This document shows, in pieces, positions 1 through 64,000 of a DNA stretch of 64,000 bases. Every line of letters starts with the position of its first letter. The first letter of the stretch is position 1. Source of the DNA: Periplaneta americana (lineage: Eukaryota > Arthropoda > Insecta > Blattodea > Blattidae). The stretch is taken from NCBI RefSeq assembly GCF_040183065.1, contig NC_091119.1, forward strand, positions 103,799,274-103,863,273, in the 5' to 3' direction. Both the position numbers and the translations under genes were made by a program. The notes below the pieces were generated by a model, which was not told where the DNA came from, ran no database searches, and was given only the letters and a program-made list of their open reading frames with translations.

Positions 1-41
1 GTCGGAGAAAATCAGCATTATCATCAGATTCCATTCAGGCG

Positions 42-359
42 ATGAACTCAAAGGCAGCGGCTGCATCATCAAGTAGACGAGCAGGAATGACGTCAGCCCA
101 AGGCCAAGTCGGCAAAACTAGCAAAGCATCAAACAGCAACAGAGTTGGAGACCTTGGAGTTAGAAGGCAGAAGGGGGGAGAGAAGAATGCTGAACCATCG
201 GAAGAAGAGAGCAGTGATCGAGGAAATGAAATAAGTGCGGGGAATAGAAGGGGAAATATTGAGAGTGCAAATCGTACTAGGAGTGCGAAACGAGGGGACA
301 ATAGAGAAGAAAAAACTGTTTATAATCTCAGAAAGTGGTGTATTAGTGGGTTCAAATAA
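42..359 (+). other. Short hypothetical ORF, possibly not coding
   Basis: An ATG-initiated reading frame of 105 codons rich in Ser, Arg, Gly, Glu and Asn (low complexity, highly charged). I recognise no domain. The bases downstream (360-900) hold no continuation and no obvious splice context. It could be the basic N-terminal part of a mobile-element ORF1 or gag-like protein, or a chance ORF. No neighbour supports either reading. Low confidence that it is a gene. Confidence 0.15.
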
Positions 360-2580
360 TAGCTGGTGTAAGTTATGTAATGGATAATTCAAATTGAACT
401 GCGACATTTTTTCAGGGTTATTGAATAATAGTTTTGTTCTAATACGGTTATAAATAAAGTGTAACAAATGTGCTAGGCTGCGAGCGCGAATGTGTAGTAT
501 AAGAAGTGCTTAGTCAGTGTATTTAATAATAGGGTGAATTTTTAGGGAAATAGTCAACGAGGGTTAGGGTTCTATATTAAATACGTAAGGTTAAATGTAT
601 TATGTTATTTACAAGACGGCAGTATTTAGTTAGTTATGAGAAAAGGGGAATGAAGTTGAATGTAGGAACAGGACAAGAAATTAATATTAAGTGAAAGTGA
701 AAGGAACATGGACAGGCTTCAAGGGTCACATCACGGCTTTGTTAAAATTGTAAATAGTGTAAGTAAGGAAATGCTGGCCCGAATACAGAAATGTGAAGGG
801 CCAGCAGGACCGAGTATATTGAGAAATATACCATATACCATATCGATACCTGGAGACTTATAATTTTTCAGATTTTTTATCGAAATTTCGACTTCAGAAA
901 GTGTGGGTTCGGGTATAAATGGCTCAACAGTTTGTATTTCAATTTCGTCCTGATCATTTGTACTTTGCCTATGTATATTTCGTAGTTGCCCAAAATAGTT
1001 TTTCTATCTGTTCAGGATTGAATGAGAGTTTCATCCTTGATCACGTTTATCCTTGCCAGTACCAAATCTCAAAACCTTATTCCTTTGCTGTGGTCGTGCC
1101 AGAGAATCAGTCCCATTCCGAGGCTTATTTGAAGGTTTCGTAACAAGCTGCTTTTTACGGTGATGGGTTGTTAGCCCTTCGCCCAACCCCCCCGCTGGAG
1201 GACCACCCCTCATCGGCTGTCCGCTTATTCAATATATTCACAACTAACCTCTATATCTGGAGGCCGTCTCCTCGATCCGCAACCTGAGAACGCGACATGC
1301 CGGTAGACCTACAATACTGCAAGAAACTTGGATGATCTAATCAGTGAATTACATTTAGATCCCTGGAATTGTTTCGAAAATTCTGAAAGACTTGTAAATG
1401 CCGCCTAAAAAATTTTCGGAATGCTTGGAATGTAATTTAACACAGCTAGTGATAACCGGCGTAGATGGAGTAGGGAAAGGGACACAAGTGTTGGGGATGT
1501 GAGTTTGATTATACTTCGGTTAATTGATTATATGTGCATATATTTTTTCTTTCCATGCTCTGGGGGACAGTGCCGAAAATGCAGTACACAGTGCAGCTTT
1601 CCACATTCGACCGTGGAAACACAAAATGTATGAACTTTTTTTTTTCCGGCAGCTTATAAGTCTGTTATATAACGAGGTCACTCAGCGTCGAATGAATTGG
1701 TGGAATGGAGATGATATTGTTATGCGACCGTCAACTTAGGTCGGATGACTTGCTGAACGGATGATTACTGCGTTCGACTGCCGCTCACACTTAGGCTTAT
1801 CAGGATTTCTGACATCACCATTACACGTATAATGTAAAAGAAACTATTTTACTGAAAGAGCTGGGACTCTCAGGATATCATAGGAAAACTACATGATTAC
1901 TGAACTCAGGTTCTAGACTGAATTAGTTATGAATGAAACTATGCTCGATTTATTAAATATATACAAATATACATAACAAGTTACTTACAATAGTATATCT
2001 CTTGTCTCTGCCGACGCCATTACGACTTGGTCCTCGATCCCTGCCCGACCGTGTCACCATCCGACTGTATCCTCTCACCATCACTTTTTATGTTCTCTTA
2101 TCGGTCTCCCGAACGGGGTACCACCCACGCTATCGGACAGGTGAGATAGGCTTTAACCCCTTTTGATTATTCGTGCTTGAAGATGTCGTCTTAATCAAAC
2201 CTCTGTTACAAATAATTCGATTGATTGCAATACAGTGATAAGTCGCTTTAATGAGATTACGCGTAAGAAAAGAAATCGAACAATGCGTGATTTAATTTAA
2301 CCAATTAAAATGCATGCTTTGTTCCACTGGACCATTGCGAATAGTCCAGCAGTAATTCGTGGCGTAAGAATACATTTATCGTAGGCAGTGATTTACCGCT
2401 CGCGCGACAAAACTCTTTAACGCTGGCTAAGCATCTATTTACTTCACAAGCTGGAATTGTATTACATTTCTGCTAAAGACCATGTATTCCGCTGACACTG
2501 TTCCTGGACTGTTTCAGATTTGACACCCCACAGGAAATCATGCTACAGGGCGTTCTTATGCCCTGAGGCATAACAATGCC
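360..2580. other. Unassigned stretch, no gene seen
   Basis: About 2.2 kb with only short, composition-driven ORFs. At about 1140-1330 there is a GC-rich segment with a Pro/Ala/Gly-rich antisense ORF. It resembles a dispersed insect repeat tail that I remember but cannot verify. A 62-bp segment at 1727-1788 recurs at 28682-28743 (listed separately). Otherwise I see nothing structured. Confidence 0.5.
1727..1788 (+). repeat. 62-bp dispersed repeat, copy 1
   Basis: The segment from ACCGTCAACTTAGGTCGGAT to CTGCCGCTCAC matches 28682-28743 at all but about 4 of 62 positions, in the same orientation. Flanks on both sides differ. The second copy lies just upstream of the hAT transposase remnant, so this may be a fragment of that transposon's 5' region or of another repeat sitting there. 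Confidence 0.7.
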
Positions 2581-2784
2581 CAGGGGCGTATTTTGCGGGC
2601 TACCGGGGCTACCGGCGGTAGCCCAAGGAAATTACAAAAGAAAAAGTTTATAATATAACATAATGTAATAATTTTGTATTATTAGTTTTACCATAGTAAT
2701 TAAAATTAAAGTAATTGTTAGATATATTTTATGTAATAATAGGGTCAGCGGTAGCCCAAACCCTTTAACCAGTATACGCCACTG
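2581..2784 (+). mobile_element. 204-bp non-autonomous hAT element (MITE), copy 1
   Basis: Starts CAGGGGCGTATTTTGCGGGC and ends ACCAGTATACGCCACTG, with imperfect inverted ends of the CAGNGGCG type usual for hAT transposons. AATGCC directly repeats at 2575-2580 and 2785-2790, a shortened or decayed target duplication. It has no coding capacity. It differs from the reverse-complement copy at 58200-58403 at only two positions. Its last ~65 bp match the 3' end of the hAT transposon ending at 31213, so it is probably a deletion derivative mobilised by that family. Confidence 0.85.
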
Positions 2785-2921
2785 AATGCCCCTTCATTTC
2801 AAAAAGACGATGCCTCAATGGCACGTGCTTTTTCATTGAACTTGTTGTCTGGCCTAGTGATTGTGGATTAGATTCTGGAATACATTCACACACACAAGCA
2901 ACAGAGAGAGTTTACAGAGAG

Positions 2922-3550
2922 TGTCATATATAGAGGCATAACGAGATATGATTACCTATCTATCGAATTAATATTGTATTTAGAATTAATATTATATATT
3001 ATTAATCTGTATTATGTTCATGGAACAAGCTGAGTCTAGTTGTATCAATATCACGAGGAAATGAAGTCGCCCGCATGAGTAGTCTGTAGTGCACGTGTAT
3101 AAACAATCTTAAATCACGCACAGAGGGCCACAATAACATTAACTCTCTCATCACAAGTAAGATGGTCAGAGTAAGCAGCACTCATGTGATAAACTTAAAA
3201 GATGTTATCCATACATGCCTACTATTGGCTATTCATGACCTCATGGTTAAAAATACATCTACCCCTAATTGGATGCTAATGACCTCATGGGGAGGTAATG
3301 ACCATATGGTTCTGAATCTAATTGGCTGCCGATGACCTCATAGGGTGGAGTTTTTCATTTCCTCGGATAATATAAGCATGGAATTCATTACCAGAGGGGC
3401 CTTTTGCTACTGGGAGCTCTACAGTTGAGCTCAGTATTTGTATTTTGTATATATTATAATAAATATACTCTACAATTTCTTCGAGTCATCATTTCGGGAC
3501 TTAGGTTCCGAACGAACCCTAACATTTACAGTTTATGTGACTACACCACA
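2922..3550 (+). repeat. 5' LTR of the errantivirus-like element
   Basis: A 629-bp terminal repeat identical to 10388-11016 except at one base, beginning TGTCATATATAGAGGC and ending TGACTACACCACA. Candidate regulatory signals are a TATA-like TATAAG at 3371-3376 and a polyadenylation hexamer AATAAA at 3458-3463. This spacing suits transcription starting in the LTR and 3' processing in the downstream copy, though promoter use is inferred. Confidence 0.95.
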
Positions 3551-3560
3551 TAAACCATCT

Positions 3561-3578
3561 TGGTGGCAGCGACAGTGT
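3561..3578 (+). promoter_or_regulatory. Candidate tRNA primer-binding site
   Basis: TGGTGGCAGCGACAG begins 10 bp after the 5' LTR. TGG would pair with the CCA end of a tRNA, and the implied acceptor arm would begin GGCAGCG, which resembles tRNA-Leu. That tRNA identity is inferred from memory, not searched. Confidence 0.6.
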
Positions 3579-3874
3579 GATGATGATCGACATATTAACA
3601 ACTAATTCATCGTAGAGGATATTCTTTTCAACACTTTGCTGTTTTCATCGATCCTGGTTGTTCCACGACGAAGAAGTTACAACAGCCCTAGCTGCGAGCC
3701 GGTTGTTCCTGCTTCAGCTCTTCCTCTTCGGGGTGCCCGTCACTCATCAAGGTTTCCGGCACTTCCAGCCGTTGGCGACCCGCGTAGCAGCCTCACTGGA
3801 CGACTGCCCTGACAACTGAAGTCCGAGGATCCACGTTCGATGGGAGCGCGCCTTCGTTCAACAGTCACTAGTTA

Positions 3875-3884
3875 CTGGGTGAGT
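3875..3884 (+). promoter_or_regulatory. Candidate splice donor for env mRNA
   Basis: CTGG|GTGAGT (donor GT at 3879-3880) lies in the leader, about 100 bp upstream of the gag ATG. Joined to the acceptor ending at 8216 it would remove gag and pol and put the env ATG at 8223 near the 5' end of the mRNA. Spliced env messages are known for errantiviruses; the exact junction here is inferred. Confidence 0.5.
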
Positions 3885-3984
3885 TTTGTCTACTAGTTCC
3901 GAGGAACGTCGTCAATCCTTTATATATCTTCCTAAGATTATAGTATATTTCACAGAATACAAAGGGCCCGTTAGATCTACAACA

Positions 3985-4926
3985 ATGCCAGAACCAAATA
4001 ATTTGATACCTGAAAATGAAGAACGCATAGCACTTCTAGAAGAACAAATAGCAACTTTGTTAAGACAACGTCAAGTAACAAATGAATTCTCTATTACTGC
4101 GGCAGCTAAATTATTTGAGAAAGGTTTCTCAGGCGAACCTTCTACCTTAATTGAATTTATTGACAATGTAGAGGCAGCAGAATCACTTGTTCATGTTGAT
4201 CAAAAACCTATTTTAGTAAAATACATTTTGGCCAAAATCACTGGTAATGCTAAACGTACTTTGAACATTCGTCCATCCACTATAACGTCTTGGGCTGAAA
4301 TAAAAGAGAAACTTGAAACTCATTTTTCTGTTCAAAGAACTTTTGCTTACTATACTACTCAATTGTGTCAAGTGAAACAAAAACCCAATGAAAGCATAAC
4401 TCAATGGGGGGCTAGAGTGGAACAGTTGATTCAAGCCACAATTGATAGTACTGCCCGTTTTACAACAGAGTGGAGTAATGCAGAGAAACAAGGAGGACAG
4501 AATATTATTATTAAACTAGGTAGAAATGTATTCATAAATGGAATTTTGCATGATGCAGTAAGAGAAGCAGTTAAAATGATATCGGAGAAAATGTCATTGA
4601 AAGAGGTAATAGATAGAGCAGTCATTGAGGATTGTGACCGTAGGTCTAACGTAAAAATACAGGATAAGGGCATGAATGCCGTACAGAAACGTTTCCCACA
4701 GAACGTTCAAGGAAATAGGATTAAAAGAGAAAATGTTCACATGGTGGACATAAAGGGGTGTTATAAATGCAATAAGATAGGACATTTCGCGAGGGAATGT
4801 TCTACACCAGTATGTGACTATTGCAAACGCATAGGGCACAATACAAGGGATTGTAGATCAAATAGGGGTGGTCTACGAGGAAACCGAGGATCTTCCAGGG
4901 GAAGTAACTCAAGTCAGGGAAACTAG
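3985..4926 (+). CDS. gag: Gag polyprotein, 313 aa, two CCHC zinc knuckles
   Basis: Structural protein that would assemble the cytoplasmic core and bind genomic RNA. I take the ATG at 3985 as the start; the frame is open upstream to a TTG at 3886 but has no earlier ATG. Residues ~1-30 include a Glu/Leu/Gln-rich helical segment. The middle part matches the retrotransposon gag capsid type (conserved W and hydrophobic pattern around residues 95-130). The C-terminus carries two nucleocapsid CX2CX4HX4C knuckles at about residues 259-272 and 279-292, followed by an Arg/Gly/Ser-rich tail. The classical gypsy Gag lacks such knuckles, as I recall. The stop TAG (4924-4926) directly follows a slippery heptamer, so readthrough to protease is expected by -1 frameshifting. 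Confidence 0.9.
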   Translation: MPEPNNLIPENEERIALLEEQIATLLRQRQVTNEFSITAAAKLFEKGFSGEPSTLIEFIDNVEAAESLVHVDQKPILVKYILAKITGNAKRTLNIRPSTITSWAEIKEKLETHFSVQRTFAYYTTQLCQVKQKPNESITQWGARVEQLIQATIDSTARFTTEWSNAEKQGGQNIIIKLGRNVFINGILHDAVREAVKMISEKMSLKEVIDRAVIEDCDRRSNVKIQDKGMNAVQKRFPQNVQGNRIKRENVHMVDIKGCYKCNKIGHFARECSTPVCDYCKRIGHNTRDCRSNRGGLRGNRGSSRGSNSSQGN

Positions 4927-5426
4927 ATATCGACACACCTGAGCAGTCGAGGCTGTGTTGTTGTACTACGCAAGACTGTCAACAACAGCACGAATTTCTA
5001 ATAAAGTTAGAAAATAAGGACATAAAGGGGATATGCACTGCATTAATTGATACAGGCTCTGGTCTTTCATTCATACTAGCTGACAAAGTACATTCACATA
5101 TTTCAATTAACGTTGAACCCATGGAAGTGAAGGGGATTACGGGTAAAACTATGAATATAAAAGGATGGGTTGGTATGGAAATAGCGGGAGTTAAGACAAA
5201 ATTATATGTTATACCAAAATTACCAAATTCAAACATTCATATGATATTAGGTAGAGATTGGATAAGGCAATCCATTAATGAAAGAATTCCACAAACATAC
5301 CTAACACCTAAAATGAGTGAAACTATTATCGCATTTCCTACCCAAGAAATAGGAGACAGATATTGTCCTAAACAACAACTTAATGACAGTGTATGTCGCG
5401 GAAGGTATAGTATCTTGCACGGATAA
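4908..5426 (+). CDS. pro: Protease region, in the -1 frame from gag
   Basis: An aspartic protease that would mature the polyproteins. The frame opens at 4908, overlaps the last 19 nt of gag and closes at TAA 5424-5426. The active-site triad DTGSG is at about 5049-5063, and a conserved ILGRDW-type motif near 5248-5265 marks the flap/C-terminal core. Length (~170 codons including linker) fits the family. It has no useful ATG of its own; entry by the -1 frameshift at 4917-4923 is the natural reading. Its C-terminus overlaps the pol frame over 5353-5426, but pol is displaced by +1 relative to protease. That displacement is odd, because protease and RT are normally one continuous frame. Confidence 0.85.
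   Translation, partial: LKSGKLDIDTPEQSRLCCCTTQDCQQQHEFLIKLENKDIKGICTALIDTGSGLSFILADKVHSHISINVEPMEVKGITGKTMNIKGWVGMEIAGVKTKLYVIPKLPNSNIHMILGRDWIRQSINERIPQTYLTPKMSETIIAFPTQEIGDRYCPKQQLNDSVCRGRYSILHG
4917..4960 (+). promoter_or_regulatory. -1 ribosomal frameshift signal at the gag stop
   Basis: The heptamer G GGA AAC (4917-4923) sits in the gag frame as X XXY YYZ and is followed at once by the gag stop TAG. After a 7-9 nt spacer a hairpin can form: 4931-4940 pairs with 4950-4960 around a 9-nt loop, with one bulged C at 4953 and one G-U pair. The -1 frame is closed at 4905 and open from 4908, so a shift here enters the protease frame exactly. G GGA AAC is a known gag-pro slip site in some vertebrate retroviruses. 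Confidence 0.8.
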
Positions 5427-8067
5427 TACATTTATGGTCTCTGTAATTAACTTGTCAGAAAGTGAAGAAACCATAACGGAAGTCCCAGTATTAGAGAAAT
5501 TATTGTGCAATACTCATCTTAAACCGCTATATGGAACCGACCGACTAAAACATTTACAGCAAACTATCAGACTAGCACACGTGAAAGAAGGGAAAGAGGA
5601 ACTATTATCTTTATGTCAAGAATATAATGATATATTCAGATTGCCAGGAGATAGACTAACCGAAGTAAAAGGTTTGGCACATACTATTCCAACTCCTCAT
5701 ATTAATCCGCATAAACCTCTGACATTAAAGAATTATAGGTTACCAAAAGCCCATCAGGATGAAGTACAAAAACAAGTAGAAATTATGTTAGAACAGGACA
5801 TAATCAAACCAAGTCAAAGTCCATGGAATTTTCCACTGTTAGTAGTACCGAAGAAAATAGATGCGTCGGGGAAAAGAAAATGGCGTATCTGTGTTGACTT
5901 TAGACAATTAAATAACGAGACGATAGGGGATAGTTTCCCACTGCCAAATATTCAAGATATTTTAGATAAATTAGGAAGGGCACGATACTTTTCTGCCTTA
6001 GACTGTGCCAGTGGATATTGGCAAATTCCTTTAGCAGAGGAAGATCAGTGCAAAACAGCATTTAGTACAACTAGCGGACACTTTGAATTTAAGAGAATGC
6101 CGTTTGGATTAAAATCGGCTCCAGCCACATTCCAACGCTTCATGAATACTATTCTCTCACACATGATAGGGACACGTTGTTTTGTTTATGTAGATGATTT
6201 AATAATAGCTGGAGAAACATTAGGGGAACATCATACACGATTGCGATCTGTGTTTGACCTATTCCGACAGTATCAAGTTCAGATAGAGCCAGACAAATGC
6301 GAATTTCTGAAAGAAGAATTAAAATATTTGGGACATATTATAACCAAGGAAGGGATTAGCCCTGATAATGATAAAGTAAAAGTAATTCAAGAATTCCCTA
6401 CACCCAAGAATGCTAAAGATGTAAAGTCGTTTTTAGGACTAGCTGGATATTATCGAAAATTTATAGTGAATTTTAGTAAAATTTCCAAATCTTTAAATGA
6501 TCTGTTAAAGAAAGGTAAATCATGGCAATGGTCTGAAGAAGAAGAGAAGAGTTTTCAAAGACTGAAACGAGCACTATCGGAAGCTCCCGTTCTTCAATTT
6601 CCTGATTTTACAAAACCATTTGTATTAACTACGGATGCTAGTAACGTGGCAATAGGAGCTATCTTAAGTCAAGGAATAATTGGAAAAGATAAACCGATAG
6701 CTTATGCATCTAGGACCTTGAATGGAGCAGAATTAAATTATAGCACAACAGATAAAGAGTTATTAGCCATAATATGGGCTTGTAAACATTTTCGACCATA
6801 TTTGTTAGGGACTAAATTTACATTAGTAACCGATCATCACCCCTTAAAATGGATGATGAACATAAAAGATCCAGGTTCAAGAATATTACGATGGAGGCTT
6901 TTGTTAGAGGAATATGACTTTGAAGTCATTCACAAAGCAGGAAAGAGAAATGTGAATGCCGATTGTTTGAGTAGAATAACTTTCAATGTAGACGTAGAAA
7001 GGAAAACTTTGGAAATGGATGAGGACAGAAAATACAGAATAATGAAAGAACTTCACGAATGTCCTATTGGTGGTCATCAAGGAGTGCAAAGGACTTATGA
7101 ACGAATTAAGTTATATTGTAGTTGGCCTGATATGTTAAAAGACATTACTAACTATATTAGAAACTGTAAAACATGTCAAGTAAATAAAACACAACAGGTT
7201 ATTCCTAAGGCACCAATGCAAATAACAGACACTCCAGAAAACGTTTGGGATAAAATAGCACTAGATATTGTGGGTCCTTTAACACAATCACTGGACGGTA
7301 ATAAATATATATTAACATGTCAGGACATGTTAAGTAAATATATTATAGCAGTACCTATGATAGACATGACAGTAGAATCTGTAACTCAAGCTTTTGTAAA
7401 TAATATAATTTTACAATTTGGAATATGTCATGTAATTTTAACAGACCAAGGAAGCCAGTTCATGAGTAAGGTATTTCATGAAATATGTAAAATTCTTAAG
7501 ATTGACAAAATTCATACCAGTGCATATCACCCTGAGTCAAATGGAAGTCTCGAAAGAGCTCACAAGGTGTTGGTCGAATATTTAAGATGTTATTGTACTA
7601 AGAAACAGGATGAATGGGACAAGTGGTTGCCATTCGCAGTATTTACTTACAATACTACGCCCCATAGTAGTACGAAATATACCCCCTATGAAGTAATGTA
7701 CGGAAGGATAGCAAATATCCCAAGGAAGTTACAGAAAAAGGCAGGGATTCTGTATAACTATGATGATTTTGTTGCAACGTTTAAACAGAGAATGAGAATA
7801 ACAAGGCAAGAAGCCAGAGAGTTATTAATCCAGAGTAAGGAACATAGAGTTCAAGAATTCAATGGGAAACAAAAGGAAATAAAGATAAAAGTAGGCATGA
7901 AGGTCTACGTTAGGAAAGAAAACAGGAAAAAATTGGATTCTTTGTGGGAGGGACCATACGAAGTAATGGGTTTACAAGGAGTAAACGTGGAACTGTGTAA
8001 AATAGGTGGAACAGGTCGTAAGAGGTCTATAGTGCATATTAACAGAGTAAAAATATGTAAAGAGTAA
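5353..8067 (+). CDS. pol: Pol: reverse transcriptase, RNase H, integrase
   Basis: Replicates and integrates the element. The frame is open from 5353 (first ATG 5383) and uninterrupted for ~900 codons. Numbering from 5383: RT palm with catalytic YVDD at about 268-271; RNase H starting near the TTDAS motif at ~417; integrase with an HHCC zinc finger (about 555-598), catalytic D628, D688 and E724 with the expected 35-residue spacing between the last two, and a C-terminal GPY/F-type module near 853. All catalytic residues seen are intact. The N-terminus is in the gag frame, one base off from protease, so this copy needs either a second recoding event (+1 or -2) or carries a one-base indel in 5353-5426. 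The last ~124 bp are tandemly duplicated downstream. Confidence 0.92.
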   Translation, partial: ETDIVLNNNLMTVYVAEGIVSCTDNTFMVSVINLSESEETITEVPVLEKLLCNTHLKPLYGTDRLKHLQQTIRLAHVKEGKEELLSLCQEYNDIFRLPGDRLTEVKGLAHTIPTPHINPHKPLTLKNYRLPKAHQDEVQKQVEIMLEQDIIKPSQSPWNFPLLVVPKKIDASGKRKWRICVDFRQLNNETIGDSFPLPNIQDILDKLGRARYFSALDCASGYWQIPLAEEDQCKTAFSTTSGHFEFKRMPFGLKSAPATFQRFMNTILSHMIGTRCFVYVDDLIIAGETLGEHHTRLRSVFDLFRQYQVQIEPDKCEFLKEELKYLGHIITKEGISPDNDKVKVIQEFPTPKNAKDVKSFLGLAGYYRKFIVNFSKISKSLNDLLKKGKSWQWSEEEEKSFQRLKRALSEAPVLQFPDFTKPFVLTTDASNVAIGAILSQGIIGKDKPIAYASRTLNGAELNYSTTDKELLAIIWACKHFRPYLLGTKFTLVTDHHPLKWMMNIKDPGSRILRWRLLLEEYDFEVIHKAGKRNVNADCLSRITFNVDVERKTLEMDEDRKYRIMKELHECPIGGHQGVQRTYERIKLYCSWPDMLKDITNYIRNCKTCQVNKTQQVIPKAPMQITDTPENVWDKIALDIVGPLTQSLDGNKYILTCQDMLSKYIIAVPMIDMTVESVTQAFVNNIILQFGICHVILTDQGSQFMSKVFHEICKILKIDKIHTSAYHPESNGSLERAHKVLVEYLRCYCTKKQDEWDKWLPFAVFTYNTTPHSSTKYTPYEVMYGRIANIPRKLQKKAGILYNYDDFVATFKQRMRITRQEARELLIQSKEHRVQEFNGKQKEIKIKVGMKVYVRKENRKKLDSLWEGPYEVMGLQGVNVELCKIGGTGRKRSIVHINRVKICKE

Positions 8068-8197
8068 GATAATGGGACCATATGAAGTAAGGGGTTTACA
8101 AGGAGTAAACGTGGAACTGTGTAAAATAGGTGGAACAGGTCGTAAGAGGTCTATAGTACATATTAACAGAGTAACAATATGTAAAGAATAAGACAAT
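7950..8197 (+). repeat. 124-bp tandem duplication of the pol 3' end
   Basis: 7950-8073 and 8074-8197 are direct copies with about six differences, many more than the one LTR difference, so the duplication predates this insertion and is probably a feature of the family. 124 is not a multiple of three. Copy 2 lies after the pol stop (8065-8067) and fills the gap to env, immediately before the putative env splice acceptor. Confidence 0.9.
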
Positions 8198-8217
8198 GTT
8201 GTTTTGTTTGTTGCAGA
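8198..8217 (+). promoter_or_regulatory. Candidate splice acceptor for env mRNA
   Basis: A T/G-rich, A-poor tract ending TTTGTTGCAG (AG at 8215-8216) directly precedes the in-frame ATG at 8223. Splicing here would exclude the upstream ATG at 8196. Confidence 0.55.
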
Positions 8218-8222
8218 GCATC

Positions 8223-10349
8223 ATGCGGATGACTCTCTATATAGCAATGATTCTAGGATACATAGGAGTAAGTGAAGGCATTAGAATACAGAATGACGAA
8301 ATTTCAGGACAAACAGGTTTATATTTTAATCATGTAAATGATGTGTGGTTTACGCCATACTCTTGGGACGTAATCATGTACGTAGATTTAAAACCTGTGC
8401 AACATTTGTATGACACATTGCAAAAGGGCATTACAAGATTAGAACAAGAATGTAAAGCCATAAAGGATTTTACATGGTTTCATAAAACCGATTGTGAGCA
8501 AGGGTTGACTGACATAAGATCAAGAAAGTTTGGTGTCCAACAATTAAAAGTCACTCTAGATGAAATTATTGGTCCTAACCAGCAGAGACGCAAAAGATCA
8601 ATGTTAGGTTTTGTAGGAGAAATATTTCGTATTTTATTTGGAACCGCAACAGAAGCTGAAATTGAAACCTCTAAAAGGAAAATGGATCAAATGCAGGCGG
8701 AACAATTAAAGTTTTTGCAATTAAGCGCAGATCAATTAACAATACTGAAGTCTAGTTTGATCAGTATCAACGAAACAGTCACGGAAGTAACGTTAAATGA
8801 AAAAGAAATGATAAAGAATTTTGAGACAGTTACTAATGCATGGGGAGAGAAATGGAAAGAAACGTTACATGAAAATGACGTGATAACCAAAATTAATTTG
8901 ATAATTAAACATATAGAATTAGGATATCATGATTGCTTTGAGTATTACACATTGCTAATAACAATGGTAGTAAATGGAAGACAAGGAATCATTCAACCGC
9001 AGGTAATACCTTACGTAAAAATTAAGAATCTTTTGGCTAATGCAGTTCCCCCTGAATTGCAATTACCACCTTTTTCAAACGATCAGGTTGACCAAATTCT
9101 AACTGCAACAATTTTCAAATCTTCTACGTCGTTAGTTTATAGGGTAAAGGTACCACTTGTGCAAAGAGAAAAATTCAGTCTATATGATATGATTCCATTT
9201 CCAATAAAATTACCAAATAATAAAACTTCAAAATTTATTCAACCTCACACGGAATACATAGCTACAAACTCTATGAAGACAAAATATGCTTATCTAAATC
9301 AACGACAAATTGATCAATGTAAGAAGGCAGGACTAAAATATTTAGTATGCATTGAAAATATACCCATAAATTTATTCAATACACGAGACTGTATGACAGG
9401 GCTCATACATCCCTCAACTCAAGTTTATCCTGAAGAATGTATAAATCTAGAACAATACATGATGTTAAGCGAAACCATTTGGATTCCTTTGGCACCAAGT
9501 AATGATTGGTTGTATGTAACCTCACAAGTAGATGATATAACTTTTGTGTGTGACGATGAAGTGAAGGAAAAAGTGAAATTGTATAAGAGAGGTAAATTGG
9601 TACTTCCCATACAGTGTAAAGGAATAACGTCAGTTGGAATGATATTTCCAATAAAACATGAAGTAATGAACCACTCAACAACAGACATTATTCCTCTTGT
9701 ACCAATGGATATAGATTGTTGTCTCACTAAAATGGAAGAAGAGGTTATTCCAAAAATAAAAATGTCATTTCCTTATCCAAATATCCTTTCATCAACCTCA
9801 GACTTTAAGTACATGGGAATAAGAATAGATGACATTCAACAAAAAATTAAAAAGGAGGAAGATAAAATAGAATATCAATCATTCTGGTATTCATACTCTA
9901 CTTGGTTTTACTGTAGTACTGTGTTTGGAATTAGTATTGCATTATGCTTGTGTTGTTGTTGTTGTTGTTCTAGTTGTCGTAAATGTGGGTTATGGTTATT
10001 CAGATATTGTAATTGGCAAGATGCAATTAGGGACTGTAAGAAAGGTTGTTCATCATGCTGCAGGCCTATTATAATTAAAAATCAACAGTATGGACAAAAG
10101 ACTACTGTTTGTCAAAATGATTTATATACTAGTTCGGAAGATGAACATGAAAATATAAAATTAGAACTAATACCAAAATCAAAAAGACAAGACCCTCTAA
10201 TAAAGCAACCAATTCGAAACGAAGAAGTATCAGAAATGTTAGAACAGATTAAAGCTCAATCATTAGAATCACTATCATCAAACACTCAGTCACGTAGGAT
10301 GACAAAATCACTTCAAGATCCAATTCACTGGACAAAAAGAAAAGTTTAA
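8223..10349 (+). CDS. env: Env: F-protein-like membrane fusion glycoprotein, intact
   Basis: An envelope glycoprotein of the errantivirus type, homologous by pattern to baculovirus F proteins; it would act at the cell surface or particle membrane. The frame opens at ATG 8196 (717 codons), but that ATG lies in the splice-acceptor tract, so I prefer 8223 (708 aa). In order: a hydrophobic signal peptide over the first ~20 residues; a furin-type RRKR cleavage site encoded at 8586-8597; immediately after it a hydrophobic, Gly/Phe-rich fusion-peptide-like stretch ending near 8640; a heptad-like helical region; Cys-rich ectodomain pairs; one transmembrane segment at ~9890-9960 running into a striking Cys cluster; and a ~120-residue cytoplasmic tail. 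No stop or frameshift is seen. The distal part of the tail is charged and Ser/Gln-rich. Confidence 0.9.
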   Translation: MRMTLYIAMILGYIGVSEGIRIQNDEISGQTGLYFNHVNDVWFTPYSWDVIMYVDLKPVQHLYDTLQKGITRLEQECKAIKDFTWFHKTDCEQGLTDIRSRKFGVQQLKVTLDEIIGPNQQRRKRSMLGFVGEIFRILFGTATEAEIETSKRKMDQMQAEQLKFLQLSADQLTILKSSLISINETVTEVTLNEKEMIKNFETVTNAWGEKWKETLHENDVITKINLIIKHIELGYHDCFEYYTLLITMVVNGRQGIIQPQVIPYVKIKNLLANAVPPELQLPPFSNDQVDQILTATIFKSSTSLVYRVKVPLVQREKFSLYDMIPFPIKLPNNKTSKFIQPHTEYIATNSMKTKYAYLNQRQIDQCKKAGLKYLVCIENIPINLFNTRDCMTGLIHPSTQVYPEECINLEQYMMLSETIWIPLAPSNDWLYVTSQVDDITFVCDDEVKEKVKLYKRGKLVLPIQCKGITSVGMIFPIKHEVMNHSTTDIIPLVPMDIDCCLTKMEEEVIPKIKMSFPYPNILSSTSDFKYMGIRIDDIQQKIKKEEDKIEYQSFWYSYSTWFYCSTVFGISIALCLCCCCCCSSCRKCGLWLFRYCNWQDAIRDCKKGCSSCCRPIIIKNQQYGQKTTVCQNDLYTSSEDEHENIKLELIPKSKRQDPLIKQPIRNEEVSEMLEQIKAQSLESLSSNTQSRRMTKSLQDPIHWTKRKV

Positions 10350-10376
10350 CTTCACAAAGATTGTAAAACTTTTAAT

Positions 10377-10387
10377 AAGGAGGGGCG
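10377..10387 (+). promoter_or_regulatory. Polypurine tract
   Basis: AAGGAGGGGCG ends exactly at the 3' LTR boundary and would prime plus-strand DNA synthesis. One C interrupts the purines near the end, which is tolerated in this group. Confidence 0.75.
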
Positions 10388-11016
10388 TGTCATATATAGA
10401 GGCATAACGAGATATGATTACCTATCTATCGAATTAATATTGTATTTAGAATTAATATTATATATTATTAATCTGTATTATGTTCATGGAACAAGCTGAG
10501 TCTAGTTGTATCAATATCACGAGGAAATGAAGTCGCCCGCATGAGTAGTCTGTAGTGCACGTGTATAAACAATCTTAAATCACGCGCAGAGGGCCACAAT
10601 AACATTAACTCTCTCATCACAAGTAAGATGGTCAGAGTAAGCAGCACTCATGTGATAAACTTAAAAGATGTTATCCATACATGCCTACTATTGGCTATTC
10701 ATGACCTCATGGTTAAAAATACATCTACCCCTAATTGGATGCTAATGACCTCATGGGGAGGTAATGACCATATGGTTCTGAATCTAATTGGCTGCCGATG
10801 ACCTCATAGGGTGGAGTTTTTCATTTCCTCGGATAATATAAGCATGGAATTCATTACCAGAGGGGCCTTTTGCTACTGGGAGCTCTACAGTTGAGCTCAG
10901 TATTTGTATTTTGTATATATTATAATAAATATACTCTACAATTTCTTCGAGTCATCATTTCGGGACTTAGGTTCCGAACGAACCCTAACATTTACAGTTT
11001 ATGTGACTACACCACA
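10388..11016 (+). repeat. 3' LTR of the errantivirus-like element
   Basis: 629 bp, identical to 2922-3550 except G at 10586 (A at 3120). The AATAAA at 10924-10929 is the likely polyadenylation signal. It is followed directly by the target duplication AGAG. Confidence 0.95.
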
Positions 11017-11020
11017 AGAG

Positions 11021-11436
11021 TTAATCTCGTGTCAGGGACTCTTTCTGCTCAGAAAGGCTTAAGGGGTATTTATTCCCTCGCCATTGGCTTTCACATGCAC
11101 ATCATGTATACTATGAATCTGGTGGTCGCTGAATTACATAGGCAGAGCGGAATCATTAATAACGTTCATTTAATGTATTCTAATTGGTTTTGGATTTTCA
11201 GTGTTAAACTTTGAGATACTGTATTCTATGATTTTGTGTTGGTTCGGTTCGTTGCATGGCGCCAGCTATAACACTTATCAACTCTAGGTACAATAATAGA
11301 TTTTGGATACTTCTTTTTCGTTACAATAAAATTTTACAATATGGGATATTATTAAGATAACATTATTTCTCTCTCTCTCACACTCATTCACTTTTATTTT
11401 TTCTGGCCCCGAAATATATTCTTTTCTATACACACA

Positions 11437-11480
<44 letters not shown>

Positions 11481-12377
11481 CACACACATTTTTTCAATGT
11501 AATTCACTCCATTCTTAAGCTAAAATGTTTATCCTAAAAGCATTCAAGTATTAACTCTGTTTTTTGTGTTGGATCCCTTTTCGTACATACAATATTCTCC
11601 TTCTGCTGACACATGCGGTTGAATCCCATGCTAGGCGCTGATAGTGTTCCAGCTGGCGAGTGACGTCACCTATCCTTCGTGGCTCCCGTTGCTTACGCTG
11701 CTGTTCATGTTACACCACCGGCGTCCGGCAGTACGTCTTGCATTCTCGAAGCCTAGAGTACATACAGTACATAAGTTCGAATAGCACAATGATTAAATTA
11801 AGATAATCATTTACTCAACCACGAAAGAGTTTTAGTTATGAATGTCTAACTTCAATTTTCACATCAACTGTCTTTTCTTTAAATCATCACTTGAGATACG
11901 TTTGGATTTGAATATTTACACATATATATTAACCTTCAAGACAATAATATCCTTATGTTAAATTGATCCTAAGCTTAGAAACATATTATGTCATTGTTCA
12001 AAATGTTTCGAAATCTATATACATATTACATAACAGTTAACTCGATGAACAGAATTATTTATGATACAGTTATTTTAAGTTACAAAAGTAGAAGTAAATT
12101 TTACAAGTCCCATTTTGAACTTTGGCATCTCCAGGCGAGCTTCATGCCCAACTTAACATTATACAATATACTTAGGGTTTTTCTTGGAATGGACGATATC
12201 ACGTCGAAGGTCGTTCAGATCCGATGACACAGGCTTCCTCAGTTTACTCTGGCTAGAATTGCGGCTGAGTAGCTGAAAATATTGTTACATCCGGGGAACA
12301 GAGAGTATAATTCTCGTCCCCATATTTTATTAGATCACTTTTTTTTGCGACAATTAGATAATCTGTAATCCAATAGG
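11021..12377. other. Unassigned stretch with one microsatellite
   Basis: No gene or recognisable transposon. A (CACG)n/(CA)n microsatellite lies at 11430-11488. The last few hundred bases (12240-12377) may be 3' non-coding or LTR sequence of the minus-strand Ty3/gypsy relic that begins at 12378; a purine-rich tract on the minus strand near 12310-12330 fits that, but I see no confirmed LTR. Confidence 0.5.
11430..11488. repeat. (CACG)n-(CA)n microsatellite
   Basis: About eight CACG-type units followed by CA repeats, uninterrupted. Confidence 0.95.
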
Positions 12378-14240
12378 TTAGTAAATATTTCTAGTTCGCA
12401 ATCCGTAGCGAGGTGAAGTTGGTTGGCTCCTCTGTTCGGCTGTTTCATTACTCACACTGGGAGCATTAAATGAATTATGAGGAGAGTCGAACTCATGGTC
12501 TGGTTCAGCAGAATTGTGTGCCTGGGGAGGATCATCTGATCTCACTTTCCACGAGGCGAGAGGGATTTCGTCCTCGGACTCAAAATCTTCATCTCTTCCT
12601 ACTCTTTCTCTTAATTCGCTTAGCGGTATCTCATTTTTTGATGCCCACGCGTTTTCTTTCGCCATTCCTGACATTTCACTGATTATTCCTTCACCTTGGG
12701 GTTCTCTGTTCGATTCCATTCCCAGGGGTCTTTCATCATTCTCCCAATAGTGCGTATACATACTTTCCGTATTATTTTTGGTAGGATGAATGTCGTCAAC
12801 CTGACATCGGCACAACTTTAATCTATTTACACGAACTACTTGTGTTCTACCGTCTCCGTAGCGAATGCGGTAATTGACTTCATTTAGTATTTCTACTATC
12901 TCAACTGGGCTTGTCCATGGTTTAGCTAATTTCTTCGTTACTTCCTTTTTCAACACTGTGCTTTGTATGAATACTTTGTCTCCTAGCTCAGATGTTTGAA
13001 CTTTCACATTTCGCCTCGTGTTGTACTGTCTCGCTTGCGTTGTCTTACTTTGCTTTAACCGTTCTCTAACCACTTTGTAGGCTGTCTCTAGTTTCCTGGC
13101 TTGGCCAACTATAGGGTCGGATTCTATATTTTCTCTTGGAAATTTCGGACTCATATCAACTGGAAATGGCAGAGGCATTTCCTTGCCATACAAGAGAAAG
13201 AATGGGGAGTACCCGGTCACCGAGTGGGGTGTAATTCTGTACGCCTTCTGTACTATAGCTATCCACTTATTCCAATCTCTTTGGTCTTAACGCACAAAGT
13301 GAAACATCATTGCCGTGAACGTTTGATGACTGCGTTCAACTAGTCCATTCGCCATAGGATGATACGGATTTGTCTGTATTTTCTTTATGTGTAGCAATTT
13401 GCAAACTTCCTTGAACAATGTAGATACAAAATTTCTGCCTTGATCAGTTAATACTTGTTTAGGGGTTCCATGACTAGCAACTATTTTTGTGACAAATTCC
13501 CTAGCTACAGTTTCCGCAGATTGGTCAGGTATCGGAATAGCTTCACTCCACTTCGTGAAGGCAACCATGAAAATCAATAGATAGACGTTTCCGGAAGTGG
13601 TCTTTGGAAATGGACCAAGGATGTTCATGCTAACTAATTCAAAGGTTTCACCACTTCACCGAACTCCTGAAGAGGGCTACAGGATGTTTTCCTGTTTTTC
13701 TTTCCCAACATGACATGCAATTTGCAACATAATTTTCCACGTCTGATCTCATATCTAGCCAATAGAAACTTCGACTTAATAAGTCATAGGTCCACCTTTG
13801 ACCTTGGTGTGCACCGATTGGTGAATCATGATATATTTTTAGTATAGTCAATCTCAATGGTATAGGTACTACCAAACAAGGTTCACGGTCATTTTGGATT
13901 CGAAACAAAATCCCATTGTCATCTAATTTAAACTGATTTGCGTCATTCAACCGTTGTGCATATTGCGGTTCGGCAATTGTAGATTTCGAACGGATTGAGA
14001 TTCCATCTTGTCGATCGTAACAAAGGGCACTTTATGAATTCTAGATAGAGCATCTGCGTTCTGATGTTTTTTTCCTGGTTTGTACTGAATCTGAAAATTA
14101 AATTCAGAGAATCTGAGCGTCCATCGGAGCAGTCTCGAACTCGGCTCCTTGAGACTCATTAGCCAACGAAGAGCTGCATGGTCGGTCACTGCGATGAACT
14201 TGTGACCGTATAGGTAACATCTAAAGTACTTTGTAGCTCA
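12378..14240 (-). pseudogene. Ty3/gypsy pol remnant, 3' half (RNase H end and integrase)
   Basis: Read on the minus strand: the end of RNase H at 14240-13950 (TDHAALRWL-type motif, then a KPGKxxxNADALSR motif); the integrase HHCC finger (13950-13648, CxxC at about 13700); the integrase core (13628-13287) with TDQGRNF and the NGLVERSHQ segment holding the catalytic Glu; and a C-terminal tail (13220-12378) with a Glu/Ser-rich, low-complexity end. Each part is in a different frame, so at least three frameshifts separate them. No env follows. It is the downstream half of the element whose upstream half lies at 23724-26770; the 9.5-kb insertion between them falls inside RNase H. It is clearly older than the intact LTR element at 2922-11016 and a different family. 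Confidence 0.9.
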
Positions 14241-14999
14241 TACAGGGACATCACTTTATTTTTACCAACATTTTTAACATTAACCTGGCTATACTCGGAA
14301 ACACTGTTGCCCCCTTCCATTACAGGAGTTTGATGTTACTAGTGCAATATGTAAACAAATCATTTTACTAGGTATATGAGGAGAGAAAAGTAGTGTATCC
14401 ATTTATGTTGTAGGGAAATGCGATATATATTTCAGTTTGATCATCACTTTTACGGAATTTATTAAAATACAGTAGAGTAGTAACATTTTTTTTTTCAAAA
14501 ACTCAACTTTTCAGGCGGCTATGTTCGTTATGTAATGTCTACTTTATTTAGCATACTAATTATTGGTGTTAAAATACAATATAGATAGTGCATTTAAATT
14601 GAGGGGGACATAAATAAAGGGCTGTAAGTGCACTTAAGTTACTTTTGAGAAAATGGGGTTTAAATATTTAAGCTTTCGTAAAATCGGTGAAATTTTTATT
14701 TAAATTTTAATGTGTGATGCGATTAAAATATCCCTTTGCCACTAAAATTTTAGATACTTTAGCTTACACTGGATGCACTTAACTCATGTTATTACAAATG
14801 TTCATTCATTCATTCATTCATTTATTTTATTCCATAGATCTTACATGAGCAATGAAGCTTTAAGATGTGGAACATGTCAACATTTTACAATATTACAATT
14901 ACAATTTTTACAAATTTTTATAGTTTTACAATTTAGTAATTTTCTACAATTTTTACAATTTTGTACAATTTTTTTACATTTTTTTACATTTTGGCGAGA

Positions 15000-15285
15000 T
15001 GTAGTGAGATGAGATGAGGTCCGAGGATTCGCCAAAATATTACCCGGCATTTGCCTTTTCGGTGGGGGAAACCTCGGAAAAACCCAACCAGGTAATCAAA
15101 TCAAAGGGGGTAATCAAATCAAAGGGGTTGATGCCAAGGACTCGCCATAGACCATCCGGCTTCAGTCCCACGGCTGGGGAAAACCTCCGAAGAAACCAAA
15201 GTCCAAAGGGGGATCCAACCCAAGCCTGAACGCAGCTCCGGATCAGCAGCCCAGCGAGTCTGTCGACTGAGCAACATCGATGGCT
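15000..15285 (-). repeat. tRNA-derived SINE-like segment in the LINE 3' UTR
   Basis: A GC-rich block in AT-rich surroundings. On the minus strand from ~15280 it reads TTGCTCAGTCGACAGACTCG, then CTGGGCTGCTGATCCGGAG, resembling a tRNA 5' half with an A box; a weak B-box-like GTTCAGGCTTGG follows. An 18-bp internal duplication sits at about 15092-15127. It may be a separate SINE insertion or a fixed part of this LINE's 3' UTR; one copy cannot tell. Confidence 0.5.
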
Positions 15286-15410
15286 CTACTAAAAGTATAC
15301 AATACATAGCCAATCAGATTATTAAATTTACAAACGCAAACGATCATTCATAAGTTGAGCTATATTATAATACAAAACAATTTAATTAAATTTAAAGCAT
15401 AAACAATTCA

Positions 15411-16065
15411 ACCAGTTGTGATATACAGAAATTGATAATACATATCATGCAAACTACTTCAGATTACAAACACAAACAATTTATCAGTAGAGCTATATAG
15501 ATTACTATTCAATTTAAAGCATATACAATTCATCGGCCAAAACTATACAAATATATACAATACAAAGTAGCATACTTTCATTAAGCTATACAAATTTGTG
15601 CAATTAATATCAAGTAGATTAATTCAATTTATAATCATAAACAATTCATCAGTTGAGCTATACATATTACCATTCAATCTACAGTAGGTCTATATACAAT
15701 TCATCAGTAGAGCTACACAGACTAGTAATCATTTTAGGAACATATACAATTCATCAGCCAAACTATACAAACATATACAATCAAATTAGTTCAATTTACA
15801 AACTTATTTTCGTTAAGCTATACAATTCATATGAAGTAGATTAATTCAATTTATAAGCTTAAACAATTCATCAGTTGACCTATACAGTATACTATTCAAT
15901 TTACAGTACATACAATTCATCAGTTATGCTAAACAAAAAATACAATACATAGTAAACAGATTAAGTCAATATAAAAACATATTTTAGTTGAGCTATATAC
16001 AATTGTACATGTCATTTAAGTAGAATAATTCAATTCACAAGCATAAACAATTCATCAATTGTGTA
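15411..16065. repeat. Irregular tandem repeats in the LINE 3' UTR
   Basis: The motif AATTCATCAGTTGAGCTATA and variants recurs about nine or ten times (for example near 15642, 15698, 15750, 15866, 15915), separated by AT-rich spacers of roughly 30-90 bp, also with recurring AGATTAATTCAATTTATAA pieces. The repeat closest to ORF2 overlaps its stop region, suggesting the array grew from the end of the coding region. Confidence 0.8.
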
Positions 16066-16620
16066 GAAGGTATGAGTATGTAGAAATTTGGTTAATTCTT
16101 TTCTGAACCTTTTCTCGTTGTTCTTCAAATCTTTAAGATAATTAGGCAGTGCATTGAAGACTGTTATACATGAATAGCGAACTCCTTTTTTAAAACAGCT
16201 TAGACTAACAGAGGGTAGATGAAGATCTGATTTATGTCTTGTATTAAAAGGATGAATGTCTTGATTAGTACTGAATTTATCTTGGTTCTTAATATACAGC
16301 ATCATTAGGGAAAGAATGTATTCACAAGGTAAAGTCAAGATTTCTAAGTTTCGGAAAATATTTTTACATGAGGTCCTTTTATGCACACTGGCCATTATTC
16401 TTATAGCTTTCTTTTGTAAAACAAAAACGTGTTTAGCTTCAGACGAGTTACCCCAGAATATTAATCCATATTTCATTACAGAGTGAAAATATGCAAAGTA
16501 TGACATTTTAAGTAAGTTTATATCACCAATAGTAGATAAGGATCTTAATGCATAACAGGCAGAGCTCAATTTACGAGTAATACATTCTAAATGCGTTTTC
16601 CAGTTCAAGTGATTATCCAA
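16030..16620 (-). pseudogene. CR1-like ORF2, C-terminal region
   Basis: Begins with the FLGLxLDNHLNWK-type motif that follows RT in CR1/Jockey-group LINEs, then a Cys/Lys-rich thumb-like region, and ends with a stop at 16030. It is separated from the RT part (16717-17781) by a stop/frameshift around 16690-16720. This shows that the LINE was 3' complete but that its coding region has decayed. Confidence 0.8.
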
Positions 16621-16716
16621 TTCTAATCCAAGAAACTTTGTGCTTGTAGATTCTTTGAGATGAGTTCCATTTAATCGAATACTGTAGGAAACCTGAGCAC
16701 TATTGTGTGTACTAAA

Positions 16717-17781
16717 TTAGACTGCACTGGTTTTATCAACATTAAGTGCTAGTTTATTTGCATGGAACCATTCATTCATTAGATTCAGCACTGTATTAGA
16801 AGTGTTTATAAAACGATCGTATTGTTTGCTTGAAATAATTACACTTGTATCATCTGCAAATAAAATTACATGGGATGAATTGTTTATGGTCAAGGCTAAA
16901 TCATTAATATAAACTAGAAACAACAATGGACCTAAAATTGACCCCTGCGGAACACCATGTTTAATATTTCTAAATTCTGAATAAGTAACTTTATGGCTAT
17001 TTGGTACATTTATTTCTACTTTTTGTTTTCTATTTGATAAGTACGATGTAAACCAACCCAACATCTCATCTTTAATGCCATAAAACTTCAATTTTTTTAC
17101 TAATATACTATGGTCTACACAATCAAATGCTTTAGCCAAGTCACAAAAAATCCCACCTACATGTAGTTTCGAATTTAATGAATTTAGTATTTCATCCACC
17201 AAACTAAAAGCAGCATTCTCTGTCGATTTTTGTTTTCTAAATCCAAACTGTTCTAAAATTAATATATTGTTGGACTCCAGGTAATGATATAATCTATTAT
17301 ACATAACTTTCTCAAACACTTTTGAAAATGTTGTAAATAATGATATGGGTCTGTAATTAGCAATAGTACATTTATCTCCCTTTTTGTATATTGGTTTTAC
17401 TATTGAATATTTGAGTCTTTCTGGAAAAATACCACATTGCATTGACAAATTGCATAGATAGCTTAACGGAGGGGATAATATTTCAGAACAAGCTTTCAGA
17501 ACTTTACTTGGAATTTCATCATATCCAGAGGAATATTTTGTTTTTAGTTGTTTTATCACATGCATGATTTCTGCTGCGGTAGTGGGAATAAATTTGAGAC
17601 CTAAAAACTCAGTGTTAGATGCATCAGTTAGGTAACCAAGTGCAGCATCTTCTGCACAATCTTGAATGTTTAAGTTCTGAATAATATTTTGTATAGAAGT
17701 CGTTAAAATGATTTGCAATTGATTTTGGGTTATCTATTTTACTATCATTGATTTTAATGCAAGTAATATTTTCACTCTTTG
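16717..17781 (-). pseudogene. CR1-like ORF2, reverse transcriptase part
   Basis: Contains the RT palm in order: KxKSSGYDEIPSKVLK-type box, NYRPISLFTTFSKVFEKV, EQFGFRKQKSTENAAF, DLAKAFDCVDHSIL, GVPQGSILGPLLFLVYIND and the catalytic FADD (at about 16850-16865). The frame is open from ~17718 to 16717, and the protein similarity continues upstream to 17781, where the plus-strand LINE begins. Its N-terminal half is on the far side of that insertion (20901-22082). Confidence 0.9.
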
Positions 17782-17787
17782 AATATA

Positions 17788-20700
17788 CTCAATCAACTAG
17801 TTGAAGAATTAAATTTGAAAGATGCTTGGAAACTTCTCCATCCTACAATGGTGCAGTTTACATTTTTTCGGGGGGGGAGTCGGCATCTAGATTGGACCGA
17901 ATCTATGTGGATAAGGACACCAGTAATGCCATTTACGATGCAACAATCATGCCCATAGCATTTTCTGATCATGAATGTTTTACTATGACCCTCAGAATAA
18001 AAGAAAAGCTCGCTACCACAGGACGTAGTTATTGGAAACTGAATCCATCATTATATAGCAAAGAAGACGATCAAAATGATTTTAGCACTTATTTATCTCA
18101 TCTAATCAACAAAAAGCGACCCTTACAGGCTAATTCACCTTTTAAGTATTGGATCAACACAGTCAAGCCGGCGATCCAATCATATTTTAAGCGCGTAGGG
18201 TCAATAAAATCACGTGAGCAACGCGCGACGCTTTCTTTTTATTATGAAGTACTAAATGAACTACATGGCGAGATTCAGAAAGGAGAAAAGGTATACGAGG
18301 AAATGAATAAAATTAAACAAAAAATATTTCAATTCCATGAACATATAATGCAGGGCGTGATGATAAGGTGTAGACCCAAATCCAAAATGGACAAGGAGAA
18401 AGGAACATTGTTGCATGTAGTGAAAGAAAAGAAAAGAGGTTATCAAAAATACATTCATCATCTCCGGACCAATGACAATCAACAAATTTCGACAACTTCA
18501 GACTGTTTACATGAGGCCACGAGACATTTCCAAGAACTTTTTAATGAATATCCCATATCGAGTGAGATGTGTAATTCGTTATTACAAAATGTTAATCGAC
18601 ACATCAGCCTAGAAGATCAACAACTACTACAACAGCCGATTGATGAAGAGGAACTCCGACAAGCATTGTTAGGCACAAGAACAAACACATCCCCTGGAAA
18701 TGACGGCATCACATATGATTTTTATAAAACATTTTGGGATATCTTAAAAAATCCCCTCTTGGCAGCCTTCAGTGCCATTTTCACTACACAAGAAGAGCTT
18801 TATAACTTTGGAGAAGGCATCATTTTACTTCCCAAAACAAATCCTCGTACCATTGCCGATTACCGTCCCATTACCTTGCTTAATACAGATTACAAAATAT
18901 TGATGAAAGTTTTGGCCAATAGACTTAAACCGTTACTCCCACATTTGATAGAAAAGGAACAAATATGCGGCGTACCCGGTAGAAATATTTTCTGGAATTT
19001 ATCTGCTTTACGAAATATCGTTGAATACTTACAAGCGCATCCCACAGAACAAGCTGCGATACTATCCTTAGATTTTGAAAAAGCTTTCGATCGTGTTAAT
19101 CACTCTTTCTTATTCATGGTCCTTGAAAAACTTAATGTGCCACACTTTATGATATCCGTTATCCGAAAGCTTTATGCTGTTGGTAGATCAAAAGTGCAAC
19201 TAAATGGATACTTTACGTCAAGTTTCCCAATTAAGAGGGGAGTTCGACAAGGCTGTCCGCTTTCAATGCTATTATTTGCTCTGTCATTGGAACCATTTCT
19301 CTGCACGATACACAATCGTATGCTAGAGCTTCAACCTGAACGTCTCCAGTTTACAGTCCGGGCTTATGCAGATGACGTGACAGTACTACTCCAGTACCCT
19401 GAAGATGAACAAATTGTGGTACACACGGTGAAGATGCACAACTTGGCTTCTGGAGCGAATTTGAATTACAAGAAATCATCTTTGTTGCCTTTGGGGGCTT
19501 AGCAGACTGAGTTCTCACCAACTCTGTTCACAGTGCGTGATGAAGTCCGAATTCTAGGAATATACTTCAAATCAACATTAGAGGGAATGCTTACCCGTAA
19601 TTGGGAACAAATAGTTAACTCCGTACGTCATGTCATCAATAAACACAAGATTCGCAAACTCAACTTACTTCAGAAGATTTGGCATATCAACACTTTTTTC
19701 TTATCCAAAATTTGGTACGCAGCTTCAACATTGCCAATGCCTGCAAAGTTTTCACAACAAGTGGAAAAATCAGTTGGATTCTATATTTGGTCAGGTCATG
19801 TATATCGAATCAGTAGATCTCAACTTCGTAATAAAAAGGGTAAAGGCGGTCAAAACCTGGTCGATGTAGCAATCAAAGCCCAATCGCTTTTGATACGACG
19901 GATACTGCTGTCTATGGAAGGTAGTGGGGATGTCGTGGATATTCAGAGATGGAACAACCAACACGTAGATGGATCCAGCGTTTCAGGTGCGTATCGCTGT
20001 GTTTTCAAAGGTTTGAAAGAATTCCAACAAGCAGAACTGAAGCCAGACTCTCCGCGCACCTCTAAAATTATCTACAAAGTCTTACGGAGCCGTATGACTA
20101 CGACGCCTTCTGTACAAGAGAAATTCCCAAATCGTCCCTGGTCCCGCATCTGGAAAAATCTAAATTTTCCGCATGTGCCAACAGAATGGTTAGTAACATC
20201 CTACATGATGGTTAATGACGTCATCCCAACAGAATCCAAGAAACATAAACACAACATGGTAGATTCGCCAGCATGTGGAAAGTGTAATAGACTGGATACC
20301 ATTCAACACAGACTAATAGGCTGTCAAGGTACTAGAACTATCTGGACGTGGCTAAAACATCAACTGTGTAAATTTGATATGTCGACTAACCCAAATGATG
20401 CTCTACGGAAAATACTCCATTTTGATTTTGGTTCAAGTGAAAACCTTGAAACTCAGTTGTGGCTTATTCATGGTGTAGTGCATTACGTCCTGTCTAGTGA
20501 ACATCCTGAAATTCGTGAACTGAAACGTGTGCTGTATGATGAAAAACAATCTATGTTACGTGTAACTCCAGCTAAGACATGGTTCTTAAAACTGAAAGAC
20601 ATTGAACTTTCTTAAAAAAAAAAAAAATACAACAAATGTTTAGGTGATCTTATATATCATCGCATTCAATACTCTAACGACCACAGTCATTGATTTGTGT

Positions 20701-20894
20701 TTATAGCTCTCTTTCTCTAAGAATAAAACAAAACGCCTCAGACTTGTATGATGAAGCTGCTTACAGAAGAAGAAAAATCATGTAATGAAAAAAAAAAAAA
20801 AAGTGTAAACACATTAATTGGAATTTTTGACAGCTGTTAAATTGTATTTGTTCTTTAATTTCTTTGTTTTTAAATAAAAGTATATGAAAAAAAA
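17788..20894 (+). mobile_element. 5'-truncated L1/Tx1-like LINE inserted in the CR1-like LINE
   Basis: A plus-strand LINE starting within the endonuclease domain and ending in poly(A) tracts (20885-20894 terminal; also A runs at 20615-20628 and 20788-20803). A 6-bp direct repeat AATATA flanks it (17782-17787, 20895-20900). The opposite orientation to the host LINE and the flanking repeat show it came later. The 3' UTR is 20616-20884. Confidence 0.8.
17789..20615 (+). pseudogene. L1/Tx1-like ORF2 (endonuclease end, RT, C-terminal domain)
   Basis: Encodes the multifunctional retrotransposition protein. The first ~75 bases read in one frame (a WKLLHP endonuclease motif); after the T6/G8 run at 17863-17877 the frame changes and continues with SRLDRIYVD and SDHE, the end of the APE domain. 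RT follows from ~18670: NTSPGNDGI, DYRPITLLNTDYKI, SLDFEKAFDRV, GVRQGCPLS and catalytic YADD at 19364-19375. A single in-frame TAG at 19500-19502 splits the frame; after it the C-terminal domain runs to 20615 with a CxxC...HxxxxC knuckle near 20275-20330. Apart from the homopolymer shift and one nonsense codon it is intact, so it is relatively young. The assignment to L1/Tx1 rather than another clade rests on motif style. Confidence 0.85.
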
Positions 20895-20900
20895 AATATA

Positions 20901-22082
20901 TCGATTAGTTTCATTTTTAATAATATCCCAAATAGTTTTAATCTTATTATCTGAATTTTGTATTTTTTCATTCAGATACATTTTCTTTGCATCTTTTATA
21001 ACTTTTGTCAAAGTTTTACAGTAATTCTTGTAGTAATTAAGAACATGAGGATCATCACTATTCCTACTCATTAAATATAGATTCCTTTTTCTAGCACATG
21101 ATATTTTAATTCCCTGAGTTATCCACGTGTTTTTACTTTTACATTTTTTCACCACCTTGACTGGAAAACATTCATTGAAATAATTCGTAAATGTAGTGAA
21201 AAATGCATTAAATTTAGTATTAATATCAATGGTATCGGTACTATATACATTTTCCCAAGATTCATTTTGTAGACAAGTATTTAAATGATGAAGAGATTCA
21301 GCATTTATAATCCTTTTTTTTTTTATTTTTAGATTAACACTTTGGAATTTTTCACTCATATTGAAAACACTTAGAATTTGTGCATCGTGATCAGACAGGC
21401 CATTGACTAATGGTACTGTTGAATAGGAATTCAATCTACTTTTATCTATAAATATATTATCAATGGCAGTACTACTTCCAGCTTGTGTTCTGGTTGGAAA
21501 ACTTACTGTGTGACTAAGATTATAAGTTTCAAGAAGTGAGTTTAATTTTCTTTTACGTGAGCTTTCTGATAGATAATCTATGTTTATGTCACCACAGATT
21601 ACAAATTCGGTATGTGGTTTATAAAGTCTTTTCAATAATGAATCTAAGTTAGTTGTAAATTTCTTATAATCTCCCATTGGCGCCCTATAAACACATAAGA
21701 TAATTAAATTTGATATCTCATAACCAATTTGTATTCCACAGATTTCAATATCTTGTTCAAGGCAAAAATCAGATACATCAATTTTACTAAATAATAGATC
21801 CTCTCTGATAAAAATACAGGCACCCCCTTTTTGGAAGACATGTCTACAGAAATGAGAACCTAATACATATCCATGTAAAGACAGTTGTAGTATTTCCTGT
21901 TGCTTCATATGATGTTCAGTTATACATAATATCTGAGGTTTATGCTTTTGAGTTGCTAAAGAAGTGATCAATTCATCAGTTTTTTGTTTTAATCCCCTAA
22001 TATTTTGATGAAAAATAGTGAAGTTACTGTGTTCATTACTAGAAACATCAGAGCATTTACAATTTAGTTGAACTTGTTTCAA
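20901..22082 (-). pseudogene. CR1-like ORF2, N-terminal APE endonuclease part
   Basis: Minus-strand frame with an apurinic-endonuclease-like domain: an HQNIRGLKQKTDEL start (catalytic Asn), a CITEHHM box (Glu), a GGACIFIRE segment, VICGDINID (Asp/Asn) and the LSDHDAQIL box (SDH). The frame begins without ATG just after the ORF1 stop and overlaps its end in another frame, so initiation would need reinitiation or recoding, or the ATG is lost. It runs to ~20901, where the plus-strand LINE's poly(A) interrupts it; RT resumes at 17781. Host-target nicking is the family function. Confidence 0.85.
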
Positions 22083-22102
22083 ACACCTTACTGGTGGGAG
22101 GT

Positions 22103-23161
22103 TTAACCTAAAAAAGGAGAAGCCCTAGCATTAACTAACACAGGAATATTACAACTCTGCTTTTTAACATGGCTGCCTCTGATGCTATTAGCAATAAGAA
22201 CCGAAAGGTGCTCCTTGCCTCTACCATTCAGATGCAGGCCATGTGACGTATATTCATACCTTCTTATAGGGCTTACATCTATCAAACCAATGTGTGATGC
22301 CCCAGGCCTCATCAGAGCCCGCTCAAGCCGCATATTCACGCTCCGCACCCTCCTGTGAAGATACGGCTTGTCGTACCTGCTGAAAAGACCGAGAAACTCC
22401 ACATTGGTATGGCTGCTCATCTCAATTATGTTGTTGACATCTTTCTCAATAGAATAGTTACAATCGTTATCAATACTATTACCTGGCCCACCCACTATAA
22501 CTACATGATCCCTCTTAGAAAAATCTGAACTCAATTTCATCATATCCTCAACAACATTCTTGAGAGGAGCATTAGGCTTACATACACTAGATACTTCAAA
22601 CTCATCGCCCAGTTTCGACTTCAAAAGTGAGGAAATACCTCTTGCATGGCTGCTTCCTAAAATCAATACTTTACTCCTACAATCATTAACCTTATCTGTT
22701 TTCTGACTTACCTTTACTAGTGTCGATACTGGGTCTGAGTTCTCCTGATCAACATTCATTGCTTGAAGAGCACTGAATTTGTTGGTCAGTTTGATTGATG
22801 CAGCATCATCCGCAGAGAAACGTCTACTCCTAGATTTGGAATTCTTCGGTTTCATCCAAGTGTGAGATCTCTCTTTATTCGAAACACTAATGCTATCCTT
22901 CAAAGCTCTCAATTTATTAATTTCACACTTTGCCTCATCTAATTCCAATTCTAGGGCTCTGATTCTCTCCAGTTGATCGCGCATCTTTCTATCATATATA
23001 CAATCACTACATTCCCAACTACCTTTGTCAACAAAATTATCAGGATCTATATCTATACATTTCCAATGAAAACAGAAATTACAATTATTACATACCAATC
23101 CTTTCACTACAATCCTTCTACAACTACGACAGTTTCCAGACAGAGCAGCCATAGCACACAT
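22103..23161 (-). CDS. CR1-like LINE ORF1: PHD-type finger plus SGNH-like domain, 352 aa
   Basis: An intact ATG-to-stop frame. Residues ~10-55 hold Cys/His pairs in PHD-finger spacing (CRSC...CNNC...HWKC...CSDC). Residues ~60-90 form a coiled-coil-like segment. Residues ~165-330 look like an SGNH/esterase-type domain: the GSSHARG block holds the candidate nucleophile Ser, a VGGPGNS block follows, and a THGLHLNGRG block near the end holds the usual catalytic His. PHD plus esterase ORF1 proteins are known in CR1-group LINEs, where they are thought to help RNP or membrane association. It is followed at once by ORF2 in another frame. The only nearly undamaged ORF of this LINE. Confidence 0.85.
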   Translation of the reverse strand: MCAMAALSGNCRSCRRIVVKGLVCNNCNFCFHWKCIDIDPDNFVDKGSWECSDCIYDRKMRDQLERIRALELELDEAKCEINKLRALKDSISVSNKERSHTWMKPKNSKSRSRRFSADDAASIKLTNKFSALQAMNVDQENSDPVSTLVKVSQKTDKVNDCRSKVLILGSSHARGISSLLKSKLGDEFEVSSVCKPNAPLKNVVEDMMKLSSDFSKRDHVVIVGGPGNSIDNDCNYSIEKDVNNIIEMSSHTNVEFLGLFSRYDKPYLHRRVRSVNMRLERALMRPGASHIGLIDVSPIRRYEYTSHGLHLNGRGKEHLSVLIANSIRGSHVKKQSCNIPVLVNARASPFLG

Positions 23162-23723
23162 TATGTATATACTGTACCTTATTTACAAATTCAATTTCAC
23201 TCACTTTTCAATTTAATGTACTTACGTATATTAGTTTTAGGTTATTTCTACCCTTTAGTATCACCACACTATAATATTTCAATAGGCCAACACTACACTT
23301 TATGTCACTAGCATTCCTTTGCTTCTAGCCACCTCAATTCAAAAAAAGCTAAACTAAATTTTTAAACAAGTTGCTGAAAATGGTTGCCGTTCATTACAAT
23401 GCAGGCTTCAATTCAGTACGCATATTATTAAAAACATTTTGAAGCATATTCTCTGAAAATGAATTTATCGTTTCTTGAATATAATTTTTTAGTACGATAT
23501 TATTAATATAGGTTCTTTCTTCTATAGAAAACGCAATCATATTTATGAAACACACTACACACTGCAGTGTTTACTTCACTGCTTGAAGACTTCGAATGTA
23601 ACAGCAGCCGTAAGTTTGTGTGTCTGACGGGAGCAAGGACATTAGTGAAGGGGTGAGAGTGAAGTACATTCAGAAATGCAGGTACAATAAAAATGCAAGT
23701 AAAAATAAAATGATGTCCCTGTA

Positions 23724-26700
23724 CTAGAGCTAATAGCTCACGTTCTGTGGTGGAATAATTCCTTTCAGATTTTTGTAGTACCTACTCGTGAGACATATGC
23801 AATTGGGTGCTCTTTCCCTTCTATCTTTTGAGATAAAACGGCTCCTAGCTCAGTTCCTGATGTGTCTGTCGCTAGCATAAATGGTTTACTGAAATCAGGA
23901 TATTTCAGGATTGGTTCACTACACAGTGCTTCTTTTAACGTGCTAAATGAATTTTCCTTTGTTTTGGTCCAAACAAATGTGGTGCCCTTTCTTGTGAGAT
24001 CTGACAATGGTTTAGCAATTTCAGCAAAGTTGTCAACATGTCTACGGTAATAGCCTGCTAGACCTAGGAATGATCTATGTGTTTTGCGTTTTTCGGAACT
24101 GGAATTTTGAATTTTCTGTAGGTCGGGACGTACGCCTCTCGAGTCCACTACATGACCTAAGTACTCGATTTCGGGTACTGCAAAAGTACATTTTAGGGGA
24201 TGTGCTTTCAGATTCGCGTCTCTTAAACACTGCAAAATCTCTTTTAGCCTCTCCGTGTGTTACTCTATTGTTGAACTGTAGACAATGACGTCATCAATAT
24301 AAACAAAAGCCGATTCGCCTTTTAAGCCTGCTAGAACTCCATCCATTAGTCTTTGGAAAGTACTCGGGGCTCCTACTAGACCAAACGCCATTCGATTGTA
24401 TTCAAACGTCCCCATGGGTGTACCGAAGGCAGTTTTCTCTTTATCTTTTTCCTCAATTTCGACTTGTCAAAAGCCACTGAATAGATCAATTTTTCTGAAG
24501 TACTTAGTACCAGATAAACTTTCGAGTGTTTCTACGATGTTAGGGAGTGGATATGAATCACCATGGGTAACAGAATTTAGACTTCTGAAATCAGTACAGA
24601 ATCGCATTTCCTCGCTTCCATCAGGTGATTTCTTTGGGACTAAAACTATGGGTGCGCTCCACGGGCTGGCAAACGGTCGGATTATGCTCTTATCTAGCAT
24701 GTCCTTGTAACATGTCCTTGACTACCTCTTTATACTTGTGCGGCAACCTATAGAGTGTTTTCTTGATCGGTAGGGCGTCTCCTACGTTAATCCTGTGTTT
24801 CACCTTACTGGTGCACCCTAATTCATTTTGTGTAGGATCCTGGAAAACATCTCGGTATTCGTGGAGAACTTCTCTTATTATTACTTGATCTGTTTCGCTC
24901 AAATGGTCTAAGCTGATAGATTCTACAATACTATCTGAACTTTCGCTTATTGCACTTACAACATTACAATGGGGACTTATCGTGTTCTTGTGGTGAGGCA
25001 TCACTATACTGGTACTCAATTTCTCCTAATATTCGTCTCTTATGCACTCGTATTTCTTCTCCCGTACAATTTATGATTTTCACGGGGACTAACTGACCCT
25101 TACTTGGCTCGATTGTCATTGAGGTTTCTAGCAACATATGCACCATTTATTTCGAAACTCGCCGGCTCGAGAATAATCGGAATTTTGTCTTGAAATGTCT
25201 TCGCATTTCTCTTATTGGAACCTACCCCTTCCCTGGTGGTATTTCCATTAACCCGTCCTAAGACAACTACTTCGCTTCTTGGCGGTATAATAGCTTCCTT
25301 GCTATTTCTAACAACCACGCCTCGGGATTCAGATTTAGGATGTGGGTCTTCCTAAGACATTTTGACTTTTCCCTCTCACTGTGTTCTACTTAATGCGACG
25401 GACTCAAATTCTGCGTCTGCTGCGCTCGAGTCATTGACCTATTTTAGGTGGCCGTTCCAAAATCAATTACGCCTACCTTTTCGTGACATGTGGATTCGCT
25501 TGCCAAATTTATAACCCAGCCTTCCTTCATCTTCAACCTTCGGCTTCCTACATCGAGGATACAATTATGTTTCTGTAGAAAATCTAGACCTAGCAATCAC
25601 CTACTTCCGGGCCTGCATTTATTGGTCATACTATAAAACTGTGCGGGATCCTTACCGCATTAGTAAATTCTAATTCAAGATCTTGTCTTCCCTTTATCTC
25701 AAGACTCTTCCCGGTAATACTTATCGCCCTTTTATCGGTATCATTAATTGTATTCCCTGCTAACCCTGGTCGGACGATTGATATGGTTGTCCCTGTATCT
25801 ACTAACCACTTAGTTACCTTCCCGTTTACCCTTGCGATGGCCAGGAGTCCTGCCACGCGTGAACTGGTAAAGAGGAGAGTGCAAGCGGATGGTTTATTTA
25901 TTGCCTTGACGTTACGAGGTTTGGAGCCAAGGCATCCCCATTTCCCTGGTTTGGACTATCATATCCATTACGAAAACGCTCTCTTGCTTTATGACTTCTT
26001 TTTCGGCAAGAGTAATACACTGTAGTATCCCTACAAAATCCATATGCGGCACCTCTATTTCTATTGGTGTATTGGTAGTGACTGTTTCCCTTAGAGTCTC
26101 TGCGCTGCTGGTGACGCGGGGTGGAAAGTGGCTTTTTCGTACGGCAATCTTTAGTCATGTGCCCGTTGCGGTGACATTTGTGACGGAATTTATGTTCTGT
26201 TACTATGAATACGTCGCGATGACCTGTTTCCTGTCTCGCTTCGTTCGTCGCGGTGACGGCTAACTGGACATCGTCTTTCATATTCTTTGGCCTTCCTAAC
26301 CGAACATATTTGGCTATTTCCCCTCTTAATCCTGCTACGTATGCGCCTAACAATCGACGTTCCGTCTCTTCTGTGAGTATGCGTCTTTCTAACGAGTCCC
26401 TTGTCTCTTTTAAGGTTTTTAAACTGAGAGCTTTAATCCTATCCGCAAATGCTTCTGGGCTTTCCGTTTCCTTTTGTGTGGCCGTTTGTAGCTCTACAAT
26501 TATACATAATAGAAATATCAGGCATTTTTCCCCTAAATCTCTCCTCAAACGCGGCTCTAATGTCTGCGAAGGTGGCGCCATCTTGAATGAGATCCGGTCT
26601 ACTTTGCAAAAATTCGAATGCTGGTCCTGCTATTTTAAGTCTGAGTATGTGTTTCTTATCTTCTTCACTTAAATTTTCTAATAGCGCAGCGGCGTCAATA

Positions 26701-26770
26701 TTGTTGAAAAATTCATAAATCGGTAAGCTGCCTGGTAAGCCTGTCCATTCTTTCAACGCGGTAGCTGAAG
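23724..26770 (-). pseudogene. Ty3/gypsy gag-pol remnant, 5' half
   Basis: Read from 26770 down. Gag: EWTGLPGSLP start, capsid-like core (26756-26439) and a decayed zinc-knuckle region (26581-25898; one recognisable CX4GHX4C). Protease: DTGTT at about 25785-25800. RT: linker and fingers (25019-24690), a VPKK...FCTDFRSLN block (24640-24580), catalytic YIDD near 24300. Connection/RNase H: FLGLAGYYRR and ATDTSG blocks (24235-23765), ending at the TA site of the inserted TIR element. At least six frameshifts or stops separate the pieces, and at the rejoined junction an expected Trp codon is TGA. A possible primer-binding site (TGGCGGATACTGGC on the minus strand, ~26905) lies upstream of gag, but no LTR was identified. 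It continues at 14240-12378. Confidence 0.9.
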
Positions 26771-27077
26771 ATAGATCTTTAGTTCTCCGTTACTTCGGTT
26801 TGTAATCAACAATAGCTAAAGCCTACACTACAAGATTAACAATAGCTTGTTCGAGATTGTGCGCCATTTTGTTTTACTGGAGGGAATCAGCCAGTATCCG
26901 CCAAACGCAAATTATTACGTAGCATCATATTATACACTATGCACTATAACACACATTTCTTATAAAATAACTTAACTACTACACTCTATATCAGATGTCT
27001 TTGGAGCAGATATAAACGGAACGAAATGCAAGAGAGTGCGGTTCACACGATACTAAATATATGTGTATGAATTAAGT

Positions 27078-28231
27078 GAGGTGCCTAGAAGCAAAGTCAG
27101 CAATCTCCACTTTGGAAAATATTACAGTAGAAGCAAAAAACTTTTCGAGGTGTTCACTGAACGACAATTCCATAAAAAACTATTTTCATATGTAAATAGA
27201 CATCGGAAAAGCAATTTTACATAGTATCTTTACTTCAAAGTAACTGTGGAACAATATATTAAAGCTTTTAATATGGAGATTGCTGTTTTTGCTTCTCAGA
27301 TATGGATATTATAGTCTTTGCATGTAAGATGAGGAAGATTGCCAGGTTTTATTGCAGATTTCAGAAGTCATGTGTAATTATCAAATTTAATTCTGAATTA
27401 TAAGCATTATTTTAGGGATAACAAAACATACAATTTTTTTTTTCACAATATTCAACATTTGAAAAGTCTTATTGTTCATCTTGCTACACACACAATTCTG
27501 GAGATTCTTCCATGAGTTCACACGCACAGTCATTAGTGTCTACCTCATTAGATAAGTCCAATGTATCAACATTGTCAATTGGCGGCTTGTAAAAATTCAA
27601 TTTTGCGTTCTGACGCCAATTCTCACTGAAGTGGATTTGAAGCAGTCGTTTGACATCAGAAATTTTCTTAGGTTGCACAAGATTTGGTTGTAGAGGTGGA
27701 ATGCGTTTTGGAACCATTTGAGTGACATGAGTTTCTTTTTTTGTTATGTATTTAAAGCAGCCTGTGTCACGCAAGTAAAAGTTTTCACCTCTCATTGCGA
27801 TTATTGTTGGTTGGTCTCTTGAGAATGTTTCTCTATACTATTCATTTTACTGGAAATTTTATGATAGCTGTCTTCATTAAAACAAAGTAATTTAGTTTAC
27901 TTTTACCTCAGAGAAATAGAACTGACACTGTAATAACCATAATAACAATGAGAAAAAGGAAAGAAGACAGCTGACGGTCACATGACCAAATGGGATTCTC
28001 TGATTGGCCAATGTGGATATTGCTGGCTTTGCTTCTCAGATTATCAAATTTGAGCATGGAGATTGCTGCCTTTGCTTCTAACCCCGGTTTTCAATATGAA
28101 AATTAAACCTTTTACAGCTGCTTTTGCTTCACCTCTGGAGATTGCTAGAAAACACCAAGGTGGATCCAATGCTGCCATAATATAAGTTTCTAAAAAAAGT
28201 GGAGATTGCTGACTTTGCTTCTAGGCACCTC
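27078..28231. mobile_element. 1.15-kb TIR element with 4-bp duplication AAGT
   Basis: Terminal inverted repeats start GAGGTGCCTAGAAGCAAAGT and are essentially identical over ~36 bp (27078-27113 and 28196-28231). AAGT is duplicated at 27074-27077 and 28232-28235. The terminal motif GGAGATTGCTGNCTTTGCTTCT recurs internally near 27275, 28015, 28058 and, in part, 28137, like subterminal transposase-binding repeats. One 103-codon ORF is inside. I cannot name the superfamily. Confidence 0.75.
27484..27795 (-). CDS. Hypothetical 103-aa protein inside the TIR element
   Basis: A minus-strand ORF rich in Lys, Pro, Asn and Asp, with a hydrophilic acidic C-terminus (Asp/Glu/Cys). I recognise no motif. 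It is the longest ORF in the 1.15-kb TIR element and could be the end of a transposase-associated protein whose other exons were lost in an internal deletion, or a chance ORF. The ORF is centred in the element rather than against a TIR. Confidence 0.35.
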   Translation of the reverse strand: MRGENFYLRDTGCFKYITKKETHVTQMVPKRIPPLQPNLVQPKKISDVKRLLQIHFSENWRQNAKLNFYKPPIDNVDTLDLSNEVDTNDCACELMEESPELCV

Positions 28232-28681
28232 AAGTAATCGACTACGTTCATATAACGAAAAGTGAAAAATAAAGTAATGTCTTTGAACATACCTTCTTGC
28301 ATCAGTCACTAGTTGTACTGCTGTCGTCTGCTCATACACCACACAGATGCTAGACGCAATAGAAACTGTAGTAGTGGACGCGTCTCTAAATAGTCTCGTA
28401 ACCAGGATATGCACGCGCTAGTGTCTACAACACTCTCAGCTAAGTAATGACTCGCCAACCAATGGGAGCGCAGCGATAACATGAGATGCATTGAGACCCT
28501 TGTTATGGTCTGCTCCAAAGACATCTGGTGTAGAGTGTAGACACATTATTATCAGTCTGAAATATATAAACATTATTCAGTAGTTTCCCTTGTATCCTGA
28601 TAGACAGCTACATATTGAATAGAACGTGTCTATGAGTAGTTCGCGTCGTATCTCGCCTCTGAACACCATTTTTGTTGTGCC

Positions 28682-28743
28682 ACCGTCAACTTAGGTCGGA
28701 TGACTTCCTGAACGAATGACTACTGCGTTCGACTGCCGCTCAC
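28682..28743 (+). repeat. 62-bp dispersed repeat, copy 2
   Basis: Matches 1727-1788 with about four mismatches. It lies ~160 bp upstream of the first hAT transposase ORF and may belong to that element's 5' region. Confidence 0.7.
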
Positions 28744-28901
28744 TGCCGGGTGAGTTGCCGCTCTCGTGATCGGTTTCTTCGAAGGTGCGAAGCAACAATA
28801 GGCTTAGTACGCTAGCTCATGAATGTGATTGTGTTCTTGCAGTTCAGTATTTTAAATTTGTGATTTGTTCGAGTGTCTAAGAGTTATATTAATTGTGAAT
28901 T

Positions 28902-31121
28902 ATGAAGTTTTTAATTTCCCAATTAAGTGATATTGTGAAAAATATGACAGAACAAGTTTCTGGAGAGGTTTGTGTTGAAAATGACTGTGTAATAGAAGGT
29001 TTAATAAAAGTGCCTTTTAACCGTCGTACATACAACGAGAAAGTTGAAATTGTGAAAATGGAAAGACCAACTCCTGAGTTAAATTTGTCCATGAACGTAA
29101 AAGAAAAACAGCGTGAGTACACACGCCATTTCACTTCAACATCATATGGTAAGTGGAATTGGTTGTGTGGTAGCTCTAAACTGTCTAAACTATTTTGCTG
29201 GCCATGTTTGTTATTAGCCGCGAAACTAATGTGTGGTCAGAAGAGGAGTTTTCTAACATGAACTCCCTTCGAACAGCAGTCCTAAAACACGACAAATCAA
29301 AAGCTCATATTTGTAGTAGCATGAACTTTGCAAACTTTGGGAAGACAAGAATTGATTTACAGCTAGATAAGCAAAAAGCTCTACACATCAACCACACAAT
29401 GCTCTTGTGAAAAGAAATCGGGAGATTTTACTGCGTCTTATTAACGCAGTCTACTTCCTAGGAAAACAAGAATTGGCTTTTCAGGATCATAATGAGAGTG
29501 TGGAATCAGACAATAGAAGAAATTATATTGAATATTTAAGTTCCTTAAGTGAATTTGACCATTTACTGGCCAATCATCTTGAGAGTTCAACAGTATTTCG
29601 TGGTACTTCTCCCGCAATTCAGAATTACTTAATATTTGCTATAAGTGGGGTTATGATAAAGAACATAAAATCTGAAATAGAGGAAGCACCTTTTGTGGCC
29701 ATTGTTGTTGATGACAAGTGATCAGAGTCAATTGTCCACTGTTTTAAGATACGTCGACAGTACTGCCAATGTTCAAGAACGGTTTATAGGATTCACAAAT
29801 GTCAGTTCGGACAAAACTGCTGCTGCTTTGTTTCAGCATGTGGAAGGTGTTATAGCAGAATAGCTACAATGTCGGCAATAAGTTAATTGCACAGACATAC
29901 GATGGTGCTTCAGTTATGGCGGGAAATATTAATGGCTTAAAAACGAAAGTTCAAGAAAAGTATCCTCAAGCACTATTTGTCCATTGTTACAGCCATGTTC
30001 TCAATTTAGTTTTGCAACAAACTATTTCATCCATCCCAGAATGCCGCATTTTTTTCAAAACACAGTCGGGTTTAGCTGCATTTTTCTCATCATCTCCTAA
30101 AAGATCAGGAAAACTCAAGGAATTTATGAAAAAGAAACTCCCAAAAATAGCACCAACTAGATGGAATTTTACATCTCGGCTTGTAAATACAGTAAAGGAA
30201 TACAGAGAACAACTGACTGCTTTCTTTGAAAATATCATTTGTAATGACTCTGAAGAAAACTGGGATGATGATGATGTAATTGTGCAGGCTCAAGGATATT
30301 TGTATTTTTTCACACAGTTTCAGAATATATTTCTTCTTGAAGTCTATGCTAGAGTGTTCGCACATACAGATGTGCTCTACAATATTCTTCAGACAAAAAG
30401 TCTAGACATAGCATACTGCTTGCAAGAGGTATCAAAGTTAAAAAATACTATATCCGAGTTCAGACGTAGTGGGTTTCCGTCCATATGGAGTAATATGGAA
30501 AATGAAAATTCTTCAGCCAATACAATGGAACCACCATTAAAGCGAAGAAAAGGAGATGATGAATTGAAATACAGGCAGCTGTACTACAGCATACTAGATC
30601 GTATGCACATGGAAATTACTGACAGATTTTCTGATTATGGAAAGCTTATAGATTCTCAAAAATTTTTTGCTTATAGAGAAAACTTCCCGAATGAGGCACT
30701 AAACAAATTATTTCAGTCCTATAACAGTCACTTTGATCAAGTACGTTTGAAAAATAAATTAAGCGTAATATATTCAGCAGAAGTCTTTGATTTTTCGAAC
30801 AAACCTATCCACGAAATATTATCTGCCATATATGAAAACCAGCTGAACCAAGTTATTCCTGAAGTCCTTAAATTGACAACATTAATTGTGACAATACCAG
30901 CTACGTCAGCATTGGTAGAAAGAACATTTTCTGTGTTGAAGCGAATAAAATCCTACTGTAGATCAACTCATACACAAGAACGTTTATCCGGCTTGGCACT
31001 GATGTCCATTGAAAAGTCATTTCTACAGAAACTTCGCAAGTGGCCCAACTGTAATTTCAATGACGAAGTCATCAAAGTATTTTCGTCCCAATCAAGACGT
31101 CTGGAATTCACATATAAATAG
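28902..31121 (+). pseudogene. hAT transposase relic, ZMYM1-like (copy 1)
   Basis: A cut-and-paste DNA transposase. The N-terminal part (28902-29200) carries a YTRHFTSTSYGKWNWL block and a zinc-finger-like Cys pair (FCWPCLL), as in zinc finger MYM-type protein 1-like hAT proteins. The catalytic region follows: VAIVVDD near 29700, a TYDGASVMAG block (29893-29922) and an HCYSHVLNLVLQQ block (29981-30020). A 402-codon uninterrupted C-terminal part (29916-31121) ends in the hAT dimerisation domain (TIPATSALVERTFSVLKRIK at ~30892-30951, LSGLALMSIEK). Frame changes near 29200 and 29400 and stops in ~29720-29870 make it non-functional. Its 3' end, to the terminus at 31213, matches the 204-bp MITEs, so this family probably mobilised them. 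Confidence 0.9.
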
Positions 31122-31136
31122 GTAAGGAATTTTATT

Positions 31137-31213
31137 ATAGGGATTTTAAAATATATTTTGTGTAATAATAGGGTCAGTGGTAGCCCAGACCCTTAAACCA
31201 GTATACGCCACTG
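31137..31213 (+). repeat. 3' end of the hAT element (TIR side)
   Basis: Ends ACCAGTATACGCCACTG. The last ~65 bp match the ends of the MITEs at 2581-2784 and 58200-58403. I found no CAGGGGCG-type 5' terminus upstream of 28902, so the element is truncated or rearranged on that side. Confidence 0.8.
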
Positions 31214-31224
31214 GTTGCTGTAGG

Positions 31225-31453
31225 TACGTTAACAGAAAGCCACAATTTAAGTCACACAGAATTGTGTGCACTCAAAGTTGGGTTTCTGGCGTCTTGTCAA
31301 ACCATTTGAGTTGTGTGGACTTAAAGGGAAGAATTGTGACGGTGTCTTGTATAGTTCCTGGAGTAGCTCAATCGGTAGAGCATTCATGCGCTAAGCGAAG
31401 GGTCCCAGGATCGATACCTGGCCCAGGAACAATTTTTCCTTTGAAATTATTCA
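31225..31453 (+). repeat. tRNA-containing dispersed repeat, copy A
   Basis: ~229 bp matching 36317-36543. It contains a 77-bp tRNA-like sequence at 31354-31430 with a pairable acceptor stem (GTTCCTG/CAGGAAC), an A-box-like TAGCTCAATCGGTAGAGC and a B-box-like GGATCGATACC, preceded by ~130 bp of shared body and followed by ~23 bp. The anticodon arm is mispaired, so it is not a functional tRNA gene. Confidence 0.8.
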
Positions 31454-31504
31454 CAAATCTGAAATTTGTAAAATAGAACTTCGGATAAATAACACTTCAA
31501 AATG

Positions 31505-32107
31505 TATAGCATATATAACCCCCTAATAACAAACACAATTTGGACAATATAGTAGTTACACCAAAGACTCTCATAATTGGAGACTTCAGTGGTCATTCTA
31601 AAGAATGGGGATATTTAGGCATCAATTCTGTTGGCCATTCAATAGAAGATTTTCTTAACACCCAATCAATCCAATTATTATTCAACCCAGAAGACCCTCC
31701 AACATATCTTCATTCCCATGGAACATCTAATCCAGATTTAACTCTAATATCTTCAGACATATATAACAAGGCAAGCAGGAAAGTTCTGGAAGACCCTGGA
31801 CTTGGCCACAAAATCATTGCTACTTCTATTTTACTACATCAGAAACCTACAAACAAATCTTATAACAGATGTTCTTGGAATTTTAAAAAATCCAATTGGA
31901 CTAAATTTAGAGAAGATCTAGAAAATAACCTCTCCATTAATATGAACGAATCCCCAGACAAATGTAACGACATAATTTGTGCAACTATGCTAAAAGCAGC
32001 AAAGAAATGGGTGCCCCGAGGAAAGATCCCAAACTACAAACCTTTCTGGACAAAAGATTTAGAAACATTAAAGAAAGATTATTACAAAACAAAATTATTT
32101 CACACAT
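31505..32107 (+). pseudogene. LINE endonuclease fragment (Jockey/I-group style)
   Basis: Starts inside an APE endonuclease with the LIIGDFSGHSKEWGY block (Asp/Asn/His), then DPPTYLHSHGTSNPDLTL and a Trp/Phe-rich linker, and is cut off at ~32107 before RT. The GHK in place of the usual SDH block suggests loss of a catalytic residue. The frame is open for ~190 codons. It is joined directly to an unrelated Penelope-like fragment. Confidence 0.75.
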
Positions 32108-32935
32108 AACAATAAATATTATACACAAACTGAAGGATTACCAATGGGTTCACCTATATCAAGTATATTAGCTGAAATCTTCATTCATAATATAGAACAA
32201 ACACACATACTAAACACTGACAACAACAAACACGCAGAGAGAATAATGTACTGGCATCGATATGTAGATGACATAATAGTCCTATATAATGGAAACAAAA
32301 GACAAATAGAAAACCTACATCAACAACTCAACAAAATACATCTCAAATTAAAGTATACAATAGAAACAGAACATAACCAAGCTATAAATTTCTTAGACAT
32401 CACCATAACCAAAACAAATAATAGACATGAATTCAAAATATACAGGAAACCACAACTACAACACACATACAGAATTCATCGAACTATCCTATACAACATA
32501 AACATGCAGCTTTCCATACAATGACATACAGATTAATATTTAACATACCTATGAACAATGACAACTATACTGAAGAACTAAACACAATAAAATATATAGC
32601 ACAAGACAATGGATATAATCCTAACATGATAGATACACTAATAAAAAAGACAAAACAAAAACAGAACAAACCAACACAAACACCGCGTGAGAATAAATAC
32701 ATAACATTAACATATCACAATATCAATACTTACAAAATTGCAACTTCATTCAGAAAACTAAAACACAAGATAGCATAGGTACAAAACAAAAACACAACAC
32801 AGAAATATCTAAATAATCACATCAAACATTCAAATAAATATAATTCAACTGGGGCTTACAAACTAAAATGCAATAGTTGTCCACATTTTTACATAGGACA
32901 GACAGGAAGAAAGTGCATATGTAGTAGAAAGTCAT
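32108..32935 (+). pseudogene. Penelope-like element fragment (RT and start of GIY-YIG)
   Basis: Begins in RT with the GLPMGSPISSILAEIF block, followed by the catalytic YVDD in a WHRYVDDIIVLY context (~32250-32285) and an INFLDITI motif. A second ORF (32521-32778) continues in another frame after a stop. Near 32850-32915 a YKLKC...CPHFYIGQTGR segment marks the GIY-YIG endonuclease N-terminus, which is then truncated. Order and motifs are those of Penelope-like retroelements. 5' truncated, frameshifted and 3' truncated. Confidence 0.85.
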
Positions 32936-34250
32936 AACTTATTATTTTCACAAAGTTCACTTTTTAAACAAGAGCTCAGCACTTTTAAGATAACAAAGAA
33001 TCAGTTTAAAATATTCACAGACATATCTGTAACACTTTCTGTGATAAGGGTACTTAAACATGGTGAATTTAACACTGGTAATACAAGGTCTGTAATCTTA
33101 CCTTAATGGATAGATAAATAAGTGAACTAACAAAGTAAAGAACAGAGGAAGGACTGAAGGAACTAATTAATATATAAACAAGTAGCTTGATGATCAGTCA
33201 GTTGGTAACAAATTTGGTTATGGTCATTCCAACCATCATGGATTCTATGAGTCTGGCAGTTAAAAGAATTCTGTGTATGAGACAGAAGTATCTCTTAACA
33301 CCGAATTCGTTACCTACAATGATGCGTTCATGGTTGAAAATGATGACTGATAGAGCTACATTTGACGTGGGCAAGAAATGAGACCAGTAAATTTTTCGTG
33401 GAACTCTAGTAGTCAATAAAGAAATTAATGTAAAAATATATGAAGGGTTCACAACCAGAGTGGACCAAGTCCTTCTGGAATAATTTTGAGAAATTGAGTC
33501 TTAAAAGTACCTGACTCATGCTTAGCAACCTTCACTTTCCATAGGAAATGCTGCCCTCTCTGGAGTAACAAATGAGTTATTGACTTAGTTTGTTAAGGCA
33601 ATGAATAAATCTAAGTTTTCTTCATCTGAGATTACATTAATCCACAAACTGACCACTGGTAGACTTGATCCACTCTGGTTGTGAGCTCCTCATATATGAC
33701 AGAAAGAATTGAATGAGGAATTTGAAAAAGGGACCAAGTCCATATTTTTTGTAAATTGAGTTTATGCCCATTTCTGGGTCTCCATACACTCTTCTTGGAT
33801 TTCAGCATTAAAAGGAACGAAGTCCTTTAGAATGTACACATTTAAATTGTGTATCAACATGTTTGGACTGTTATATATCCAGATCCATACAAAAGGTTTT
33901 TTGTCGTTTTCTTCAAATTTACTTTTCCAGACTTAGTCCCTTTTGAAAATTCCTGATTCAATTATAAAATAGAATTCGAAGGCACAATTAGCTCACCGGA
34001 TTGTATCACCACAGCTGATTTCCCTGCATGCCATGACAGGGGAATAAGTTCACTGCAGCCTTGTTCTGTACATCTGACACGTCCCAACACATGGTGCGGC
34101 CCTTGGGACGTATGTCTTTGTGCCATGTCAGTATGAAATTCTGTGCAAAACAACCACATCACATTTTCAATGCTCTATTATCATTTACCACTCTGTCATC
34201 ACCTCAATGTCTCTGAATATTGTCAGTCTTTTAAATGAGACATTACACAA
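32936..34250. other. No gene; one inverted repeat
   Basis: Short ORFs only. Arms of ~38 bp around CACAACCAGAGTGGACCAAG are inverted at 33434-33472 and 33660-33697 with a few mismatches, separated by ~190 bp, suggesting a small foldback element. The remainder (33700-34250) is moderately complex sequence without recognised coding, possibly an old transposon. Confidence 0.5.
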
Positions 34251-34996
34251 CAATTACAATTACTGAAATTTGATTGTTTTAGTCCTTGGCCCACAGTTTT
34301 TAAGTTTCAACAAAATTTCTTTCACGATTATGAAGGGGTTTTCCAAGAAACCGTGTCTCAAGTAGGTGAGCCTCTGAAGAGAAAAATTATCAACTATAAA
34401 CGCATCTATTGCGAAGTGTTTGATAATATTGATAACCACTTGGATGTAAGATTTCAAGATTATTCTAAACTGAAATTTTTAAATTTATTGTCGCCTCAAA
34501 ACTATGAAAAATATACTAACCAATTCCCAGAAAGTTGCTTTCAAAATCTCATAGATACATATGGAAAATTTTTCGACATCATTCGATTGAAAAATGAGCT
34601 GATTGTAGTGTACAGCAGTAAAGAGTTTAGAAATAAAACCATGAGTGAACTTGCAAAACTATTGAGTACTAATTCAATGCTGAAAAAAAGTTTTCAGCAG
34701 TTTAATGTGTTAGTGACATTACTGTGTACAGTCACAGAAGAAAAATCTGGCCGATGAGCAGCAAAACTCGTAATGTTACTTACGCCGGTTTTTTTGTAAT
34801 TATCACAGTACAGAGTATCTAAGAGGGATACTGTTTACTCCCCCCAACGTTGCTGGTCTCGGAAGGAGAGGATTTCGGACTGTTTCTGTTCACATTCCAT
34901 AAGGTTGAAACTCTTGTGTTCTTGTCGACATAGGCCTACAAAAATTTTCTTAGTAAGCATTGTAGTAGTAATTTTCAGATAAGTCAATATACAATA

Positions 34997-35868
34997 CAAT
35001 ATAACATAAATATTTATTTGTTATTCAGTCTAAATGACTTATCAGTGTTTTAAAAAAAGATCAATAAAATGTATAAATATAAATATTCATTGAAGTTAAA
35101 GGTTAAAATAATGCTAACGTTTTCGCCTGTTACCACCTTTAGGCATTTGAGCAATATTTTATATTAGTTACTTACGATACGTATATATTATAGAACGAAT
35201 TGCATCATGAACAGCTCAACTTCCTGTTGAAAGTCATACCTGCATTCTACGTTTCAACCATCCGAAATTATTTCGACGTCCACTCAATATGAAGTTTAAT
35301 ATTGGAATCAATAAGAACCATAAGATTATATCATTATAATACATATAATTACATCAATAACGGCACATACCAGTAATTGGTAAAATTATACGATCAAATG
35401 TAAGCATTAATAAGACATTATAGAAGTAATCAATTTTTATTACAAGGTCATATTTTATTTTATTTGAATCCATTTTAAATCTACAATTTAATCTTTGTGT
35501 CCTATAGTTGTTTTAATTATTGTCGTAAATTTAAGTAGAGATGAGGATAATTAATTCAACTATCATACATATCAAAACAATAATTAACTCAACTATAGTT
35601 TATCATTTAATTTGCACAAATGATTTTAATCTGTTAGTTTTAAGATTGATTAATGTATATATTCAACAGCCATGCCTTTTACTGTAAATTAATGTATCAC
35701 ATGATATTGTTGGCTCAAGTGCCTGAAGATGCCAATAGGCGCAAAACGTTAGCATTATTTTAACCTCAACTTCAATGAATATATATTTTATAAATTTTAT
35801 TGATCTTCTTTAAAACACTGATAAGTCATTTAGTCTGAATAAAAAATAAATATTTATGTTATATTATA
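34997..35868. mobile_element. Foldback element with ~155-bp inverted arms
   Basis: 34997-35152 and ~35713-35868 are inverted copies (shared core AAAATAATGCTAACGTTTTC) with scattered mismatches around a ~560-bp AT-rich centre without coding potential. A non-autonomous inverted-repeat element nested in the 3.9-kb TIR element. Confidence 0.75.
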
Positions 35869-36196
35869 TTCTACAGAAATTTGTTATTTCATTGTTTTTA
35901 CCATTGCGGGTATGAGGAATGTTACTGATTTCATTATCATCTCCTCTGTTCGTCTCTCTTTAGTCTATAGACCAGGGATGCTCAACCTTATGAATACTGC
36001 GGGCCAATATTAAAAAAAATATATTATTGGAGGGCCACAGACATCGTCCAATAATAAATTATTTACATAAATGTCTTGCTAATTAGTGATTATTGTAATT
36101 TATATTAATTAATAATACAGGTCTGTTCAAATATTTTTTTTTAATTTTAAGTTTGAAACTTTAGTATTGGGCACAGCTGCTATAGACATACTACAT

Positions 36197-36300
36197 TTAT
36201 GCAAATCTAGTCTTTCAGGTGAAGCTCCCTGTAAAGCAGAATTGAAATTATTCAAATCTGCTTTACAGGGAGCTTCACCTGAAAGACTAGATTTGCATAA
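36197..36300. repeat. Perfect 44-bp inverted repeat (hairpin)
   Basis: 36197-36240 and 36257-36300 are exact reverse complements (start TTATGCAAATCTAGTCTTTC), separated by 16 bp that can pair a further five bases. Both strands are open and encode related GEAPCKA / ALQGASPERLDL peptides, so it looks like an inverted duplication of a coding fragment. It abuts the tRNA-like repeat copy B. Confidence 0.95.
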
Positions 36301-36316
36301 TATATACGTTACTGTG

Positions 36317-36543
36317 TACGTTAACAGAAAACCACAATTCCAAGTCACACAGAGCTTGTGTGCACTCGTTGTGGGTCTCTGGCGTTTCGTCAGCCCATGC
36401 GAGTTGTGTGGATATAAAGGGAAAGGTTGAGACGGTGTCGAGTGGAGTTCCCGGGTAGCTCAGTGGTAGAGCGCTGGTACGTTCAACCAGAGGTCCTGGG
36501 ATCGATACCCGGCCCCGGAACAATTTCCCCTTGAAATTATTCA
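36317..36543 (+). repeat. tRNA-containing dispersed repeat, copy B
   Basis: Matches 31225-31453. The tRNA-like part (36447-36521) is better preserved: acceptor stem GTTCCCG/CCGGAAC, A box TAGCTCAGTGGTAGAGC, anticodon stem CTGGT/ACCAG and a T arm with GGGATCGATACCC. The ~130 bp upstream and ~22 bp downstream are shared with copy A. As a tRNA gene it is doubtful because position 33 of the loop is C. Confidence 0.8.
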
Positions 36544-37098
36544 TACTACATTTATTTATGGTTTATTCTTATTTTAATATCTTCCTGGCAAAACAGACTG
36601 CCAATATGACGAAGAGTAAACAAAATTGAGAAAGATACAATACATAGGAACTTCGTTCTAAGACGATATAGAAGTCAACAGTCAGATAAAGTAGAATAAA
36701 TATAAATTGATTGAAGTAATCCAATACAAACGGTATAAGTGAACATTAAAATAAATTGAAATAAATATATATAAATTAATTTAGGTAAACAATTAATAAT
36801 AGTGACGAAAGAGGAACATAAATAGATTTGTTAATTAGAAATAATTTTTGTGCGATTTAAGGAAACGTTTGATTATATAAGCGGTTTACTATAACTCATT
36901 TATTTATTCTATTTTTAAACCTACAGTATTTACTTTAGTTCTGAAAATAAGGGAAAATATACATTCCTGAAGTAAAATAATTAATATTGAATGTTCTTTT
37001 TATCACAAATTAAAATGTTCTTCTTTCTATGTAGCTCTAGTGATATACAATAGTTTCCTTCTGGACTTAATAATCTGTCCAGAAACCATTGGCATTGT
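36544..37098. other. AT-rich stretch, nothing recognised
   Basis: Low-complexity AT-rich DNA between the tRNA-like repeat and the Tc1 relic. It may include the remains of the Tc1-like element's 3' flank. No inverted repeat matching the other side was found. Confidence 0.5.
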
Positions 37099-38069
37099 TC
37101 ACTGTATCCATTCTTCTATGTACAGAATTAACAAGGTTGTGGATATATCTATCTGACAATGCAACATCATCCCAAGCATCTGAAACGAGATCCCACAATT
37201 CGTCCGTATACCTAGGACGCTGACCCTGTAGTTGTTCATTAACACCGCGTTACACTTCCGCCCCACATTTTCTATGGGATTTAAGTCAGGACTTTTTGGC
37301 ACCCATGGAACCTCTACGACATCATCCCTGTGAATGTTGAACCACCGCTACACGGCAACACATGTGTGTACGGAAGAAAAGTCGTGTTGGAATTTTATTT
37401 TGTTTTCGGGCTGAAACACACGCACACTAGGTAGCATCACATTTTCCAGTATATTGGTGTACTGATGCCCATTCATATGCCCATGAATCCTCCATAGCGC
37501 GCCGCCACCATAACCAGAAATCCATCCCCACATCGACATGGACAAACGACCAATGCGTTGCCTCTGGACCACATATTCAGGGTCAAATCTCTTGGATTGT
37601 TTCGGTCGATATACTTGCACTGGCCCTGTGCTGTGGTTCATAAACACTTTCTCATTCGAAACGATGACCTCTTGCCATGGATAGTTGTAATGCATTTGGC
37701 AAAATGCGACACGATCAATTCGATGGTCTTCAGTCAGAACTTTACCGCCACTCTTCTCGGCACAATATTGGCACCATTGAGCCTTTTAGAAGCCGTTCTG
37801 TTGGAAGCAGGAAATCCCGTGTCGGCAACAAGCATTTTAGAAGTGTGAAATGGAAAGTGCCTCGAACGTTCTATTAACATAAGATCTTGTTGTGGTGTTG
37901 ATGCCTTGGGTCTTCCGCTAAAAGGTTTACGAGTTACGTATCTTTGCTCTTGATACTGCGCTCACCATCTGGACGCTATTCTAGTCGCAACTCCATAGCG
38001 TTCTCCAGCTTGCGCCGCACTAAATCCGCCTTCCTCGATCAGTGCAATTACTTTGGCTTTGACGTCCAT
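37099..38069 (-). pseudogene. Tc1-like transposase relic
   Basis: On the minus strand from ATG 38069: an HTH part (FSAAQAGERYGVATR), a GRPKAS linker, then the DDE core with a SNEKVF block (37650), GGGALWRIHG-type block (37505), a QHDFSSVHT block with the second catalytic Asp (37375) and SPDLNPIEN with the final Glu (37290). ~970 bp is close to the usual ~1 kb gene. Several stops and frame changes (for example near 37965, 37755 and 37330) inactivate it. A possible terminal motif ACAGTGGTCATAAATCATAA lies at ~38195-38215, but no partner was found. Nested within the 3.9-kb TIR element. Confidence 0.88.
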
Positions 38070-38846
38070 AGCTATCGAACTCAAAAACTAATGATGATTT
38101 TCGAAGTGGTTGTGGCTATTTATAGACAAAATCTGTTGGTAAAGATGGACAGGGTCACGTGTCTAGGACTCTAGAAAAAACACGAAGTAGGCTATACAGT
38201 GGTCATAAATCATAAACGTAGTATGCCTGTAGAGTGAAGACAGACGAACATAGGGGATGAAAATTACATTAACAACATTCTTCATATCCGCAATGGCAAA
38301 ACCAATGGCAAAACAACTTTCTATATGTCGACTAAAACACAACAAACATTGCAATTATACAAATACAGTATATTATAGACTTTAAACAAAACCATTCCGA
38401 ACGTCAGTCTCTCGAAGCGTAGCAGCTATGAGGGGAAGTCAATAGTGTCCCTATTAGACATTCTGAACAGAAAGAGTCCGAAAGCCTCTCCTTCCTAGCC
38501 CAGGAACTTCGAAGGGAGGTAAACACTATCCCTCTTAGACACTCTGTACTGTGATAATCACAACAAAACCGGCATAAGTAACATTATGAGTTTTGCTGCT
38601 CATCGGCCAGATTTTTCTTCCGTGACTGTACAATTCCTGTGAGTACGTCTTCAGTAGAAAGGTCGTTTTCAATGCTGAAGAGAATCAAAAGCTACTCTCG
38701 AAATTCTACTGGAGAAGAGAGACTATCTCATGTTGGAATTATTCCAATTGAAGCATGCCTACTAGGAGAACTCAGGAAGAAAAAAAGAGTTCTTTGATGA
38801 GGTGGTTACCAAATTTGCTTCCCAGGAGAGAAGGATTGAATTTCAG

Positions 38847-39604
38847 TTCCGTTGATCTTACTGTGAGAAGTGCCAAGGGTGAGTTTAAAGCCAGAAGCTT
38901 GTTATTTTATATCAAATGTTGTATAATGGTAGCTTTAAGAAATTTAAATTGATATTAGGTCTACTTATTTTAATATATGTTCTTTTAAATTATTATCAGT
39001 TGTGATTTTATCAAGGCAAGCCCCTTGATTTACTATTATTTATCTAACAATTATAATATTCAGTGCTTCGGCTGTCTGAATGGTCACCGCACGCCACTGT
39101 CCAAGTGTACAGTTTCATCACTTGGACAAAGACAAGCCCCTCCAACATACTTACAAATTGATCTAAGGGAGCATGCAAGGATTCCAACTCTGTGAATAGA
39201 TTTGTGTGTTAAGAAACTTCCCAAACTATGATAAATATCTGGATCTAAAAAAAGAGCTAGACAGCAAGGAAGTAATATAATGAAACAAAACACATTAAAG
39301 AGATCTGGGCAAGTTGTTTGACATATGCAATGAAAGAGATTGGAAATAAGGAGGGCCAGATGTTTCTTGAAAAGCAAAGAGAAAAGTATTTTGAAGTAGC
39401 ATGGAAGGTAGTGATCTCAAACAGCTGCAAAAGAAACCAAGAATGAATGAAGAGAGCTCGGTACGAAGAAGTGAAATCTGTGTGTGTCTAATGCCTACCC
39501 ACTTCACTTGCGTGATTTTGCATACCGCGGATAGATGACAGGACTGTGATCCATTTTCAAGTTGCACACCACTAAGACAGACCACAATATGCATAATGTG
39601 TATC
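38847..39604. other. Unassigned stretch
   Basis: After the end of hAT copy 2 no repeat or gene is recognised. Short ORFs here have no motif. The hAT 3' terminus should lie here, but no CGCCACTG-type end is visible. Confidence 0.4.
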
Positions 39605-40010
39605 TGTTAAGAGTTACGTCGTGTATTAGAGTGAGTATATGTGTAAGTGTAGTGTAGGAAATGATGAGGACGATGACAAAGGTGAGGAAGAAAGAAAGGG
39701 GGAAACCCGGTGCTGACACGTAGCCTACTCCTGTTGATAGCACCCAGGGGACCACCAGTCTTAATGTCCCCATCCGATGGGTGAATCTCTATCAACAGTG
39801 ACATATGCCTTCTTTTCATATGCACGTGGAGAGATTTGGGATTTAATTCAGGCATACTGCTGCACAATTTATTGAGTAAAAGTTGTGCACCACCATCTCT
39901 CCTAGTCCCGAGGTAGAAATCTTACATGAAAATTTCTGAACCTGCTGAGAATCGAACCTGAGCTGGCTAGTTTGAAGGCAGTCGCATTACCACAGCACTA
40001 ACTTGGTGGA
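39605..40010 (-). repeat. tRNA-derived SINE
   Basis: On the minus strand it begins with a tRNA-like head: an A-box-like GTGGTAATGCGACTGCC near 39990 and a B box GGTTCGATTCT near 39950. A ~330-bp body follows, with a GC-rich block (about 39700-39780), ending near ACGACGTAACTCTTAACAG at ~39601. The architecture (tRNA head, unrelated body) is that of an insect SINE. Confidence 0.75.
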
Positions 40011-40321
40011 CATGAAGAAGTGAATTTATATCCATGAAAGGAAGAGCAACCGACCCTCTTCATCATGTTAATCACCTAGTACATCTGATAGCAAGAATGC
40101 ATATCGACTGTCTGAACCATTATCTTGATTTTCAACATTATTACTTGCTTCAAAGGTTCCCTCCTCACACCTAGCGTCCCTAACAACATATTCCAGTCAC
40201 CTAAAGTAGTCAGTGCCTTGGATAGAGTCAGTCTTCCAGATTGTGCAACAGTATTTGTAGCTGGAGCCATTGCTGAGACACTAGATAACATTAGAGAGTG
40301 GAACAAAGCATCTATTGGTAT
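40011..40321. other. Flank of the P-type element, nothing recognised
   Basis: Target DNA of the P-superfamily insertion; only chance ORFs. Confidence 0.4.
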
Positions 40322-43300
40322 CAAATACTCTCTAACATTAATACTGGACAGTTCACGATAAGAGAGGCGAATGACTCATCAGTGCTATCTAGCAGCAGGG
40401 AATGTTGACAGTGAGGATAACGTGGCACATAGCGCGGTAAACTGCATCTAACAAGAGTTTTGTACTTCAACACGTGGTGTAAGTCGTAAGGATTATTCTC
40501 ATGGCTGTTCCACAACATGTCAGGGAAAGTGGAATTGTTTGTTCTGTGTTCTTCTGTAAAAACTACGCTTGGCAAAAAGATGCTAGATCGTTCTTCAGAT
40601 TTCCGAAGTGAGTAGGTGAGTGAGTAGTAATGTAAATACAAGTAGTCTATTACTTTTCTGCCACAGGATGATGATGATTATTACAGTAGAGTCAGTAGAT
40701 AACTTGTTCTGTGACCTTATCATGTGTTGTGGCTCTCACCAATGGGTATGGAGAAGGAAGATAATTAGTCTGAGATGAACTTTCGTGTCAGTAGATTCGT
40801 ATAATTTTAATCATGAAACAAACTCTCTTTCTGTTAGCTCATTCTTTTCCCACTTGCACGATTCACATGACAGGTCTCGTGTCCTCACCATCATCATCAT
40901 CATCATCATCATATTATTATTATTATTATTATTATTATTACTGTTATTTGTTTTTGTCTTATAGATGTGCCATATGGGTAAATAAATGTAAAAGACAAGA
41001 CCTAGACGAAACGTTTAAAACTAGAGGAACAGAGTATCTGTACAAAAATCACAGAATATGTTCAGATCACTTTAGATTATCGGACTTCAATAACCCTAAT
41101 TTGAAAAGTCAGGAGTAAGTAAAAATAAGGTGTAATTGGAAAAGTACCGAAGTTTCAAATGAGTCATAGACCTGTTACTTTTTAATATATTTTTTTAATA
41201 ACAGACTGAAGAGAACAGCTATTCCTTCACTGAATTTAACAGCGCCTTCTTCCGAAAATATGGGTCAAAGTACAATGAAAGAACCGCGAAGGTCCCCAAA
41301 GAAACGCATTAGACCTTCCATCGAGGAGGCGACAGGTTCTCCGATTCCAGACAGAAACGACGATAGTCCTCTACCAGGTACCTCATAATCAGATAGTACA
41401 TTAGCAATAACATGTTCTCTGTGCTAAGTGAATCAGTTATTAAACTGCATAAAACTACTTTACTTCCATCATAACAAACACAATTTCTTTATAGTTTCTC
41501 CATACAAAATACTGAAAGTCATGGCTTTTTCAAACTAAATAGACGCATATTGTGATACGCAACATAAAAATACGAATTATTGATTTTGTGAAGAAAGTGT
41601 GTGAACTCATGTTTTCTCATAAAAACTGATTCAGTTAGTTATTCAGAAAATATTATTTACCTAGCCCTAGACTTTCAAGACGTTATTAATATTTCACTAA
41701 ATTAAGTCCCTGTTTATTTTTTAAGATGCAAGAAATCCTAAAAGGTCAAAGATGGCTCAAGATCTTCAGATAAAGACACTTTCTAAGAAATTGATTCCAG
41801 CTCAAAAGTTGGTATCTAAACACAAAAAAATTATTTCATCTCTTCGGGCGGAAGTGAGAGCTCTGAAGACAACCAGTTCAAATACTGATTTAATCAAAAT
41901 TGTTTCTAATGATGAATTCATTATGTCGCAAGTGCGTTTAAAAAGAAAGAAAAAAATGGGAAGGCGGTATTCCAGTTACGATAAAAGTTTTGCATTGCAC
42001 TCCATTATTGCTCACCTCAGGGCTACAGATTTTTAAGGAGAAAATTGTGTTTGCCAACAGTCAGATCTCTCCGAAATTGGCTTCATGGATTTGGTATAGG
42101 CCCCGGTATAAATCCCACCATTTTACAATTATTAAAAGTAAAGTCTGGAATGCTGCCACTAAATGAAACGGTAGTAACAATTATTGTAGATGAAATGTAT
42201 TTGAAGGAAAATATAACGTACAATGCTAAAGTGGACATTTTTTAGGGATTCATTGAATTGGGTATACACAGCCCTAACCAACAATCTCAAACTAATGTAA
42301 AAGATTCAGAGGTACCACTTGCAAACCAAGCAATGGTTTTTATGATTCGAGGAATGTGTAAAAATTTTAAGCAAACCATTGGTTATTTTCTATCGAAAGA
42401 TGCCATGCCTGCAGAGATTTTAAAATCACATCTGCTTGATGTAATAAATAAAATAAAAGATACGGGATTTATCCCTAAAGTGATTGTTTCAGACCAAGGA
42501 TCGAACAACACTAAATCGAGAAGACTGCTTGGATGTAATGAAGTACAGCCTTATTTTGAACACGATGGTGAAAAAATTTATTTGTTTCATGATACACCAC
42601 ATTTGATTAAGAGCGTAAGGAATAATTTAAAACATTATAATTTTAAGCTATTTGATAAATTAATTAAGTGGGAATACCTAGAAAAACTTTATTTTATAGA
42701 TAAAGATATGAATCCCCGACTTTGTCCTAAAGTAAAACTTAATCACTTGAATCTACCACCATTCACACCGATGCGAGTGTGCCTTGCTACACAGTTATTA
42801 AGTCATTCTGTAGGAAAAGCTATGGCATCACTCATAAAATTCAGTTACCAGAGGAGGCTCAACCTACTGCAGACTTCATCCTGTTTATGGATAAAGCTTT
42901 TGATTGTTTTAACTCTTCTAGTTTCCAAACTAGTAAAGCCTTAAATAGGCCACTAAGTGAAAATTCCACACACTGGAATTTTTTTAATGAAATAGAAAAA
43001 AACATTTGGAAATATTCAGGTAATAAACAATAGGAAAATGAACCCAAGATGTATAAACGGCTGGCTAGAAAATTTACAATCTTTAAAACTGCTATGGAAA
43101 GAATTGCATTATAATTATGGATTTAAATTTTTAATAACAAGAAGATTAACACAAGGCTGCATAGAAAATCTCTCTTCTATTATTCGATCTAAAGGTGGAA
43201 ACAACGTAACTCCAGACTAATCGAAGTTTAGAGCTACAATTCGGGCAACCATGACGAAACAATTCCTAAGTCCTCCTGAAACAAGCAACTGTGAAGCTGA

Positions 43301-44174
43301 CGTTTCTTCTTTCTTACTCAAGAAAGAAGATATCGAGGCAGCTAAATTGAATTTTTGCAGTCCAGGCATTACAGATGTCTCTGATTTGGATCTAACTGTT
43401 GATGACAAAAATGTACAGCATACAAATGAAGAAACCGTGTTGCAAGAAAATGCAAGGGCTTATGTTGCAGGTTGGGTGTGTAGCAGAATAAATCACGAAA
43501 TTTGTCGAAGAAATTTATCTTGTAAAGAAAACCCCAACAATGACGTAACAACGCACATCGCAAATAAAAAATACTGTAAAGATTCAAAAATTGTTTTTCC
43601 TAATGATGTTTCTCTAATGCTCAGCCAATTGTGTTCTGATGATTTTAAAGAAATTGATCATGTTATTTATAAAACTAGAATTGGTGTAAAAAAAGAACTA
43701 GTTAAAATGGTAGTGCTCCCTGTTAACATGTCCATTTGCAGTGACTGTGCCAATGTCTTCATTGATAAATATTTCAATGTGTTAATAAATTGTTACAGCA
43801 AAAATAAAATGGACAACCATACAGCTAAAAAACAAAACAAGTGATGTATGAAAGCTGCTAAAGTCATGCACAACTAAATTTCATCAAATTTGAAAATATG
43901 AGAATTTATCAATTCATTTCTATTCTAATAACTTTGTAATTTGTTATTAATTAAAAATGTTATGAACAAAGTGACTCTAAAGTATACTATTTATTGCTTT
44001 GCAGCTTCTTATTGAAATCAAATGCACACCTCTCCTCTTTTCCTCACGTAATCCAGCACGGCGCACAGAGTGTGTGAACGTTTCAAGCCACTAGATGGCA
44101 GCATTGTTACTTTTCGCCGCCGCTTGCAATGCTAAACTGGGAAGCTTTCCAGTATTAATGTTAGAGAGTATTTG
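40322..44174 (+). mobile_element. P-superfamily DNA transposon, complete ends, decayed gene
   Basis: 3853 bp bounded by inverted ends CAAATACTCTCTAACATTAA (left) and its match on the right (~27 bp), with TTGGTAT duplicated at 40315-40321 and 44175-44181 (7 bp, or 8 with one changed base; P elements make 8 bp). It carries one gene with a THAP DNA-binding domain and a THAP9/P-element-type transposase in at least four exons. A (CAT)n/(TAT)n microsatellite (40888-40940) and a dispersed repeat (40710-40801) lie in intron 1. Confidence 0.88.
40501..43844 (+). pseudogene. P-element/THAP9-like transposase, spliced, decayed
   Basis: Exon 1 from ATG 40501 to 40607 encodes the first half of a THAP zinc finger (CSVFFCKNYAW...FFRFPK), donor GTGAGT at 40608. 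Exon 2, 40965-41114, completes it (conserved W, then CSDHF), donor GTAAGT. Exon 3, 41205-41377, is a basic Pro/Ser linker. Exon 4 starts at 41726 (coiled-coil-like LSKKLIPAQ), followed by the catalytic region (a LRNWLHGFGIGPGINP block, IIVDEMYL, VSDQGSNN, FHDTPHLIKSVRNN) and a C-terminal AYVAGWVCSRI region. All three splice junctions keep frame. Lesions: one base lost from a T run near 42028, TAG 42243-42245, frame changes near 42830 and 43030, and TAA 43218-43220. P transposases bind their ends through THAP and use GTP; this copy cannot make the full protein. Confidence 0.88.
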
Positions 44175-44181
44175 TTGGTAT

Positions 44182-46655
44182 TCAAAGTCCACAAGCTTCT
44201 TACTCTCCATAAGAAATATCCCAACCAAACTGTAGATAAGAAAGAACAATTATAGGCTATTATGGCATTTTGCCAACATCTTTGGTTTCTCTCTGAGCAT
44301 CTAGTTGCTTTTTTGATGACCAAGTGACCACAGAGAAAAAGAAAAATCATCATCATCAACATCATCATCATTTACTAAACAGGCTTTAGATAATGTGGTC
44401 TGTTGTGGACTCAATTCGTTAAACCAGCAAAAAAGGAAAATATAGTAACAAACTTGCAGCCTCCACAGAAACCTGATACTCCTCAATGACTACAGACCAT
44501 GGCTAAATTGGAAAACCTGAAATTGGAGAATCCTGTAACATTAAGAACCGGTTATTTATTTGAAGATTGAAATAGGAAGAGACAAATCTCAATCTTTCCT
44601 GCACAGACTTCCTACAGAGTGGTTTTCAAGGAACTTCGTGATTGCTCCTCTTAGACGAAAGTAGTAAATGACACGACAGAACGCACTATCAACCTGTTCC
44701 AAAAGTACAATGAGACATTGACGAAGATGAATAGAAACAGTTCCTTCTATAACTTTTATCCAAACACTGATAAGAGTTTTCTACTCCTTCAAAAGCTGCT
44801 CTGACTTTTTTCTTTCACTATGTTACACATTATAAACTTCTCACCTCTGGAGCAACTTGTAAATGGTAATATTTTAATGAAATTTTTTGTGCTTGTTTTA
44901 CACATTAATGCATAATATTAGCCTTGTGGGAATTTGAATTTTTGAAAGTTCGGTTTTTTGCACCACACTACCATGTCAAGACACTGGAGGAATTTCTGTT
45001 AGCTACTAGCAAACACATGTAATTTTTAAGTGAAGAGTTGTCTTTTAGATCTCTTATGTCAGATTCTAGAATATTGACATAACTAAGTACTTGACTGAGG
45101 GTATTGAATGTATTTTGCATGTTTAATCTTACTGTTTCTATTTGGACTGTAAGAGATTCGGTATCATGTACGTATCTCTGGCAGACTTAGTGTTCTCTCA
45201 GAAGATAAACTTTTCTTGGTAGGCGATCTATTGCAGACTCCATCCTGTTGTTCTCTCACCAGTGATAGCTTGGTTGAAACATGATGTGAACTGACATGAA
45301 CTTTTGTACTGTCATCCCTTGACAATCTTTCTGATGATAAACATTTCTTGCCTGGAAAGATGAAGGACCCACCTCATGTAAAAGCCTCATACTCAGGATT
45401 GCCGAATTTGAGACAATCAAGGTGGAACGCACTTCTGACTGCGCACCTCTTAACTTTACAAACCACTCACTATTGCTCGTATAGTGTGGTCTCTCACCTC
45501 GCATGCATCGGATCTTAAAAAACAAGCCTTTTGAAGACTTGATTGCTGTGTGGATTTAGATTCAAACATGAGCACGGCTTAAATGTTATTGACTACTAAC
45601 GACCCAGCAACCATAAAGCATTCTGAATCGTTAGAGACTGGAATTTTTTGTTGAGTTCAAAGTGCAAAATGTGGGATTTTCAAATGGGAAAATCGGTGCT
45701 TTCAATTGAATTTTTCAGTATTTTCACATTGTTCGTTTTCGAGCTTGGAAATTGGTATGTTCATTTTTATAAAGTCTTTACAACACTTTTTCCCAGATAT
45801 TCGCAAGTTTTCTTTTTGTTTTGCACACTGCAAAAACAAGTGGCAATAGAAGTCAGCACAAGAGATTGTTCGTCTTCCTTGCGAAAATTAATTGCCGATG
45901 CATGTTTTACCAACTTCGAATCTTTCTCAACAGTATCTCTTCTTTCCCACGAGACCTCACAATTACAAAATTTACACATGACTGTACTTTTGTCTGTGCA
46001 ATAAAACCTATGCCTTATATACTGGAAAGCTCTATTGGAGCTATTTTATTATTAAGCATTCTTGTAGCCTCACTTGCACGGGAACACAATAATGTTATTT
46101 CGCCTATGTGTGACACTATAAACAAATAAAACAAACACACTCAACAAGCTCCAAAGTAATATGCATTCAGCAGGATCACAACGCTCACAATACGATTCTC
46201 GCACATCGCTACATATATCAGATATGATGTCAGGAGTGTGTTTAGACCAGGTATTTGAATTAAAACCTTCTAGCTCGTTGACCGTTGACTAAAACAGATT
46301 CAGAATCGAATGTGCAATACTAGTGACCATAAATATCGACCTTATCTGTGCGACAGCTATCGATTATCGATTGCAGTAAAAAAAATTAAAAATTGAAAAT
46401 TCGCGCACATAATTCGCTAATTGCTTAAAAAACCCCATTCCCGACTTGATACGGATTTCGCGATGTTTCACGAATTCAAATCAGGCATAAATGAATTGAA
46501 GAATGTATATTTACTGTAATTAGATGTTGAGAAATATTTTTTTTCCAAAATTCGAGAAATATTCCATTCCCTATGAATTGTCAATACTTTAAAAGAAGGA
46601 AATAATATATTTCATTCAAATGGAATAACAAATTGTAGGAGAGAGGAAAACGAAG
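44182..46655. other. Long stretch, one weak zinc-finger fragment
   Basis: Nothing convincing except a minus-strand ORF at 45767-45979 (listed separately). A CAT-rich patch is at 44345-44372. Confidence 0.45.
45767..45985 (-). pseudogene. BED/CGGBP1-like zinc-finger fragment
   Basis: The 70-codon minus-strand frame starts CKFCNCEVSWERRDTVEK and continues to a KHASA segment. This resembles the single C2H2/BED-like finger near the N-terminus of some hAT-related and CGGBP1-like proteins, but the first of the two zinc-binding His appears replaced by Asp. It ends in a stop at 45767. No catalytic domain is found nearby, so it is a relic or a solo fragment. Identity rests on pattern only. Confidence 0.4.
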
Positions 46656-46657
46656 TA

Positions 46658-46895
46658 GGGTAAATCTTGTTAATATTGTGATAAGAGTAATATCGTGATA
46701 CTGTGTTTGATAGCTTCTTATCATGATTTTACAGAGTGAGAGAAGGACCGATTTCATGCAGCAACTTGTCCACGAACTTGTCCTTAATACATTGTCACAA
46801 AAAACAGATTTTTGTCTCGATAAGTAAAATTGTAATAAATTCTCATACCAACTATCACGATATTACTCATATCACGATATTACCAACCTTTACCC
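46658..46895. mobile_element. 238-bp MITE, TA duplication
   Basis: Inverted ends begin GGGTAAA and continue for ~45 bp with several mismatches, including AGTAATATCGTGATA in both arms. TA flanks both sides (46656-46657, 46896-46897). It has no coding capacity and fits a non-autonomous Tc1/mariner-type element. Confidence 0.75.
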
Positions 46896-46897
46896 TA

Positions 46898-47393
46898 TCT
46901 TATTAATGTGCTTAATAATGTACACATTTTTGTAACTGTTAGTTGCCGCATGCTTTAAAATACATTTTTGAGAAATAAATTAAATAAAATTTTAATTCAA
47001 CTTTTATAATAAGACAAGAACAAGCTGCATTGTTTTGTGATTGTAATTTAGGTCTACCTTCGTTATTAGTGAGACATATGCAAGAGATTTTTTACATTGA
47101 CTGAACATTTTTTTACTTTCATATATTGTCTCTTGTTTACAGTCGAAACTAAAGCTTTTGCCCCCAAAATGTATTTAAGATTTTTATTGAGAACTGTCTA
47201 GACAGCGGTAATCTGTTTGGTTAAAGATTTTAGGCTAAATCATATACTAATTAATAGGCCTACAATATTTTAAAGGGAGGGGCTACTCATCAATTAGCAC
47301 TGGTCAGCTTGATGAGTTAATGACTGAATTTGGTATAATTTTCCTCTATTCAATACCTAATTCCCTCTTTACCCTTTCCTATCCAGTCCTCTG
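46898..47393. other. AT-rich stretch, nothing recognised
   Basis: No repeat structure or coding signal visible. Confidence 0.4.
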
Positions 47394-48022
47394 ACTGAAC
47401 TCTTACTTTCTTCGACCCCAACGGTATTAGAGCATTCGAGGCCTTGGGGTTCATTTCCCTTTCCTTCCTCCTCTTTCTACTTTTCTGTTCCTAGTGCTGA
47501 CCTGCTATGGCACTAAAATCGTCCTCCAGTGGCTTAAGGAGGGAAAGCTGGTGATCAATAAGATCTCCCAGCTAGGTCCAATGGACCCGTCGACCAACAG
47601 CAGGTGTGGCCTCCAGACATTCTGGGGGTTGTGTGTGAATGAAGTAGTCACCAAAACGTTAAAATATGGTGTTCACTTAAATCGGCTACAACTTGCCATT
47701 TAACTCCAATATAAAATGAGTACCATTAAGGTAAAATTATCCGGAGGTAAAATAGTCCCCCAATCGGATCTCTGGGGGGGGGGGGACTACTTTAATCGTA
47801 CAGAATCAACTAAATATCCTACAATGGAATGCTGGTGGTATAATATCAGCTAAGAAGACTGAACTAGCCAATATACTCTCAGAAAATCAGGAAATGGATT
47901 ATGAACACCTAAAAATGTGTGCTTCACTGGCTGACCATGATAATATCTTTGAAAAATATTGGAGTGCAAGAGGTCAAATGACTTTATTGTCAAACGCCTG
48001 GCATTAGAAAACAACAACAACA
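47394..48022 (+). mobile_element. Internally deleted LINE joining 5' and 3' ends
   Basis: 47394-47780 looks like a LINE 5' region (CT-rich start, a short ORF 47494-47703). At ~47806-47893 is the beginning of an ORF2 (ILQWNAGGIS...KTELANILSENQ, endonuclease start). It is fused in frame at ~47895 to the extreme C-terminus and 3' tail (HDNIFEKYW to a CAACAACAACAT tail), which match 49319-49448 closely. All of RT is missing. A G12 run at 47777-47788 precedes the ORF2 start. Confidence 0.8.
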
Positions 48023-48339
48023 TAATGTATTTTGTAGTTGAAAATCTATTTATTTATTTAAATTATGTTTTTGAATAATGAATAGACATCGGATTTTTAG
48101 GCACTAAAAAGTGCAGTTTTAGGCGCCTAAAATAAGCTCAAAATTTGTAAAATTAGGCTCTATTTTAATGAAAATAGGCTTTTAGGCACATCAACGTATC
48201 ATACTTATTTCTTTCACTGAAATTTTTAGTTATACACTAAAATACGCACAAAAAAGTATGTTTAAACATTAAAAAAGAATACTATGTTATATTTATAAAC
48301 AGAGCTGCACAAATTTAATATATTGAAACTAATGAAATA
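48023..48339. other. AT-rich, contains recurring TTTTAGGC pieces
   Basis: Short direct and inverted TTTTAGGCNC motifs occur at about 48095-48190. No confident element. Confidence 0.3.
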
Positions 48340-48399
48340 ATGATTATTGATATCAAGATTACTCATTTTAAGTTATTGAAATTCAGTTCCATGCTCAGA

Positions 48400-49455
48400 C
48401 TTTATTATAATTATCTGCACTGTACACCACCAGAATTTTTTCTAAATTCTCCACAATTTCAAGAATTGAAACAGAAAATCAATATCCCAAATTTAAAAGA
48501 AAACTTACAAATTAAACCAAACCCCTTAATTCTATTAAATATAGAATATAATCTAAATTTAACAGAAGAAATACTGAAATCAGAAGTAAACACTGAAATA
48601 ATGGAACAATTGTCTTTAGAGACAATTAATATTAGGTACCCTCCACAAAACTGGCTTCATTTATACACCGACGGATCCTTGATCTCCAGAGAACAAGGTG
48701 CCAGTGCAGGTGTTACATGCTGTCTCTTCTCACTTTATAGATCTCTTGGATATGGAACAACAAGTTTTGATGGAGAAATCATTGCAATAAGTGAAAGTCT
48801 CAGGAATCTTCTATGCCACATCAATAAATTTAAAAATGCAGTTATATTGTCAGACTCCAAAGCAGCTATTCTATCAATCGTCTCTAAACACACACCTTCA
48901 TCTCAAACAGCAGAAATAACTAAAATGCTCTCCCAATTAATATCACTCAATAAAAGAATTGTATCCCAATGGATACCATCCCATTGTGGAATCCTGGGAA
49001 ACGAGAATGCGGATGATTTAGCAAAGAAGAGCAGCACTGCTACTTACAGATCTGTTACTAAATCTACGTATTACTCTGTTAAAAGATTTATTAAATCTAC
49101 ATACTTAGACTTGAACAAACAAAATTTGATAACACAATCCCAAGGGAAAAAAATGGAACTCTCTGCATCAAAATCCACAGTTAATTCCCGATTTACCACG
49201 AAAATCGTCTGTAGCTGCATTTAGATTGGCAACAGGCCATGATTGTTTGGCCAAACACCTGCATAGAATTGGAATATATCAGTCCCCTAACTGCCCATTG
49301 TGCAACTCAAACCAAGAAATGGATTCGGAACACCTCAAAATCTGTGCTTCAGTGGCTGGCCATGATAATATCTTTGAAAAATATTGGAGTGGGAGAGGTC
49401 AAATGACTTTACTGTCAAACGCCTGGCATTAGAAAACAACAACAACATTATCTGG
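48400..49455 (+). pseudogene. LINE 3' part: RNase H domain and C-terminus (Jockey/I group style)
   Basis: From ~48400 the frame carries the region after RT, then an RNase H domain: LYTDGS (first Asp, ~48661), a DGEIIAISESL block (Glu, ~48770), LSDSKAAIL (Asp, ~48849) and WIPSHCGILGNENADDLAK (Asp, ~48970-49030). A frameshift near 49200 is followed by the final Cys-His knuckle region (CPLCN...EHLKIC) and a stop at 49432, then the CAACAACAACAT tail. 5' truncated upstream of 48400. It shares its 3' end with the deleted element at 47394-48022, so both belong to one family. Confidence 0.85.
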
Positions 49456-50027
49456 TATAGCAGAGGAGGCAAGATCTGCCCTGCGACCTTATCATGTGCA
49501 GTCACCAATGGGTATAAAGGGTCAAGACAGGTTTTAGTCTGAGATGAAATTCCATGTTGGTAGATTTGTACAGTGGCGGCTGATTGGCTGAGGCAAGTGA
49601 TGCTGGGCCTCAGTCACTTTGTTTTCTTAAACTCAAAATTTTAGTGGTTTTTAGTCGTATATATCATAGCTATTATATTAGTTCTTTCAATGAAGCATAT
49701 AGAGTTGTAGAAGTAGAAAACCTTGTGATGTATATAGACCTGTCTTGCAGTAAAATTTGTTCCTGAAGCCAGGATCACTCATGCCGTGTCTGGCTTCTGC
49801 ATTTCCCCGGGTTTTATGGTTGCACTGGGAAAGCTGAAACTGAGATACATTTCTTGTGGCCTCGTGGCCTAGCAGGTATTCCCCCACCCATCAGCCTTCA
49901 CTTCTCCCATTCAGAACTCGGTTCTTGTCAATGCCTGTCTCAAGTGTCGGTTGGGATGAGAATAACAGTGGTGAATCGTCATATGGTCCACTGTGGTTAT
50001 GTGTTTCGGGAAAATAGTAAATAGAAG
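49456..50027. other. Unassigned stretch with dispersed-repeat pieces
   Basis: 49481-49571 resembles 40710-40801 (GACCTTATCATGTG... and GTCTGAGATGAA blocks). At 49573 CAGTGGCGGCTGATTGG looks like a hAT-type terminus, but no partner end was found. 49690-49990 has no recognised gene. Confidence 0.45.
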
Positions 50028-51180
50028 TCTTATGGCCATGCCGTAATAGTTTTGAATTTTGTCTATAACTGAGTCAGTTAGCCTCCCCTTTCCTAATAAA
50101 CCCTTACCATCCGATAATTTTTGTCCCTTCACACTGGTTTTCAGTCTCCTCAAAATGCCCATTCTCTTCTGTATGTGGCCTATGCACTCTAATTTTCTAA
50201 TTTGTACGTCATTCCCATGTGGTTTCAATTCCTCAACAGCAATGAATGACTTAGAGTCCCATCTCCTAAATATTTCACATATCTCACATTATATGAACTG
50301 AGTGACCGATTGAAAATGTTCGTCACACCTGCAACCTCCACTCCACCACTTGACCCACTGTAATTACATTCACAATCGGTTTCATGTTTATTTGTTGTTC
50401 TACCTTCACACCTACAATGTTTTGATAATATAGCAACATCAATTACCTTGCCAGTGTCCACACTAGTTGCCGTCACAACGCCATTTAGTGAAATGTGACC
50501 CCTTTTCTGCCACGTCCCATCAAAGGCAGCTGATATGCCTCTGACATTATCATTTTCTGCAACTGCTTCTTCCACAGCAACCTTCATGTTATGTAATGCA
50601 ACATTTTCAATCGCAGATCCAATTATTATGTTACATCTAGTAGACCTGGTTGGAGGAGGTGGCAAATTCAAAATGCCACATAAAGTCTCTCCACCTGTCT
50701 TACCTTTTCCTATAGCTCTAAGGCCATACATAGTCTAACATTTATTGTGTAGAGTTTACATGTTATTGGGTTTATCTTTGAAATATCAATAGATGAAGAG
50801 TTGTAAAAATTTACACCATACGCACAGTATTTACATTTTAAAACTAATTCTGCAGCAAGACCAATGTGCTTTTTTACCTCAAGAGATATCCCACCTTTGC
50901 CACAGCCTTTACAGAATACATTATTTTGCAGTACACTAGATAATATGCCAACATCTATAACCCCATTGGTATCACTAACACTGTGTTCTTGTTTGAGGGT
51001 TTCATATCTGATTTTAGAATCTTCAAGTTTCTTTCCTGATGCACAGCCACTATTTACAGATTCACACTGACCACGTGTGCTAGAGGGTTGTAGGTTAGAA
51101 TTCACCTTACTAACAGAGTTCTTACGTTTACCAACATTTCTTCTCTTCTTAAATACTTTCAAGCTACTTTTGTAACCCAT
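50028..51180 (-). pseudogene. Mutator-like transposase relic
   Basis: On the minus strand from ATG 51180: a basic N-terminus, then a zinc-binding-looking CKGCGKGG...CKYC module (~50890-50830). After a frame change near 50740 comes the block YGLRAIGKGK...LPPPPTR, then AFDGTWQKRGH (first catalytic Asp region), a KHCRC...CECNYSGSSGGVE block and the YLGDG Asp motif (~50255). A second frame change near 50230 leads to KLECIGHIQKRMG and GKGRLTDSVIDKIQNYYG, after which similarity ends at ~50028. These blocks match a family of insect Mutator-like transposases I know from memory. C-terminally truncated and frameshifted, no TIRs identified. Confidence 0.75.
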
Positions 51181-51591
51181 ATTGTAAGAAAATATCACAA
51201 AATGCACCTCTATAATGCAAATGAACTGTATCGTAACACAATTAATAATAGAACTCCGTACAGCACGTGTATAACATCACAACACTGTAAACAAATCCGT
51301 TGCTACGAAACAAAGCACAGACGGTAAACCAGGTGTACCAATACACATAAATTCCCTACAATGAAAAAATTTCGCACATAAGGCGCAAAATTTGAAACTA
51401 ACATAGTAGTATCACAGTCTAGTATATACAGTCGCGAAGCTCAATACGTAGTAAATATGCAAACATTAGATAGTTGCTCACCACTAGGATCGCTAATATC
51501 GCCTCATTACAGGCAATACAAAATAGTAGTCACAGTCTATTGTTTCTAGCACCCTCAAAACTCAAGCTTCGTGACTGCTAGATGAACAGGA
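51181..51591. other. Upstream of the Mutator-like gene, nothing recognised
   Basis: This could hold the element's 5' non-coding region; no terminal inverted repeat was found. Confidence 0.35.
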
Positions 51592-51599
51592 GACAAGCC

Positions 51600-52380
51600 C
51601 ATAGGCGGAGTAATGGGGGCCACTGCCCCCCCCCAACTTGTCTGATCTCTTTTTTTTTTTTCTATTATTCTATTGAATTCAAAAGATCTTTTTTTTTTTG
51701 TTTTTGTTTATGATTAAGTTTTTGTGCTTAAATTGATGAATTAATGTCTTCTGATCATGTGCCTGGACTATAATACTGTATTTATTTTAAATTTCTAAAT
51801 GTATAAGAATTCCTATACTACCTCATTTGAGGAATGGAAGCACTGTAATGTTTCTTTCGTAACAGCCTGTACTATTGTCTTTGAAATCTGCAGTTGTTGA
51901 GGCCACCACTTCGAAATGTATGAATAACATACTGCACGACAATGCAGGAAAAAGAAAAGTGATCCCAGTATAATGTGTAAACTTAAAAAATGAGATTAAA
52001 TAAAATAATTATTAGAAATTACATTTCATATATCTTCGGAAGGTAAGCTTCATATAAAAATATTTCTGTTAGCACTGTTACGTAGTTTTATTGATGTATG
52101 CATGTGTTTCTGCACGAGAGAGAAAAAGAGGGAGATTGTTTTAAGTTATGCCCTATTATAATTTGTAGCAGACCTACAGTTCAAGCCCTATACAACTCGG
52201 TTTGAAACATCGCCGATATGGATGTAACACTGTAAAAAACATGCCCCTCCCCCCGAAAATACCTTTATTAACTGATCATATTCCAATATACTGTACCACG
52301 GTCAAGCTATAACGGAGGAGGAGGTAATTAATTATGTCTTCCTTTGCCTCCCCAAGGAAATGGTTCTCTCTCCGCCTATG
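51600..52380. mobile_element. 781-bp non-autonomous hAT-type element
   Basis: Ends CATAGGCGGAG and CTCCGCCTATG are perfect 11-bp inverted repeats. The flanks are GACAAGCC (51592-51599) and GACACGCC (52381-52388), an 8-bp duplication with one mismatch, as expected for hAT. The interior is AT-rich with C and T runs and no ORF of note. Confidence 0.8.
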
Positions 52381-52388
52381 GACACGCC

Positions 52389-53590
52389 CACTTAAATGTC
52401 ACTGTTCATTTAAACCGAAAAAAAAAAAAAAAACATACTTAGGAATAAGATACAAACTTAAATCATGGCTCATCTGAAAGATAAATGAAAAATGAAAAAT
52501 TCAAGATTTTTTGGCTTACCAGGTCCCCTTAAATTTCAGTGTTTTTTAAAATGAACTAATCGCTGTTAGTCTTTTTTTTTTTTTTTTTCCAGTTCACTTT
52601 ATGTTAAATGAAAGTCCTCTGAAAATGCTATAGACGGAGCCAATAAACCAATTTTTCGTAAAATTGCAATGAGCCCCATCTGCATGTATACCCTTCTTAT
52701 AATAAACATTGTAACCTGGACTGTTAAAATGTGACATCTGCTTGAAAATTTTAACATCAACTACAATTTTTGAGTTCACTGGGTCCTTTCCTTTAAAAGC
52801 CATTATTTTCGTTTTCGTCAGTGCTGTATTAAATATAATAAATGACTATAATATTAAATACAAATACACAAAATCTGGAACTTAATTTTAGAAAACTATA
52901 GGCTGAGCCAACTTCAGCTAAAAGGACCATTTGCAGTGTGTAAACCAAATACTTGTAAAATTGTAGAATAGACTCCTCATCTAACTACTCTGAATTATCT
53001 TGAAGACAAGATCTAAGATAGAGCAACTCTAAGAATTCATCAGTGCTATAGAGACAGTGATATAATAGCAAACTGATTTGTATAGACCTATTTATTTATT
53101 CTCATAATCCTTTATTCGTCTTTTCATTTGACAACTCAAGTTATCAATTCTCTTATTTCTGTAACCATACACTTCTTGTCCAGTCGTTGGCTACTGCAGA
53201 ATTAAGGCTGAAATATTCCCAGCCACTTTTGATAGTACCTCTGATTGAGGTTCTGGCTGATATGTACATCTATTATCAGACAGTACATCTCACTTGACAA
53301 TGCATGCCAGAGGAAGAACAATTGTTTGTATCATATAATTCTGAAGTCTGATTAATGTAATATGTAGCTAGTCGGCAATGTATGCAATGGAGGGGAAAAG
53401 AAATTGGTCACCTACCCAATTATCTTCCGGCTTAGTTGCTTCATGAGTGATGACTTATTGGTGTCACTTATGAGATTCAGACCTGTCTTCGGACAGCTGA
53501 CAAAGCAATAACTTCTGATAGGCTCAAAAACTTTTATCTCACGTAAAGTCTGTCAGGAATGGTGGAGAAGCTCATTTTTTTTACTGATTG
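52389..53590. other. Unassigned stretch
   Basis: Poly-A (52418-52433) and poly-T (52573-52589) tracts, chance ORFs only. The two opposite homopolymers, ~140 bp apart, may mark an old insertion. Confidence 0.4.
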
Positions 53591-53751
53591 CTATAGACTT
53601 ATTCCACGTTAAGAAAAACGCATTGAGCATATAGGGCTGTTCGATCAAATGATCAGTTGGCACAGAAACGCCTGCCTGCCACAGCTTCCACAATGTGCTC
53701 TGCAAGGTCCATGAAACCAATGACTTTTTCTTAATGTGGAATGATTTATAG
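53591..53751. mobile_element. Small foldback element (~160 bp)
   Basis: Arms 53591-53625 and 53718-53751 are inverted with about five mismatches (shared TTATTCCACGTTAAGAAAAA-type core). AT-rich flanks; the target duplication is not clear. Confidence 0.65.
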
Positions 53752-55376
53752 TAAAGCATGCAGGAATCTCAGCCCTTTCGTTCTCGTTTTCTAAAAAAGT
53801 CTCCTCCGAGTAGCCAATTTGGATGTTCTTTTCTTTAACATTTTATCGGGCTCTAGCATCCATACGCTTGAGGGTAAAGGGTGTCCTTTGGACTGCAGTT
53901 AGAATTTGGTGACCTCTCTGCTCTACATACATCAGCTTTCTTCCCGCTGCACATTCGGCAGAGTTATGGTGGTGAAAATCTTCACAGATGGATAGATTAT
54001 AACCTTGGACTTGTTTCGAAAATAAACTTCTATTTGGGATTCCGATTTTGCTGCTCCTGCGTCCGATGTGAGTCACGGGTGAATGCAACACCGCGCCCCA
54101 TTCCTCTATTGCGTCATTAGGCCTATATACCTACGTCGTCCATTTTCCTACAACTCCAACCACATAATCCCTCATACATGCACTTCTTCCCTGAAGAAGA
54201 TGGCAGAGCTAGCCGTCGAAAGATTGGAATCTAATCTCCAACTCACCTGGCTGAGAACCCAAGAAGAGTTATTCTATATCAAACGCCGGGAAAGCCTCAA
54301 GTCATACTAATTTATTTGTTGGTTCACTACCCAGTATCTTATTCACTTACTCAAGTGCTCACTAGTACACTTTCTCGTCAATGTTTTTCCTGTACCATCT
54401 GATAATTTCGAAATGTGTTGCAGGGAAGCGTGTGTGTGTGTGTGTGTGTGGGTCAGACATTTGGCTGCAGAACATGTGGTTGATCCTTAGTGTCCTGCTG
54501 CAGAACTTCACCTTCAAGCCGGCACCAAACCAGAAGCTTCCAGACCTCATCAAAGTGCATGGTTTCCACCAGACATCACCAGATTTCTGGTTCTGTCCAG
54601 TGCCACAGGTGTGAACCTTTGCACAAGTGATTCTCAAACAACAACCTGTAGGCAATCCTCTCAGAGCTTTTCACTTAGGACACATGGATATGAAATTTAG
54701 CAGAGGAATCCTCGTCATTACTGATTACTTTCCAAATTAATGTGAAGTTTAGCTGGGTGCGAAATCACGAACTTTGAATATTTGATTTACATTTGTTGGA
54801 ATAGAAGCAGTCCTGCAGAACAGAAGGATAACTTCCATGGGTTGGAGTTTGAGAAACTATTCACTGCGGGAAAGCCACGTTACACCTGTGTTTAAACATA
54901 GCTACAAGCTTCAAACACAGGTAGCTGGAAAAATAATAAGAATGTGTTTTATGCTGTTTATATGAAGAGGCTAGCAGTAACTAGAGAGTATTGCTATTTA
55001 TTGAAGGTAAATGTTCTGTGAAGTTCTAATTGGATACAGATAAACAGATTGTTTCATAATTAAGACTAACAATTTTGGGATATAATACAGAGTAGTGCCT
55101 TACAAGAGGTGTCGGTATGCAACTGAGTAAATACAGGGAGGCTGATGCTGACGACTTCAAGAGAAACAATTATCATTTCGAAAGATTAACATTTCTCAGA
55201 AATAATTATTTTTTAGACATTCGTTTCATGGTGATGACTTTTCGATTCTCATTTTAGCATAAAAAATTCATTGAATTCTGCATCCATATATTAGCGTGCT
55301 TAAAAAGTAAATTTCCATGCCTGAAGTACTTTTAAGCACACTAATTAGAAATACTGAAAACATAAATTCCAATTAT
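53752..55376. other. Unassigned stretch with a (GT)n microsatellite
   Basis: (GT)n at 54429-54451. A 75-codon ORF near 54083-54310 includes a segment (CCTGAAGAAGATGGCAGAGC) of a kind often seen near Penelope-like or similar repeats, but this is only suggestive. A small hairpin (TGCTTAAAAAGTA/TACTTTTAAGCA) is at ~55297-55339. No gene recognised. Confidence 0.4.
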
Positions 55377-55882
55377 TTATTTATTATAAATATTCTCAAC
55401 ACAATTATTTAAAATTGAAATTACATTTGGAGATTTGATATATAAATTATTCACTTCCGAATCACTCACTTTTCTAATTACATTTATCACTTTCATTGTA
55501 ATAATTGTATATTCCAAATTACATAACAAGCAGAAAACAACTTCATAACAACCAGCAAAACAATCACTACATATCCAAAGGCCATGAAATCTATCTCTTT
55601 TTATATGAATATAATACACTTTCGTCTTCAACATCATAAGTTCGCCATTGCGTGATAACGAATCAACAATTTCATTCTCTTTAAAATATAAATACATTTA
55701 GGATTCTCGAGTGACTGTTCAAAATATTTTGCACGAAATACATGCGAAACCAGTGTTTTAAGCACTTGCTGTGTTGGACAATCTTCACTTGTCATGCTTA
55801 AAATGCTATTATTTTCGCAACTTGTTGCATAAATAGCAATTATAATTATGATTATTTTTATCCCTTTATCTTTTAAACACAT
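55377..55882 (-). pseudogene. Unidentified protein remnant in two frames
   Basis: Two overlapping minus-strand frames, 55882-55634 and 55697-55377, look like one broken coding region: the first ends in an ENPKCIYILKR stretch and the second begins at the same place (MYLYFKENEIVDSLSRNG) and continues with a CSDCFAG Cys pair and a hydrophobic segment. Codon use is AT-rich. I do not recognise the family; a transposon-derived protein is the default guess given the neighbourhood. Confidence 0.3.
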
Positions 55883-56279
55883 TTACAAACACCCATTTTG
55901 TAAACATGTCCACATTATTATTTTCAGTTGCAACAAATAATTTTGCATAATGTTTTTATTACATTTATGGTTCAAGAGTATTTTAATACTTTAATTAATA
56001 ATAAATCAGTTTAAGTAATGTATATTTTGCAAGACGCATGCTTCACCCTAAGCCTGAACACTGCGGGGACAGCGTGACTGTTATCAGGGAAGACTATACA
56101 GGTTCTAACAAACTTAATTACCATTCAGCTCATGCAATCTGTGATTTTTTTTCGAAACTAATTTTGAAGCTATTGATGTTACTGACGTAACACTCTTTAA
56201 TTATCAACTTCAAATATCAAGGTTTAGGACAACATACTGCCAAAATCTTCTGCTGAAAAGGTAGAAAATACAGGGAGAA

Positions 56280-57210
56280 GCTAAGTGACAAAAAAAATTA
56301 AGAAATCAAGAAAAGAATGCACAGCAGAAACCACTTTAAGAAAGAAATGGTCTAGAGTGCGGAAGAAAAAATAAACTGAAAATAATAGTAAATTACGAAT
56401 GAGAAAGTACAGAGAGAAATTAAAGGCTGAAGCAATGTTAAGAGATGTTGGATATGATTCACCATCTAAGTCTCAGTCATTGGGGAAGACAATACATCGA
56501 GCACAAAGAGGTCATTACCAACATCTCCAAGAAAGAAACGTGCTGTTGTGAAGAAACTTGCTGAAAAGTTTGGAGTCATAGAAACTTGCGAAATTAAGCA
56601 GAAGGAAGGTGAAAACTCTCATGATTATTCAGCTGTTTCACAATTTTACGAAAGTGGTCTAGAGTCTACTGTATTTCCAGAGCACAAAGATTTTGTCACT
56701 TTCATCAATAAAGATCCAGAAAAAGAAAGAAAACAGAAGAGAGTGTTTATGATGACAGCAATGGAAGCATATAGTTTTTAAAAGTGAATATCCAATGTTC
56801 AATTAAAAAATCTAAGTTTGCTAGTTTACGACCAAAATACAGTATATACTTCCAGTTTCTGAAAAAGATAAAAATGTTTGCTGTTGTCAAATGTGGACCT
56901 TCTTACTGACGGATTATGCAAGTGCACTGGAATATCCTTTCTACTAATAAATTATTAGAAATGTCCACATGTGACTAGAATATCGCATGCTACTTGGAAA
57001 GCCAAATGTAGTAATACTGAACAGTTTATAACAAATCTATTCCCAGATAGTACAGGTGGACAGACACATAAAATGGAGGCAGTCACCTGTCCTCCTGAAA
57101 CTGCAAGAAATATATTGATCAGACATCTTAAGGGTTTATGCAAACTATGTTTCTATGCAAAAACACAACTGCAAGAAATAAAATATCTGAAAGGAAATCT
57201 TACAACCTAA
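56280..57210 (+). pseudogene. Degenerate transposon-derived protein, family uncertain
   Basis: Fragments in several frames: a Lys/Arg-rich RKYREKLKAEA stretch (~56400), a SPRKKRAVVKKLAEKFG motif (~56525-56575), an ORF 56548-56781 with repeated acidic/basic blocks ending KERKQKRVFMMTAMEAYSF, and a later ORF 56971-57210 with CPPETARN and a KAKCSNTEQF start. The serine-proline-basic motif recurs in several insect transposon proteins I have seen but cannot name. No catalytic triad is identifiable. Confidence 0.35.
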
Positions 57211-58087
57211 CATGCTGTAGGCTATTACAAAAAGATTTTGCAGAAAATGTTGGAATAAAACACAAGGATGAAATGTCCACACATTGAGTCAAAAAGGGTA
57301 TTATCACATTTTCAGCTGTTTTGAATACTTTAAACAGTACAAAATCATATGCATTGGTCACTGATGATGTGTAACATGTAAAAGGTGCAGCATTAACATT
57401 CAACAGAATCATATTGGAAGATGCCATGCACAGCGAAGAACAGAATATTTCCACATTCTGTTTGTCAAAAAAGTGTACAATATCGTCTTGGAAAACTGTA
57501 CAATATCTACTAAGTTCAGGAGAATCGTCCATTTATATTCTAATACTTATTTTTACTGTTCTGATCGTAATTTAAATACGATAAATTTCTTCCATAAGTT
57601 AAACAGAGATAAATGTAATTTGCAGTGATTATGTCAGTAACAAGTGAATGTTACATCAGTAATATTATTTGAAATGTCTGTTTTGCATGTTATTTACATT
57701 TAACAAAAGTGTTAATGATTATGAAAAAGGTAACCTACTGTATATCAGATTCATAAATTATACAGTATTCATATTGCCTTTTTACTATGTAACTTCACAG
57801 AAATTCATCATTAAACATTTATTATAAAATCTATGTCCATATCATGTTACGTCAATAATAATAATTCATTATGCGCTGTTTTAAAAGTCCTGATAGAAAA
57901 CCCATCAAACAGAAGAGCATGAAGGGTTTTTTAAACTACAGGGGCAATGCCTGCATGAAATCAATGTGAACACGATTGTCCCTGGTTTAGATCCATGACT
58001 AAATATACTGAAAGAGATTTGTAGCTTGTAATTATTGTAATCATAGACACCTGCAAAATTAAGGGTCATAAAAACTTTTCTAAAAAC
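57211..58087. other. AT-rich stretch, nothing recognised
   Basis: No repeat, ORF or RNA gene supported. Confidence 0.4.
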
Positions 58088-58760
58088 GTATGCTACATGG
58101 TTGTGAAACTTGGACTCTCACTGTGAGAGAGGAAAAGAGGTTAAGGTTGTTTGAGAATAATGTGCTTAGGAAAATATTTGGGGCTAAGAAGGATGAAGTC
58201 AGTGGCGTATACTGGTTAAAGGGTTTGGGCTACCGCTGACCCTATTATTACACAAAATATATCTAACAATTACTTTAATTTTAATTACTATGGTAAAACT
58301 AATAATACAAAATTATTACATTATGTTATATTATAAACTTTTTCTTTTGTAATTTCCTTGGGCTACCACCGGTAGCCCCGGTAGCCCGCAAAATACGCCC
58401 CTGGATGAAGTTATAGGAGAATGCAGAAAATTACACAATGCAGAACTGCACACATTGTATTCTTCACCTGACATAATTAGGAACATTAAATCCAGACGTT
58501 TGAGATGGACAGGGCATGTAGCACATATGGGCGAATCCAGAAATGCATATAGAGTGTTAGTTGGGAGGCCGAAGGGAGAAAGACTTTTGGAGAGACCGAG
58601 ACATAGGTGGGAGGATAATATAAAGATGGATTTGAGGGAGGTGGGATATGATGGTAGAGACTGGATTAATCTTTCTCAGGATAGGGACTGATGACAGGCT
58701 TATGTAAATGTGGCAATGAACCTCTGGAATCCTTAAAAGCCAAAAGTAAGTAAGTAACAA
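58088..58760 (+). pseudogene. LINE 3' fragment interrupted by a MITE
   Basis: 58088-58199 encodes a HGCETWTLTVREEKRLRLF motif and 58412-58691 an RRLRWTGHVAHMGESR...GRPKGERLLERPRHRWED end; together they form the C-terminal region typical of an RTE/Jockey-like ORF2. The 204-bp MITE (58200-58403) interrupts it with the 8-bp duplication GATGAAGT; reading continues in frame across the duplication. The stop is at 58689-58691. A short 3' UTR ends in GTAAGTAAGTAAC at ~58745-58757, a tetranucleotide tail as in RTE/CR1 elements. 5' truncated. Confidence 0.85.
58200..58403 (-). mobile_element. 204-bp non-autonomous hAT element (MITE), copy 2
   Basis: Reverse complement of 2581-2784 with two differences in 204 bases. 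The 8-bp target duplication GATGAAGT at 58192-58199 and 58404-58411 is perfect, which fixes the hAT superfamily and both ends. Inserted in a LINE coding remnant. Confidence 0.95.
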
Positions 58761-58975
58761 AATAACAAATCTCTGTTACACAGAAAAGTTTCCTAATAGC
58801 CTAAGAATGTGTGTTTCAAATATCATGCATATAACATTAATAGTTCCGGAGATATAAAGTTATTAACTATTTTGTGTGAGAATAAAGCAAACAATTAAAG
58901 TTACCAGAAATTTCAAACAAAGTTTAGTGTAATTTAAAAACTATGTGCACCAGAGCTTTAAAAGTGACAGCTAAA
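58761..58975. other. Nothing recognised
   Basis: AT-rich spacer between LINE fragments. Confidence 0.4.
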
Positions 58976-59160
58976 AGGTTCATAAATGTGCATCACATTT
59001 TGTGTCATCAAACTTCTTATTGTAATCTGTTTTTAAGTTGATTTTAGTTCCTTTCTTTGCTAACATATCTGCTTTCTCGTGACCATTCAGTCCACAGTGG
59101 GCCGGGATCCATTGGAAGACCACTTTTTTATTGTAAATGTGGGGAAGCAAGAAGGATGAC
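58976..59160 (-). pseudogene. LINE RNase H fragment
   Basis: The minus-strand frame holds VVFQWIPAHCGLNGHEKADMLAKKG, the last block of a LINE RNase H domain (His and Asp), followed by a short tail to 58980. It begins at ~59130 and is preceded by poly-A/(CA)n sequence, so only ~50 codons are left. It is a different copy from the LINE at 59228-60250, whose equivalent block is at 59750. Confidence 0.75.
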
Positions 59161-59183
59161 GACTTCATTGTGAAATCCAGAGC

Positions 59184-59227
59184 AAAAAAAAAAAAAAACA
59201 CACACACGTACACACACACACACACAC
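59184..59227. repeat. Poly-A followed by (CA)n
   Basis: A15 then CACACACA-type repeats directly before the LINE 3' end at ~59228. Confidence 0.95.
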
Positions 59228-60250
59228 GAGAAATGAGGGGTAGTTTGATCGGTGTTCATTATAGATGCCTGTTGCTAGTAGCCAGAGTTGGGGTGTAGTC
59301 AATATATACTGCAGGGCTGTGTCTTCTGCAACTGGTACTGATGATTTTAATTTACTTCTTTTGTGGTTTATGGATGGACAGTATAGAAGAATGTGTTCCA
59401 GATCTTCATCATGATTATTACACCACAGACAAGTAGGATTATCAGAAATGTGAAATCGGTGTAGGTATAATTGAGTGACAATGTGATCTGTTCTGGCTCT
59501 TGTTAGGGCAAGTTTTTGTACATTTCCAGGTCATTTGGTTTCTGTTGTACAGACTGTAAAATTTTTCCTTTGTCAGAAGAGAGCCAATTGTTGATCCATA
59601 GGTTTGTAAAATGAGACTTCACTGAAGCAAAAGCACGGATAGAGATACCACTTGAAGAGGTCTTGGTTGTAAATACGGTATGTTGCCTGTTTTGCAATAT
59701 TACCAACTTTCTCATTTCCAGGTATACCACAATGACTAGGTATCCATTGAAATGTTATTTCCTTTTGGAGTTCTTTTAGTTTACTTAGTTGTTTCCGAAG
59801 TGGAATAATTCTATGTGCACATAGGTTTGGTACATATTTAATTATATAATTGGAGTCGGTAAGTATGGAAATAGATTTTTCAGGAATTTGAGTAACATAC
59901 TGAAGAGCAGCATCAATAGCTAGCAATTCAGTGTCAAGACTGGAGGAGGATGAACATGGTATGAAATAACTTTCTTGATATTTTGGAATGCGTCTGTTTT
60001 ATAATGCTTATATACGATCAAAATTGACCTGTGGATGTGAAATATGGGGAGGAGCATCAGCAACTCATCTACAAAAAATTTCTGTTCTTCAAAACTCAGC
60101 CTTAAGATTATGCCTAGGAGTACCAAAAACCACATCACTGTTGCCCTAGAAACTGAATCTAATATTCAACTAATCAGACAAAAGGCTCTAAAAATACATT
60201 TAAAATTTTGTGTGATGAAATTTTCAAATTTCAAAGATTATTTTAAACCA
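59228..60250 (-). mobile_element. 5'-inverted LINE copy (twin-priming-like)
   Basis: 59228-~59985 on the minus strand encodes RNase H (ILTDSNYII, FQWIPSHCGIPGNEK) and the C-terminal Cys/His knuckle region. From ~59990 to 60250 the plus strand encodes the part that should lie upstream, the end of RT (YIRSKLTCGCEIWGG...VLQNSALRLCLG). The head-to-head order with the upstream part inverted is the signature of twin priming. Frames contain stops. Confidence 0.75.
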
Positions 60251-60640
60251 ACATTTTTCATTTTAAAAGTTTACTGGTTTTCCACCACATTTAACCATCC
60301 TTGCCCCTTGAAAACCTTGTGCACCAGAGCATAAATTCGTATTAAATTTTATGTAATATATATTTCTCACACATCAAAATGTATTTTACAGTAAACATAT
60401 TGTTTTTAATTCACTGGTTTTTCACAATATTAAAGTCATTCTCTCTCCTTAACATCCCATGTAGCATTTGCAATGAATTTCCCTATTCCTTTCCTTTTTG
60501 TATTAAAGGTTTTCTTTTGTTATTGGTAACCTATTTTTATTTAGTTAATATTAAGCAGGAATATGAATGCTTATAGAATAATTCATTAATAGTATATGAA
60601 AAAAGAAAACATCATTATGTCCGAAGTTAATTTCACCTCC
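60251..60640. other. AT-rich stretch, nothing recognised
   Basis: No supported feature. Confidence 0.4.
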
Positions 60641-60907
60641 TTCCATTTCAAGTAGGGGATGGAGGTGGGAGTTGCTGGGAAATATAATTTTCCCTTATCA
60701 TTGGTGAGCCGTGCCTACTACCATGGCCGTTTACCTACTACGTCACTTCATCCGTCAGAGCGCTCTCAGACGTCACAGAATAGATAGCGCTATCAATCCC
60801 TTCATTTGTTCTTTCCAAATAATCCTATTGGCCGGGTCATTACGTCTCATGAGGATAGAGGGGGAGAGAGTTTACCTGTTTTAACGGAGATACACGGAAC
60901 GTCACTT

Positions 60908-61090
60908 GGGTTCCGGTACGCGGCAGATACACTTAATAAGATTTAGACTCTCGTACGCGGAGATATTCGGAAACAATTGCCTTAGATTCAAGCTCTCGTA
61001 CACGACAGAAACATTTAACAAGACTTAGCATTTTGGTACGCGGCAGATATAGATAATGTGACTCGGGCTTTGTATATGCTGGAGATAGAT
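60908..61090 (+). repeat. 5' UTR subrepeats of the LINE
   Basis: Five degraded copies of a motif around CTCTCGTACGCGGCAGATA, with GTA starts at 60916, 60953, 60998, 61036 and 61072 (spacing 36-45 bp). Such 5' tandem subunits often carry promoter activity in LINEs; that role is inferred. Confidence 0.65.
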
Positions 61091-61788
61091 CAGTGGAGTA
61101 GTTAAATTGCGTCGTGTGTGTTTGGGATTTTAGTGGATCGTAGTTTGAAATATCGCTTGCTAGTGATACGTCTTGGGGGCAAGTTTTAGTATTTGCATCG
61201 AGTAACATATTTGTGAGATATATGTGTTTGAGGTAAATTGTATTGGGAATTATGTAAGGAGATATGATTTGAAATGTGAGTTCATGTTCCGAGACGGTTA
61301 GAGTGATAAGGCAGCGATTACGGTCTCACATATGCTTTTAGTGTTTTCCCTGCTCCAGTTTGATTGTCGCTTTCCTTCGCCGCTATTTTCTTATCATGTG
61401 CGTCGAGTTTAGTTGCTATTTAAATGATCCTTGAAATTGGAATTATCGTCCGTTACTTATTACGTGCATCTGTCTCCATCCCTCTCTCTCTCCGTTGCAT
61501 ATTCATTTTGTAAAGTGCAGAGATTTGTGTTACTGCTATTTGCACAGTTTATGTGAGCAATATGTGCAATGGGTAATGTATAGTGATCTGTCATGTAATG
61601 CCTTATGCTGGGTAGAGATTGTCTCTTATTGAGTGTATATGTATTTTTAGTTTGGTTAGTCAGACTGAGTGGTATCTATGGTCGAATGGATCATGTATTA
61701 AGTTAATGTGCTGGCTGGCTGTTGTGTTCAGATTCATACTCAGATAGTGGCTACAGTGCAGCGAGTGGTTAAAGAAACATTTCTAGCC

Positions 61789-62376
61789 ATGATGCAGGAG
61801 TCTGGCGCGCTGCAAACGTTAGCCAACCTTATAAAAGATGCGGTAGTGTCGGAGCTGCAGCGTAGCATAGACTTCAACTCCGAAGTTATCCAGGACCTGA
61901 AGCAGACTATTGAGCAACGGGACCGTAAAATTGGTGAACTGGAAAGAAAAGTGGACGATCTCGAACAATATCAGAGAAGACAATGTGTCAGGATCTTCGG
62001 GATCGAGGAGGAGGTTGGCGAGAATACCAACAAGCTCGTGGTGGAACTGGCAACGAACATAGGAGTGGAACTGAAGGTAGAAGATATCGACAGAAGCCAC
62101 CGGGTAGGCCGCACGACTAGCGACGGTAGACCGAGGACTATTATTGTCAAATTCTGTAGTTACAGGAAGAGAAGTGAAGTTTTCTTTAACAAAAAGAGGC
62201 TGAAGGGCTCCGGAATGACCCTGAGGGAAGATCTGACCAAGGTAAGGCATGGCCTGTTACGGGAAGCGATAGGCAAATTTGGTGTGTCTAGTGTCTGGAC
62301 TATAGACGGCGTAATATTCGTTAAAGTAGGTAATGTAAAGCACCGGATAACTTGTGCTGCAGATTTGAACTTCTGA
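61789..62376 (+). CDS. LINE ORF1 protein: coiled coil plus RRM-like domain
   Basis: An RNA-binding chaperone-type ORF1. The frame is open from 61702, but the first ATG is the MetMet pair at 61789; a pyrimidine/G-rich TGTTGTGTTCAG at ~61721-61732 could be a splice acceptor, so the true N-terminus may lie elsewhere. A heptad-rich segment encoded at ~61870-61970 (IQDLKQTIEQRDRKIGELER) is a coiled coil. An RRM-like domain follows, starting VRIFGIEEEV, with an IDRSHRVGR motif and a C-terminal RRM/CTD-like part. It ends in TGA at 62374-62376. Intact, suggesting a young element. Confidence 0.75.
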   Translation: MMQESGALQTLANLIKDAVVSELQRSIDFNSEVIQDLKQTIEQRDRKIGELERKVDDLEQYQRRQCVRIFGIEEEVGENTNKLVVELATNIGVELKVEDIDRSHRVGRTTSDGRPRTIIVKFCSYRKRSEVFFNKKRLKGSGMTLREDLTKVRHGLLREAIGKFGVSSVWTIDGVIFVKVGNVKHRITCAADLNF

Positions 62377-62451
62377 ACTGTGAGCTGTTGTGCAATGTTA
62401 CTTTTATTCTTCCTACTTTTTAATTTTCTTTAGTGTTAGTTTCCCAAGACT

Positions 62452-62452
62452 A

Positions 62453-62489
<37 letters not shown>

Positions 62490-62490
62490 T
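62452..62490. repeat. (ATT)n microsatellite
   Basis: About 12 uninterrupted ATT units between ORF1 and ORF2. Confidence 0.95.
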
Positions 62491-62639
62491 AATTATACTT
62501 TTTAATTCTTAGTCTAGGTTAGATCTACTAGCTTTTCAACTGGGTTTATATTTAGCTAAGTTAGCTAAGTTATTAATTAATAGGAAATCTTTACTTGTAG
62601 CAACTTCATATTTTTATATAACTTTTTTTTTCTTTTAAG

Positions 62640-64000
62640 TTGGATACCCTGATTTTTGACAGCAATAATCCGGTTGTCTCTGACAGAACATTGTACAATG
62701 ACCTTCACTCACACCATTCCCCTATACCTGCTGACCAGAACCCTCTCTCTCACCCTGAAGCATTCAACATTTTAACAACAGCATTTTCTAAGAACTCTTC
62801 ATCCCTTCACGTAGCCCATATTAACGCTCAGAGTTTGGTTGCACACTTTGACGAAATTCAATCCATATTCTCGAATCAGAATTTGCATGCTCTTCTCATC
62901 TCTGAATCTTGGCTCAAACCTACATTATCCTCAGCGACATTACACATAGATGGTTATACGCTATTAAGAAATGATCGTTTAAATAAACAAGGGGGCGGCG
63001 TTGCTGCATATGTCAGATCAGATCTCAATCCCAGAATAATACACACATCTCCTGGCGAGTATGCCGGAAAACCTGAAATGCTATTTGTAGAAGTATTGAC
63101 AAGCTTTCAGAAATGCCTTATTTGTGTAATTTACCAACCCCCGAAGATTAACAATATTGCAGAGATCGAGATATCGTTATTGGAATTCATCACAGATTAT
63201 GAACACGTCTTAATAATGGGTGATCTTAACACAAATTTGTTAGCCTCTGATTCGAACTACACTAGACATCTATTGACCATGTTCCAGGCTCTTGATCTAG
63301 CAGTCCTTCCCCTTGAACCAACCCACCATACCCAATCTTCCGAATCCCTATTAGACTTAATTATTACGAAGAATGCAGACAAAGTACAAAAACATGGACA
63401 ATGTGCGGCTTCGAGAATTTCGTACCACGATATTATTTATCTAGTATATTCTTTGAAGTGTCCCAAGCCCACACCTAAACTCATAAAGTATCGTGACTTG
63501 AAACGTATTGATGAAACCCAACTACTTGAAGACGCAATAAAGATTCCCTGGGACTCAATATGGACCTTACATACTGTTGACGAGAAACTTGTTAAACTAA
63601 ATGAGTATATTATAAATTTATATGACAAGCATGCTCCTATCAAATCTAAACGCGTAAAAAGAACACCAGCACCATGGATGACTGCTGACATACGTAGTAT
63701 GATTACGGACAGAAACACTGCATACAAAATGTTTAAACATGACAAGACAGAAATCTCTTATAATTATTATAAACTCTTACGTAACAGAACTACTCAAGCC
63801 ATTAGAAACGCAAAACTGAGACATTTTCATAACATCTTGAAGGGGGGAGCTGACCCTTCCAAACTGTGGAGAAACTTACGGACAATTGGCTTAGGAAATC
63901 CCAGGACTCAGGTAGACAGTGTGCCAGTTTCTCTTGACGAACTAAATGACCATTTTGCAACGGTACAGTCAATAACCTTGGATACGGTCGACAAACAGCA
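62640..64000 (+). CDS. LINE ORF2, N-terminal part (APE endonuclease), open to window end
   Basis: One uninterrupted frame of >450 codons with no stop before 64000. The APE endonuclease runs from HINAQSL (~62817; catalytic Asn) through LLISESWLKP (Glu), a GGGVAAYVR block, a CVIYQPP block, IMGDLNTN (Asp/Asn, ~63215) and SLLDLIIT, to a SYHDII block near 63420, where SDHD is usual; the Asp is Tyr here but the His is kept. The linker toward RT follows (PAPWMTADIR, RNRTTQAIRNAKLRHF, SKLWRNLRTIG). RT lies beyond the window. The first in-frame ATG is only at ~63078, inside the endonuclease, so initiation must use a non-AUG codon, reinitiation, splicing, or a lost ATG. It follows ORF1 by 263 bp. Confidence 0.85.
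   Translation, partial: MDTLIFDSNNPVVSDRTLYNDLHSHHSPIPADQNPLSHPEAFNILTTAFSKNSSSLHVAHINAQSLVAHFDEIQSIFSNQNLHALLISESWLKPTLSSATLHIDGYTLLRNDRLNKQGGGVAAYVRSDLNPRIIHTSPGEYAGKPEMLFVEVLTSFQKCLICVIYQPPKINNIAEIEISLLEFITDYEHVLIMGDLNTNLLASDSNYTRHLLTMFQALDLAVLPLEPTHHTQSSESLLDLIITKNADKVQKHGQCAASRISYHDIIYLVYSLKCPKPTPKLIKYRDLKRIDETQLLEDAIKIPWDSIWTLHTVDEKLVKLNEYIINLYDKHAPIKSKRVKRTPAPWMTADIRSMITDRNTAYKMFKHDKTEISYNYYKLLRNRTTQAIRNAKLRHFHNILKGGADPSKLWRNLRTIGLGNPRTQVDSVPVSLDELNDHFATVQSITLDTVDKQ

What the first reader, a model, noticed from the sequence alone, without database searches (positions are those of the whole stretch)
2918..11020. Nearly intact endogenous retrovirus-like element with env and one-base LTR divergence
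LTRs of 629 bp differ at a single position, the 4-bp duplication AGAG is perfect, and gag, pol and env are long and uninterrupted, with catalytic and cleavage motifs present. Such complete env-bearing Ty3/gypsy copies are rare, and this one must be recent. Established knowledge: errantiviruses of insects have this layout. Inference: the family may be active in this species.
Basis: partly seen in the sequence, partly recalled or inferred. Interest (0 to 1): 0.75.

Follow-up and report, generated by a model that had tools for sequence, protein, structure and literature searches.

The report
Young, damaged cockroach retrovirus-like element
This is a recently inserted, envelope-carrying retrovirus-like mobile element in what looks like cockroach DNA; it is an ordinary member of a group known from many insects, and its enzyme gene appears broken in this copy.

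Summary
Two 629-bp LTRs (2922-3550, 10388-11016) differ at one site, the AGAG target duplication is perfect, and gag and env are open. But pol is not uninterrupted: protease (4908-5426) and RT-RNaseH-integrase (5353-8067) lie in different frames, whereas 49 of 58 near-full-length relatives carry a protease motif in frame upstream of RT, control 0 of 58. This copy probably cannot make normal Gag-Pol alone.

It is a Ty3/gypsy (Metaviridae) provirus with a baculovirus-F-type envelope, resembling errantiviruses. The nearest named relatives are Periplaneta americana proteins (98% over 552 aa of pol, 93% over 212 aa of env), so the host is probably that cockroach or a near relative.

Further details: a -1 slippery heptamer before the gag stop; a likely env splice acceptor at 8216; a 124-bp tandem duplication at the pol end, older than this insertion. 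One frame lesion fits neutral decay at this LTR age.

Such elements are not rare: PMC13172572 (passages) calls them particularly abundant in insects. Activity was not testable; the own-genome search did not complete. New member of a known kind; low interest.

The parts
2918..2921 (+). left target-site duplication AGAG
2922..3550 (+). 5' LTR, 629 bp, TG...CA
3561..3575 (+). candidate tRNA primer-binding site, 10 nt after the LTR; resembles a tRNA-Leu 3' end (identity of the tRNA is recalled, not tested)
3985..4926 (+). gag from its first ATG (frame open from 3883); Retrotrans_gag-like, two CCHC zinc knuckles at 4759 and 4813
4917..4923 (+). candidate -1 frameshift heptamer G GGA AAC in the gag frame, directly before the gag stop TAG
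   Evidence: downstream hairpin not better than shuffles
4908..5426 (+). protease reading frame (IDTG at 5046), -1 relative to gag
5353..8067 (+). RT - RNase H - integrase reading frame, in another frame than the protease: pol is broken between them
7950..8073 (+). unit 1 of a 124-bp tandem duplication: integrase GPY/F end and pol stop
8074..8197 (+). unit 2 of the duplication, 6 differences, lying between pol and env
8204..8216 (+). likely env splice acceptor (pyrimidine-rich, ends CAG)
   Evidence: exon start 8217 is also where env homology starts in P. americana gene model P0002
8223..10349 (+). env, F-type (PF12259), RRKR furin-type site at 8586-8597; signal-peptide-like start, cysteine-rich membrane region and cytoplasmic tail are by eye, no predictor was run
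10377..10387 (+). polypurine tract before the 3' LTR
10388..11016 (+). 3' LTR, 629 bp, one difference from the 5' LTR
11017..11020 (+). right target-site duplication AGAG

Best explanation
An endogenous, envelope-carrying Ty3/gypsy retrovirus (Metaviridae), probably of a cockroach, inserted recently at an AGAG site. Its design works like an errantivirus: one genomic RNA from LTR to LTR, primed by a host tRNA; Gag, and by a -1 slip at G GGA AAC a Gag-Pol; a spliced RNA gives an F-type fusion glycoprotein that can let particles enter other cells. Shown: LTRs, target duplication, domain order, frames, motifs. Inferred: slip, splicing, particle entry. In this copy pol is broken by a frame change between protease and RT, so it most likely cannot make RT and integrase normally and is a young dead or helper-dependent copy. 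The change may have come after insertion, during the last copying round, or be a sequencing error.
For: LTRs, target duplication and boundaries; frames; domains; slippery site and motifs. Break: of 58 relatives aligned over nearly all of RT-IN, 49 have a protease-type D[TS]G motif in frame upstream of RT, 52 have that or a match to the protease piece; the same motif in equal stretches inside RT-IN is found in 0 of 58. 36 of 126 held proteins match both pieces. Env: Baculo_F E 5e-24; profile hit to a solved viral fusion protein, E 2e-17. Nearest named pol and env copies in P. americana. Expected substitutions over the element since insertion 6.4 (0.2-36), so one indel is unsurprising (indel share recalled).
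Against: No other copy of this family was found that covers the protease-RT junction (120 of 5406 pol hits were listed), so a family-wide recoding site is not formally excluded. Six of 58 relatives show neither protease motif nor protease match in frame and were not traced. Some relatives are annotated gene models that may join exons (P0005, P0014, P0031). Own-genome reads and copies were not available.
Confidence: 0.9

Rival explanations
1. The frame change is a base-calling or assembly error, and the real copy has an unbroken pol.
For: gag, RT-IN and env are otherwise fully open and the LTRs nearly identical; a single frame change is a usual mark of a long-read error (recalled).
Against: A single indel is also what neutral decay over this LTR age predicts. 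No read data seen.
Confidence: 0.25
2. Protease and RT are joined by a second, programmed frameshift; the family uses two recoding events.
For: A 74-nt overlap of the two frames exists, and the family's other junctions are unknown.
Against: No X XXY YYZ heptamer in or near the overlap, and the change needed is +1 or -2 rather than -1 (known +1 sites were not scanned); most near-full-length relatives have one frame (49 of 58 by motif).
Confidence: 0.04
3. The two LTRs are alike through gene conversion or assembly collapse, and the insertion is old.
For: The 124-bp duplication is 5% diverged against 0.16% for the LTRs.
Against: Open gag, RT-IN and env frames and a perfect target duplication fit a young copy; the duplication is simply explained as older and inherited from the parent element.
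Confidence: 0.05

Closest known systems
Errantivirus / insect endogenous retroviruses (gypsy, ZAM, 17.6, TED kind; Metaviridae)
   Same: LTR - gag - pol (PR-RT-RH-IN) - env order, F-type env with furin-type site, likely spliced env, 4-bp target duplication.
   Different: Probably a cockroach host rather than fly or moth; two CCHC knuckles in gag (recalled as absent from Drosophila gypsy Gag); candidate Leu-type rather than Lys or Ser primer site (recalled); pol broken here; 124-bp duplication at the pol end.
Periplaneta americana proteins ANN_19746 (P0008) and ANN_19098 (P0002)
   Same: Same family: 98% over 552 aa of pol; 93% over 212 aa of env and 91-92% over two pol stretches.
   Different: Gene models that are partial and joined to other sequence; neither covers the protease-RT junction.
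Termite (Cryptotermes secundus) Ty3/gypsy pol proteins
   Same: Five of the seven listed fall in the same supported group of the RT tree; identity 55-62% for those five.
   Different: Distinct families; their env was not examined. The other two fall outside that group.
Baculovirus F fusion proteins (PF12259)
   Same: Env family hit.
   Different: Env of a retroelement; sequence similarity is remote.

Membership tests
Metaviridae (Ty3/gypsy LTR retroelement) | LTR pair with target duplication; PR-RT-RH-IN order | tested here: met
   best solved relative is Ty3 Gag-Pol, E 1.9e-115
Errantivirus / insect endogenous retrovirus | third ORF with F-type envelope | tested here: met
   PF12259 E 5e-24; profile hit to a solved viral fusion protein, E 2e-17
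Errantivirus / insect endogenous retrovirus | env made from a spliced RNA | tested here: inconclusive
   acceptor-like site at 8216, same exon start as gene model P0002; donor not identified; no RNA data
Errantivirus / insect endogenous retrovirus | pol expressed by -1 frameshift from gag | tested here: inconclusive
   G GGA AAC heptamer in frame before the gag stop; no stimulatory fold beyond shuffles
Errantivirus / insect endogenous retrovirus | RT falls in the clade of the named Drosophila and Trichoplusia species | not tested
   no named Errantivirus sequence was in hand; the tree holds only database hits
Errantivirus / insect endogenous retrovirus | infectious particles | not testable with these tools
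   -

The most novel reading that the evidence does not exclude
The family expresses its enzymes through two recoding events, -1 at gag/protease and a second, unusual shift between protease and RT, which I do not know from any insect retrovirus (recalled; not searched for in papers).
Probability: 0.04. Interest if true: 0.5.

Novelty: new member of a known kind. Interest (0 to 1): 0.2.

Why it matters
It adds a young envelope-bearing Ty3/gypsy family in (probably) the American cockroach, an insect with panoistic ovaries (PMC13172572, passage), where the contest between such elements and piRNA defence could be compared with crickets and flies. The near-identical LTRs make the site a good marker for insertion polymorphism. 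Nothing here is new in kind.

Tried and rejected
Own-genome copy search: the same request was sent seven times and never answered, so copy number, solo LTRs elsewhere and intact copies are unknown. Viral-contig scans with RT-IN (2 pattern matches) and with the env alignment (600 pattern matches) confirmed no relative. The protease-frame protein search gave nothing at E <= 1e-5 among 14 candidates. The env structure prediction was useless (mean pLDDT 33), so no fold search was run. No PHROG hit for env. The hairpin after the slippery site is no better than shuffles. No further copy of LTR, leader, gag or env DNA in the rest of the window by blastn. Other Ty3/gypsy remnants on the minus strand are different families, 31-54% alike to this pol. 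The key paper, Chary and Hayashi, eLife 108449, is not held; its claims are taken from passages of PMC13172572 and of a meeting report, PMC12859917. Rejected: that the element is fully intact. The odds did not need to change.

Full report
What is there. Two LTRs of 629 bp, 2922-3550 and 10388-11016, begin TG and end CA and differ at one site without gaps. AGAG stands directly outside both. Between them lie gag (first ATG 3985, stop at 4926), a protease frame (4908-5426), an RT-RNase H-integrase frame (5353-8067) and env (open 8175-10349, likely start 8223). Pfam finds zinc knuckle, gag, retroviral protease, RVT_1, two RT-RNase H models, integrase zinc and core domains, and Baculo_F for env (E 5e-24); the gag-domain and protease hits fall just below Pfam's own cut-offs. 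The best solved relative of RT-IN is the Ty3 Gag-Pol (E 1.9e-115). A profile of env and four relatives (P0002 and P0005, two gene models joined to other sequence, were left out of six hits) matches a solved viral 'fusion protein' at E 2e-17 (the call does not name its virus).

Pol is not uninterrupted. The protease and RT frames overlap by 74 nt but differ. I compared 126 held proteins: 6 from the env search and the 120 listed of 5406 pol hits. Of these, 36 match both pieces, each with both in one protein, as must be for a protein matched by both; the protease match ends at 5363-5405 in 32 of 36 and the RT match starts at 5353-5398 in 35 of 36. The fairer count takes the 58 relatives aligned over nearly all of RT-IN: 49 have a protease-type D[TS]G motif in frame upstream, 52 have that or a match to the protease piece, 6 have neither and were not traced; the same motif in equal stretches from inside RT-IN is found in 0 of 58. 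A few are annotated gene models that could join exons. No X XXY YYZ slip site lies in or near the overlap, and the frame change is +1 or -2, not the -1 used at gag/pol (known +1 sites were not scanned). I read this as a break, by mutation or sequence error. The two could not be told apart, because no reads or other copies were available.

Age. One difference in 629 bp (95% interval 0.00004 to 0.0088) means a young copy. At a recalled Drosophila rate of 2.8e-9 per site per generation, this is about 0.28 million generations (0.007 to 1.6 million); the cockroach rate is unknown to me. Over the whole element that divergence predicts about 6.4 substitutions since insertion (0.2 to 36), so about one indel would be no surprise (indel share recalled). 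Near-identical LTRs and a broken pol are therefore compatible.

Expression. The gag stop TAG at 4924 is directly preceded by G GGA AAC in the gag frame, a classical -1 slippery heptamer (recalled), leading into the protease frame. Three heptamers of the X XXY YYZ kind lie in frame in the 347 gag codons, so the pattern alone is weak; its position at the very end of gag is what persuades. The hairpin after it is not better than shuffles (z -0.43). For env, a pyrimidine-rich stretch ending CAG at 8216 precedes the first conserved env residues. The env homology of the P. americana gene model P0002 begins exactly at the codon at 8217, which supports a splice acceptor there; how that model was made is not known to me. 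The donor was not identified. Env is typically made from a spliced RNA, with different upstream exons, in Drosophila insect retroviruses (PMC12992720, passages seen).

Duplication. The last 124 bp of pol, with the integrase GPY/F end and stop, are repeated in tandem (7950-8073, 8074-8197). The units differ at 6 sites, far more than the LTRs allow (P = 6e-8 at the LTR rate; Fisher P = 1e-4). So the duplication was most likely inherited from the parent element and is older than this insertion. It puts 124 bp between the pol stop and env. Whether other copies have it is unknown.

Host and relatives. The nearest named pol relative is ANN_19746 of Periplaneta americana, 543 of 552 residues identical; env matches ANN_19098 of the same species at 197 of 212. 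An unnamed protein cluster with seven member sequences, P0001, covers 97% of env at 91%. The window therefore is probably P. americana or a close relative, by inference. In an RT tree of the window and 120 of the 126 held proteins (P0001-P0006 not included), the window pairs with P0008 (support 1.0) and lies in a 40-leaf group (support 1.0) whose only other leaves named by me are five Cryptotermes secundus proteins; two further Cryptotermes, two Formica and one Uroleucon proteins fall outside (midpoint root, mostly unnamed sequences). The window otherwise holds many transposable-element pieces.

Known or new. A search for Periplaneta americana with endogenous retrovirus and envelope found no paper, and errantivirus with envelope and cockroach found only PMC13172572, in whose main text Periplaneta does not occur. 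By these searches of that library alone, I saw no description of this family. Genus membership in Errantivirus was not tested by phylogeny.

Verdict. A real, young, envelope-bearing Ty3/gypsy provirus, damaged in pol as the sequence stands; a new member of a known kind. Interest 0.2.

Noticed in passing
7950-8197: 124-bp tandem duplication at the pol end, 6 differences, older than the insertion; both units keep the integrase GPY/F end open.
   Followed up: partly
12378-14031 and 23765-26789, minus strand: Decayed Ty3/gypsy remnants of other families (31-54% alike to this pol; Pfam hits).
   Followed up: partly
16030-23182: A non-LTR retrotransposon on the minus strand (RT, endonuclease) appears interrupted by another one on the plus strand (17805-20615): nested elements.
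   Followed up: partly
2580-2785 and 58199-58404: A 206-bp repeat, 99% alike in inverted orientation, with a related stretch at 31134-31218; it ends 132 bp left of the target duplication.
   Followed up: no
29856-31121 and 42246-42944: hAT-like transposase dimerisation domain, and a transposase piece with Pfam TNP-like domains.
   Followed up: no
36449-36521: tRNA-Asn (GTT) predicted by ARAGORN; gene or tRNA-derived repeat not decided.
   Followed up: no
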